Shown: positions 1-44,365 of the stretch, one piece after another
Numbering within the stretch: position 1 is the stretch's first letter
How the letters are laid out: each line of letters opens with the position of its first letter
From: a virus
Virus record (IMG/VR): IMGVR_UViG_3300030333_005697
Location: 1-44,365 of that record
Strand: one strand, 5' to 3'
Length of the DNA stretch: 44,365 nt
Translations under genes and position numbers: made by a program
The notes under the pieces: model-generated
The model's database searches: none
Told to the model about the DNA's origin: nothing
The model's input: only the letters and a program-made list of their open reading frames with translations

Positions 1-18
1 AGTAAGGGAGGCAAAATA

Positions 19-408
19 ATGGCATTTGAACCAGAAAATGAAAGATTAGAAGGTGGAGAAAGATATTTATCTATGTTAGAAAGAGGTCCTGAACCTTTTA
101 AACCAGAGCTTAGACAGGGAATGCCTTCAGACCCTCTTAGTTATATTAATAGAATTCCTACTATGATGGAAGGATTTAACAGAGAATATCCAGAAGCGTC
201 TTTTATGGAGCGAATAGGGTCATCTTTTGCAGATGGACTCGGAGGTTTATTAGGTTATATTCAGAATTTAAGAGGTTATGGACCCGTTTATGGGGAAGGA
301 GATGATAGTCTTTGGGAAACTACACAGATTTATCCTGATAATACTCAAGAAATTGGGCAATCTGGAAGTGGAGATAATCCAAAGCCTGAAGATTATCCTC
401 AATACTAA
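19..408 (+). CDS. hypothetical protein, first gene of the late block
   Basis: A 129-residue protein of unknown function. The start is supported by AGGGAGG just upstream of the ATG. It is acidic and rich in proline, glycine and tyrosine, with no clear transmembrane segment; residues about 60-85 (FMERIGSSFADGLGGLLGYI) could form an amphipathic helix. The tail is low-complexity and ends in DYPQY. Its stop codon overlaps the start of the next small membrane gene (TAATG), so it is probably co-translated with the packaging genes. A minor virion protein is possible because other structural genes here have similar Gly/Pro-rich acidic tails, but that is inference only. Confidence 0.7.
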   Translation: MAFEPENERLEGGERYLSMLERGPEPFKPELRQGMPSDPLSYINRIPTMMEGFNREYPEASFMERIGSSFADGLGGLLGYIQNLRGYGPVYGEGDDSLWETTQIYPDNTQEIGQSGSGDNPKPEDYPQY

Positions 409-497
409 TGGAAGATTTAAAGGTGGGCTATGTAATACTTAGTCTAATATTTATCATTGCAATCGTCGCAACATTGATAAAAAATATAGATAAATAA
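408..497 (+). CDS. 29-aa single-span membrane peptide
   Basis: This very short gene is bracketed by TAATG overlaps on both sides: its ATG overlaps the stop of the preceding gene and its stop overlaps the start of the putative small terminase. The product begins MEDLKVGYVI, followed by a hydrophobic stretch (residues about 7-23, rich in I, L, V and A) and a charged KNIDK end, so it would span the membrane once. Exact fitting between two genes supports translation. The role is unknown; small phage membrane peptides of this kind are sometimes lysis-related, but nothing here shows that. Confidence 0.6.
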   Translation: MEDLKVGYVILSLIFIIAIVATLIKNIDK

Positions 498-1255
498 TGT
501 ACACAATTACAATTAAGCATAAAGATATAGGGAGTAAAACCTATGAAATCTATACTAAAGAAGAAGCCGATAAAGAAGGACTTCAATATAGTCATTGGAG
601 AGATGCAAGAGAAGGAGAGTGGGCCTTATCTGACGATAACTTCGTATCAAAAGTTATTAAGAGAAAATCGTATAAAGGAGCTGATAAAATCGATAATGTC
701 TACCTCAGATTTGCGTGGGGGTACACTTTCTATAATCCTGGAAGACGAGGAAAGCAATTAAAAGTAAAAGGTCGTAAGTCAAATACAACGATGACAGGAA
801 AAAGACCAATCGAGGTCAAGGCAAAACAAAAAAGAATGCAGAATCTAGCTATGGTATACGCTCAAACTATGAATACAGATGATACAATAGCAAGAGTATG
901 CGGAGAAGTAACCGCTAATGAAGATAGACGAATTAAGCGTTACATGCGAACGGAGGTGTTTAAAGGTATGGTAAGAGAAGAATTAGCAAAATTATTAAGT
1001 AGTCATGGTATGTCAGAAGACTATACCTTAGAATTACTTGCTTCTACAATAAAGAAAGCTCAGGATAAAGGGGATGTTACTAATCTTATGAGAGCTATAG
1101 AGAATCTACAAGATATGCATGGAATGAAAGATAAACATCTTGTTAAGACTACAGATACCTTAGAAGCCAGTTCTACAGTTAAACTTATAGATGAGCTTCG
1201 TGAAGAAGAGAGTAAGTTATTAGCTACTAGAACTACTATATCTGATGAAGAGTAA
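497..1255 (+). CDS. putative terminase small subunit
   Basis: This 252-residue protein sits directly upstream of, and overlaps by TAATG, the large terminase gene. That is the usual place for the DNA-recognition subunit of the packaging motor. The N-terminal about 100 residues are basic and rich in aromatic residues. The middle (residues about 105-165) is helical and charged and could hold a DNA-binding helix-turn-helix. The C-terminal half (GMSEDYTLELLASTIKKAQD and onward) resembles the helical region of small terminases that describes per-step calculations over DNA-bound oligomers. The call rests mainly on position and this C-terminal character; no decisive motif is visible. Confidence 0.6.
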   Translation: MYTITIKHKDIGSKTYEIYTKEEADKEGLQYSHWRDAREGEWALSDDNFVSKVIKRKSYKGADKIDNVYLRFAWGYTFYNPGRRGKQLKVKGRKSNTTMTGKRPIEVKAKQKRMQNLAMVYAQTMNTDDTIARVCGEVTANEDRRIKRYMRTEVFKGMVREELAKLLSSHGMSEDYTLELLASTIKKAQDKGDVTNLMRAIENLQDMHGMKDKHLVKTTDTLEASSTVKLIDELREEESKLLATRTTISDEE

Positions 1256-2748
1256 TGGATTATGAAGCTAAGCATGAAGAGTTAAGAGCTCTTCAGAAGT
1301 TGCGGAATAATATGGCGTTATTTGGAAGGTACTGCTTCCCGACTGCCCTCCGCAAACAAACACCACCGTTCCACCACGAGGTGTATTCTGCCTTAGCTGA
1401 CGACGACGAAAAGAGAGTGCTAATAGCTGCGCCTAGAGGAACGGCTAAGAGCACTGTTACCACTCTCATTTATCCTTTATGGAGATTGGCATTTAAAAAA
1501 AGTGATGAAGATTTATTTATAGTTATTATATCAGAATCTCAAGCTCAGTCTATAAACTTCCTTTCTCGTATTAAATATCACTTAACCCATAGTGATAACT
1601 TTAGAAAGACATTTGGAGATATGGGGCCTAATACAGCTAGTAGATGGACTCATACCGATGTAGTTCTTGCTAATGGAACTCGTATAATAGCAGTAGGTAC
1701 AGGACAAAGAGTTAGGGGATTTATTGAAGGAGATACTCGTCCAAACCTTATTGTAGTTGATGACTTTGAATCAGAATTAAATGCATTTACTCCAGAAGCT
1801 AGGGCTAAAAATAGAAAGTGGATGACAGAAGCGGTAATACCCTCTTTATCAGACGATGGTAAAATATGTATGATTGGCACAGTTATATCAGAAGATTGTT
1901 TTTTATATTGGGCTAAAGAATCTGAGACATGGAAGGTTTTATGGTTTTCTATATGGGATGATGAAGAAAAGAGTATTTGGCCAGAAAGGTTTCCTAAAAA
2001 AAGAATACTAGGAATAAAAAAGGAATTTCAGTCTGTTGGTAATTTAAATGGATTTTATCAAGAGTATATGAATATTGCTCAATCTCCTGATAATGCCCCT
2101 TTTAAACCTGAGTGGATACAATTACATCATTATGATTATGAGAGAATAAATGGGCAAAATTGCTTAGTAAGAGAGGTGGGAGATGAAAAGAAAATTAAAC
2201 CAGTTGATATCTATTGTGGAGTGGACCCTGCTAGTTCCCTTTCTGCTAGGGCTGACTTTTTTGTTATTTGTGCAATCGCTGTTGATAGTGATAACAATAA
2301 GTATATTATCGATGTTTACAGAAACAGAATATCGCCTGCGGAACAACCAGGAATAATAATAGATATGTTTAAAAAGTATAGACCTAGAAGAATGAAAGTT
2401 GAGACTGTAGGTTATCAAGAAGCTTTAAGAGTTGCTGTAAGAGATTTAATGAGAGAAGAAGAATTGTATATACCAGGACTAGAGTCAGGAGTTAAGCCAA
2501 GAAATTCTAAAAGTGAGAGACTTTTATCTTTAGTTCCTATGTTTGCAAAGAAGCAATTTTACTTTAGACCACAAGATATAGAACCTCAACAAGAATTCTT
2601 ATCTTATCCTAAAGGAAAGCATGATGATGTTATGGATTCTGTATGGACAGCCCTCGATGGAGTTAAGCCGTGCAGAATAAAAGAATTTAACGCAGAAACA
2701 AAAAATAAACCTTTAGCAAAAAAACTATTGGATTGGATGACAATGTGA
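1255..2748 (+). CDS. terL: terminase large subunit (packaging ATPase and nuclease)
   Basis: This is the DNA-packaging motor ATPase and headful or end-cutting nuclease, acting at the portal of the procapsid. The 497-residue length fits the family. The N-terminal ATPase domain has a Walker A-like AAPRGTAKST (residues 58-67) and a Walker B with catalytic acid LIVVDDFE (about 165-172), followed by a coupling motif in MIGTVIS. The C-terminal RNase H-like nuclease domain starts with YCGVDPAS (about residue 320) and ends with the conserved acidic KHDDVMDS (about residue 460). The first about 60 codons are clearly richer in GC (for example cttcccgactgccctccgca) than the rest of the gene. The start codon overlaps the upstream stop. 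Confidence 0.95.
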   Translation: MDYEAKHEELRALQKLRNNMALFGRYCFPTALRKQTPPFHHEVYSALADDDEKRVLIAAPRGTAKSTVTTLIYPLWRLAFKKSDEDLFIVIISESQAQSINFLSRIKYHLTHSDNFRKTFGDMGPNTASRWTHTDVVLANGTRIIAVGTGQRVRGFIEGDTRPNLIVVDDFESELNAFTPEARAKNRKWMTEAVIPSLSDDGKICMIGTVISEDCFLYWAKESETWKVLWFSIWDDEEKSIWPERFPKKRILGIKKEFQSVGNLNGFYQEYMNIAQSPDNAPFKPEWIQLHHYDYERINGQNCLVREVGDEKKIKPVDIYCGVDPASSLSARADFFVICAIAVDSDNNKYIIDVYRNRISPAEQPGIIIDMFKKYRPRRMKVETVGYQEALRVAVRDLMREEELYIPGLESGVKPRNSKSERLLSLVPMFAKKQFYFRPQDIEPQQEFLSYPKGKHDDVMDSVWTALDGVKPCRIKEFNAETKNKPLAKKLLDWMTM

Positions 2749-2769
2749 TGTATATTACTCCTAAAATTT

Positions 2770-5013
2770 ATGCCGTACGAAGATAATAATACAAAGCCAG
2801 CGCATAGCGAAAGAGATTTCGTCAATGAAACTATAGATATTTATCAAAGATACTCTAAAAAAAGAGATAATTGGGCTATTGAAGCAAAAGAAGATAAAGA
2901 GTTTCGATTAGGTAAGCAATGGACTACTGAACAAGCTGAAACGTTAAAGAAAAGGGGTCAAGCTCCTATAGTAGTTAATCGTATACATCCAGCTGTAGAA
3001 ACAGCTAAATCTATGATAACTGCTAATAGGCCTTCTTTTAGATGTTCTCCTAGAGAAGACTCAGATAAAAAAGTAGCGAATGTAATGAGTAGTCTACTTT
3101 CTTATATGTACGATATATCTGATGGAAGAACAGTAATAAGAAAAGTAGTTGATGATTACTATGTAGCAGGTTTAGGATTTATTCAGGTATATCAAGACCC
3201 TATGATGGATATGGGTAAAGGTGAGGTATGTATGCATGATATCGACCCTTTAGATGTATATGTTGACCCTAATAGCCAGCATAGATTTTTTGATGATGCA
3301 GAAAATATTATAGTTTCTAGGTTATTTACTAAAGACCAAGCTAAAAAATTATATCCAATGTATAAAAAGGATATAGAAGAATCTGATAGCGAACAAGATT
3401 GGAATGCTCCAGAAACAGGAAGAAACTTTGATGGTACTGTTCATTTTCCTGAAGATGTAGGTACTTTAGATAACACTAACTATGTTAGGGGTTATGAAAG
3501 ATATTATAAAAAACATATACCCGAATACAGGATTTTTGAAAGTTGGAGTGGTAAAGAAGATTTATTAGATGAAGAGAAGTTTGCTGAGTATATGCAAAAG
3601 CCAGCTTGGATTATTCAAGGTCAAATAATTACTGATGAAAAGCAAGCTCAAGGCTTAGTTCAGCAATTACAATATCAAGAAGATGCTAGAGTAGAGCAAG
3701 AAAAAATAAATGCAAGACAAATAATGACTCAACAAGGGTTAGGAGTTGAGGCTGCTCTTCCTGAAATACCAAGAAGAGAAATACAAGTTGAACAAGTTAC
3801 TTACAGTGATTTAGCTCAAAACAAAGCTATTGAAGTTGTAGAAGTTCTTTCTACTAGAGTTCATCAATGCGTAGTTATTGGAGATAAACTTTTATATAAA
3901 AGGATTCTTCCTATAGACCAATATCCTATAGTACCTTTTGTTAATATACATACAAGAACTCCATACCCTGTAAGCGATGTAAGATTAGTTAAAGGAATGC
4001 AAGAATATATAAATAAAACAAGGTCATTAATAATAGCCCATGCAACAACTAGCACGAATACAAAAATACTTGTTCCAGAAGGTAGTGTGGATATGTCTGA
4101 CTTTGAACAAAAATGGGCTCAACCAGGAGTTGCAATATCTTATGACCCGACCGATGGTGCTCCCATGGCTGTTCAACCTTCTCCACTCCCTAATGAACTA
4201 TATCAAAATGAAATGACTGCTAAAAACGATATAGACCATCAATTAGGTATATATGAGATGATGCAAGGAAATACGGCAGCAGCTCCACAAACATATAAGG
4301 CAACAATAAGCCTTGACGAATTTGGTCAAAGAAAAATTAAATCTAAACTTGCTGATATAGAGGCAGGTTTAACAAGAGTAGCTCAAGTAGCTATTCCATT
4401 AATGCAACAACTTTATACTATTAAAAAGGTATTTAGAGTTGTACAACCTAATAATTCATTAAATGACTATGTAATCAATCAGAAACTAGTTGATGATAAA
4501 ACAGGTGAAATACAGATATTTAATGATATTACAGTTGGTAAATATGACGTAATCTGTGTAGCAGGCTCGACCTTACCTACAAACAGATATGCAGAATTAG
4601 AGTTCTATAAAGATGCTTTCCAAATGGGACTTATCGATAGACAAGAAGTTCTTAAGAAAACTGAGGTATTTGATGCCGAAGGAGTACAGCAAAGAATGGA
4701 CATTATCGCTAAGTTACAGCAATCTTTAAAAGGAGCTCAAGAAGAAATTAAGAAGCTCAAAGGAGACTTGCAAACCCGTGACAGAGAATCTGTTAACTTG
4801 CGTAAAAAACTTGAAGTTGAGAAATTTGCTTCAAGTCTTGATAAAGTTCAGAATAAATCTGAGGCTGCAGGTACTTTATATGAAAAGCGTCTTGATGACA
4901 CACTATCCACAGTTAAAAGTCAGATAGCAGATTATGTATCTGATATAGAAAAAGAAAAAAAGGATTCACCTTCTAGTGGAAAGAAGCAATCCAAAAAACA
5001 GGAGAAGAAATAA
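2770..5013 (+). CDS. P22-like portal protein
   Basis: This is the dodecameric portal, the channel at the capsid vertex through which DNA is packaged and ejected. Its 747 residues match the long P22-type portals (about 725 aa) rather than HK97-type ones (about 400-500 aa). The N-terminus has the typical wrapper EDKEFRLGKQWT followed by an IVVNRIHPAVE segment. Further on is the DVYVDPNSQ stretch that follows the conserved wing region. The last about 120 residues (from about 625) are a charged coiled coil ending in a lysine-rich tail (KKQSKKQEKK), matching the barrel or helical extension of such portals. It follows the large terminase and abuts the scaffold gene directly (TAA-ATG). The start has no strong ribosome binding site. 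Confidence 0.9.
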   Translation: MPYEDNNTKPAHSERDFVNETIDIYQRYSKKRDNWAIEAKEDKEFRLGKQWTTEQAETLKKRGQAPIVVNRIHPAVETAKSMITANRPSFRCSPREDSDKKVANVMSSLLSYMYDISDGRTVIRKVVDDYYVAGLGFIQVYQDPMMDMGKGEVCMHDIDPLDVYVDPNSQHRFFDDAENIIVSRLFTKDQAKKLYPMYKKDIEESDSEQDWNAPETGRNFDGTVHFPEDVGTLDNTNYVRGYERYYKKHIPEYRIFESWSGKEDLLDEEKFAEYMQKPAWIIQGQIITDEKQAQGLVQQLQYQEDARVEQEKINARQIMTQQGLGVEAALPEIPRREIQVEQVTYSDLAQNKAIEVVEVLSTRVHQCVVIGDKLLYKRILPIDQYPIVPFVNIHTRTPYPVSDVRLVKGMQEYINKTRSLIIAHATTSTNTKILVPEGSVDMSDFEQKWAQPGVAISYDPTDGAPMAVQPSPLPNELYQNEMTAKNDIDHQLGIYEMMQGNTAAAPQTYKATISLDEFGQRKIKSKLADIEAGLTRVAQVAIPLMQQLYTIKKVFRVVQPNNSLNDYVINQKLVDDKTGEIQIFNDITVGKYDVICVAGSTLPTNRYAELEFYKDAFQMGLIDRQEVLKKTEVFDAEGVQQRMDIIAKLQQSLKGAQEEIKKLKGDLQTRDRESVNLRKKLEVEKFASSLDKVQNKSEAAGTLYEKRLDDTLSTVKSQIADYVSDIEKEKKDSPSSGKKQSKKQEKK

Positions 5014-5949
5014 ATGGTAGATAATCAAGGAATGGACACCCAACAATCGGCAAATGAATTATTTGACGAATCTGTCTTTACTGACAGTCCTCAAGCAGGA
5101 GAAGGCTCCACTGAAGAAACAGCATTAACTCCGACCGATGCGTTTACAGAACCGTCTGGAAAAGAGGCCCCAAAAGAGGCACCCTCGACAGAGGAAATAG
5201 CTCAACCAGCAGACCCCAAAAACGATAACACTCGTTATCAATATTGGCAGTCTCAGGCAGCTAAAAAAGATAATGAGATAAAGCAAATGCAGGCTCAATT
5301 GCAACAACAGCAACAAATGCAACAGCAATATGCTCAACCTCATCAACCTCAAGAACAAGTTCAAGAGGAATTTCCTCCACCTCCAGAAAGACCTGTTAAA
5401 CCAAGAAACTTCAATAGGCAAGAAGCCTTTGAAGATGCTAGCAGTGAATCTGCTAAGTATTTAGATGATATGGATGAATGGCGAGATAATATTGATGAGT
5501 ATCGAAATCTTAAAGAAGAGTACGAAGGTACTTTGATGGAAGAGCAAATGCGTAATTATCAGCTTCAACAAGAAAGAGTTAGGCAAGCTCAAATTCAGCA
5601 AGCTCAAACTCAAAAACAGTTACAAGAAGTTAATAATCTTGCTCAAGGACATTATGGTATGTCTCCACAAGAGGCTCAAGAATTTATTCAAACTATGTCA
5701 GACCCGTCATCTATTACGGTAGATAATTTGGTACAATTGTATAGACTACAAAAAGGTCAAGGTGGCGGTGCCCCCGTTAATCAGGGACAACCTGCTCAAC
5801 CTTCTCCTCAGTTTCAGCAAGCTCAAAGAGCTCAACAAGTTCCACAACCTATGGGCGTGCAACCTACAGCTGGACAAAATACAGTTTCTACAGAAGACCA
5901 AATTATGGATAATATGATATCGGATTTTAAAAGTAAAAATCCTTGGTAA
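5014..5949 (+). CDS. glutamine-rich scaffold-like protein
   Basis: A 311-residue protein between portal and major capsid genes, the usual position of a scaffolding protein that guides procapsid assembly and is then lost. The N-terminal third is acidic and rich in T, P, E and A. Residues about 85-115 hold long glutamine runs with M and A. The centre (about 130-200) is a strongly charged predicted coiled coil, followed by more Q/A/P-rich sequence and a short positively charged helix at the extreme C-terminus (ISDFKSKNPW), as in scaffold proteins that contact the capsid through a C-terminal helix. No catalytic motif is seen. The function is inferred from composition and position. Confidence 0.7.
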   Translation: MVDNQGMDTQQSANELFDESVFTDSPQAGEGSTEETALTPTDAFTEPSGKEAPKEAPSTEEIAQPADPKNDNTRYQYWQSQAAKKDNEIKQMQAQLQQQQQMQQQYAQPHQPQEQVQEEFPPPPERPVKPRNFNRQEAFEDASSESAKYLDDMDEWRDNIDEYRNLKEEYEGTLMEEQMRNYQLQQERVRQAQIQQAQTQKQLQEVNNLAQGHYGMSPQEAQEFIQTMSDPSSITVDNLVQLYRLQKGQGGGAPVNQGQPAQPSPQFQQAQRAQQVPQPMGVQPTAGQNTVSTEDQIMDNMISDFKSKNPW

Positions 5950-5964
5950 ACATCCCGTAGGGGG

Positions 5965-6003
5965 CATTCACCTTGAAGGCGAAAGCAGTTGATAGGTTGA
6001 ATG
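5965..6003 (+). promoter_or_regulatory. putative leader hairpin of the capsid gene
   Basis: In the gap between scaffold and major capsid genes, CATTCACC (5965-5972) can pair with GGTTGAATG (5995-6003), with one bulged base. Inside the loop is GCGAAAGC, a two-pair stem closed by a GAAA tetraloop. It lies 5' of the ribosome binding site AGGAGA at 6010-6015. An mRNA-stabilising or processing leader for the most highly expressed gene is plausible but unproved. Confidence 0.35.
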
Positions 6004-6023
6004 TTAATTAGGAGAAGTCTAAA

Positions 6024-7403
6024 ATGGCTAATTTTACAAGTATCAGTGGCGGAGCTGCTGGTTCAGGCGTTTCTTTAGACAATAACCGTAGAGTCTTTAA
6101 TTTTGGGGAAAGAGTTGCAGAACTTGCTCCTCAACAGTCTCCATTTTTTGTGTATCTATCAAAAGTTGCAAAAAAGGCGACAAATGACCCTGTGTTTAAG
6201 TTTTTAGAACAACGTCATCAATGGCAAAGAAGAAATTTCTTTGTATCAACAGGTGAAGATTGGGACCCAGGTACAGTAAGTGCAGGAGCTTCAGTTGCTG
6301 CTGGAACTGATTTACACATTTCATGCAACTACACAAAAGACGGCAAAATATCTTCGTCAGAAGAAGAATGTCATTTCATCGTTCCAGGTCAAGTGCTTGC
6401 TATCTACTCAGATGGAGATAGTAAAGTTTATCGATTTAAAATCGCTGAAGATGCATCTGTAACATCTAATGACGATACAGCAGCAGGTGATGGTAAATAT
6501 ATCAATCACGATGCAACTAACGGACACACAGAGATTACAGGTGAGTCTTTAATTGCTATTGATGCTGTTGCTTCAGGTGCAGATATGAATGCTGGTCAAA
6601 AAGGTCAAGTAATTGGTACTGCATGGACTGAGGGTACTGATAGTCCTGTTGGTTGGGAAGATATCATGTCTGATTCTGAAGGATATTGTCAGATATTTAA
6701 AACTGGCATGAACATCTTTTCTGGTACTGCTCTTGCAACTGAATATAGAGGAGTTAAGAATGAGTTCCAAAGAATCTGGCAAGATAAGCTAATGGAGCAT
6801 AAAATGGACATGGAGCAAGCATTCTTGTTCGGTCTAGGAAATGCGACTGCTGGAGCTACTGCTGCTAGATATACTCATGGAATTCTTCCTTATACCGAAG
6901 CTAACGGTAAAGTATATAACATGACTTATGCTTCTTCTGGATACGATGCTTTCTTAGATGCAATGGAAGATTATTTTGCACCTGAAGGCGGAAACTCTGG
7001 TAATAAGTTAGTGCTAGCTTCAAGAAAAGTAATTACTTATTTGAATAAATTAGGTAATGGCTCTTTCATGAACAATTCAGTTGGTTCATCTCAATACAAA
7101 CTAGATGTTACTAATATTCCTGGAGCTTTTGGGCACAATGTAACAATGGTAAATACTATATTTGGTAATTTACACTTTGTTGCTGAGCCTTTATTAAGAG
7201 GCCCTTGGGAAGACTACTGTGTTTGCGTAGATATGAAAAATGTTGCTTATAGACCATTAGTTGGTAATGGTGTAAGCAGGGATACTTTCATTGAAACTAA
7301 TATTCAGAATCCAGGAGTTGATGGTAGACAAGACCAAGTTATTACAGAAGCTGGTCTTGAAATAAGCTTACCAGAAACTCATGCTGTTCTGAAGTTTAGT
7401 TAA
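6024..7403 (+). CDS. major capsid protein
   Basis: A 459-residue protein in the canonical major-capsid position after the scaffold gene, with a ribosome binding site (AGGAGA) and a structured leader. The sequence has the look of an HK97-fold capsid subunit: a flexible Gly/Ser-rich N-terminus, an E-loop-like region (about 50-110) with RHQWQRRNFFV, an inserted polar domain (about 95-200), then the spine-helix-like EYRGVKNEFQRIWQDKLMEH (about 235-255) and a C-terminal P/A-domain region with NPGVDGRQDQVITEAGLEI. It resembles the capsid families seen in N4- and SU10-like phages more than classical HK97, but assignment to one family would need profile comparison. Confidence 0.85.
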   Translation: MANFTSISGGAAGSGVSLDNNRRVFNFGERVAELAPQQSPFFVYLSKVAKKATNDPVFKFLEQRHQWQRRNFFVSTGEDWDPGTVSAGASVAAGTDLHISCNYTKDGKISSSEEECHFIVPGQVLAIYSDGDSKVYRFKIAEDASVTSNDDTAAGDGKYINHDATNGHTEITGESLIAIDAVASGADMNAGQKGQVIGTAWTEGTDSPVGWEDIMSDSEGYCQIFKTGMNIFSGTALATEYRGVKNEFQRIWQDKLMEHKMDMEQAFLFGLGNATAGATAARYTHGILPYTEANGKVYNMTYASSGYDAFLDAMEDYFAPEGGNSGNKLVLASRKVITYLNKLGNGSFMNNSVGSSQYKLDVTNIPGAFGHNVTMVNTIFGNLHFVAEPLLRGPWEDYCVCVDMKNVAYRPLVGNGVSRDTFIETNIQNPGVDGRQDQVITEAGLEISLPETHAVLKFS

Positions 7404-7414
7404 GGAGGTATCTT

Positions 7415-7894
7415 ATGGCATTTACATACGCAAAAGAAGATGGTTATATCAAGGCTACGGAAACTATTACTGTTGCTGCTAATTCTAGTGGTAGTGATGT
7501 AGAAACATCTGGAAGTTCACTTCCTTGCACTGGAGCTAAGATAGTTTTAGCTCAAGCAGATGAAGCTACAAATATTACTGCTAAAGTTCAGTATACAATG
7601 GATTCTACAGATATAACTGTTGGCGGAGTAGGTGCAGACCCTTCGGCTGCATTATCTTCTAGTTCGCAAACTTGGTATGATGCTAAGGCGACTGAAGGAA
7701 ATGCAGAAACTGGCCTTACAGCGGATGACACTCTTGAAGCATTTCTTTTACCTAAGAATGCAAAGTATGTTAAGATTGTCATGATAGCTGCTAATGGTTA
7801 CGGTGGAGGCTCTGAAGCTACCGAGCTTTGGCTTGATGGGGTTAAATCTGATTTAGGATTTAGCATAGGTGGTATTGGTACTGACCCATCATAA
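7415..7894 (+). CDS. putative capsid decoration or head-associated protein
   Basis: A 159-residue protein directly after the major capsid gene with a strong ribosome binding site (AAGGAGG). It is rich in A, T, S, G and V with alternating hydrophobic residues, typical of a beta-sandwich, and contains no charged helices or catalytic signature. Small beta-rich proteins at this position often trim or decorate capsids. The gene is followed by a strong UUCG-capped hairpin, suggesting that the capsid and this protein form an expression unit distinct from what follows. Function is inferred from location and composition. Confidence 0.55.
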   Translation: MAFTYAKEDGYIKATETITVAANSSGSDVETSGSSLPCTGAKIVLAQADEATNITAKVQYTMDSTDITVGGVGADPSAALSSSSQTWYDAKATEGNAETGLTADDTLEAFLLPKNAKYVKIVMIAANGYGGGSEATELWLDGVKSDLGFSIGGIGTDPS

Positions 7895-7911
7895 TAAGTA
7901 GTAAAATAATC

Positions 7912-7935
7912 GTAAGGGGGCTTCGGTCCCCTTAC
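7912..7935 (+). terminator. UUCG-capped hairpin after the capsid unit
   Basis: GTAAGGGGGC (7912-7921), loop TTCG, then GTCCCCTTAC (7926-7935): ten base pairs including one G-T wobble, closed by a C(UUCG)G tetraloop. It lies between two same-strand genes, and no run of T follows. It may therefore act as a leaky terminator, an RNase block or a processing site rather than a full intrinsic terminator. Confidence 0.75.
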
Positions 7936-7955
7936 ATTAACTTAACGGAGAAAAA

Positions 7956-8531
7956 ATGAGTGATTTAACAATAACAAATGCTGGTGTATCAGTTACTCCA
8001 AAAAGAGCTGGAAATTCAGTTTCTGCAAATAAATATAATATTATTACAGTAACTCCAACTATAGATACTAATGCTTATGCAGCAGATGATGTTCTTTTTA
8101 CAAGTTGTGAAATACCTAATGCAGTTTTAGGAGAAGGTGGGGTATCTAAATTAATGCATATGTTTGTCTTAGATACAGACGATATAAGTGCTACTCCTTA
8201 TGATGTATTATATTTCTTTACAGAAAAAAGTACAGCTCTTGGAACATTAAATGCTACTGCTGATATAAGTGTAGCTGATATTAAGGCTTTAGGACTAAAT
8301 GGATTTGTATTGCAGGATGGAGACCAAGCTTATACTGGTAATGAATTAGATAATGCGGTATTAACGAAGGTTTTTAGTGCCTCTGGGGCTTCTGAACCTA
8401 TTGATAATTTAACATACTTAAAAGCTGCTGAAGGCTCTACAAGTGTTTATTGTCATGCAATTATAAGAGCTGGAACACCTAATTATACTAATGCAGATGC
8501 ATTAAGATTAATATTTCATATTGAGTATTAA
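7956..8531 (+). CDS. hypothetical structural protein
   Basis: A 191-residue protein with ribosome binding site CGGAGA, located between capsid and connector genes. The sequence is a soluble, beta-rich, T/A/D-rich chain without membrane segments or a catalytic motif. Its start (MSDLTITNAGVSVTPKRAGN) and end (DALRLIFHIEY) look like a single compact domain. A head decoration or head-completion role is plausible from the context. It shares low-complexity beta character with the preceding decoration candidate and with the 152-aa protein at 9330, so these may form a set of small virion beta proteins. No family is recognised. Confidence 0.5.
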   Translation: MSDLTITNAGVSVTPKRAGNSVSANKYNIITVTPTIDTNAYAADDVLFTSCEIPNAVLGEGGVSKLMHMFVLDTDDISATPYDVLYFFTEKSTALGTLNATADISVADIKALGLNGFVLQDGDQAYTGNELDNAVLTKVFSASGASEPIDNLTYLKAAEGSTSVYCHAIIRAGTPNYTNADALRLIFHIEY

Positions 8532-8636
8532 ATGCCTGCGAAAAAAGTAAAAAAAGTTGTATATTCGACCAATATAGGTATTCCTTTTACTGGGAATAAA
8601 CCTAATAGTAGACGAAAAAAGAATTTGAAAGGGTAA
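8532..8636 (+). CDS. 34-aa basic peptide
   Basis: A tiny gene whose ATG immediately follows the stop of the preceding gene and whose stop lies three bases before the next start. The product begins MPAKKVKKVVYSTNIGI and ends RRKKNLKG. It is very basic (about a third K/R), with no hydrophobic span. Exact fit between two genes and in-phase spacing support translation. Nucleic-acid binding or capsid-interior binding is possible from charge alone; the function is unknown. Confidence 0.55.
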   Translation: MPAKKVKKVVYSTNIGIPFTGNKPNSRRKKNLKG

Positions 8637-8639
8637 TAA

Positions 8640-9326
8640 ATGGCTGCAACATTTGCACAAAGAATACAAGACTTAGTTGGATTTGATTATTCAAGTAATT
8701 CTATTAATACAGAAAATGAGGCTATCCATACTGCTTTTGCTGAAGTAGTTGATATGATGCCTGATTCGATATTAATAAAATATGCAAGAATGGATTCGAA
8801 TACATTAAATGGAAGTAGTCCTGATGCAACATTTGATACCAAAGGAAAGAAAATAATAAGAGTAATTAGAAAAGAGACTGATTCAGGTTCTAATTATAGG
8901 GAATGTGTATTTGTAGAAGCACCTGAATTTCATACTAAATATACAGATGATAATAGTTTATATTTTCCAACAGTTTTTTCTCCTATATGGACAGCTGACC
9001 CAAATGGAACTCAAACTTATTTAAAAGTTAGACCCATACCAACAGCTAATCAAACGGCAACTATATATTACTTAATGTATTTAACAGGAAATGATGATAT
9101 AGATGGAGCAGATTCAGCTACTTCTATACCAAATGAATTTGAACATGCAGTCGCAATAAGGGCTGCTTTGTATATTTTACAAACAATGGTTAGTGATGCA
9201 GTACAAGAAGATGAGGATGATGAGATGTTAGCTATGTTAAATAGTCAAGCTCAATCATTACAAGGAATGTATCAAGCTGAAATGCAAAGACTAACTGGTG
9301 AAAAAGGCGAGCAATTAGGAGAATAA
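8640..9326 (+). CDS. putative head-tail connector (adaptor) protein
   Basis: A 228-residue protein in the head-to-tail connector region. The N-terminus predicts helices (FAQRIQDLVGF; NTENEAIHTAFAEVVDMMPD). The middle is beta-rich with PIWTADPNGT and YLKVRPIPT. A conserved-looking helix IPNEFEHAVAIRAALYIL is followed by a long charged C-terminal helix rich in Q, E and M. This order (helix, beta insertion, IP-E-H helix, C-terminal tail) is common in podoviral adaptor proteins that bind the portal and gate DNA. The assignment is based on this pattern and position, not on a unique motif. Confidence 0.6.
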   Translation: MAATFAQRIQDLVGFDYSSNSINTENEAIHTAFAEVVDMMPDSILIKYARMDSNTLNGSSPDATFDTKGKKIIRVIRKETDSGSNYRECVFVEAPEFHTKYTDDNSLYFPTVFSPIWTADPNGTQTYLKVRPIPTANQTATIYYLMYLTGNDDIDGADSATSIPNEFEHAVAIRAALYILQTMVSDAVQEDEDDEMLAMLNSQAQSLQGMYQAEMQRLTGEKGEQLGE

Positions 9327-9329
9327 ATT

Positions 9330-9788
9330 ATGGCAATAGCCACAGGAACATTAACAGTAACAATAACAGAATCCTTAGATGTAGGTACTACAGTTATGGA
9401 TACAGCTACATCAGTGGCTGAAACAGTAACTTGTAATGATATATTTAAAAGAGTAATAACTTGCCCTACATCAGAGATAACATTATATACAACTCATGCA
9501 ACAGATGTTGCAGGTAGTCAATTTGATGAAGATAAAATAGCATATGCTAGAATTACAAACCATGATGGTTCTAACTTTGTAACTTTAAGACTTACAGATG
9601 CAAATAGTGATGAATTTGTTTATAAACTAGAAGCTGGAAAAAGCTTTATGATATGGACACATAAAACAGCGATGAGTGCTGCAGATGCTGCAACTGCTGG
9701 AGCTGTTAATGCAGATATTACAAGTATGAAAGTTCAAGCTGATACTGGAGCATGTGACTTGGAAGTATTAATAGCGTCGGTAGCATAA
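9330..9788 (+). CDS. hypothetical virion protein
   Basis: A 152-residue protein, T-, A- and D-rich and predicted to be almost all beta-strand, lying between two connector-like genes. Its stop overlaps the next start (TAATG). Segments such as YARITNHDGSNFVTLRLTD and EAGKSFMIWTHK give the alternating polar/apolar pattern of a beta-sandwich. The position suggests a head-tail interface or a decoration protein. No membrane segment, signal peptide or catalytic residue pattern is visible, and I do not recognise the family. Confidence 0.5.
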   Translation: MAIATGTLTVTITESLDVGTTVMDTATSVAETVTCNDIFKRVITCPTSEITLYTTHATDVAGSQFDEDKIAYARITNHDGSNFVTLRLTDANSDEFVYKLEAGKSFMIWTHKTAMSAADAATAGAVNADITSMKVQADTGACDLEVLIASVA

Positions 9789-10534
9789 TGCATAGAGTCG
9801 AATTAATAGAATTAGTACAACAACATCACTCTCATATGGGAGAAGTTGAAATATTAAAGCTTATTAATAGAGCTATGGATGATTTTACGGCCGAAACCGA
9901 GTGTTTAAAGCGATATAAAACCATAGGTACTACTACAGCAGGGCAAAGGTATTATCCAGCCGCAGGAAGCGAATTAGAGGACACAGAGATAGGTGGTAAT
10001 AGCGACATCTTAAGAATAAAGAATGTTTGGATAGATGATGTGCTTATTCCTAGAATAGTTACTAAAGATGAAGCTATGCTTATAGATGATGATGAGCATG
10101 AATCAGCTGATAATGCTTTAGCTACAGCAACATCAACTAGTAATAAACGATACTGGTATCCAATAGACGATAGTGGTGTTAGAATAGGATTAGTCGAAGA
10201 ATCTCTTAGAACAGTAAGCAGAGATGATGTAACAAGTAATTTTCAAAGCATATCAGAAACTGGATTACAAATAAGAATTCATTATATATCTAGAGGAACT
10301 CATTTGGCTAAATCTTCTACTTCAGGAGTTACATTTACCCCAGAAATACAAAGTATGTATCATGAAGCTTTAACATATAAAGCAATTGCTTCAGGCTATA
10401 AAGATAAAAGAAATCAAGATTTTCAAGCAGCTCAGTATTTTGATAACGAATATGAGATTGCAGTTAAGAAAGCTAAGAAAAGAGCAAGAAGTAATAATAT
10501 AACAGTGGGACATATAGTTCCTCATTCTTACTAG
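9788..10534 (+). CDS. putative tail adaptor / tail accessory protein
   Basis: A 248-residue protein that starts by TAATG overlap and ends the connector cluster. The N-terminal helical part (VELIELVQQHHSHMGEVEIL, then LINRAMDDFTAET) leads into a beta-rich middle with RYYPAAGSE and ILRIKNVWIDD. It ends in a helical segment, MYHEALTYKAIASGYKD followed by AQYFDNEYEIAVKKAKKRAR. This is the general layout of tail adaptor or gp4-type accessory proteins that extend the portal in P22- and T7-like phages. It probably forms the ring to which the large tail protein at 12838 binds. Family membership is inferred. Confidence 0.6.
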   Translation: MHRVELIELVQQHHSHMGEVEILKLINRAMDDFTAETECLKRYKTIGTTTAGQRYYPAAGSELEDTEIGGNSDILRIKNVWIDDVLIPRIVTKDEAMLIDDDEHESADNALATATSTSNKRYWYPIDDSGVRIGLVEESLRTVSRDDVTSNFQSISETGLQIRIHYISRGTHLAKSSTSGVTFTPEIQSMYHEALTYKAIASGYKDKRNQDFQAAQYFDNEYEIAVKKAKKRARSNNITVGHIVPHSY

Positions 10535-10541
10535 GAGAACT

Positions 10542-10670
10542 ATGAAAGAAAAATTAGAAGAATTGAAAAAACAACAGATAGCTGCAAAAGAACTTTATAT
10601 TAAATTACAAGGAGCAATTGAGCTTTTAGAAGGTATGATAAAGGAAGAAGATGAGCCAAAAAAGAAGTAA
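10542..10670 (+). CDS. 42-aa coiled-coil peptide
   Basis: A short gene with a good ribosome binding site (AGGAGA). The product, starting MKEKLEELKKQQIAAKELYI, is a continuous charged amphipathic helix ending in a lysine cluster. It opens the cassette that contains the holin-like protein, and its end overlaps the next gene's start by 20 bases. A role as partner of the holin-like protein or as a small virion component is possible. No function is recognised. Confidence 0.6.
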   Translation: MKEKLEELKKQQIAAKELYIKLQGAIELLEGMIKEEDEPKKK

Positions 10671-10896
10671 AGATTTTGATGTAGATAAATACAGAGAGCA
10701 TATTGTAACTACATTAGCAATATTGCAATCAGATGTTAGGAATACTAAAGAAAAAATGGTAGAACTAACAGGTTTATTAAGAGAGCAAAATGGAAGAATT
10801 AGAAAGAATGAAACTAATATTGCTCGTATATTTGGTATAGGAAGCACTATTGTAGCAGGATTTAGCGCTATAATAGGGTGGTTATTCAACAAATAG
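10651..10896 (+). CDS. XhlA/holin-like membrane protein
   Basis: An 81-residue protein: a long charged helix (residues about 10-58, with heptad-like spacing) followed by one hydrophobic C-terminal span (IGSTIVAGFSAIIGWLF, about 62-78) and NK at the end. This layout matches the XhlA-like family of small phage lysis-associated membrane proteins, in which a coiled coil on one face of the membrane is anchored by a C-terminal segment. It could set lysis timing or mark the membrane for the lysin. No endolysin is recognised next to it, which is a caveat. The start lies inside the end of the preceding peptide gene. Confidence 0.6.
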   Translation: MSQKRSKDFDVDKYREHIVTTLAILQSDVRNTKEKMVELTGLLREQNGRIRKNETNIARIFGIGSTIVAGFSAIIGWLFNK

Positions 10897-10905
10897 GAGA
10901 GAATC

Positions 10906-11070
10906 ATGAATTTCAAAAGTTTAGCTAAAATCTTGTGGAAAGCGGTGATTACATTACTGCCAGCAGGTTGGAAAAAACAGCTAATTTCAGTATTATGTGA
11001 ATGGGCTGTTAAATCAACAAAGACTAAATTAGATGATAAATTATGGGCGAAGATAAAAGACAAAATATAA
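10906..11070 (+). CDS. 54-aa amphipathic peptide
   Basis: A short gene with ribosome binding site AGGAGAG. The product MNFKSLAKILWKAVITLLPA, followed by GWKKQLISVLCEWAVKSTKT, is rich in lysine, tryptophan and leucine and forms one or two amphipathic or weakly hydrophobic helices that could lie on a membrane. It follows the holin-like gene and overlaps the next gene by 28 bases, so a membrane or lysis-related role is plausible. It has no recognisable domain. Confidence 0.6.
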   Translation: MNFKSLAKILWKAVITLLPAGWKKQLISVLCEWAVKSTKTKLDDKLWAKIKDKI

Positions 11071-11423
11071 AATTTGTTATGCCTTGTGATATTTCGCCAC
11101 ATATGAATGAGCCTTTGCTTACGATATGTGGCGATTTAGTATGTTTTCCTGATAAGGAAGATATGGTTTCAAAGATAGGAATAATAGGTACAAAGTCTTT
11201 TAAATCTAAACCAGAAAATTGTCCTTGTTGTAATAGCGAGACTGTTATGGGAATAGAAGTTATGGGAGCTAATGAAGGCTCTCTAATATGGCAATGCATG
11301 AAATGCGATGAAAGATATCTTAGATTTTCAAAAATCGAAACAAATGAATTGCTAGAAAAAGTAAAGGATACTTATACCTGTCCTGAGGACTGGGGGTATT
11401 TACCTTCAGAAGAATTTAACTAG
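11043..11423 (+). CDS. zinc-ribbon protein of unknown role
   Basis: A 126-residue protein with a clear zinc-ribbon: CPCC at residues about 60-63 and CMKC at about 84-87, with beta-strands between them (MGIEVMGANEGSLIWQ). Further cysteines lie at about 15, 29 and 112, the last in TYTCPEDWGYLP. The start codon lies within the end of the 54-aa peptide gene. Zinc ribbons in phages often bind nucleic acid or RNA polymerase. Here the late-gene context (between the holin-like cassette and the phosphoesterase) gives no direct clue. Function unknown. Confidence 0.6.
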   Translation: MGEDKRQNIKFVMPCDISPHMNEPLLTICGDLVCFPDKEDMVSKIGIIGTKSFKSKPENCPCCNSETVMGIEVMGANEGSLIWQCMKCDERYLRFSKIETNELLEKVKDTYTCPEDWGYLPSEEFN

Positions 11424-11431
11424 AGGTGTAA

Positions 11432-12208
11432 ATGAGAAAAAAGGTAGTGAACCGTGCAGTTGTCACTCCAGACAAGCACTTTCCACTAGCTGACTATAAT
11501 GCAATAAAAATAGTCTGCAAAGCGATAGAGCTAGTAAAGCCTAATATATACATTGATTTAGGCGATACAGGAGAATGGGAGATATTTAGTCCCCATTACT
11601 GGAAAAATAGGGAGAAACCTCCATTGGAGATATTAATCCCTATGCTAAATAACGAGGTAAAGTTAGTCAATGAAGGAATGGATATTATTGACAAATCTTT
11701 GGATAAAGTTAAATGCAAGCAACGGCATTTTATTCAAGGAAATCATGAAGTATGGTTGGATAATTTTGTTGTAAAACATCCTTATCTGCCTCAGTATGAA
11801 ACTCAAAAAGCATTAAAGCTTAAAGAGAGGAAATACAAATACTGGGAATATATATCTAATGTAAAGTTAAAGATAGGTAAGTTAAACTTTACTCATGGAG
11901 ATTACACTCCTATACATCATGCTAAAAAGCATTTATCTCAATATGGTGAAAATATAATGTATGGACATACTCACGATATCCAGAGATTTACTGATACTGG
12001 ATTAGGAGGCACTAAGAGTGCTTGGAGTATGGGTTGCTTAAAAGATATGAGTTCTGATAAGAACAAATGGTTAAGAGGCAATCTACATAACTGGAATCAT
12101 GCATTTGCTATAGTTGATTGGTTTGCAAATGGAGATTTTAAAGTGGAGGTTGTCGAGATAATAGACGGTAAGACCTCTGTATGGGGTAAATATTTAGATG
12201 GGAAATAA
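11432..12208 (+). CDS. calcineurin-like metallophosphoesterase
   Basis: A 258-residue protein carrying the full metal-binding set of the calcineurin-like phosphoesterase fold: D14-K-H16, IDLGDTGEWE (D45), GNHE (N104, H105), FTHGD (H155) and GHTHD (H179, H181). It should be a soluble di-metal hydrolase acting on phosphomono- or diesters such as nucleotides or nucleic acid ends. The substrate cannot be read from the sequence. It has a GAGG ribosome binding site and stands inside the late block between lysis-like and tail genes, an odd place for a metabolic enzyme. A late role (host nucleic acid or signalling nucleotide turnover, or a virion enzyme) is possible. Confidence 0.9.
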   Translation: MRKKVVNRAVVTPDKHFPLADYNAIKIVCKAIELVKPNIYIDLGDTGEWEIFSPHYWKNREKPPLEILIPMLNNEVKLVNEGMDIIDKSLDKVKCKQRHFIQGNHEVWLDNFVVKHPYLPQYETQKALKLKERKYKYWEYISNVKLKIGKLNFTHGDYTPIHHAKKHLSQYGENIMYGHTHDIQRFTDTGLGGTKSAWSMGCLKDMSSDKNKWLRGNLHNWNHAFAIVDWFANGDFKVEVVEIIDGKTSVWGKYLDGK

Positions 12209-12210
12209 GA

Positions 12211-12573
12211 ATGGAACAGGAACTACAAAGTCAAGCAGAAGGAATACTGGGGTATATAGCATACTTTCTTCTTTCTGGAATAATACTCATATTAGCGAAA
12301 TCGACCTTAGAGTCTATGGTGGAGAGTATCAAAGTATTTTGGGGAAAAGACCTCAACACGGACGATGTAGTGATTCTGAATGGTCGACCTGCCAGAGTAG
12401 TACGAGTGGGTATGTGGAAGACAACATTCTTTGCTTATGATATAGGTATGGCTAATGGTGAACCTTATGTTAAAGGCGGAACTAAAATACAAATACAAAA
12501 TGATAAGCTTAAAGACCAGATAATAGAAAAACCATTACAGATGTTAGATTTATCAAAATGGAAGGAGAAATAG
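12211..12573 (+). CDS. membrane protein with MscS-like beta domain
   Basis: A 120-residue protein with one transmembrane segment (residues about 12-30, IAYFLLSGIILILA), a helix, and a small beta domain (DDVVILNGRPARVVRVGMWK, residues 51-70, then TTFFAYD). The beta domain resembles the middle domain of MscS-type channels, where a DxVxIxGxxGxVxxIGxxxT pattern follows the pore helix. It is much shorter than a real MscS channel (about 280 aa), so it would be a minimal relative or merely a similar small barrel. Its gene follows the phosphoesterase with two bases between. A membrane role during lysis or entry is possible. The region around 12310-12420 is noticeably richer in GC. Confidence 0.6.
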   Translation: MEQELQSQAEGILGYIAYFLLSGIILILAKSTLESMVESIKVFWGKDLNTDDVVILNGRPARVVRVGMWKTTFFAYDIGMANGEPYVKGGTKIQIQNDKLKDQIIEKPLQMLDLSKWKEK

Positions 12574-12592
12574 TGGGGACGTTGCATTAATA

Positions 12593-12739
12593 GTGATAGC
12601 TGTAGGGCTAGGGGTTTTTTTAGATAATTACGAAAGTAAGAATCCTTGCCCTACTAATTGCGCTATAGACCATGAACATATTTATTATGCTGAACAAACA
12701 AAAGATAAAGATGGAGATAATAAGAGAATTGCAGAATAA
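12593..12739 (+). CDS. possible 48-aa peptide with GTG start
   Basis: The gap before the large tail gene is open from a GTG at 12593 to a TAA at 12739. The product would begin with a short hydrophobic stretch (VIAVGLGVFL), then DNYESKNPCPTNCAIDHEHI and a charged end. A good AAGGAG lies at about 12561, too far upstream for this GTG but correctly placed for a GTG at 12573 that quickly hits a stop, so the start is doubtful. It may be a small membrane-anchored or secreted peptide with two cysteines, or a remnant. Confidence 0.35.
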   Translation: MIAVGLGVFLDNYESKNPCPTNCAIDHEHIYYAEQTKDKDGDNKRIAE

Positions 12740-12845
12740 TCCTAGTTTTAATAGAAATTCTATAGATATTAAAAGAATTAAGAATGATATTAGGTCTTTA
12801 AGTAGTAAATTATCTCGACTAGAAAAGAAGATAAAAGATGCCTAG
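12711..12845 (+). CDS. 44-aa coiled-coil peptide
   Basis: An open frame from ATG at 12711 to TAG at 12845 whose end overlaps the start of the large tail gene by eight bases. The product begins MEIIRELQNNPSFNRNSIDI and continues as a basic amphipathic helix (IKRIKNDIRSLSSKLSRLEK). Its heptad pattern and the overlap with a real gene support translation. No strong ribosome binding site is seen. Function unknown; perhaps a tail-assembly accessory. Confidence 0.5.
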   Translation: MEIIRELQNNPSFNRNSIDIKRIKNDIRSLSSKLSRLEKKIKDA

Positions 12846-15800
12846 ACAGTTAAAAGAAATAAGAAATTTTAATATTGGTAATGTTACTAATGCAGATTCA
12901 AGGGAGACTCCTGATGAAGGTGCAGCTATGTCTAGAGGTATTGACCCTAATGCTCCTAATGGTACACTTAGGGGAAACTATCAAGAAGACTATAAAGGTA
13001 ATAGTATAAATTATGCTAAATATTTAGTAGATACAGGTATTATTTTAAATGGAGCAACTAATAATACAGACTTAACTCATACTCTTTCTTCTGTTGAAGG
13101 ATTAGTGGTTGGAGATTGGGTGTCTATAGGAAATTATGCTTTTCAAATACTAGCTATTAACTCTATTAGTAAAGTTATTACTACTGGAACTGCAAATCGT
13201 TTTGGAGCTTTTGGTTCTACCTTAGCTATTGCTGATAGAACAGTAGTATATAAAATTCCTAATCCTAAACAAGTCGTTACTTATGTTAAAGATAAAGATG
13301 AAGATGTTGAAAATGTTATTATATTTGACGAAGAAGGCAGTATAAATGGAATAGAAAATATACAAGAAAATGTATCTGGTACTTTAGGAAAAGGAATTAA
13401 TACAGGAGAAGATTTTACAAACTTCCCACTATCTGTAAAGCATAGTGGAGATTTATCTATTGTAAAAAAAGGATTAGCTTATTTTTTAGGTACAGGTAAA
13501 AATACAAAATCAAAGTGGTTGGGTAAAGTAGGGAATTTAGGATTAAATAATAAGAAAGGATTTATCTTAGAAGATGCAGAATTATATGCAGCTGATTATG
13601 GGAGTGGAAATAATACTTATGATAAAGTAGTAACTTATCAATATGTCACTACCTCTAGTTCAACATTAGTCAAAACTCCTCGTATTAATAATGAGACAGG
13701 AGTTTTTCATGTAGGCTTTAGTAAGGGAGAATCTTGGATATACATTATTGATGGAGATTCAGGATTTGTCAATCGTTCTATTGATTTAGGATTTCCTATA
13801 ACAGCTATAGCAAAAGTAACTTCTTGTGTTACAGATGCTAGAATATGGCTATATGAAGAAATAGATGATTTAACAAAGTTTGCTACAAAGCCTGGAAAAA
13901 TACATTGTTATGAAATATTTGATTTAAATGGTTCAACTGAAGAAATTAATTTAGATTCATCTACAGGATTTCCTATAGGTATTCCATTGTCTCATTGCCA
14001 TACTCAAGATTGTCATTGGGGGCAAGGAGCTGCAAGTGGATATCCTTCTCAACCTCATTATAATCAAGGAATACATCAGACAACTCACTCAAATGCTCCT
14101 GAACCTATTCCTGAAGTTTCGGATATATTGGAAACAGTTGACTCTTCTGGTAATGGTAAATTATGGATATTGGCTAGCCCTCAAGGGGATAGTGAAAATA
14201 ATGAATGGTTTAGGACATCTATACTCTTAGAAACTTCTAGAATGCTTTTACATAGATTTATGTGGGCAAGTTACAGCAATATAAATGGTGATTTAGATGA
14301 TGGGACTATAGTAATAACTTATTTTAATGATAAATCAATGCCATTAGCACACATTCAGGACACTGGAGCAGAAAATAGAACTGCTTACTTAGAAAATAAG
14401 CCTACTGAACATGTAGAAGACTCATGGGAAAAGTGTCAACAAATAAGATTATCTCATGCTGCAGCTAGTTTTCGTTTAATGAAAAGGTCTGTTCCAGTAG
14501 CAAGTACATCTAGTTATACAGAGCCTGCTAAACCTGAATCTGATGCATTGCAAGATTATACTACTACTGTAGATTGGAATACCGCATCAGGACTTGATGA
14601 CGGAGAAACTAGATTATATTCTTTATGTCATGGAGGTGGGTATTGGTATACGGATGCTAAAGGGACTTTAATACTTCGAAATGATGGAACAGATGAAACT
14701 GACGCAAAGTTGACAATGCAATGGGATTTAACTGATGCAACAATAAATGAAAATTCTAGTCATAATAAAGAGCGAGTATTTACAGAGGATGAAGGTTCTT
14801 ATTTGCATAGAATAGATGGTGAAACTAGATGGGGTAATTTTAAACCAATGCCTTATAGTTTAGTTGATTTATCTGATTTATATGATGGGGTTGACCATGT
14901 AGTTGGTTGTGTTGTTAAAATGAGTGACACTACAGCTCCTGTATTTATGGAAGATATGTGGCTGAGTCATCATGATGCTCAAACTGGAGACCAACATCAT
15001 GAAATAACAAAAGGACTTAGATTGCATGGTATGGGAGGTAAAAGCCTTCTATGGATATCAAATGCAGGTAGAAATAATTATGGAGCATTATACAATAAAA
15101 GTAACTCATTTGGATATGATACAAGTGATGGTAGTGATGCTAACCATTTTGATGGTTTAAATTTAAGTACATTAGGTTTTGATAAAGCAGATAATGTAGT
15201 TAGACAAATTAAAGTATTAGGCGACTCTATTCCTAGTACAGGAATTACATCTATATCTAGAAATAAAGCTACGCATGAATATAATGTATTCCAAAATTAT
15301 AACGATAGGGATTCTCGATTTAGCGGGTTATTTATATCTTACAGCCTTGAAGAAGGTAATAATAAAGGATTAATCGTTAGGTTAAATACAACTGTAGAAC
15401 AAGGTGATACTATTGATGGGATTACTGATTATAATGGCAATGAAGTAGTTATAATTGATGACCATGAATCAGGTTTAGCTGGTTATGCGAATGATGAAGG
15501 AACTGCTGGTAGTGGAGGTATAATAGATAATCCAGGAGGAAGTGATTCAGCCCAACAGTATCCTAAAAATGAAAATGCTTCAGCTCAGTCAAATGGAGCT
15601 CAATCAGTATCCAATTTATCTAGTTTAACAGTAGAAACTCTTGCTTCTCATGCTGGATTGCATTCAGGAACACCTGAAGCTCCTAATGAAGTATTTCCTA
15701 ATGGAGCTGGAATTGTTTCTTATTTTGATACTAATAATTTCTTTAGAAAAACTTGGTATAATGGTTCAAGTGCCACAACACTATCTAATTTATATACAGA

Positions 15801-17757
15801 AGCTGAGCATGATATAGCTGATAATAGAGCTATTATACTAAGAGGAGATAACTTTCAAAAAAGTTTTATGATAGATTCTGGACCTTATGAAGGTGAAGGA
15901 ACTGATTTTCCTGATAATGGAACAGTTACTAAATATGGTGCTTTTTTAAATATAGGAGGTACTGGAGATGCAACTCCTAGCAATATTGATGTAGATGATA
16001 CAAAACACTCTACATTTGCTTATGTTTGGCCTAAAGGAACTCCTGCTAAAGCAGATGGTACTGATGCAGATGATGAGGGTCGACACAGTCAATATGGAGC
16101 AAGCGATTATTACTTTACTTACTTTAATAAAGGGGGTAAAAATAATCTATATTATGGAGGTCTTTCTAGCATACTCTCAGGTTCTACAGGTAGAATAAAT
16201 AGCTTTGGAGATAATGCTTCTTCTGATTCTATATTTAGGCAATATATAAACAGACTTTATCAATATACTAAAAAAACTAGTATTGAATTTACTGATGGCG
16301 AAAACCATGTAACTGCTGATGATGGAGATTATCCTAAATTTCCAGATGGAGTAACAAGGTACTATAAGATTTCTTACGAGTATGACGGCTTTCAAGACTC
16401 ACCTATGACTAATACTGTATATTCATATAAAAATACTACAGGAACAGATAAGAAAAATTTAGATATAAAAATAAGAATACCTTTTAATATAAGCCCTAGA
16501 GTTTCAGCTGTTAATTTATGGAGAAGGGGACATATAGAGAATGATACAGAAGGTATGGCTTATTACAGAGTTGTTAGGCTAAAGCTTTTAAAAGGTGGAG
16601 GTTGGGAAAAAGTAGAAGATGCTTCTGGAACCTTTTATGAACAAGATTTTACTGATACTCTAATATCAAATGAGTCTTATAAAGATTTTACAGGAATATC
16701 TGAAACTGTTCAAAATTCTAATTTAAACTATGAAATATCTGAAATAGCAGGGAATAAATTATATGTAGCTGGTATAAAACATTCTTTACTACCTGAAGGT
16801 GATAATTCTTTAGCATGGTCTAAAACAAATAAATTTAGCATGTTTGATATACAGAATGATAGACTAGACTTAGAAGATGAAGTAACTGCTTTAAAGGTAT
16901 TTAACAATGTTTTATTTGCCTTTACTTTAAATAAGATATATAAAATTGACCCTAATAGTAATTCTATTATAGATATTATGGAAGGATTTGGATGTTCGAA
17001 TAAAGATGCAGTAGTGGTTACAGAGTATGGAATGTTTTTTGCAGATAAAAATCATATATATCAATATGACGGTGCTAAAGTAACTATATTAAGTTTTCCT
17101 ATAGATAAAGATTCTAATGGCTCAGATGGATGGACAGATTTGACTGGAACTACAGGAGTTACAATTAGACTTTATTTTTCTTCTAAATATAATTTATTAA
17201 TAGCTTTAGGAACTAGCAGAGAGGCAGCTTCGACAACAAAAGCATTTACCTACCATGTATTGAAAAAAAGATGGGACTATAGAAGATTTGAGATTAAAGA
17301 TAGTGGAGGAACTTTTAATGCTCAATCAATTATTAATAATATACTTATACCTTCCAAGTTAGGTGGCAATTTATATGCATTTACCAGTGCTGAAGGCAAA
17401 GGCGATGATACAACTAGCCAATCTTGTAAATTAATAGAAGTAAATAAAGAAGATGAGGAGTATGGTACAATATACTGGGAATCTAAAGACTTTACTATGG
17501 GAGCAGATACGAATGATAAGAGATTTATCAAAATAAAAATACAAGCTAGTACGGCTCTTACAACAGCACCTAGTGTTTATATTGACGGTTTATTAAATAC
17601 TTTAGTATCATCAGGAACTAATGAATGGAAAATTAAAAAGAATGCAGGTACTGGAGCTGTTCAAAAAGGTAAAAAAATAAAAGTTGTTATTTCAGGAAAT
17701 GATAATATTGAAATCTATTCTATTGGTATAGTTCATAGAATATTAAAGGTTAAATAA
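12838..17757 (+). CDS. giant tail protein (tail hub / stabilisation-like)
   Basis: A 1639-residue protein, the second largest in the window, placed between connector and tail-fibre genes. The N-terminal about 25 residues (RQLKEIRNFNIGNVTNADSR) are a typical beginning of podoviral tail-tube or stabilisation proteins. The central 1000 residues are beta-rich and full of D, G, N, S and T, with few charged helices. The C-terminal third contains repeated strand motifs of a beta-propeller type (GNKLYVAGIKHS; NVLFAFTLNKIYKIDP; YGMFFADKNHIYQYDG). It probably forms the short tail nozzle or hub and may contact the host surface. No enzymatic motif was found. The end overlaps the fibre gene by TAATG. Confidence 0.7.
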   Translation: MPRQLKEIRNFNIGNVTNADSRETPDEGAAMSRGIDPNAPNGTLRGNYQEDYKGNSINYAKYLVDTGIILNGATNNTDLTHTLSSVEGLVVGDWVSIGNYAFQILAINSISKVITTGTANRFGAFGSTLAIADRTVVYKIPNPKQVVTYVKDKDEDVENVIIFDEEGSINGIENIQENVSGTLGKGINTGEDFTNFPLSVKHSGDLSIVKKGLAYFLGTGKNTKSKWLGKVGNLGLNNKKGFILEDAELYAADYGSGNNTYDKVVTYQYVTTSSSTLVKTPRINNETGVFHVGFSKGESWIYIIDGDSGFVNRSIDLGFPITAIAKVTSCVTDARIWLYEEIDDLTKFATKPGKIHCYEIFDLNGSTEEINLDSSTGFPIGIPLSHCHTQDCHWGQGAASGYPSQPHYNQGIHQTTHSNAPEPIPEVSDILETVDSSGNGKLWILASPQGDSENNEWFRTSILLETSRMLLHRFMWASYSNINGDLDDGTIVITYFNDKSMPLAHIQDTGAENRTAYLENKPTEHVEDSWEKCQQIRLSHAAASFRLMKRSVPVASTSSYTEPAKPESDALQDYTTTVDWNTASGLDDGETRLYSLCHGGGYWYTDAKGTLILRNDGTDETDAKLTMQWDLTDATINENSSHNKERVFTEDEGSYLHRIDGETRWGNFKPMPYSLVDLSDLYDGVDHVVGCVVKMSDTTAPVFMEDMWLSHHDAQTGDQHHEITKGLRLHGMGGKSLLWISNAGRNNYGALYNKSNSFGYDTSDGSDANHFDGLNLSTLGFDKADNVVRQIKVLGDSIPSTGITSISRNKATHEYNVFQNYNDRDSRFSGLFISYSLEEGNNKGLIVRLNTTVEQGDTIDGITDYNGNEVVIIDDHESGLAGYANDEGTAGSGGIIDNPGGSDSAQQYPKNENASAQSNGAQSVSNLSSLTVETLASHAGLHSGTPEAPNEVFPNGAGIVSYFDTNNFFRKTWYNGSSATTLSNLYTEAEHDIADNRAIILRGDNFQKSFMIDSGPYEGEGTDFPDNGTVTKYGAFLNIGGTGDATPSNIDVDDTKHSTFAYVWPKGTPAKADGTDADDEGRHSQYGASDYYFTYFNKGGKNNLYYGGLSSILSGSTGRINSFGDNASSDSIFRQYINRLYQYTKKTSIEFTDGENHVTADDGDYPKFPDGVTRYYKISYEYDGFQDSPMTNTVYSYKNTTGTDKKNLDIKIRIPFNISPRVSAVNLWRRGHIENDTEGMAYYRVVRLKLLKGGGWEKVEDASGTFYEQDFTDTLISNESYKDFTGISETVQNSNLNYEISEIAGNKLYVAGIKHSLLPEGDNSLAWSKTNKFSMFDIQNDRLDLEDEVTALKVFNNVLFAFTLNKIYKIDPNSNSIIDIMEGFGCSNKDAVVVTEYGMFFADKNHIYQYDGAKVTILSFPIDKDSNGSDGWTDLTGTTGVTIRLYFSSKYNLLIALGTSREAASTTKAFTYHVLKKRWDYRRFEIKDSGGTFNAQSIINNILIPSKLGGNLYAFTSAEGKGDDTTSQSCKLIEVNKEDEEYGTIYWESKDFTMGADTNDKRFIKIKIQASTALTTAPSVYIDGLLNTLVSSGTNEWKIKKNAGTGAVQKGKKIKVVISGNDNIEIYSIGIVHRILKVK

Positions 17758-19571
17758 TGGCTAAATCTAATTTAGTCCCCCCATTTATAGAAGACTTATC
17801 AACTAGCAGGGCCATAAATGAGCTATACAGGCAAGTAAATAAGCTCCTAACCTCTATATCGCCTAATGCAGAAAACTACGATAAAGAGGCATTAGAGGGC
17901 TCTGTAAGGGCAATCTATGAGGGAGGAGATAATTACAGAATAGAAGGAAAGACTTCTAATGGCTGGGTAGGTATAGCTGCACAAAAAAAATTAAGAGAAA
18001 ATACTTATAGTAATATGCCTAGAATAATGAGTTCTGGAGCATTAAAGATATCTAATGATATATTCAGTGATGGACCTATAAATATAACTACGCAGAAAAA
18101 TTCAACTATTAATGGAAGTATTGTGCATCTTATTGGAGATAGTGGTATAAATTTAGACTCAGCAGGAGATATTGAACTGAATGCAGATGGTGGTAAAGTA
18201 ACTATTAAAGATGATACAGCTACTCATTTTTTATTTGATTGTAATGCTACAAGGATGAGAATACATGACGACACTAATGAAAGTGATTTATTTGAAATAT
18301 TAGTAGCTGCTAATGGAGTAACTACATTATCAACAAATGATAGTGATGGTGCTGTAGGTCATTTAACTTTCGCTCCTGATGGAAAAATAATTTGCAAATC
18401 TAACACTATAGAGTTAGGTCATTTTGATGCGTCTACTGATGCAACTCAATTTTTAATTGAGACAAGCCCAGATACTTATCAAAAATATGCTGCCTTTCAA
18501 GCTGAAGGTGGGGACCATTCTCAATTAAGGCTATATGAAGCAGGAGGAGATTCTGCTAACGATTATGTTCAGTTAAAATGCTTAGAACATGGAGAGACTA
18601 CTTTAACTACAGTTGATGCGGCAGCGGCAGCGGCTAATTTAACTATGACTATTGATGGAAATATTACACTAGATTCGGCAGACGAAATAGTTATTGACCA
18701 TACTAATAGATTTAAATTTAAAAAAGCTGGAACTGAATATGTGAAATTTGATGTTGATGGCTCTTCTCAATTTACTATGTTTGAACAAGGTGGCGCAAGT
18801 ACAGATGACTATTTTTTAGTAAATGTTGCTACTAATGGAGCAACTACTTTACAAACTGTAGATGCTGCAGGAGCTGATGCTGATTTAACATTATTTCCAG
18901 ATGGAGACCTTATATTAAAAGTAGGTAGTGGTGGAACTTTTATGAAAGAAGCAGCTTCAGCAGCTACTGATAAATTAGGATATGGGCAATTATGGGTAAA
19001 AAATGCAACACCTAATGAATTATACTTTACAAATGCTGCAGGAAATGATATACAGATAACATCAGGTAGTAGTATAGCAGGTGGTGGAGGAAGCGGAACA
19101 AGTAGATGGACTACCACAGCAGGTGGGTATAAGACTAATAACAATAGTGCATTAACTTATTATTTTCAATATTACCCTAACTATCACGTTTGGGCAAATT
19201 CAGATAGTTCTCCTACTTCAATATCTTACACAGATTCTTACGCTTATCAATTCTGTGCTCCTGCTGACGGAACACTTACTAATATTACAGTTACTTGTAG
19301 AGCATCAGATACAGGAGCTACAGACCCTTTAAAATTTTATGTATTTAAAGGTTCTCCCTCTAACGAAGCAACATCAGTAGGTTTAACTTTAATTGGAACG
19401 ACAGGAACTATAACACCTGTAGCAGCTAAACAAATGCATTTAAGCACAGATATATCTTCTAGCAATTCATTTAGTGCAGGAGATAAACTTTGGATTATGT
19501 TAAAAAAAGATTCAACAAGTGGTAATCAAGATTTATATTTTGCAGTAACAATTAGTGGAGAATATGATTAA
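17757..19571 (+). CDS. tail fibre / receptor-binding protein with internal repeats
   Basis: A 604-residue protein. Residues 1-80 form a charged helical head (LVPPFIEDLSTSRAINELYR) that probably attaches to the tail. Residues about 100-155 look like a beta-helix stalk. Then come three imperfect repeats of about 75-90 residues ending in TTLSTNDSDGAVGHLTFAPD (189-208), TTLTTVDAAAAAANLTMTID (281-300) and TTLQTVDAAGADADLTLFPD (363-382). A widely shared fibre segment follows (GYGQLWVKNATPNELYFTNA), then a Gly-rich hinge (about 441-447) and a C-terminal beta domain of about 155 residues, the likely receptor-binding head. The start overlaps the tail-hub stop. The 5' end has more GC-rich codons than the repeats. 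Confidence 0.85.
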   Translation: MAKSNLVPPFIEDLSTSRAINELYRQVNKLLTSISPNAENYDKEALEGSVRAIYEGGDNYRIEGKTSNGWVGIAAQKKLRENTYSNMPRIMSSGALKISNDIFSDGPINITTQKNSTINGSIVHLIGDSGINLDSAGDIELNADGGKVTIKDDTATHFLFDCNATRMRIHDDTNESDLFEILVAANGVTTLSTNDSDGAVGHLTFAPDGKIICKSNTIELGHFDASTDATQFLIETSPDTYQKYAAFQAEGGDHSQLRLYEAGGDSANDYVQLKCLEHGETTLTTVDAAAAAANLTMTIDGNITLDSADEIVIDHTNRFKFKKAGTEYVKFDVDGSSQFTMFEQGGASTDDYFLVNVATNGATTLQTVDAAGADADLTLFPDGDLILKVGSGGTFMKEAASAATDKLGYGQLWVKNATPNELYFTNAAGNDIQITSGSSIAGGGGSGTSRWTTTAGGYKTNNNSALTYYFQYYPNYHVWANSDSSPTSISYTDSYAYQFCAPADGTLTNITVTCRASDTGATDPLKFYVFKGSPSNEATSVGLTLIGTTGTITPVAAKQMHLSTDISSSNSFSAGDKLWIMLKKDSTSGNQDLYFAVTISGEYD

Positions 19572-19705
19572 TGGATAGAATAGATAAAACATCAGAAGAA
19601 GTTAGTCAAATAGTAAAAGATAGCAATGAAATGCCTGATGCAATTATATTAGGCATTGTAATAGATAAAATAAATGAAATAATTGATTGGATTAATTCTC
19701 AATAA
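19571..19705 (+). CDS. 44-aa acidic helical peptide after the tail fibre
   Basis: This short gene starts by TAATG overlap with the fibre stop. The product begins MDRIDKTSEEVSQIVKDSNE and ends DKINEIIDWINSQ: two acidic amphipathic helices separated by MPDAIILG. The overlap and the helical periodicity support a real gene. It could be a fibre chaperone, since such chaperones are often encoded directly downstream of fibres, but it is far shorter than known ones, so this is only a suggestion. Confidence 0.6.
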   Translation: MDRIDKTSEEVSQIVKDSNEMPDAIILGIVIDKINEIIDWINSQ

Positions 19706-19738
19706 TATGTATATTGGGACGATAAAAAAGGAGTTTTA

Positions 19739-20557
19739 ATGAGTAGTATGTTATCAAGATTTATCCGAAGACAGGGTAAAAATTTAAAAAAACATGGTCC
19801 TAAAATGCTAGGACTAGCTACATTAATACCAGGAAGTCCATTATCAGGTCTTTTTAGTGGACAATTAGCTAATATCGGTAAAGCCGCTACTGATGATTCT
19901 AAGGGGTGGAGTCCTTGGCGATACTTAGTAGGTGGTGATGTTACAGATGAAGAGGATAAAACAAAATGGGAACCTGGGGCATTAGGAAAATTTGGTAAGA
20001 ATTTTTTAGGAGCAGAAGATGACCAAGCTAATTTAGCTGGATTAGGCTTTGGATTACAAACATTAGGTACTATAGGTCAGTTTGGTTCTGGGTATGATAG
20101 AGGAACTGTAAATGTTTTAAACAGACAGTTAAATCCTCTTATACAAGCTCAAACAAGTATGCAAGATTTAGCTAAAGGGTATATGGACCCTAATAGTGCG
20201 ATGCATCAACAAATGCGTAGTGCTATACGAGGAGACGAATTAACTGCTATGAGCGATGTTATGGATAGAGCTGTAAGTCAATCAACAGGAACTTATGGAG
20301 ATGCTTCTCAAGGCAATATAAACATGAATGCTCTTTCTGATGCTGTAGCTAGAGGATTAGGACAGTATAGTGGTCAATTAGGCAAAGCTTATGATACAGG
20401 TGCAGGATTAATGACTCAATCTAGCAATTTAGCTAATGCTATAGCTCAAGCTAGAACTCAAAATATGTTAATGGCTCAGCAAAAAGCTCAAATGCCTTGG
20501 CAATATCTAGGGCAAACAGGATATGGATTAATGGAAAAAGCTTTAGCGGGTAAATAA
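19739..20557 (+). CDS. putative internal virion (ejection) protein
   Basis: A 272-residue protein with ribosome binding site AAGGAG. The basic N-terminus (residues 1-22) is followed by a hydrophobic, Gly-rich segment (LGLATLIPGSPLSGLFSG), further Gly-rich stretches (about 100-125), and a C-terminal helical half rich in A, Q and M (AQARTQNMLMAQQKAQMP). This composition is typical of small podoviral ejection proteins such as T7 gp14, which insert into the outer membrane at infection. It begins the run of five to six genes that ends with the 3055-aa giant. Function is inferred from composition and order. Confidence 0.55.
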   Translation: MSSMLSRFIRRQGKNLKKHGPKMLGLATLIPGSPLSGLFSGQLANIGKAATDDSKGWSPWRYLVGGDVTDEEDKTKWEPGALGKFGKNFLGAEDDQANLAGLGFGLQTLGTIGQFGSGYDRGTVNVLNRQLNPLIQAQTSMQDLAKGYMDPNSAMHQQMRSAIRGDELTAMSDVMDRAVSQSTGTYGDASQGNINMNALSDAVARGLGQYSGQLGKAYDTGAGLMTQSSNLANAIAQARTQNMLMAQQKAQMPWQYLGQTGYGLMEKALAGK

Positions 20558-21462
20558 TGGCAACTGAATCACCTATATTAAAAGCAGCTATAGAACAAGC
20601 TAATAAAGCTAATGTTGGAATGGGTGGCTTTACTGGTTTTGGAAACCAATCTTCTGACGAATCATTTGGAGTTCAAGATGCTTTAAGAATGCAAGGAATT
20701 GGAACGACTCCATCTGAGGTTTTAGCTAATAATATGATGGAAGCTGAAATCAATAAAACTAATATGATGAATCAAGCTGCGCAAACAGGTGGTTTATTTG
20801 GAGCAATATTTGATACTCCTAAAGCAGAAACAGGATTTACTGTAGGAATGCCTAGATTAGATGCTACTGATAAAGCATTTACTGATTTTAATAGAAGTTT
20901 TAATAGAAAGTGGTATCAAACAAAAGGTATACGATTTGACTCATATGATGACTTTTTAAATACAGCAGCAGAACAAGGTTTTGGACTTCCAAAAGCTTTA
21001 GAAGAAGGTAGTATGGAAGTAGTTTTTGATAGTGATAAAAATACTTATATGTTACAACCTAGGAAAATGGAAGGTGATGCTACAGGAAGTTATAAAGGTA
21101 AGATAAATTTAAAAATAATTCACGATGCTAAGCCTGAGGATGAAGGGGGTTTAAGTAATGAGGCTTTTAACAAAAGATATAAAAAAGATAAATCTAATTT
21201 TATAAATAGTCGTGAATATGAATATCTTTCTGATTATTTACCAACATTAGAAGGAGGTACTTATCAGAAAAGAAGATTTTATGAAAGACCAGGTTATGGA
21301 TTAGGTGATGACTATGAGTATACAGGAGAAGATTTATCAGGAGTTAAAAATTGGGATAGAAGTGTTGTTGAAGAGGCAACAGGTCCACCAGCAATACCTA
21401 ATCCTAAAATTATTAAAGGACCAACTGGACCTATAAATTTAACCCCAGATACATTTGCATAA
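20557..21462 (+). CDS. hypothetical virion protein in the ejection cluster
   Basis: A 301-residue protein translated from a TAATG overlap. The N-terminal half has helices rich in A, N, M and Q (AIEQANKANVGMGGFTGFGN; NNMMEAEINKTNMMNQAAQT) and a Gly/Phe segment (GLFGAIFDTP). The C-terminal half is charged and rich in tyrosine and lysine, and ends in a Pro-rich tail (GPPAIPNPKIIKGPTGPINL). No transmembrane helix or enzymatic motif. An internal virion or ejection role is inferred from its neighbours. A short AT-rich gap (21463-21492) with ribosome binding site AGGAGA leads to the next gene. Confidence 0.5.
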   Translation: MATESPILKAAIEQANKANVGMGGFTGFGNQSSDESFGVQDALRMQGIGTTPSEVLANNMMEAEINKTNMMNQAAQTGGLFGAIFDTPKAETGFTVGMPRLDATDKAFTDFNRSFNRKWYQTKGIRFDSYDDFLNTAAEQGFGLPKALEEGSMEVVFDSDKNTYMLQPRKMEGDATGSYKGKINLKIIHDAKPEDEGGLSNEAFNKRYKKDKSNFINSREYEYLSDYLPTLEGGTYQKRRFYERPGYGLGDDYEYTGEDLSGVKNWDRSVVEEATGPPAIPNPKIIKGPTGPINLTPDTFA

Positions 21463-21492
21463 TTTAATGAAAAATTTTAAACAGGAGATATT

Positions 21493-22704
21493 ATGGCGAT
21501 AGGTGGTGTACCTACATTAGGAGATATAGATTGGAGAGGGCGAGCTCAGGAGTTAAAGCAAAGAAGGTCAACTGAGTTTGCTAATAGCTTTTTTAATGAG
21601 TTACAAAGCGAATTAATGGCATTTAAGCCTACTCTAACATGGGATGCTAGTAACCAAAAACTTATTTTTAAACCAGCGTTTGATGGACAAAGTTATAAAC
21701 AGCTTTTAAATGAAAATCAACTTTGGAATAAATATAATGCTGCAGCAAAAGCTGCAAATGTTCCTGTTGATATTAATTTCTTTAAAACACAAGTAGTTCC
21801 TTTTTATAAAACAAATTCTATTGAAGGTTTTAAACGTCAGATTGCTACATTAAAAAATCAGGGCATACCCAATGAGACATTCCATCAGTTATATAAAGAA
21901 GACCCTCAGTTTAAATCTTTTATACAAGCTTCTGCAGGTACAGGTGATGAAGTAATGAATCAAATTATATCTGAAGTAACTCCTAAAATTCAAATAGATG
22001 CAGGCCCTTTGGGATTAGCTATGACAGCTGCTGGTACAGGTGCTTTAGGTTACGGTGGTTATAAACTAGCGCCTAAACTTGTTCCTGAAGGATGGAAAGG
22101 TGCCGCTAGAGGAATTGGTGGATTTGGAGCAGCTACTTTAGCTGCTGGTATGTTAGGTGAAAAAGTAGGGCTTTCTCCTCAACAACAAAAACTAGTAGAT
22201 TATGGCCTTGCTGGAGCATTTGCAACAGCTCCTTTAGTAAGTTATGCAAGTCCTAAGTTAAAAGGTAGGCTTATAAATAATTTAATAGGTTATGAAAAAG
22301 GAGATTTAACTCTTAGTAAAGCAAGAAACTATAAATCAGATTTAGTAAAAAAAGCTAATGCTTTAGGCATTAAAGATGCAAAGAAAATGAAGATAGGAAA
22401 CCTTCAAACTTCTATTACTGATAAAGTTGGCGAACAAAGTCTTACTCAAACTAGAAAACAATTAAAAGAAGCTAATATAAAAACTAGCTATAAAAAACCT
22501 TCTGCTAAAATAACAGTGCCTAAATTTAAAGCTCCTAAAATCCCTGGTTGGAGAGGAACACTAGTAAGTGCTGCTCTTCCTTTTCTAGCTGAATACTTTA
22601 TGGGTGGAGATTCTGCTCCTAAAGCAGAAGTTCAAATGCCTGGTGAAGATATTGATGCAAGTCCACAATATAGCCCAAGTGATTATGTGAGTGTATATGA
22701 TTAA
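21493..22704 (+). CDS. putative membrane-active ejection protein
   Basis: A 403-residue protein. The N-terminal about 160 residues are soluble and charged. Residues about 170-250 hold two or three hydrophobic, Gly/Ala-rich segments (GPLGLAMTAAGTGALGYGGY; GIGGFGAATLAAGMLGEKVG; GLAGAFATAPLVSYA) that could enter a membrane. Another lies near the C-terminus (WRGTLVSAALPFLAEYFMGG), followed by an acidic Pro/Ser/Tyr tail. A lysine-rich linker (about 265-345) lies between. This combination in an AT-rich podovirus late block points to an injected, pore-forming virion protein. No known family is recognised. Confidence 0.55.
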   Translation: MAIGGVPTLGDIDWRGRAQELKQRRSTEFANSFFNELQSELMAFKPTLTWDASNQKLIFKPAFDGQSYKQLLNENQLWNKYNAAAKAANVPVDINFFKTQVVPFYKTNSIEGFKRQIATLKNQGIPNETFHQLYKEDPQFKSFIQASAGTGDEVMNQIISEVTPKIQIDAGPLGLAMTAAGTGALGYGGYKLAPKLVPEGWKGAARGIGGFGAATLAAGMLGEKVGLSPQQQKLVDYGLAGAFATAPLVSYASPKLKGRLINNLIGYEKGDLTLSKARNYKSDLVKKANALGIKDAKKMKIGNLQTSITDKVGEQSLTQTRKQLKEANIKTSYKKPSAKITVPKFKAPKIPGWRGTLVSAALPFLAEYFMGGDSAPKAEVQMPGEDIDASPQYSPSDYVSVYD

Positions 22705-23146
22705 TAACATAACAAATGAAATAACTGAAGCAAGACCTTATTGGCAAAATATTAGTTTAAAATATAATATGTGGAAAAGGTATCCTGCAGGCAATGAGTT
22801 TCTATTTGGTGGAGGTGGTGGAAGTAACCCTAATGTAGTTCCTATAGGGCTTGGAAAAGGTATACGGCCTACAAGTAAAACTCAATATGTAGCATCTAAA
22901 GTTCCGATGGGTGTAATAAAAGCAGAATTAGGAAATCAAGCGGCTAATTTAGCACTTACAGGTGAATTTGGTCCTAGTCTACCTGAAGGTTTATTGGGTT
23001 TTATAGATTATTTTAACCCTTTAACAGGAGGTCAAATTAATCCAATTAATCAAGCATATACTACTGAGCAACCTATAATGGGTGGAGAAGAAAATGATTG
23101 GGGAACTAATTGGGATATAACTCCAAGCAATGAAGCATCTTGGTAA
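22697..23146 (+). CDS. hypothetical protein upstream of the giant virion protein
   Basis: A 149-residue protein whose start overlaps the end of the preceding gene by eight bases. A GTG six bases upstream (22691) is an alternative start, and neither has a clear ribosome binding site. The protein is rich in G, N and P with aromatic residues (FLFGGGGGSNPNVVPIGLGK), contains MGVIKAELGNQAANLALTGE, and ends in an acidic W/N/E-rich tail (ENDWGTNWDITPSNEASW). It may be a small virion or assembly protein tied to the neighbouring ejection proteins. No domain recognised. Confidence 0.5.
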   Translation: MINNITNEITEARPYWQNISLKYNMWKRYPAGNEFLFGGGGGSNPNVVPIGLGKGIRPTSKTQYVASKVPMGVIKAELGNQAANLALTGEFGPSLPEGLLGFIDYFNPLTGGQINPINQAYTTEQPIMGGEENDWGTNWDITPSNEASW

Positions 23147-23159
23147 TAAATAATTAAAA

Positions 23160-26100
23160 ATGTCAGAAAGTCCTTATCAAATATCGCATGCGTTAGGACA
23201 ACAAATAGATTCAGAACCTCAGTTTCAACCAATATTTGATGCTCAACAAACGCAAAATTTAATCCATAGATATGGAGAGATGCCTACTATATTCTCGCCA
23301 GAAGAATTAGAAGAAGTACAAAGACACGCATATCATCATAATATTCCAATGTATACAGGAGAATTTACCTTTGGTGAAGCTATTAAGCAATTTGGTCAAG
23401 GAGTATTTTCAGGATTTACTACATTTAATGTAGGTAAAGCACCTGATAATGAATACGAAGCAATAGCTAGAAGTATAGGTCATTTAGTTGGTTTTGCTCC
23501 TGGTATGGTAGCTAAACCTTTAACTAAGGTAAAAGCATTATCTGGATGGGCTCAAAAATTAGCTAGCGTTAAATCTGCTCCAATGTGGGCAGCTGAAAAG
23601 ATAAGAAAAAAAGCTGTTGATATTGCTGGACCTGCAATGAAAACTGCAGCAGAAGGTAAAGCTGGTGCTGTTAGCACTGTTGGTAAATTTTTAACAGGAA
23701 AGAAAGTATCGCATACATTAGAAGGTGCTTTTGACCTTGGTGTAGCTAGTGGTATATCTGCATGGCAAGGTGGTATAAATGAGATATTAAATGCAACATT
23801 TCATGGAGCTGCTGCTGGAGCTGTGTTTAGAAGTTTAGGAAACTATGTTAATTTAGGAGATGAAAAAGCAACTAAGTTAACAAGAGCATTAGCAGGTTCT
23901 TTGTATACAGGATTACAAGCAGAACATAGAGGAGCTACTACTCCAGAATTAGTATACGAATATTTATTAGGTGGATTCTTTGGTTATGGTGAGGCTCCTT
24001 ATTATAAAGCAGGTGCTCGAAAGTTTATGAAAGATTATTATAAGAAAAAAGGACCTAATGCAGAATTAGATATTACTACTAGCCCAGAGTTAATGGGAGA
24101 AAAATGGACTAAACTTGATAAGCTAGAACAAAAAGAAGTTAGAAAAATAATTAAAGAAGAAGTGTTAGGTGGTGGAGAAGTTGATGATAGATTAAAAATG
24201 GGTATGGATTTAATTCAAAGATTAGGGTATACCGATAAATATGGAAGAGTTACTAAAGAATCATGGGAAAAATTAAGAGAAACTTTAAGAGAAAAACCTT
24301 TTGAAGGATTAGAGGTTACTCCTGAAGGAACTCCAGTTAAACCTGCAGAGCAAAGACTTGTTAAGAAAATATCTGATTTAAATCTAAAGCTACAAAAAGA
24401 TAAAGGTAGACTTGCTAAGATTAAATCTGAGATGGATATAGAAGATACTCTCTTAAAAGAAACAGGAAAAAAGAATGAAGCTCTTTATGCTGTTTATGAA
24501 AAACAATCTGAAAGATTAACTGAGGATATAGCTAGAAACCAAAGCACTTTAGATAAACTCACTAAAAATATTGATGATAAAGCTATTATATCAGAAGGAA
24601 CTAAAAATGTAGATTCAGATATGGACCCTGGTGATAAGACTACTATTGTAAGAGTAGGAAAACCTGCTGAGCGATTTACCGATGCTCATTTAAAAGATTT
24701 ATACGATATAGATGTAGACCCTCAAACTAAATCTGATTTAAAATTAGTTATTGCTAAAAAAGTTGATGATGCTATTCAAAAAGAATCTAAGCCTCAAAGT
24801 GGAAAAACTCCTGATATTGATAGATTAGCAGAAGGTTTACAGAAAGATTTAGAAGTCTCTATTAGTCCTGAAGCAAGAGGGGAATTAAAGCAATTAATTA
24901 CTCGTACTAACAAAGGTATTCCTCAAAGATATATGAGGATTACATACGAGCCTGAAATAAAGCCTGATGAATTTCAAACAGGAAGAGACGAAAAGATAGT
25001 ATTTCAACCTATGTATTTAGATAGACCTATAACTAAAGCAGGCAATGTAAAAGACAATATAGAGCCTTTAAAAGTATTTGAAGATATTTATCTAAAAGAA
25101 AGCGGTGGTCAAATAGATAGTAAATGGGGTACTTTTGTACACCTTGACCATATGTCAATGAAGAATTTATCAGGACAATGGAAAGATTATACTTTGTCTG
25201 AAGTAAGAAAAAATAATCCCAAAGAATATAGAAAAGCTTTAGAGACAATAATTAAAAGCATGAATAGCAAGGATATAGGAATGTATCTTTTTGGAGGTCG
25301 TGGAGATGCAGATAAATTATTCTTTTTAAAGTATCATCCTAAAACAAATGCTAAAGAGGGTAATAGCTTTTTTAGGGCAAGTAAAATGGAATTTACCCCT
25401 GAATATAAAGCTGCTTATAAAATGTTTAGGAAGCAGTTCCCTAAGATACCCGAAAAAACGCTAAAAAAGATGTTTAAAGACGCTATTAAGTCAAATATAC
25501 TATATGATATGGGTGTGCAAGGATACAGCCTTACAAGGGCAAATTTCGACAAAATGTGGAAGTCTACTGAAAAAGGTGAATTTATAGGCAATGCTTTAGA
25601 ATATAATAAACGATTGCAAATACCTATTACTCCAGCTTGGCCAGGTAGTAAGACCTTAGCTGATAAAGTATTCAAAAATGACAAAGGGTATATGGAAGGT
25701 AAAGAAGGATTTAACTATGCTTTAGTAAAAGATGTAGATTTACCTCCTGCTCATAAAGAAAAGTTATTTAATCTATTAGCTGAGCAATATGTAGAAGGTA
25801 CAGATGGGTCTGTTATTGGCAGAAGAGATGTAATAAACTTTAATAATGAAGATGCGGGTAACCCTAAATCAGGTCAGAATAAAGCTTTTATTATTAGTCC
25901 TGATGCAGAGCATGGTGCTTTATTAGGTAAATTTATGTTCCATAAAGCAAGTCCTGAACTTAGTAGTTTAATGGAAAAAGCTAATATGCACTATCTTATT
26001 CATAATTCATCTGCTAAACAAAGAGGTACTAGGGAAGTTGGTACTTATACAATTACTCCTAAAGGAGAATTAAAGATTGATGCGCCTACATATACTCTTG

Positions 26101-29100
26101 ACCCCTCTCATATAAAATATAGTTATTCTGTAAAACAAAGTGCAGAAATGTATGAAGTTCCTCAAAGTATTCCTAAACAGTGGTTTTCTAACTTAAACAG
26201 TAAGGTTGCTTTTGCTCCTGTACACAAAGATATTATTAAAGATGTATTTAGTGAGACAATATCTAAATCTTATGAAGGTAATGCTGATTTTAATTTTGAA
26301 TTAGCTAGTTATTTAAAAGACCCTACTCCAGCTAAGTTAAATAGAATAATAAAGAATTTAGAGCAAGTAGGTGTACCAAATTTATTGGAAGCTATAAATA
26401 GTAATGAAGGAACTAAATTTGCTGATGCAGCTTATGAAAAGTTATTAAAGCTAAACAAAGAGATAGCTATTGAAGATGCAAGGGAAAATGGAATTAAAGA
26501 AAGTAGATTAAATGAATATCTCCAAGAAATAGATGACTTTAACTCTGTTACAAACAGAATGTTGCAAAGAGCTCATAAAGTTGCAAAAGGTAAGGATTTA
26601 AAAGCTGCAAGTATATATGCTCATAAATGGATTAGGAATTACAGATTAAATGTAATGAAAAATTATGTTATGAAAAAAGTAGCTAGCCCTAAAATAGGGA
26701 ATTCTGCAGCTGCTAGAATGAGACCTTATGATAAAGCATTAAAAATGGACTTAGGAAATACAAATCCTTTTTTAAAGCTATTAAATAAAAGAGATGATAT
26801 TTTCTTTTTAGATAATGATTATAGGCATATGCCTTTAAAAACTCATTTGGGCGGTAAATGGAAAAACACTACGTTAGGAGAATTGTGGGATGCTGTTCAA
26901 GACCCTATTGCAAAAAAACAATTTAAAGGAAGAGAATCTGAAGTAGAAGAAATATTTAGAGCTATGGTTGTTAGAGTTCCTATGGATTCTATATCTGGAG
27001 CCCATGCATTAAAATTTAGAGGTTTTACAGGTATAAATGGGCATGGGGTATTAATTCATCCTAGAGCTATGAGAGCGTTAGGTGGAGCTGACCTTGATGG
27101 AGATGAAGCATTTGTATACTTTGGTGGTAAAGATGCTAGAAATCAAGGTGCTGGAATGAAAAAAGAATGGAAGGATGCATTTGAAGCTAACAAAGAAGAG
27201 TATGTTGCTTATGTATCTAAAGACCCTACATTTAAAACTAAAAAAGGCGAACCTGGTTATGATTATTTATCAGTTGATAAGTATAATAAATTAAGTGATA
27301 GTAAGAAAAAACAGTATGTTAAATTTATTCCTGACCCTAAAGTTGGCTTTGCTAATAGACCTGATGGCAAATATCCTGAAGATATGACTATGGAAAAACT
27401 CCTAACTAAGGAAGCAGATGCTAATGTTAGGCTTGCTAAAACATCTAAAATAGCTATGTATTCTCCTAGTGTTCGATTAGATGTGTCAGAGAATGTTGTG
27501 AATAGTAGGCAGTTAATGGGAGGAGTCGTATCTATGACTCAAACTATGAAAAATGCCCATGATTTAATTGCAAATAAAAAGAACGGTATTGACAAAATTG
27601 AATTTATTGTAGAAGAAGGAAAAAATAAAGAACCTGTTGATTATATAGTAGAAGTTAAAGCTAGAACAGAAAAAGAATGGAATGATTACTCAAGAAGATT
27701 ATCAGCATCTATGACAGCCTTTACAGCAGACCCTATGGATACAGGAGGTACTAGGTCATATGACTTTTACTTTAAAGAATTACATGATTCGTATTTTAGT
27801 ATTAATTCTGTAAGAAGAAAACCTAAGGATAAAAAACATTTTAAAGCTTTAGACATAAAAGATATGGATTCGTTCTATAATCATTTTAATAAAGTTCAAT
27901 CTGATAAAGTGGCTCATATTTATAAACTAAAAAATGGATTATTAAAAAGTGTTATGGATATGAACCAAGCTTTATTTGGTAAAAATTATGAGCAAGGTAG
28001 AGTATGGAATGAAAAAGAAATAAGAGATAGATTAGATTTCTTAGAAAAAATGGACCCTGAATTACTTACTAATATATCAGCTCAACAAGGAAAATTATTA
28101 TCAGAAGCTCCAAAATGGACTGATGATATTTTTAATAAAATTAGTAAAGAGAAAGTAATAGACTTATATAAAGAAATGAATGTAATGGCTAAAGAAAATA
28201 AGTTTTTAGCAGGAATAATGGGTAGGTCAAGCTTTACTATACCTGAAAGTCAGTATGTTTTAAAAGTATTAGAAAACAATCTTCATGACCCTGTTTATAG
28301 AGAAGCTCTTGCTTTAGATAGTAATATATCTAGATTTGAAAGCTTGTTTGTAAATAAAGACGGTAAACCTAATAGACTAAAGTATAGACGACATGAAAAT
28401 GAAAGTCCTCAAGAATTTGTAAATAACATAAGAAATTTAACAGATGTAGAAAAATCTAGAGTATTAGACGATGTTTATCATAAAGCTCAAGATTATATGG
28501 TAAATGATATTCACGATATGGTTACTTTAAAAAGAATTGTAGAATTGTATAGCAAAAATAAAGAAAGTTTAACCCCTAAAAGAATACGGGAAATCTTTGA
28601 TGAAGTTGAAATTACAAAAAGAAGTCATTCTCAAATGAAAAAGGATAGGAATGATACAACTAGTTTCTATGAAATACGAAAGAATATGACTGAAAAAGAA
28701 CGTGCGTATTATGATTCGATAAAGAAAAAGGATAAGGAAATAACTGATAAAGAAAGAGCTTTTTTAGAAGCAAAAGAAAAACGTACAAAAGATATTAGTG
28801 CTGAATTAGACCAAGTTCAAATTGATAAAAAGATTAGAGCTTACAAAGAAACTTTATCTCCTGTAGAAAAAGATTTATATGACTATTTAATGTTAGGAAC
28901 TTATAACAGAAATGAAATGGCTCAAAAAGGTGCGGTAGATTTAGACAATCCTGAAATTAAAGCAGAATTTATTAAAAAGGGAGCTCGAACAAGTTTAACT
29001 CAAGTTGGATGGAATTCAAAATCTGTTAGTGTTAGAAATATTGATAAATTCATTAAAGACTATATGGATATATCAGCTAAAACATTCCAAGAAAACAAAA

Positions 29101-32100
29101 CAGAATTAAAAAGAGCTTTAGAATTATCTGAAAAGCTAGAAGATATAGAAGTTAAAGTTGACAATCAGGATGGCCCTGTTAAGTTATTTGAAAAGAAATC
29201 GCCTGAAGTAAAGGTTGAGAAATATGAAGAAGATTTAAGTGGTTATATAGGTCTTAGAACAGGCAAATTAAATCCAAAACAGCAAAAAGTTATCGATAGT
29301 TTAGCTGAGCATTTAAAGTATTATGAGAATGGTAAAACTTTAAAATTAAATGATATAACTAGAGGAATGTTTAATAAAGATTTAAATGCAATGAATTTCC
29401 AAGATTATAAAATAATGAATGAGGTTTTTGCAAGCCATAGACATGGAACTTTTGCTCAAAGATTATTTAAAGAAGCTTCTCCAGATATGAGACAAAGATT
29501 CTGGATGTTATTTCCTGAAAAAGTAACACAATCTATGATGAAATATGACATTGAATTTATCAAGTCTAAAGGAGCTTTTAAAACAGCAGATGGTAAATGG
29601 GTACAAGGTTGGATAAGGAAACCATCTTGGGTTCTGGAAGGTTTAATGGATTGGAATGGTAAACTGCGAGATATGGCTGTAGATTTAGGAGAAAGTTTAG
29701 AAAATGAGTTAAATACAACTCTTAGTTTTTATGTAGACGCAATGCCTGAAGGCAGACAATTAAGAAGGATTGCTGTATCTGAAATGGAATTAGGTAATAT
29801 TAAAAGAATACTATATGGTAAATCTCATCCCGAAGCTAATGGTGGTAGAGAGAAAGGTATGCCTGAGCGTCGAAATGATGCTAAAGGATATGCAGATAGT
29901 TATTTAAAAGAAATTCAAGGAGATTCTAAAGATTATAAAACAGCTAAACCTACAGGTGAAGCTAAGAGAATATTAGAAAAAACTTACAATATGGTTCATC
30001 CTGATGGTAAAAAAGAAAAGCTTACAGGATATGAGGTTGTTAAAAATATCAAAAAAACATATAGTGCTATGAATAAAAGAGCTCATGAAATAATAACAGG
30101 TGACCCTATAGCTTTAGACCCTTATAGAACAGGAAGTTTTTTTAATAAAGACCCTAATGAGCCTAAGTTAAATTGGAGAAAATTCATAGATGATATAGAA
30201 AACTTATATCAAACAGGACAAAAATTACCAACTAATATTGGGATTGATGGACTAAGACAGATAGCTAGGTCTATGATGCTTGATTTAGCGCCTACTGAAA
30301 ATATGCGTAAAAAATTAATGAAAACAAAGCTTTCAAAGACTAATAAATTAGATTATGATACTTACTACCCTCATATATTTGGAAGCATAAAAGCAGCAAA
30401 AGAAAATCTAAATAACGCTTTAAAAAGAATTAATGAAGATAGTTCTATGTCTCCTGAAAAGAAAGATTTAGAAGCAAAGAAAATTATGATGAGAACTCAT
30501 AATCTTACAGGAGATTGGGTTGACCCTAATGGAGAACTTTATGATGCATATGATAGAGCTGCTGAGCAAATACTGTTATCTAAAAATGCAAAAGAAGAAA
30601 ACTTTAGTTGGTGGAATAGTAATCAGAAAATGGGGAGTATGAACTCTCGTAATACGCATCTTCCTGGATGGGATATAGGTAGAAACTCATATGAAACTTA
30701 TTTAAGAAATATAGGGAATACATATTTTAATCAAATGAATCAAATATTTTCTCGCCATACTATTGAAGCATTTAAACAAAGAATGTCTGATAGGAAGATA
30801 GGTCATAATTGGGATTTAGAAAAAACAGGTTATTTTAGAGATGCTGATGGTAAGAAAATAAAAACTAGTTTATTAGACCATTGGGTAAATTATTTAAAAT
30901 TATACACTTCAGATGCTATGGGTAATCCTAGTATTATACCTGAAAAGATTTTTAGTGACCCTGCTATGAAAATAAAGGGTACTCCATATTATTGGTGGGC
31001 AGATAATAGAGTTAAGAAAAAGATGGAGCATGCTAAAAAAGTTATTTTAGGTGAGAAAAAATCTGAATATCCTCATCTTGATAAATTAATGGAAAAAATG
31101 GACTATGCTACACTTAATAAGTGGTCAACTTTAGAAGCTAAATTCGAACTAGCATCTTTACTTGCTCATCCCAAATCAGGAGTTGGTAATATATTTGGTG
31201 GTAGTATGCACACAATACAGAGTGCAGGACTAGAGTATTTTAAAAAAGGAAGAAGCTTAAAATACTTAAATAAAATAGACCCTAGTTTAAAAACAATGGA
31301 AGATGTCGATGCTTTAGTAACTTCTCAAGGAGTTATTCCTGAGTTTTTAACATACCAATTTGGTATAGACCCTAAAGTAAGAAAAGCAAACTTAAAAGAT
31401 TTTTCTAGAGATGTTGGTAAGAAAATGGATAAATCTGGAAAGCTAGATGAAGTAACTTTTAAAGAATTAATTAAAAAGCATAAAGTAACAAAACCTCTTA
31501 TGGATGCAGCTTCTTGGTTTATGTCTAAGCCAGAAAGAATTTTAAGAAGAGATGCATATATGGCTCATTTAGTAAGGGCATATGAAATGTTTGATGGAGC
31601 TCTTGATATTAAACATCCATTTTTAGTTGAAATAGCTAAAAAAGGGGTTAAGGCAACTCAGTTCTTATATAATGCTCCTTATAGACCTGCTTTCTCTAGG
31701 TCAGCTTTAGGAAGAGTAATGACTCGTTTCCAATTATGGCAATGGAATGCTGTTAGATTTAGAAATGATGTTGCTAGAGAAGCTAAATTATACGGTATAG
31801 CAGAAGGTACCCCAGCATTTGAAAGATTCAAAAGAACATTACAAGCTGATATGTTAGTGTTTGCATTAGGTAATGCATTCGCTTATTCTATATTCGATAC
31901 CTCTATGCCAGCTCCTTATGCTTGGTATCAAGATACAGCAGATTGGTTGTTTGGTAATGAAAGTGAAAGAGATAGGGCTTTCTTTGGTGAATATCCTACT
32001 GCTATAGCTCCTTTAAAATTAGTATCTCCTCCTGTATTAAGACATCCTTTAGCTATTACTAAAGCTTTATATACTGGAGATTGGGAACGATTTGCACATT

Positions 32101-32327
32101 ATCATGCATATACTATGTTCCCATTTGGAAGAATAGGAAAAGATTTTTCTCCATTTGTACCTAATAGTTTAATTGATAATCCTTTAAGCTTAGTTGATAA
32201 ATGGACAGGTATTCCTCTACAAAGACTATCTAGAGAATCTAAAAAAATGAGAACAGGTGAAGGAGCTTGGTATCCTTGGAGTCCTCATGGAGCTGAAAGA
32301 AAATTTAGATTGGAGAATATTGAGTAA
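23160..32327 (+). CDS. giant virion protein with a DPBB-type RNA polymerase core
   Basis: A 3055-residue protein, about a fifth of the window. Residues about 60-280 are Gly/Ala-rich and partly hydrophobic, like membrane-penetrating ends of ejection proteins; 380-480 are coiled coil. The centre carries RVP (1272-1274), then HPRAMRALGGADLDGDEAFV (1300-1319). The acidic D1311-L-D1313-G-D1315 corresponds to the metal-binding DxDGD of the second double-psi beta-barrel of cellular beta', YonO-like, QDE-1-like and crAss-phage RNA polymerases, with HP at the same distance upstream as in beta'. A candidate first barrel lies near TDGSVIGRRD (881-890), LGKFMFHKAS (922-931) and AKQRG (952-956), offering lysines of the type that line the active site. 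The C-terminus (about 2690-3055) has APYRPAFSRSALGRVMTRFQ (2839-2858) and hydrophobic segments as in other giant phage polyvalent proteins. Predicted role: packaged, injected RNA polymerase for early genes. The DxDGD match is seen; polymerase activity is inferred. Confidence 0.75.
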   Translation: MSESPYQISHALGQQIDSEPQFQPIFDAQQTQNLIHRYGEMPTIFSPEELEEVQRHAYHHNIPMYTGEFTFGEAIKQFGQGVFSGFTTFNVGKAPDNEYEAIARSIGHLVGFAPGMVAKPLTKVKALSGWAQKLASVKSAPMWAAEKIRKKAVDIAGPAMKTAAEGKAGAVSTVGKFLTGKKVSHTLEGAFDLGVASGISAWQGGINEILNATFHGAAAGAVFRSLGNYVNLGDEKATKLTRALAGSLYTGLQAEHRGATTPELVYEYLLGGFFGYGEAPYYKAGARKFMKDYYKKKGPNAELDITTSPELMGEKWTKLDKLEQKEVRKIIKEEVLGGGEVDDRLKMGMDLIQRLGYTDKYGRVTKESWEKLRETLREKPFEGLEVTPEGTPVKPAEQRLVKKISDLNLKLQKDKGRLAKIKSEMDIEDTLLKETGKKNEALYAVYEKQSERLTEDIARNQSTLDKLTKNIDDKAIISEGTKNVDSDMDPGDKTTIVRVGKPAERFTDAHLKDLYDIDVDPQTKSDLKLVIAKKVDDAIQKESKPQSGKTPDIDRLAEGLQKDLEVSISPEARGELKQLITRTNKGIPQRYMRITYEPEIKPDEFQTGRDEKIVFQPMYLDRPITKAGNVKDNIEPLKVFEDIYLKESGGQIDSKWGTFVHLDHMSMKNLSGQWKDYTLSEVRKNNPKEYRKALETIIKSMNSKDIGMYLFGGRGDADKLFFLKYHPKTNAKEGNSFFRASKMEFTPEYKAAYKMFRKQFPKIPEKTLKKMFKDAIKSNILYDMGVQGYSLTRANFDKMWKSTEKGEFIGNALEYNKRLQIPITPAWPGSKTLADKVFKNDKGYMEGKEGFNYALVKDVDLPPAHKEKLFNLLAEQYVEGTDGSVIGRRDVINFNNEDAGNPKSGQNKAFIISPDAEHGALLGKFMFHKASPELSSLMEKANMHYLIHNSSAKQRGTREVGTYTITPKGELKIDAPTYTLDPSHIKYSYSVKQSAEMYEVPQSIPKQWFSNLNSKVAFAPVHKDIIKDVFSETISKSYEGNADFNFELASYLKDPTPAKLNRIIKNLEQVGVPNLLEAINSNEGTKFADAAYEKLLKLNKEIAIEDARENGIKESRLNEYLQEIDDFNSVTNRMLQRAHKVAKGKDLKAASIYAHKWIRNYRLNVMKNYVMKKVASPKIGNSAAARMRPYDKALKMDLGNTNPFLKLLNKRDDIFFLDNDYRHMPLKTHLGGKWKNTTLGELWDAVQDPIAKKQFKGRESEVEEIFRAMVVRVPMDSISGAHALKFRGFTGINGHGVLIHPRAMRALGGADLDGDEAFVYFGGKDARNQGAGMKKEWKDAFEANKEEYVAYVSKDPTFKTKKGEPGYDYLSVDKYNKLSDSKKKQYVKFIPDPKVGFANRPDGKYPEDMTMEKLLTKEADANVRLAKTSKIAMYSPSVRLDVSENVVNSRQLMGGVVSMTQTMKNAHDLIANKKNGIDKIEFIVEEGKNKEPVDYIVEVKARTEKEWNDYSRRLSASMTAFTADPMDTGGTRSYDFYFKELHDSYFSINSVRRKPKDKKHFKALDIKDMDSFYNHFNKVQSDKVAHIYKLKNGLLKSVMDMNQALFGKNYEQGRVWNEKEIRDRLDFLEKMDPELLTNISAQQGKLLSEAPKWTDDIFNKISKEKVIDLYKEMNVMAKENKFLAGIMGRSSFTIPESQYVLKVLENNLHDPVYREALALDSNISRFESLFVNKDGKPNRLKYRRHENESPQEFVNNIRNLTDVEKSRVLDDVYHKAQDYMVNDIHDMVTLKRIVELYSKNKESLTPKRIREIFDEVEITKRSHSQMKKDRNDTTSFYEIRKNMTEKERAYYDSIKKKDKEITDKERAFLEAKEKRTKDISAELDQVQIDKKIRAYKETLSPVEKDLYDYLMLGTYNRNEMAQKGAVDLDNPEIKAEFIKKGARTSLTQVGWNSKSVSVRNIDKFIKDYMDISAKTFQENKTELKRALELSEKLEDIEVKVDNQDGPVKLFEKKSPEVKVEKYEEDLSGYIGLRTGKLNPKQQKVIDSLAEHLKYYENGKTLKLNDITRGMFNKDLNAMNFQDYKIMNEVFASHRHGTFAQRLFKEASPDMRQRFWMLFPEKVTQSMMKYDIEFIKSKGAFKTADGKWVQGWIRKPSWVLEGLMDWNGKLRDMAVDLGESLENELNTTLSFYVDAMPEGRQLRRIAVSEMELGNIKRILYGKSHPEANGGREKGMPERRNDAKGYADSYLKEIQGDSKDYKTAKPTGEAKRILEKTYNMVHPDGKKEKLTGYEVVKNIKKTYSAMNKRAHEIITGDPIALDPYRTGSFFNKDPNEPKLNWRKFIDDIENLYQTGQKLPTNIGIDGLRQIARSMMLDLAPTENMRKKLMKTKLSKTNKLDYDTYYPHIFGSIKAAKENLNNALKRINEDSSMSPEKKDLEAKKIMMRTHNLTGDWVDPNGELYDAYDRAAEQILLSKNAKEENFSWWNSNQKMGSMNSRNTHLPGWDIGRNSYETYLRNIGNTYFNQMNQIFSRHTIEAFKQRMSDRKIGHNWDLEKTGYFRDADGKKIKTSLLDHWVNYLKLYTSDAMGNPSIIPEKIFSDPAMKIKGTPYYWWADNRVKKKMEHAKKVILGEKKSEYPHLDKLMEKMDYATLNKWSTLEAKFELASLLAHPKSGVGNIFGGSMHTIQSAGLEYFKKGRSLKYLNKIDPSLKTMEDVDALVTSQGVIPEFLTYQFGIDPKVRKANLKDFSRDVGKKMDKSGKLDEVTFKELIKKHKVTKPLMDAASWFMSKPERILRRDAYMAHLVRAYEMFDGALDIKHPFLVEIAKKGVKATQFLYNAPYRPAFSRSALGRVMTRFQLWQWNAVRFRNDVAREAKLYGIAEGTPAFERFKRTLQADMLVFALGNAFAYSIFDTSMPAPYAWYQDTADWLFGNESERDRAFFGEYPTAIAPLKLVSPPVLRHPLAITKALYTGDWERFAHYHAYTMFPFGRIGKDFSPFVPNSLIDNPLSLVDKWTGIPLQRLSRESKKMRTGEGAWYPWSPHGAERKFRLENIE

Positions 32328-33712
32328 TGGCTTTAACTGAAGAACAACTTAATAAATTAAAAGCTTTAGCTGGAGGAGCTGCAGCCACAGGTCTTGGAGC
32401 TTATTCTTATAGTCAATTATCAGGTCAAGGTGGTTTATTAAATAAATATGCACAATATTCTGACAACTTTCTAAAAGGACATTATACAAAAGGTACATTA
32501 GATAAAGTTACGGGTTTACCTGTAAGGAAAGTAACCAATTTTGCAAAAGAATGGTCTAGAGCTACTGGAAGATTAGGTAAAAGTTTCTTTTCTCCTATTC
32601 ATTCTGTAACTCAAAGTCAAACAGGTATAAGTAGGAATGCTTATAATTTATATAATAATGCACAAAATCAAATAAATATGATAATTCAAGATTATATAGA
32701 AAATGATGTTATTAAACCTCAGTTTGCTCAACAAAAAATTAGAAATCTTGAAAAACAAGTTCATCATAAACTAGTAAATGATTATTCTAATAATTGGTTA
32801 TTTGGAACTAAAAGAAAAGGGGCTATAACTGAATACGGCTCTCAATTTGTTAAAAGAGCTTATCATAAGGATTTTATAAGAATAATGGGAGGAGAAGGTA
32901 ATGCTGGCTATATAGCTAATCAATGGCCTGGTATTGGCAGAGATTTTAAAACATTTGCACCTCTTCGATTTCTTGAATATAAAAATGTACCATGGGCAGA
33001 TACTATAAGAGGAGCTCAATTTGACAAAAAGTTTTATAATATAATGCAGGTTTTAAAGGAAAATGGTAAAAACCCTAATATGTTATTTGAAATGTTACAA
33101 TCTGAATTTCCAGAAATAAAACCAGAAATGACATCTTATACGAAAAATGGAAAAACACATTTTAAGATTCGATTTAATACACCTCCAAGCATTAGACCTA
33201 ATTACGATTGGGGTGGATATAACGCAGTAGGAATGTGGGATAGTCGTAAAATAGATAAAATAGCTATAGCTACCAGTGATATGAGAGATGTTCCTGGATA
33301 TAGAGGTAAATTTCCAGTTATAAACTTTAGTGCTCCTAAAGAAATTACTATAGTTGATGCAGCTAAAAAAGTTATAGAACCTCCAAAAGTTGCAGAAACT
33401 GTCTCTGAAGAATATGTAAGAGGACCTAATAAAAAAGGATTAACTCCTGAAGAATTTATGAATAAGAAAATAGAAAAAGCTAAGAAATTTAAAACTGGGG
33501 GAATGTCTCCTGTTTTTGATGAATCTCAGAATAAAGTTTTTTCTAGATACACTAATAATTATCAACGAAATTTTAATATTGCTAGAAAAAGCTTATCTAA
33601 TAGCTATAAATGGAACACTATAGCTCCTGTAGCTAAAAGTTTTGCTAAAAGAGGAGGTGCTTTAGGTGCACTTATATTAGGAGGACTTACTATTGCTGAC
33701 TATTTAGATTGA
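32327..33712 (+). CDS. putative ejection/virion protein, last late gene
   Basis: A 461-residue protein translated by TAATG overlap from the giant gene. Residues about 8-32 are Gly/Ala-rich and hydrophobic (ALAGGAAATGLGAYSYSQLS), the centre is basic and aromatic-rich with no catalytic pattern recognised, and the last about 20 residues (GGALGALILGGLTIADYLD) form a likely membrane segment. Basic body plus hydrophobic ends fits an internal virion protein that interacts with the injected giant. It ends tail-to-tail with the minus-strand block, the stops overlapping by 13 bases, and no separate terminator lies between them. Confidence 0.55.
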   Translation: MALTEEQLNKLKALAGGAAATGLGAYSYSQLSGQGGLLNKYAQYSDNFLKGHYTKGTLDKVTGLPVRKVTNFAKEWSRATGRLGKSFFSPIHSVTQSQTGISRNAYNLYNNAQNQINMIIQDYIENDVIKPQFAQQKIRNLEKQVHHKLVNDYSNNWLFGTKRKGAITEYGSQFVKRAYHKDFIRIMGGEGNAGYIANQWPGIGRDFKTFAPLRFLEYKNVPWADTIRGAQFDKKFYNIMQVLKENGKNPNMLFEMLQSEFPEIKPEMTSYTKNGKTHFKIRFNTPPSIRPNYDWGGYNAVGMWDSRKIDKIAIATSDMRDVPGYRGKFPVINFSAPKEITIVDAAKKVIEPPKVAETVSEEYVRGPNKKGLTPEEFMNKKIEKAKKFKTGGMSPVFDESQNKVFSRYTNNYQRNFNIARKSLSNSYKWNTIAPVAKSFAKRGGALGALILGGLTIADYLD

Positions 33713-33966
33713 TTTTTTGCCTTAGGTTCGGCACTATCTTTTTTTTCCTTTTTACCGTCCTCTATCTTTTCTTCGATAAATTTTATAAACTCTTCTTTAT
33801 TTCCACGAAACTCTGCGTAATTCAATATTAATGTTTCCATTCCTATTAAATGCTGATTAATATTTTGTATTTCTCTTATTATTGAAGATGTTGCTCCACC
33901 AATTTCATTTATTTGGTCTTGCATTACCTTTCTTGGATTTTGACTCATTTTTTTTGTTTTTGCCAC
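33700..33966 (-). CDS. 88-aa helical protein at the end of the early block
   Basis: The last minus-strand gene. I chose a GTG start at 33966 because AGGGAGG lies just upstream; ATG codons at 33996, 33948 and 33924 are alternatives. After a basic N-terminus the protein is a long helix with heptad-like spacing (INEIGGATSSIIREIQNINQ, then HLIGMETLILNYAEF) and ends in a lysine/glutamate-rich tail. It overlaps the upstream AT-hook gene in another frame by about 60 bases, and the convergent late gene at its 3' end. The coiled-coil nature suggests an oligomeric partner protein. Function unknown. Confidence 0.55.
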   Translation of the reverse strand: MAKTKKMSQNPRKVMQDQINEIGGATSSIIREIQNINQHLIGMETLILNYAEFRGNKEEFIKFIEEKIEDGKKEKKDSAEPKAKNQSK

Positions 33967-34060
33967 GAGGCCTCCCTGTTGGTTTTCTATATCCATATAT
34001 AGTGTTATTAATTCTTCTGACTAATCCCCAAAGAATTCTTAATTCGCTTTTATTACTCAT
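33905..34060 (-). CDS. 51-aa AT-hook-like basic peptide
   Basis: An open frame from ATG at 34060 (TAGGAAAT upstream; the ATG overlaps the stop of the preceding gene) to TGA at 33905. The product starts MSNKSELRILWGLVRRINNT and continues RKPTGRPRGKNKKNESK. PTGRPRGK is an AT-hook core (GRP flanked by basic residues), which binds the minor groove of AT-rich DNA, fitting this AT-rich genome. Its 3' part overlaps the next gene in a different frame. The codons encoding GRPRG also create the ribosome binding site used by that gene. DNA binding is inferred from the motif. Confidence 0.55.
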   Translation of the reverse strand: MSNKSELRILWGLVRRINNTIYGYRKPTGRPRGKNKKNESKSKKGNARPNK

Positions 34061-34307
34061 CGATATTTCCTATTTCCATATCTTTAACTAAGCGACCTTG
34101 TTTGTATTTTTCGACTTTTAGTATTTTTCCATTTTCATTATAATAATACCAATAGCCACATTTAAATTTATTTATCTTTAAACCCTTACTTTTTAACTGT
34201 CCATTTTTATAAAAAGTATTGACTTTAGTAGTATCATTATTTGTAACATTAAACTTTGTTACAGCACTTAGACTAATACCTATTAATGCAATTATTATTA
34301 TCTTCAT
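34053..34307 (-). CDS. secreted YwqK/MORN-repeat-like protein
   Basis: An 84-residue protein with an N-terminal signal-like segment (MKIIIIALIGISLSAV) followed by polar sequence and two short beta-hairpin repeats: TFYKNGQLKSKGLKINKFK and YYYNENGKILKVEKYKQGRL. These fit the YwqK/MORN-like pattern (x-x-Y-x-N-G-x-L-K-x-x). It would be exported or periplasmic. Ribosome binding site AAAGGG precedes it. Proteins of this repeat type occur near toxin/antitoxin genes and in envelope proteins, so an action at the host envelope is possible. The assignment is moderate. Confidence 0.6.
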   Translation of the reverse strand: MKIIIIALIGISLSAVTKFNVTNNDTTKVNTFYKNGQLKSKGLKINKFKCGYWYYYNENGKILKVEKYKQGRLVKDMEIGNIDE

Positions 34308-34600
34308 TTAAATACCCTTTTTATTATTTTATCCATATTATCAACTGACTTCTTTCTTTCTCTATACATTTTATCTAATTTAATATCAAGCTCTAATTTG
34401 CGATTTGCAGGCATCTTTTTCTCTACCTTATGCTCACCCCTATTGATAATAGATTGTAGCCTAGAGACCTCTTTTTGGAGCTCACAGCAGTATTCCCATA
34501 TCTCTTCTATGTAGTTCTGAGCTTTAATCCTTGCTAAATGCTCGTATCTATACTCTTCTTCTAATGTTAGCTTACATGGTTTCTTCGAGACTTTTTTCAT
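34304..34600 (-). CDS. 98-aa coiled-coil protein
   Basis: An almost fully helical, highly charged protein: a basic head (MKKVSKKPCKLTLEEEYRYE), then about 45 residues of amphipathic helix (IEEIWEYCCELQKEVSRLQS) and a basic C-terminal helix. Ribosome binding site AAGG at good spacing. It overlaps neighbours by a few bases on both sides, as in a translationally coupled early operon. No domain is recognised. It could bind host proteins or nucleic acid through its basic segments. Confidence 0.6.
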   Translation of the reverse strand: MKKVSKKPCKLTLEEEYRYEHLARIKAQNYIEEIWEYCCELQKEVSRLQSIINRGEHKVEKKMPANRKLELDIKLDKMYRERKKSVDNMDKIIKRVFK

Positions 34601-34835
34601 CTTTTACCTTATATAGTTTATAAAATAGTATTTGTTTGCCCCATTTATTATCAAATGTCCAAACTTCAAGCTCATGCTTAATTCCTGATACTTCTATTGT
34701 ATTTGACCATAATGGTTTGATAGTTCCAAAACGACCAGCTTTTGTTTCTTTACCTCGCCATTTACCTGTTAATTTATCAGGCCTCATAGCGTTAGTGTTT
34801 TTATTTAAGAAGCCCTCGCTTACTAATTGTTTCAC
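34572..34835 (-). CDS. 87-aa hypothetical protein (GTG start)
   Basis: The start is a GTG with ribosome binding site AAGGAAAT seven bases upstream. The N-terminus (RPDKLTGKWRGKETKAGRFG) is basic; the rest is beta-rich with tryptophans (IEVSGIKHELEVWTFDNKWG, then KQILFYKLYKV). It looks like a small beta domain with a basic face. It overlaps both flanking genes in the early operon. Family not recognised. Confidence 0.6.
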   Translation of the reverse strand: MKQLVSEGFLNKNTNAMRPDKLTGKWRGKETKAGRFGTIKPLWSNTIEVSGIKHELEVWTFDNKWGKQILFYKLYKVKDEKSLEETM

Positions 34836-34965
34836 TATATTTCCTTATTAATTTATCTACCTTGTCTTGATTGACGAAATCAGACTTTTTGTAATTTTTC
34901 AGAAGATACAATCTTAATCGGTCTTCTGCTTTCTTTGCCTTTTCTTTTAGACTTTTTAACGACAT
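34801..34965 (-). CDS. 54-aa lysine-rich helical protein
   Basis: I start this at ATG 34965, preceded by AAAGGTAAG, rather than at an upstream in-frame ATG at 35073. The upstream DNA is better explained by the zinc-ribbon peptide in another frame. The product (MSLKSLKEKAKKAEDRLRLY and onward) is a basic amphipathic helix with a second helix near the end (NQDKVDKLIRKYSET). No further annotation is possible from the sequence. Confidence 0.55.
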   Translation of the reverse strand: MSLKSLKEKAKKAEDRLRLYLLKNYKKSDFVNQDKVDKLIRKYSETISKRGLLK

Positions 34966-35005
34966 TTTTCTTACCTTTCTGAGAGTACCTCCCAGATATA
35001 TCATG

Positions 35006-35101
35006 TCAATTCTCAGCGTACCCACATTGAGTACACTGATAATGACAGTCTTGCGCATATACTTGCTGTCCACATGAAAAACATTGCTTTATTTCTATCA
35101 T
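35006..35101 (-). CDS. 31-aa zinc-ribbon microprotein
   Basis: A minus-strand frame from ATG at 35101 to TGA at 35006 encodes MIEIKQCFSCGQQVYAQDCH followed by YQCTQCGYAEN. CFSCG and CTQCG are two zinc knuckles with the C-x2-C-G form, separated by 14 residues, as in tiny rubredoxin-like or DksA-like ribbons. The cysteine pattern makes chance unlikely, although no strong ribosome binding site is seen. It lies just downstream, in the direction of transcription, of the structured region at 35136-35434. Zinc and nucleic-acid or protein binding are expected; function unknown. Confidence 0.6.
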   Translation of the reverse strand: MIEIKQCFSCGQQVYAQDCHYQCTQCGYAEN

Positions 35102-35135
35102 AAGGACTATAAATATACTATTAAATACATATACA

Positions 35136-35259
35136 TAGCAAGTACAAAAGTTAGGTTTTAAAGGTTAAGGAAGGGCTATGAACCCTCGATACAAACCCCC
35201 TATGGCTCACGCACTAAGGTTCCTAACTTATCAGGTAGGTTAAGCCTGTGTACTTGCTA
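35136..35259. ncRNA. candidate structured RNA with an 11-bp closing stem
   Basis: TAGCAAGTACA (35136-35146) and TGTACTTGCTA (35249-35259) are a perfect 11-bp inverted repeat. Inside, AAGTTAGG (35148-35155) pairs perfectly with CCTAACTT (35222-35229). CAGG/CCTG (35232-35235 and 35245-35248) abuts the closing stem, and AGGG/CCCT (35172-35175 and 35183-35186) encloses a 7-base loop. The result is a multi-branch junction of about 124 nt with no coding frame. Flanking genes are on the minus strand, so a minus-strand transcript is likelier. Confidence 0.55.
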
Positions 35260-35265
35260 ATTTAA

Positions 35266-35366
35266 TGGGAAGCATCTTTTCGACGAGATATTCTTCACTA
35301 ACATACATTCAATTTAAATTATAATATTATTATTTAACTTTACTATGCTAGTTTAGCTACTTCCCA
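35266..35366. repeat. inverted repeat enclosing an AT-only core
   Basis: TGGGAAG (35266-35272) pairs with CTTCCCA (35360-35366). The interior includes about 30 bases of almost pure A+T (35310-35340). It lies between two stronger stems. The AT-rich interior could be a DNA-unwinding site or simply the loop of the RNA element. No coding potential was seen. Confidence 0.35.
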
Positions 35367-35373
35367 AATCTTC

Positions 35374-35434
35374 GGGCAGAGTAATTGAAAGAGTGTAGGT
35401 TGTCACGAGGAGTTGTGACTGTGCGACTCTGCCC
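35374..35434. ncRNA. stem-loop directly after the HNH gene
   Basis: GGGCAGAGT (35374-35382) and ACTCTGCCC (35426-35434) form a perfect 9-bp stem. An inner hairpin GTCAC/GTGAC (35402-35406 and 35415-35419) lies inside. The element starts seven bases after the HNH nuclease stop on the minus strand. It could be a transcript end, a processing structure, or a small RNA. No T-run follows, so a plain intrinsic terminator is not favoured. Confidence 0.5.
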
Positions 35435-35440
35435 TAATTT

Positions 35441-35929
35441 TCAAAAAACTTCTGATTTTGCTAACTTTCTTAAAACATACTTTACCACATCTTCTGGTAA
35501 TTTAGCAAGACTTTTTAACAATTCTCTATAATCCTTGTCTGTTAAAGGGCCTTTTCTTGTATTACATCTTCCACAAACTATGTGTAGGTTATCAATAATC
35601 GAGCCACCACCCATAGAAAGAGGAATGATATGGTCACAAGCCATATTGCTGACCACCAAAGTCTCATCGCAATATAAGCATTTTGTCCCATAAGATTTAT
35701 AAAGTAAGTTTCTAAGTTCTGTAAGCGATACTTTAAATTCGACTTCATATTCTTTGCTCCTCCTTTTTAAAGAAGATTTTAGTGTCGAAGATTTCTTCAT
35801 CATTCTGTGAAATATCTTTTTAGAATGATTTTTGTGAATCGGAAGGAGCTTCCTCATGTAAAGCTCCTCCCAATTCACTTGTTGCTTCCTCCTAGTCTTT
35901 TTCGATTTGGTATTCCGCATATTTACCAT
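35441..35929 (-). CDS. HNH endonuclease
   Basis: A 162-residue protein with a very basic N-terminal half (residues 1-65), for DNA contact, and a C-terminal HNH (beta-beta-alpha metal) nuclease domain. C84-x2-C87 and C119-x2-C122 bind structural zinc. D99-H100 (ACDHIIPLSMGGG), N114 (DNLHIVC) and N123 (RCNTRKG) are the catalytic and metal-binding residues. It probably nicks or cuts double-stranded DNA, perhaps as a free-standing homing-type or packaging-linked nuclease. It lies in the early block far from the terminase, which favours a homing or host-DNA role. An ATG three codons downstream is an alternative start. Confidence 0.85.
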   Translation of the reverse strand: MVNMRNTKSKKTRRKQQVNWEELYMRKLLPIHKNHSKKIFHRMMKKSSTLKSSLKRRSKEYEVEFKVSLTELRNLLYKSYGTKCLYCDETLVVSNMACDHIIPLSMGGGSIIDNLHIVCGRCNTRKGPLTDKDYRELLKSLAKLPEDVVKYVLRKLAKSEVF

Positions 35930-36101
35930 TTGGATTTAGGTTAACTATATTATAAGTCTTACCTTTATATCCATTTCTTAATGTATGTATTATTGCGCCT
36001 AATCTCATTGTATGGTAGCTTCGATAGGCTTCCATTGGAGTTAGCTTTAGTCCACTAAGCAGATGCCTCAACACCCGCTTCGTTTTCGATTCTCTCGACA
36101 T
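35892..36101 (-). CDS. small helix-turn-helix protein
   Basis: A 69-residue basic protein. I start at ATG 36101, which has AGAGG five bases upstream, rather than at the GTG two codons earlier. The sequence KRVLRHLLSGLKLTPMEAYR followed by SYHTMRLGAIIHTLRNGY has the shape of the short phage winged helix-turn-helix family: first helix, LTPMEA turn, recognition helix with RLGAIIHTLR, then a beta-wing (YNIVNLNPNGKYAEYQIEKD). It probably binds DNA. It overlaps the HNH gene at its 3' end and the preceding gene at its 5' end. An early regulatory role is inferred. Confidence 0.7.
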   Translation of the reverse strand: MSRESKTKRVLRHLLSGLKLTPMEAYRSYHTMRLGAIIHTLRNGYKGKTYNIVNLNPNGKYAEYQIEKD

Positions 36102-36285
36102 ATGCACCTCTTCTTTTTCCTAAGTGAATACCTATTTCAAATTTCCATATTCCTATTAATAGAATATATCCATTTAATATATTATCGTTTACTTTTTGAA
36201 AACCTAATCCTAAAAAGTTAAACAATCGTATATAGGTCATTTGTTTGTCTATGAAAAACCAGTATAGTAATCCTTTTTTCAACAT
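36055..36285 (-). CDS. 76-aa hydrophobic protein
   Basis: The start at 36285 is set by AAGGAGA and by the TAATG overlap with the stop of the primase-helicase gene. The product begins MLKKGLLYWFFIDKQMTYIR and continues with aromatic and aliphatic residues (FNFLGLGFQKVND; GYILLIGIWKFEIGIHLG), possibly two short membrane-associated segments. It ends in an acidic tail that overlaps the helix-turn-helix gene. No family is recognised. Confidence 0.6.
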   Translation of the reverse strand: MLKKGLLYWFFIDKQMTYIRLFNFLGLGFQKVNDNILNGYILLIGIWKFEIGIHLGKRRGAYVERIENEAGVEASA

Positions 36286-38042
36286 TATGTTCTCCTTAAT
36301 CTGAATGAAGGCTGCCAAACAAGCTCGGTATCAAACAATTCTCCATCAGTATTTTTAAGCATACTAACTTCTTTTGTATCGCTACTCGCTTGTCCATTTA
36401 AGCCAATTACTTTACGACTTGCATTTTCTATTGCACCACTACCTTTACCAGCATAGAGGTCCAATTTCTCTTCTCGGCTGTAATTTCTACTCACCTGGCT
36501 TATCTGTATTATTATTATGTCCATGTTTACTGCTAGATTAGATAAATAATGAGAAACTTGTTTAATTTGCTCATATTCACCCATATACCGTCCATTTGTG
36601 CTTATTAAATCGATATAGTCGATAACTACAACGGCTGGTTGAAGTTCTCTAATCTTCTGCTGTATTTGGTCTAAATTAGGAGCTATAGTCTGAATAACCA
36701 TATGATTCAATTTATCCTTATGTAAATTATAAACCTCCTCATAATTATTCGTTACTTGGTCCTTATCTAAACCACTTACTATTTGCATGTTTCTTCTATG
36801 CATATACCATGCTGATAACTCTAAAGATAAATATAGACATGGAATCTGAGTGTCTACATTTATTACATCTTTATGGAAATCAACTCCCAATACTAGATTC
36901 TGTGCAAAAGTTGTTTTACCTGAGCCAGTTGGTCCAAATACAGTAACCAATTCGCCTGGATATATTTCACAATCTGCATTTATTCCAAGAGCTTTACCAA
37001 CATCAATAGTTCTTCCACTAAAATCAGTTGTTAATCTATTAGTTAAATCAGCTTGCAAATCTTCCGCATTCTTTACATCAATAAGATAATCTTTTCTTTT
37101 GAAGTAAATACATCTAGTTTGACAATGTTCATGCATTATAGAATCTTGGCATCCATACCTATAACCTCTGTTATATGTATATTCTACCTTTTCTATAACT
37201 TCGTTTTTATCTAAGCTATTGTTATTCCAATGCAAAGCTATAGCTTTTGCATACTCAGATGGAATACCATGTCTTGAACAATGCGATGCTATTCTCATTA
37301 ATGTTTGGTTCCTATTACCCTCTTGAGGACCTATATTTAGCATTCTTTGTACACAGGGTACTACATCTAGTGGCTCTGCTACTTTTTTAGCTTGTTGTAT
37401 TCTAGGAGCTTCTTTTACCACATATTGCTCTAATTCTCCATTACCTACTCTTTCTTGGTATGGAAATCCTAGTCTATTTTTCTTAGCTAATTCTAATAAA
37501 TCCAAATCTAAGTCAAATAATTCTTTAACTGTGATAGGTATTTTATATAAATTAGTTTTAAGATTAATAGTGTGAGCTACTCTATATATTCCTGTTCGCA
37601 TAAATATACTGCTATCTGCTTCAGGAAATATTTTTGCTATAGTGTTCTTAACAATGTAATGAACATTATCAGAGCTAGCAAAATTAAAGCAACTGTTAGG
37701 GATGCTAATATGGTAGCCACTGCCCGAAAAATAACATTGTATGGATTTATGCGAGACATCGAACTCTTCAAGTCTAACCACCATTCCAATAGCTTTTTGC
37801 CTAGTGTGTTCATTTGAGGACGCTCCTTTGTCAATATCTATTATAATATTGTCAATAGCTCTTTTACCAAAGTAATTCTTAAGACCGCCATTATTGTGTG
37901 CGTAATCGTACGCTGCTTTATCATATGTATAAATGCTTCTGAATAATGGTTCTTCAGGGTTTATATACTTTAGTAAATCTTTTTTAAGGATAAGGGAGCC
38001 ACGATTTCTCGGACTCCCTTGTGCTATTTCTATGTAATCCAT
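36285..38042 (-). CDS. primase-helicase fusion: AEP primase, PriL-like Fe-S module, RecA-fold helicase
   Basis: A 585-residue replication protein. Residues about 1-190 are an archaeo-eukaryotic primase domain: IIIDID (D69, D71), SGSGYH (106-111, the s-x-H motif), D143 and R154-x2-H157 with KTNLYKIP. Residues about 225-315 contain VPCVQRML (C230), RYGCQD (C298), C307 and C311 around an EGNRNQTLMRIA helix, matching the four-cysteine pattern of the PriL Fe-S domain. Residues about 355-585 are a DnaB/RecA-type helicase with Walker A GPTGSGKT (370-377), YLSLELS, Walker B VVVIDYIDL and a QISQVSR sensor. It should lay primers and unwind the fork. It is coupled by TAATG to the SSB-like gene upstream and to the small gene downstream. 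Confidence 0.85.
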   Translation of the reverse strand: MDYIEIAQGSPRNRGSLILKKDLLKYINPEEPLFRSIYTYDKAAYDYAHNNGGLKNYFGKRAIDNIIIDIDKGASSNEHTRQKAIGMVVRLEEFDVSHKSIQCYFSGSGYHISIPNSCFNFASSDNVHYIVKNTIAKIFPEADSSIFMRTGIYRVAHTINLKTNLYKIPITVKELFDLDLDLLELAKKNRLGFPYQERVGNGELEQYVVKEAPRIQQAKKVAEPLDVVPCVQRMLNIGPQEGNRNQTLMRIASHCSRHGIPSEYAKAIALHWNNNSLDKNEVIEKVEYTYNRGYRYGCQDSIMHEHCQTRCIYFKRKDYLIDVKNAEDLQADLTNRLTTDFSGRTIDVGKALGINADCEIYPGELVTVFGPTGSGKTTFAQNLVLGVDFHKDVINVDTQIPCLYLSLELSAWYMHRRNMQIVSGLDKDQVTNNYEEVYNLHKDKLNHMVIQTIAPNLDQIQQKIRELQPAVVVIDYIDLISTNGRYMGEYEQIKQVSHYLSNLAVNMDIIIIQISQVSRNYSREEKLDLYAGKGSGAIENASRKVIGLNGQASSDTKEVSMLKNTDGELFDTELVWQPSFRLRRT

Positions 38043-38665
38043 TACATATTACTCATTGCATCTGCGCCAAAAATTTGGTCCATTTCTTCTACAGATACAT
38101 CTTTCCATCCTTCTTTTGCAGGAGCTTCTTTTAAATAGCCCTTGCTTCTCATCCAATTCATATCATCAGTCAACTTCTTTTTTCCCTCAGGAGTGTTGTT
38201 GTTGATTTTATGATGGACTCGTGTAAAGACTTTCCCACCTGGCTGTTTAGGTTTTTCTTTATAAACATATGCCAAATATGGAAAATCTTTAGGCTCTGTT
38301 TCAAGCCCTATTCCGTGATTATCCGTTAAGTAACCTGCTATATCATCGATGGGTTGTCCATCTTCGGTTTCCCAACCGCCTTTTGCATTGATTCCTGCCT
38401 TTACGCCTAGCACATCAAAGAAGTGGTATAGTCGATTTATTACAGAACCTCCGCTTATGGAGCCATCAGGTCCTTTATCAAAAGAACCATTGATTCTTAT
38501 AGACTTAGTGTAATCACTACCTCTTTGCTTTATAGTAACATCTAAATAGATATCAGCCCAATCAAATTGGTCGCTTTTATCTTCAAATCCTAGAATTGCT
38601 ATATCGCAAATACCATAGAAATTAACTCCTGGATTTTCACTTTTTGTTGGTTTGTACAGTGCCAT
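38042..38665 (-). CDS. SSB-like DNA-binding protein
   Basis: A 207-residue protein. The start at 38665 (MALYKPTKSENPGVNFYG) is chosen for its AAGGAGA ribosome binding site; an in-frame ATG at 38707 would overlap the ATPase gene more. The sequence is a beta-rich domain (ADIYLDVTIKQRGSDYTKSI; RINGSF) followed by a helical part and an acidic C-terminal tail (SVEEMDQIFGADAMSNM), like the tails by which single-stranded DNA-binding proteins recruit partners. It lies between the Sak4-like ATPase and the primase-helicase, the common arrangement for phage SSB-like (DUF669-type) proteins. Function is inferred from position, beta content and acidic tail. Confidence 0.6.
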   Translation of the reverse strand: MALYKPTKSENPGVNFYGICDIAILGFEDKSDQFDWADIYLDVTIKQRGSDYTKSIRINGSFDKGPDGSISGGSVINRLYHFFDVLGVKAGINAKGGWETEDGQPIDDIAGYLTDNHGIGLETEPKDFPYLAYVYKEKPKQPGGKVFTRVHHKINNNTPEGKKKLTDDMNWMRSKGYLKEAPAKEGWKDVSVEEMDQIFGADAMSNM

Positions 38666-39332
38666 TATTTTTCTCCTTTTTATATATTTTATCCCATTCA
38701 AATTCAATTATTTCGCCTTTTAGATGCTCGCATCTACTGCCAGCTTCTACAGCTTCATTTGCTTTAAATGAGACCATTAACTTGTCTTCTTCTCTATGAA
38801 CATATCCTATAGCATCACAATCTGACATAATCATATTTTTTAGTTTACCTGTAATATCTAAACTTTCAGGCTCAACTATCGCTTTTCCGTCTACGATTGC
38901 TCTTGCTACTTTTCTATGTCCTATTACTATTAAGTGGTCAACACAATCTTTTAAATTATGGATTGTATTCATCACTTTTTCCCTTACTAATGCATAACCT
39001 TTACCAAATGATAAATCGGCAATAGAAGCTACTTCATACTCTTGACATACAGCTTTTTCAGCCCAGTCTACTACTTTATCTATAGTATCTATAGCAAAGT
39101 ATTTGTAATCATGTCCTTCTTTTGCCTCTTTAACAAGGTTAATAAGTTCTGCTCTGTTTTTTACTTTGTGAATATAGCCTTCAATCATGCTACTTCCACT
39201 TTCTGTATCGATAATTAAGCAATTGTCAAGTTTACTTAACATAGTTGTTTTTCCGACCTTGGGTGGTCCGTATAACAACATAATGCCTGGATTTATCGAC
39301 ACTGGTTTTGTCTTCACTTTTTTCAGTGCCAT
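38637..39332 (-). CDS. Sak4-like RecA-fold ATPase (AAA_24)
   Basis: A 231-residue protein with Walker A YGPPKVGKTT (residues 21-30), an IIDTESGSSM strand, and Walker B YFAIDTIDKVVDW (about 78-90). Later come VIGHRK and the EPESLDITGKLKNMIMSDCD segment, characteristic of the short RecA-core ATPases known as Sak4/AAA_24. These work with an SSB in single-strand annealing and recombination-dependent replication. The gene has ribosome binding site AGAGG, follows a hairpin-containing gap, and leads the replication operon Sak4-SSB-primase/helicase. The SSB-like gene overlaps its end by 29 bases. Confidence 0.85.
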   Translation of the reverse strand: MALKKVKTKPVSINPGIMLLYGPPKVGKTTMLSKLDNCLIIDTESGSSMIEGYIHKVKNRAELINLVKEAKEGHDYKYFAIDTIDKVVDWAEKAVCQEYEVASIADLSFGKGYALVREKVMNTIHNLKDCVDHLIVIGHRKVARAIVDGKAIVEPESLDITGKLKNMIMSDCDAIGYVHREEDKLMVSFKANEAVEAGSRCEHLKGEIIEFEWDKIYKKEKNNGTVQTNKK

Positions 39333-39352
39333 TTTCTACCTCTTTATTTAAC

Positions 39353-39389
39353 TGTTATAACGACTAGTAAATATACGAAAGTATATTTA
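39353..39389 (-). promoter_or_regulatory. perfect hairpin and palindrome upstream of the replication operon
   Basis: TAAATATAC (39368-39376), loop GAAA, GTATATTTA (39381-39389): a perfect 9-bp hairpin. Next to it, GTTATAAC (39354-39361) is a perfect 8-bp palindrome whose minus-strand TATAAC resembles a -10 box. Both lie 20-60 bases upstream of the Sak4-like gene, a promoter or operator position. No T-run on the minus strand, so it is not an obvious terminator for the gene ending at 39403. Confidence 0.5.
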
Positions 39390-39402
39390 TTTATTCCTAC
39401 AA

Positions 39403-39600
39403 TTATTCTACTCTGTAATCTTCTACAACATCCCAATCTTTAAAGTATTTTTCGTCAATATCATATCTAAAAAATCCACCATCATAAGTATTGTTGGGTG
39501 GCTCGAAAACTCCAATTGGCTTGTAGGCTCGATATACTCTATATATTTGATATCCATCTTCAGTATTCCATACATCTATTACTACTTTTTCTTTACTCAT
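39403..39600 (-). CDS. 65-aa hypothetical protein
   Basis: The start at 39600 has ribosome binding site AAAGGAGA. The product (MSKEKVVIDVWNTEDGYQIY and onward) is acidic, aromatic-rich and predicted to be mostly beta, with YDGGFFRYDIDEKYFKDWDV near the end. It stands alone between two non-coding structured regions, so it may have its own promoter or leader. No domain recognised. Confidence 0.6.
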   Translation of the reverse strand: MSKEKVVIDVWNTEDGYQIYRVYRAYKPIGVFEPPNNTYDGGFFRYDIDEKYFKDWDVVEDYRVE

Positions 39601-39623
39601 TACTATCTCCTTTATTTTTAGTT

Positions 39624-39725
39624 TATTAAGAGAGCCTCACATATTCCTTTGCCTAGCTTACAAGTCGTCTCATAAGAGTCTTTTCTCGCTAGGACTTATA
39701 GGACCAGTTATTGGCTCTCTTAATA
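39624..39725. ncRNA. candidate structured RNA with a 13-bp closing stem
   Basis: TATTAAGAGAGCC (39624-39636) and GGCTCTCTTAATA (39713-39725) are a perfect 13-bp inverted repeat. Inside, CCTAGC (39652-39657) pairs with GCTAGG (39688-39693), and AAGTC (39662-39666) can pair with GACTT (39693-39697). The two inner pairings cross, so they would be alternative states or a pseudoknot. No tRNA T-arm or coding frame is present. On the minus strand it would be the leader of the 65-aa gene. Confidence 0.55.
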
Positions 39726-39746
39726 TGTTTAGGTAGCTATAATGAG

Positions 39747-39779
39747 GCTTAGTCTCATCCAGATGAGTTTCTCCTAAGC
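39747..39779. repeat. nested hairpin
   Basis: GCTTAG (39747-39752) pairs with CTAAGC (39774-39779), and the interior CTCAT/ATGAG forms a second 5-bp stem around CCAG. It lies between the 13-bp stem element and the three-way-junction element in the same 340-base gap, as part of a run of RNA-like structures. Confidence 0.45.
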
Positions 39780-39829
39780 TCTGATAATAACATTTATAAC
39801 CTAATTTATAGAAAAGCTTTTTTTTCGTT

Positions 39830-39918
39830 TAATGGTAGTGCTCTTGGATGAAATCTTTTATGGGTACCCCCAAGAGTTCCTGGAATAAACTTAGTGTAAC
39901 TTCTCAGGACTGCCACTA
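39830..39918. ncRNA. candidate three-way-junction RNA
   Basis: TAATGGTAGT (39830-39839) pairs with ACTGCCACTA (39909-39918) at nine of ten positions, including one wobble. Inside are CTCTTGG/CCAAGAG (39841-39847 and 39870-39876, perfect) and TCCTG/CAGGA (39878-39882 and 39905-39909). Together they give a compact three-way junction. The loop of the first arm holds the self-complementary GGGTACCC (39862-39869). No coding frame. The DUF932 gene ends just to the right at 39943. Confidence 0.55.
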
Positions 39919-39942
39919 AACTAGTTACATACTTTTCTAATT

Positions 39943-40740
39943 TTATGCTGCTATCCAATTACATAAGCCATCTACTATAGTAGCATTATGATTAAAGGAT
40001 GCAATTGTTGGTTTCTTTTTATGCCACAACTCGTCTGTCGATGCATTTAAGAAATCCCAACCTGTACGATTTTCTTTATCTAAGAATCTATCCATAACAC
40101 TTCCCCATAATTGAGTAGGAATGTCATTAATATATTCTTTTCTTATTTTTTCTAAAGAAGACATATCTACAACAGACTCATTTAATGATTTGAATCTATT
40201 TATCATAGTATGAACTGAGTTATTGTCTCCTCTAGCTGCTGCTTTTAATGAATGAGCTACACTTTCTATTTCATTTTTCCAATCATCACTACCTATGCTG
40301 TGTCTAAAACGATACTTAGACAGATTTACTTTGCTCATCATGCCATTTGTGCAAATTAATCTATATAACATCATTCTAAACCCTAATGATGTGCTTCCAT
40401 CATAACTATTCCACATTTGGAAACCTAATGCTATATTATCTCCGACTTCTACTTCGCCTACGCTATTATCTTTTGCTATATAGCTAGTAACATATCTTTT
40501 ACCGTCAAAATATGTTTTATCTTCGTGGAATATTGAGTCTGATTGGAACGATATTTCTTCTGCCATTTCTTTTACTTCATTGTTTGGAACTAATAAGTAA
40601 TTACTACCTACTGTTCCTACTTCTTTCCATTCTAACATATCAGTCTTTTTATTTAAATCGTATGTTTGAACAGAGTATGCACTAGATTGTACCCCTTGAT
40701 AATCAAGAGGTACTTTTCTTATTTCTGCGTATGGATTCAT
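39943..40740 (-). CDS. DUF932 family protein
   Basis: A 265-residue protein with the features of the DUF932 phage/plasmid family: an early YLLVPNNEVKEMAEEI stretch, a beta-rich SYIAKDNSVGEVEVGDNIAL segment, then GFQMWNSYDGSTSLGFRMML and RLICTNGMM, the family's signature core, and a helical C-terminal half. The molecular function of DUF932 is not firmly known. Its members are common in phage early regions near replication and recombination genes, as here. The start at 40740 has an AAGGAGAA ribosome binding site. Followed by the structured gap 39601-39942. Confidence 0.85.
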   Translation of the reverse strand: MNPYAEIRKVPLDYQGVQSSAYSVQTYDLNKKTDMLEWKEVGTVGSNYLLVPNNEVKEMAEEISFQSDSIFHEDKTYFDGKRYVTSYIAKDNSVGEVEVGDNIALGFQMWNSYDGSTSLGFRMMLYRLICTNGMMSKVNLSKYRFRHSIGSDDWKNEIESVAHSLKAAARGDNNSVHTMINRFKSLNESVVDMSSLEKIRKEYINDIPTQLWGSVMDRFLDKENRTGWDFLNASTDELWHKKKPTIASFNHNATIVDGLCNWIAA

Positions 40741-40758
40741 GTTATTCTCCTTTATTTT

Positions 40759-40935
40759 TTATATTTGATATTCTTCAAACAATCTATTAGCATCATCTTC
40801 GCCAAATCTATCTTCAACAACACGACATATTATTCCAATCATATTATGTCCGAATTGTGTTCCTACAAGCTCAGCACATTCATTTTCGAGTTCTTCTAAT
40901 GTTGCTGTTTCTATGTTTATTTTTGAACGTCTCAT
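40759..40935 (-). CDS. 58-aa acidic protein
   Basis: Minus-strand frame from ATG at 40935, with AAGGAGA upstream, to TAA at 40759. The product starts MRRSKINIETATLEELENEC and continues as an acidic helical domain with a hydrophobic core segment (FGHNMIGIICRVVED) and an acidic end. Good spacing and operon position support it. It looks like a small soluble helical-bundle protein. Function unknown. Confidence 0.65.
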   Translation of the reverse strand: MRRSKINIETATLEELENECAELVGTQFGHNMIGIICRVVEDRFGEDDANRLFEEYQI

Positions 40936-40948
40936 TTGTATCTCCTTT

Positions 40949-41113
40949 TTATATTAATTTAAATAACCATACTAATAATGCAATTGACACTCCTGCATAA
41001 AATATCTTATGTATTGCGGTATACACTAATCTATAAGGCATTTTATACTTTTTTCTTCTTCTTTTGCTTTGAATTTGACTTTCATAGCAAATAAAGTTTG
41101 CTTTTTTTGACAT
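40949..41113 (-). CDS. 54-aa single-span membrane protein
   Basis: Minus-strand frame from ATG at 41113 (AAGGAGAA upstream) to TAA at 40949. A polar, very basic N-terminus (ESQIQSKRRRKKYKMPYR) precedes one hydrophobic C-terminal helix (IFYAGVSIALLVWLFKLI). The basic cluster next to the span predicts a cytoplasmic N-terminus. Possibly an early membrane effector. No family recognised. Confidence 0.65.
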   Translation of the reverse strand: MSKKANFICYESQIQSKRRRKKYKMPYRLVYTAIHKIFYAGVSIALLVWLFKLI

Positions 41114-41114
41114 A

Positions 41115-41300
41115 TTATTCTCCTTTATTTATTTGACTTAATGATTGAGTGAACTCATAGACTCTGTGTCTACCAGCTACCTCAGCCATTTGTTTTATAT
41201 CATCTGTTACAACTCTCCTACTTAATCTAGTTTTTTTAACTATTTTATCTAGATTTTCATGAGGTATTTCGATACTATATACTACTCTTATTACTTTCAT
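41115..41300 (-). CDS. 61-aa hypothetical protein
   Basis: I start at ATG 41300 because GGAGG lies six bases upstream; an ATG five codons earlier has no such site. The product (MKVIRVVYSIEIPHENLDKI and onward) opens with a beta-strand, then helices with KKTRLSRRVVTDDIKQMAEV. The strand-then-helices order could be a small DNA-binding or toxin/antitoxin-like fold, but nothing is decisive. Its 5' end overlaps the preceding gene's stop by four bases. Confidence 0.55.
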   Translation of the reverse strand: MKVIRVVYSIEIPHENLDKIVKKTRLSRRVVTDDIKQMAEVAGRHRVYEFTQSLSQINKGE

Positions 41301-41599
41301 ACTTCCTCCCACCATTCAGGCAAATCTTCGCTATCGTCTTGCCCATCATGTTCACAGCTATGTCTTTGAGTTGCACAGCCATAACATTCATCTTTAGAAG
41401 AATTACCATTATCGTAACCTTTTACTTTAATCCATTTAGTATCTACTACATCTTCTCCAGAAAACTCATCTGCTAAGTCTCCATTAAAATTAACAGTTGT
41501 TGTAGTATCTACACGGATTGTTTTGTATGTTTCACTAGCTCTGCAATGTTCTTCAAAAGCATTTTGTTCTATTTCACTCATTTGATGTTGACTTTTCAT
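41297..41599 (-). CDS. 100-aa acidic protein with a cysteine cluster
   Basis: Start at ATG 41599, preceded by GGAGAAGAAG. The product begins MKSQHQMSEIEQNAFEEHCR and carries a segment CYGCATQRHSC near residue 75, three closely spaced cysteines plus a histidine that may bind metal. It ends in an extremely acidic tail (GQDDSEDLPEWWEEV). The middle is beta-rich (YKTIRVDTTTTVNFNGDLAD). Its start overlaps the end of the zinc-ribbon peptide gene upstream. Function unknown. Confidence 0.6.
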   Translation of the reverse strand: MKSQHQMSEIEQNAFEEHCRASETYKTIRVDTTTTVNFNGDLADEFSGEDVVDTKWIKVKGYDNGNSSKDECYGCATQRHSCEHDGQDDSEDLPEWWEEV

Positions 41600-41726
41600 T
41601 ATCTTCTTCTCCTTCATAGAATACTGCTCCTCTTTTACATTCGTTACAGTATCCTAAAGTTTTATTTTTTTCATAAAACACTTCAGTAGTTGGTCTTGCA
41701 TCACAACAATTACTATACAGTTCCAT
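41574..41726 (-). CDS. 50-aa zinc-ribbon-like peptide
   Basis: Minus-strand frame from ATG at 41726 (AAGGAGAAG upstream) to TGA at 41574. It encodes MELYSNCCDARPTTEVFYEK, then LGYCNECKRGAVFYEGEEDN. The paired cysteines CC...CNEC and the form CxARP...GYCxxCxxxAxF match the small phage zinc-ribbon peptides often found in early blocks. Strong ribosome binding site and cysteine spacing support it. It overlaps genes on both sides by 14-26 bases. Confidence 0.65.
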   Translation of the reverse strand: MELYSNCCDARPTTEVFYEKNKTLGYCNECKRGAVFYEGEEDNEKSTSNE

Positions 41727-42114
41727 TTTGCTTCTCCTTTTTTATTTTTAAGTTTTTATTCAGAGCTTTATTTATCTTTTTAAAGTCTGATATAGATAAC
41801 TTAGTTGTATGATATATTGGATAAGGATGTGCAGTATCGTAACAATGTAGTATTTGCAAATGTTTTCCATTTGGGCTTAGATAAACAGTAGTTTCATATC
41901 TATCATAGCCTAGTTTTTTTTGTAAAATACAACAACCATCCTGTCCTTTATAAAATTTAGTAGTAAGGGGGTTGTCATCTCTTATAGGCTTTTGATTATA
42001 GCCATTATCTTTATATTTCTGCTCTTCTTTACTCGCATATCTATGATTGCAAGCTGCTATACCATTATATTCTAAGCAAAAATCTGCCTTTTCATTCTCT
42101 TTAACTTTATGCAT
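41713..42114 (-). CDS. 133-aa hypothetical protein
   Basis: Start at ATG 42114, set by AAGGAGAAG; an in-frame ATG eight codons upstream lies inside the previous gene. The protein begins MHKVKENEKADFCLEYNGIA and is rich in tyrosine, lysine and histidine, with scattered cysteines and beta-strand segments (YDRYETTVYLSPNGKHLQIL). It ends in a basic helix (DFKKINKALNKNLKIKKEKQ). No catalytic set of residues is seen and no family recognised. Confidence 0.55.
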   Translation of the reverse strand: MHKVKENEKADFCLEYNGIAACNHRYASKEEQKYKDNGYNQKPIRDDNPLTTKFYKGQDGCCILQKKLGYDRYETTVYLSPNGKHLQILHCYDTAHPYPIYHTTKLSISDFKKINKALNKNLKIKKEKQNGTV

Positions 42115-42367
42115 TTTCTTCTCCTTCTTTTTTTGCAATATCTAGAATTCCTTTAGTATATTCTATCATATCTATTTTTTTATCTTTTCTATAATACTTA
42201 TCACTTTTAGGCATTTTGTCTATTTCTTCTTGAGCTGCTATATTAGCTTGACTCAATTTTATATTTTCTTCGCCTATTAAAGATAATTCCCTTCTATAAA
42301 CCATTATTGTATCTATTAATTCTTTTTTTGATAACTGGTATAACTCTTTTTCTTTCTTATTTAACAT
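42107..42367 (-). CDS. 86-aa coiled-coil protein
   Basis: Start at ATG 42367, preceded by AAAGGAGAA. It begins MLNKKEKELYQLSKKELIDT and continues with heptad-like, charged helices (IMVYRRELSLIGEENIKLSQ; ANIAAQEEID) to an acidic C-terminus that overlaps the next gene by eight bases. It could be an oligomerisation or anti-host factor. Function unknown. Confidence 0.6.
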   Translation of the reverse strand: MLNKKEKELYQLSKKELIDTIMVYRRELSLIGEENIKLSQANIAAQEEIDKMPKSDKYYRKDKKIDMIEYTKGILDIAKKEGEENA

Positions 42368-42377
42368 ATTTTCTCCT

Positions 42378-42530
42378 TTAGTTTTTAATATTATGCCATA
42401 TGGCAATTAATTGTTTTATTTTCATCTGCTTAAATTTAGTAATAGGTGAGTGAGGATAGTGCTTACTAACCTCACTTACCCATTTTGCCTTACTCCAAGC
42501 AGGTGTAAACCTATTTATTCTGAAAGACAT
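42378..42530 (-). CDS. 50-aa basic protein of a common phage type
   Basis: Minus-strand frame from ATG at 42530 to TAA at 42378. It encodes MSFRINRFTPAWSKAKWVSE, then HYPHSPITKFKQMKIKQLIA and IWHNIKN. It resembles short phage proteins of the form RRFTxAWSxAK...KxLKxxQLxAI, which I recognise only as a recurring phage small-protein pattern. The start overlaps the end of the neighbouring 45-aa gene. Basic helices suggest nucleic-acid or protein binding. Confidence 0.6.
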   Translation of the reverse strand: MSFRINRFTPAWSKAKWVSEVSKHYPHSPITKFKQMKIKQLIAIWHNIKN

Positions 42531-42648
42531 TTTTCAGTTTCTCAGATGTAGTAAAACTATTAAATTTCCTAACGCTGCTTGAATTACGGCATTTAATTGT
42601 TATTACTATTCCTTTTGGTTGACAATCTTCCCATTTAAGAGCTTTCAT
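42511..42648 (-). CDS. 45-aa hypothetical peptide
   Basis: Minus-strand frame from ATG at 42648 (AAGGAGAAATAAA upstream) to TAG at 42511. The product begins MKALKWEDCQPKGIVITIKC, a beta-rich start with two cysteines, and ends in a basic helix (KLKNVFQNK). The ribosome binding site and neighbour overlap support it. No function can be read. Confidence 0.55.
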   Translation of the reverse strand: MKALKWEDCQPKGIVITIKCRNSSSVRKFNSFTTSEKLKNVFQNK

Positions 42649-42659
42649 TTTATTTCTCC

Positions 42660-42767
42660 TTATTTATATTTTATATATAGTTTGATTGCTTTTATAGCTA
42701 TTACCATTAATGCTATATTTATTATTGATTGAACGACATATATTATATCAAATACTATATGATTCAT
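42660..42767 (-). CDS. 35-aa membrane peptide
   Basis: Minus-strand frame from ATG at 42767 with AAGGAGAAATAAA upstream. The product begins MNHIVFDIIYVVQSIINIAL, continues MVIAIKAIK, and ends KYK: one transmembrane helix with a positive C-terminus. Small membrane peptides of this kind are common in phage early regions. Function unknown. Confidence 0.55.
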   Translation of the reverse strand: MNHIVFDIIYVVQSIINIALMVIAIKAIKLYIKYK

Positions 42768-42778
42768 TTTATTTCTCC

Positions 42779-42952
42779 TTATTTAAGTTTTCTAATTTCT
42801 TCAAAAAGGGTATTTATATCTATTAATATTTTACTAATTACATTATTAACTTTTGTATCTCTATCATGCCCTGATAGCAATAAATCAATGCCACTTAAAT
42901 CATTATGAACTTTTTCAATTTTATAATATAATTCCTTAGTCTCTTGTTTCAT
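42779..42952 (-). CDS. 57-aa coiled-coil protein
   Basis: Minus-strand frame from ATG at 42952, with a GGAGG-like sequence upstream, to TAA at 42779. The product (MKQETKELYYKIEKVHNDLS and onward) is two charged amphipathic helices joined at GHDRDTKVNN. It overlaps the start side of the ribbon-helix-helix candidate by four bases. Function unknown. Confidence 0.6.
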   Translation of the reverse strand: MKQETKELYYKIEKVHNDLSGIDLLLSGHDRDTKVNNVISKILIDINTLFEEIRKLK

Positions 42953-43137
42953 TTTTCCTCCATCATTTTTTTATAATATTTTATACCTAATTCCATAAGA
43001 AAGATACATTGACCTTGTATGCTTCTATGTTCTTTTACAGCCATTTTTTTAATTTCATCTCTAATTGGTTTTTGATGCTCATTAAACTTAATCATCACAT
43101 AATCTAGTTTTGCATCTTTTGTTTTTACCCTAGTCAT
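42949..43137 (-). CDS. possible ribbon-helix-helix DNA-binding protein
   Basis: A 62-residue protein. I start at ATG 43137 (GAGG nine bases upstream); a GTG at 43152 is the alternative. MTRVKTKDAKLDYVMIKFNE gives a short beta-strand, then a helix (RDEIKKMAVKEHRSIQGQCI) and a second helix (FLMELGIKYYKKMMEEK). This strand-helix-helix pattern with basic residues at the strand is that of Arc/MetJ-type dimeric repressors. It could regulate early transcription. It sits directly after the HD-domain gene. Confidence 0.55.
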   Translation of the reverse strand: MTRVKTKDAKLDYVMIKFNEHQKPIRDEIKKMAVKEHRSIQGQCIFLMELGIKYYKKMMEEK

Positions 43138-43783
43138 TTTGAATATCCTCACTTATTATACCATTTTCTAATTTTGTATTTAAAATTTCAGAAGCAATTT
43201 CATACCTTTTTATAAGGCTATCATTTATATTTTGTTTGAAATATAAGTGGTCATACACATCAAATTGTTTAACCTTTATAGCAAGGTCTGAGCTTTGACT
43301 AACCCTTTCAATATACTCAAAATAGGTTTCTGTTTTTTTCCTTGTAAGGCTATGAACAGCTTTTCTAACATTCCTATTAAATCTCCAAAGCACATCCCCT
43401 AATTCTCTGTCTGAATCTTCTATTATATCATGTAATATAGCAACTATAATATAATCCTCATCATATCCAAGTAAATCTAATGCAGATGCTATTCTTAGTG
43501 CATGAGTATAAACAGGTTTACCTTTTTTATCTAGCTTTGTAATATATTCTTTAGCTATAGATACTGCCTTACCTACATTACTGTTCATATCATTAAATTT
43601 ACCCAACACTATGTTTCTGTAAAGACTATCCTCTTTTATAAACCTTGTTTCATCTTCTCCATCACCATAAGCATTAACCTTTATTGCCCAGACATAAATA
43701 TCATTATCTGATTTTGGTCTAGGGTTTGATAATACATTGTTAAAATGAGTTCCTACAATATCACCTATGTTTTTATATTCCAT
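43130..43783 (-). CDS. SpoT-like HD-domain phosphohydrolase
   Basis: A 217-residue protein. The start at 43783 has AAGGGGAAT upstream. The C-terminal part has the HD-hydrolase set of the RelA/SpoT and Mesh1 type: H94 (VYTHALRIAS), H118-D119 and E122-D123 (ILHDIIEDS), and D175 in VKQFDVYDHL. The residues GKPVYTHALRIAS match the G...H...VA start of (p)ppGpp hydrolases, and no synthetase domain is present. The N-terminal about 70 residues are unique. It may hydrolyse the host alarmone (p)ppGpp or a related nucleotide during infection. The HD motifs are seen; the substrate is inferred. Confidence 0.75.
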   Translation of the reverse strand: MEYKNIGDIVGTHFNNVLSNPRPKSDNDIYVWAIKVNAYGDGEDETRFIKEDSLYRNIVLGKFNDMNSNVGKAVSIAKEYITKLDKKGKPVYTHALRIASALDLLGYDEDYIIVAILHDIIEDSDRELGDVLWRFNRNVRKAVHSLTRKKTETYFEYIERVSQSSDLAIKVKQFDVYDHLYFKQNINDSLIKRYEIASEILNTKLENGIISEDIQND

Positions 43784-43796
43784 TTTTTTATTCCCC

Positions 43797-44006
43797 TTAT
43801 TTATTTTCATTTTTTAATATGTCTTGTAAATCATCTTTTATACATTCTAAAACAAAATCTATTAAATCTTCTTTTTTAAATTCATCGTTTGGGAATAGTG
43901 TTGCCCAACTTTCCCTCTCTTCTTCGAACATCTCCCTTAAATCGTGTGTATTATATATATGACTTTTTTTGTCATTTATTGTTATTTCTATGTTTTTAAG
44001 TTTCAT
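43797..44006 (-). CDS. 69-aa acidic protein
   Basis: Start at ATG 44006 with AAGGAAAATAAA upstream. The product begins MKLKNIEITINDKKSHIYNT, a short strand region, then an acidic helical domain (HDLREMFEEERESWATLFPN) and DFVLECIKDDLQDILKNENK. It is probably a small acidic protein of the type phages use to bind host proteins. Its gene precedes the HD-domain gene by 13 bases. No family recognised. Confidence 0.6.
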   Translation of the reverse strand: MKLKNIEITINDKKSHIYNTHDLREMFEEERESWATLFPNDEFKKEDLIDFVLECIKDDLQDILKNENK

Positions 44007-44008
44007 TT

Positions 44009-44203
44009 TTATTTTCCTTTTTTATTTAACTTTCTTTTTTCCATTATTAATAACCAATCAATTTCTCCAATAACATACTCAAGAGCCTCAATCCACCCTT
44101 GAAGATTAGAATCTATAGCCCTTTTTGGTCCCCTCTTGATACCCTTCTTCAAATCTTGGTCTAATGTAGATTGAATTTCTTTTTTAAGTTTTTTTAATCC
44201 CAT
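44009..44203 (-). CDS. 64-aa basic helical protein
   Basis: Start at ATG 44203, with AAAGGAGAATAAA upstream. It begins MGLKKLKKEIQSTLDQDLKK, has a basic patch (GIKRGPKRAID) and a C-terminal hydrophobic helix (WIEALEYVIGEIDWLLIMEK). It could interact with nucleic acid or membrane. Neighbours on both sides are small early genes of the same strand. Function unknown. Confidence 0.6.
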   Translation of the reverse strand: MGLKKLKKEIQSTLDQDLKKGIKRGPKRAIDSNLQGWIEALEYVIGEIDWLLIMEKRKLNKKGK

Positions 44204-44205
44204 TT

Positions 44206-44365
44206 TTATTCTCCTTTATTGAATGTTTTATTAATTTCAATATGCATCTGAACTTGATTTATTTGTTCATCTAACCACTTATTTAATTGATAATTGTTAT
44301 GAAAATTAAAGCCATTTTCATATTTTATATTATCTATATAAATCATTTCTTTGTCTTCCCAGCTA
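44206..44365 (-). CDS. partial small protein at the window edge
   Basis: The minus-strand frame ending with TAA at 44206-44208 is open to the end of the window. An ATG at 44346 (MIYIDNIKYENGFNFHNNYQ) would give 46 residues, but it lacks the strong ribosome binding site seen at almost every neighbour, so the true start may lie beyond the window. The visible product is polar and helical (LNKWLDEQINQVQMHIEINK). Function unknown. Confidence 0.5.
   Translation of the reverse strand, partial: SWEDKEMIYIDNIKYENGFNFHNNYQLNKWLDEQINQVQMHIEINKTFNKGE

Follow-up and report, generated by a model that had tools for sequence, protein, structure and literature searches.

The window (the whole stretch of DNA analysed in this study, a virus record of 44,365 bases) contains an ORF for a giant protein of 3055 aa, and we found that a large central part of this protein is related to RNA polymerases (RNAPs). 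We propose, with a probability of about 85%, that residues ~700-1780 form a single-chain, two-barrel, DNA-dependent RNAP that is packaged, injected and used to transcribe the early block. The proposal starts from the motif, its conservation, the predicted fold, the homology, the single copy per phage contig and the late-gene position, all of which were observed here; catalysis, packaging, injection and early use are inferred. It should be noted that neither catalysis nor presence in the virion is directly proven and that the protein resembles known RNAPs only very weakly in sequence; these points are part of the evidence against the proposal. The features are listed in Table 1.

Table 1. Features of the window and of the giant protein, with the basis of each assignment
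Feature	Position	Strand	Basis
Terminase large subunit, P22-type portal, major capsid protein	1255..7403	+	phrog_38, phrog_156, phrog_1328; upstream of giant gene
Four ORFs (272, 301, 403, 151 aa), candidate internal/ejection proteins	19739..23146	+	Position and composition only
Giant ORF, 3055 aa, with RNAP core inside	23160..32327	+	Translation; relatives in >100 IMG/VR loci
N-terminal extension, residues 1-699, no recognised domain	23160..25256	+	Sequence
RNAP core as modelled, residues 700-1780	25257..28499	+	AlphaFold2, Foldseek; single copy per contig in 29/29 relatives
First (lysine, beta-type) barrel region, residues ~884-987	25809..26120	+	Strand cluster of model; collinear with gp66
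Helical connector between barrels, residues ~1000-1265	26157..26954	+	Model
Second (aspartate, beta'-type) barrel, RVPMDSxSGA ... HPRAMRALGGADLDGDEAF	26955..27149	+	Alignment to gp66 R-I-P ... GSDFDID
Putative catalytic aspartates D1311, D1313, D1315 (DLDGD)	27090..27104	+	Sequence, conservation, alignment to gp66
Bridge-helix-like helices, residues 1436-1471, conserved R-x-x-L-G	27465..27572	+	Model helices, conservation; bridge-helix identity inferred
Trigger-loop-like segment, residues 1521-1545, invariant D1524-P1525	27720..27794	+	Model, conservation; assignment inferred
C-terminal extension, residues 1781-3055, helical	28500..32324	+	Model of residues 1858-3055
Replication and early-type gene block, presumed template of injected polymerase	33700..44203	-	ORFs; promoter link not shown
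DnaB/primase-like	36285-38042	-	Early-type block
RecA/Sak4-like ATPase	38637-39332	-	By eye

Translation of the giant ORF placed RVP at residues 1272-1274 and HPRAMRALGGADLDGD at residues 1300-1315, exactly as the initial annotation had read them; the longer stretch consists of HPRAMRAL (1300-1307) and GGADLDGD (1308-1315). DxDGD is expected 0.058 times per shuffled copy of the 3055-aa protein, and R[VI]P followed by DxDGD 20-60 residues on was seen in 0.05% of the shuffles. A protein search first gave only three relatives with ~54-56% identity, and both full-length ones had DLDAD. Many further giant ORFs were then obtained by scanning IMG/VR with back-translated motif patterns, so that relatives are now found at more than 100 IMG/VR loci, which is a lower bound. 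The uninterrupted relatives (25 proteins) were 2724-3248 aa long, with a median of 2992, and the consensus of the motif-pattern members was RVPMDSxSGAHxLxFxGFTGxxGxGxLxHxRxMRALGGADLDGDxAF. Because the first back-translated patterns partly imposed the motif, IMG/VR was rescanned with the pattern RVPMDS-x-SGA, which sits ~35 residues upstream of DxDGD and does not require the aspartates. All of the distinct additional members (33/33) kept D-x-D-x-D, including 31 with DLDGD, one with DSDGD and one with DKDGD. This conservation excludes a chance origin of the motif. The motif had been read correctly as DxDGD, but its glycine is variable within the family and beyond: several relatives have DLDAD, and gp66 of a crAss-like phage has DFDID. 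The glycine of this motif is thought to be universal in cellular RNAPs. DLDAD was observed in six members (L002, L003, L027, L057, L106 and L140), and all of them retained the three aspartates.

In the alignment of 39 cores, which spans cores down to 20% identity with the window, the invariant residues were D882, G883, K908, K924, K953, R1272, P1274, D1311, D1313, D1315, R1439 and D1524. K908, K924 and K953 (alignment columns K209, K225 and K254) lie inside the strand cluster of the first barrel region, and K1006-Q1007 (columns K307-Q308), just downstream of it, were invariant in the alignment of 62 sequences. However, both alignments consist mostly of motif-pattern members; in them, independent evidence comes from the other residues only and not from the aspartates. 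The pattern of invariant residues fits an enzyme active site, although K908, K924 and K953 are so far only conserved lysines, and their equivalence to catalytic lysines was not shown. In single members, accessory domains are inserted within the polymerase core (alignment A6; for example, L102:6561-10133), including DprA/SLOG-like (phrog_768, E 4e-41; PF12694), acetyltransferase-like (phrog_1249) and DUF7831 domains. The insert of L102 is a domain common to the giant protein of the crAss-like phage cr272_1; the tblastn match between the two (E 5e-10) is due to this domain and was rejected as polymerase homology.

The predicted structure leads to the same class of enzymes. AlphaFold2 modelled residues 700-1780 from the 62-sequence alignment with a pLDDT of 88.7 and a pTM of 0.87, and the strand clusters of the model (~884-987 and ~1267-1320) coincide with the barrels that the initial annotation had placed at residues 880-960 and 1270-1330. 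In a Foldseek search of PDB with this confident model, the only match at E<=0.001 was 6VR4, which is gp66 of the crAss-like phage phi14:2 (E=3.8e-8, probability 1.00). The other 49 PDB matches listed were all cellular or phage RNA polymerases, such as bacterial subunits including beta', RNA polymerase I and the RNAPs of P23-45/P74-26. The superposition of the whole chain on 6VR4 was loose (TM 0.36, rmsd 20), so the agreement holds at the level of domains, as expected if domains of the modelled protein move or differ. In the viral library BFVD, two unnamed proteins matched at E 1e-53 to 1e-42 (TM 0.71 and 0.60); after them came other proteins without a name and proteins of crAss-like phages, the latter down to E about 1e-10. 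Two BFVD entries without a name, A0A516LW39 and A0A516LAI4, match the core model closely in structure; the polymerase family seems to be already in UniProt without annotation. As modelled, the core has a fold of known-RNAP type, and the convergence of the aspartates in space was not measured.

Furthermore, the family was compared with the profile of the gp66 family using hhalign, and D1311/D1313/D1315 aligned with D1361/D1363/D1365 of gp66. The default run gave E=0.019 and four alternative alignments that were collinear in both proteins, with the lysine-rich region upstream of the aspartates also in collinear order. When only match columns were used (insert columns removed), the score was 51.5 (E=2.2e-4); block-shuffled profiles (150 in all) scored 18.6 on average (sd 3.3) and never above 35.5, and the reversed profile scored 24.7. 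The link to RNAPs that the initial annotation had drawn is supported by this alignment of the catalytic loop and by the predicted fold. In addition, the R of R-x-P is 39 residues upstream of the first aspartate in both the window protein and gp66. Other searches gave little: nothing meaningful was found in the PDB sequence search (hmmsearch) with the 62-sequence profile, the core and the C-terminus were unmatched when pieces of the window were searched against GenBank phages by tblastn, and the Pfam RdRP family (PF05183), which comprises cellular RNA-dependent RNA polymerases, matched residues 1044-1139 of the core at E=0.0018, below the cut-off. The suggestion of a distant branch agrees with the lack of PDB matches at the sequence level and with Pfam matches that were all sub-threshold. 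Another Pfam match below the cut-off, 'Terminase-T7_RNaseH-like' (E 4e-4 to 7e-4), fell in the helical connector and was taken as spurious. Fold, profile and conservation are consistent with one another and place the core, by prediction, among the single-chain RNA polymerases with two barrels, of the crAss/RdRP type, with catalysis inferred.

In the rest of the core, the helices at residues 1436-1471 and the segment with D1524-P1525 follow in the order expected for bridge helix and trigger loop, two assignments that are inferred. The N-terminal extension had no credible match to a Pfam or PHROG family; we infer from its glycine/alanine-rich stretches near residues 80-280 that it resembles an ejection or internal virion protein. 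The C-terminal extension is highly conserved near residues 2660-3010. Residues 1858-3055, which include some of the best conserved stretches of the whole protein, were predicted to be helical with moderate confidence (pLDDT 69), and this model had no PDB match at E<=0.001. Residues 2780-2865 were weakly tied to the end of phrog_11358, an uncharacterised family of giant phage proteins with 3431 positions, and this is a hint that the C-terminal module may be common to other giant phage proteins. No hydrophobic segment with a mean Kyte-Doolittle value >1.4 was found in the giant protein.

The core was present exactly once in each of 29 contigs (29/29). The portal family of the window was found in 28 of these 29 RNAP-bearing contigs, and so was a major capsid protein (MCP) similar to that of the window (42-96% identity); a thirtieth contig, L092, had a chance motif match without the core and was left outside the 29. 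Most long contigs of the family are 45-56 kb. Two contigs, of 48,129 and 49,279 bases, have one part of the MCP at each end, and this suggests that they are complete and permuted and that the genome size is near 48-49 kb. Crassvirales were absent from the best matches listed for the terminase large subunit, portal and MCP, and the carrier phages are, on this evidence, not Crassvirales-like. Thus, a crAss-type polymerase occurs in a different lineage with small genomes, as judged by the P22-type portal, the MCP, the contig size and the non-Crassvirales matches. A motif scan of 84,980 prokaryote genomes gave seven chance matches and no link to a host. The L049 contig (47,989 bases) has an MCP with 96% identity to that of the window (6024-7403), while the two polymerase cores share only about 50%; in terms of sequence identity, there is strong mosaicism between the capsid and polymerase genes of the two. 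Directly after the giant gene there is a 461-aa ORF (32327-33712, +). Among 21 other contigs, a relative of it was found only in the L003 contig; at the sequence level, what follows the giant gene thus varies.

If the proposal is correct, the conserved lysines would come from the first barrel, and the catalytic magnesium would be bound by the loop D1311-x-D1313-x-D1315 of the second barrel, which R1272-x-P1274 precedes as it does in other RNAPs. The helical parts on either side of the core may allow the protein to be stored inside the capsid close to the portal and to leave with or before the DNA, in the way proposed for the virion polymerases of crAss, N4 and P23-45. In the cell, the giant protein would then transcribe the early block without the host RNA polymerase. 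No early promoter motif was found in this study: a scan for sigma-70-like promoters gave 58 compared with 54 expected, which is uninformative, and repeats in the early block were rejected as promoters, as they look like ribosome-binding-site regions. By eye only, two other ORFs of the minus strand resemble known enzymes; the 226-aa ORF at 43130-43810 looks like an HD-domain SpoT/MESH1-like (p)ppGpp hydrolase (THALRIA...ILHDIIED), and the 162-aa ORF at 35441-35929 looks like an HNH endonuclease (CDHIIPLSMGG...NLHIVCGRCN).

The known system most similar to the giant protein is gp66 (6VR4) with its Crassvirales homologues. They share the single-chain two-barrel core, the spacing between R-x-P and D-x-D-x-D, collinear anchors in both barrels and the encoding of a giant protein in the structural gene block. 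However, Crassvirales genomes are ~100 kb and the window phages differ in contig size and portal type; the motif is GGADLDGD in the window and GSDFDID in gp66, sequence identity is very low, and the polymerase of the window lies mid-chain in ~3000 aa with a C-terminal helical region of its own. The RNAP proteins of crAss001 are capsid cargo and were proposed to exit ahead of the DNA (PMC10172136). Gp96 of the Thermus phage P23-45 is likewise a giant late protein with a two-barrel RNAP (motif DFDGD) and presumed injection; it is fused to the tape-measure protein, has been probed in virions and serves for the transcription of pre-early genes (PMC10770324). However, the core of gp96 is N-terminal in the tape-measure protein, with the motif at residues 779-783 of 5002 aa, and hhalign of the window family against gp96 did not align the motif or find profile similarity there. 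YonO and the QDE-1/RDR polymerases share the single-chain two-barrel architecture, in line with the weak Pfam RdRP match of the window, but they are not virion proteins. The vRNAP of N4 is a T7-type polymerase, the fold of which is unrelated to two-barrel RNAPs. No Pfam RNA_pol match, which would indicate a T7-type domain, was found in the giant protein; a contig-wide PF00940 scan was also empty, but its control was silent too, and absence elsewhere in the genomes is therefore not established. The N4-type (Schitoviridae) vRNAP is also a giant podoviral protein (~3500 aa) with the polymerase domain within it, is ejected together with the DNA and belongs to an ejectosome (PMC12633501).

These comparisons bear on whether the protein is packaged. 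The label 'virion protein' in the initial annotation is an inference from gene position, and presence in virions remains inferred; the four ORFs upstream of the giant gene had no PHROG match. Catalysis alone would not need packaging, and two-barrel enzymes that are not virion proteins exist in P23-45 and jumbo phages (PMC10770324, PMC7598289), so the window could encode an RNAP made in the cell for middle or late transcription. However, the gene lies in the late structural block directly after the ejection-like ORFs, the core shares its chain with about 2000 residues that are not polymerase, and the known giant fusions (crAss, P23-45 gp96 and N4) are virion proteins, whereas the nvRNAP of P23-45, gp64, is a compact separate protein of about 595-616 residues. 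We consider an unpackaged enzyme unlikely, and it is on the gene position, the ORFs upstream and the particle-borne precedents that the packaged and injected RNAP rests. By analogy, this suggests that these viruses may deliver a transcription machine of their own into the cell together with the DNA.

With regard to catalysis, the three aspartates, R1272/P1274 and the three lysines remain invariant though overall identity to the window falls to 20-35%. This points to selection on an active site and speaks against a catalytically inactive ejection protein with an RNAP-derived scaffold, a reading for which DLDAD in some relatives and the very large divergence from known RNAPs could be cited. In addition, gp66 itself has DFDID and its activity is reported (cited in PMC7886860). 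We regard loss of catalysis as very unlikely. Finally, short D-rich motifs are common and no RNAP was matched confidently or above threshold in the window protein by Pfam or PHROGs, but the idea of DLDGD as an unrelated acidic metal-binding motif (e.g. calcium-binding) of a tail or internal protein is scarcely tenable, since fold search, profile alignment and conservation all lead to RNA polymerases and nothing else.

To our knowledge, and within the searchable literature, the two-barrel virion polymerases described so far come only from crAss-like and jumbo phages and from one Thermus siphovirus. Single-chain two-barrel virion polymerases as such (phi14:2 gp66, P23-45 gp96) are thus not new; what this family adds is a further variant, in a podovirus lineage. 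We found no published description of this large lineage of uncultured bacterial viruses in the searchable literature, the coverage of which is incomplete. The family is large and diverse in sequence, and its occurrence in podoviruses of ~48 kb means that such enzymes are far more widespread than annotation suggests. It also provides a well-sampled branch that helps to place RNAi-type and crAss-type polymerases, and the coupling of DNA ejection with transcription becomes testable in a small genome. More tentatively, and with somewhat less than even confidence, we propose that in small non-Crassvirales podoviruses one polypeptide, encoded by ~1/5 of the genome, combines ejection machinery with a two-barrel RNAP that transcribes, and perhaps pulls in, the entering genome, so that early infection would be independent of the host RNAP.

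Two further groups of sequences were observed beside this family. L066 and L148 contain a second, more distant giant-protein family (RSPVGNPSGVLSLDFGGF...GGADFDGD) with ~20% identity to the core of the window, and it is probably a further branch of phage RNAPs. Meanwhile, open frames of ~900-1280 aa with GGADFDGD are present in other phages (L065, L067, L076 and L137), and they are candidates for single-chain RNAPs of another type.
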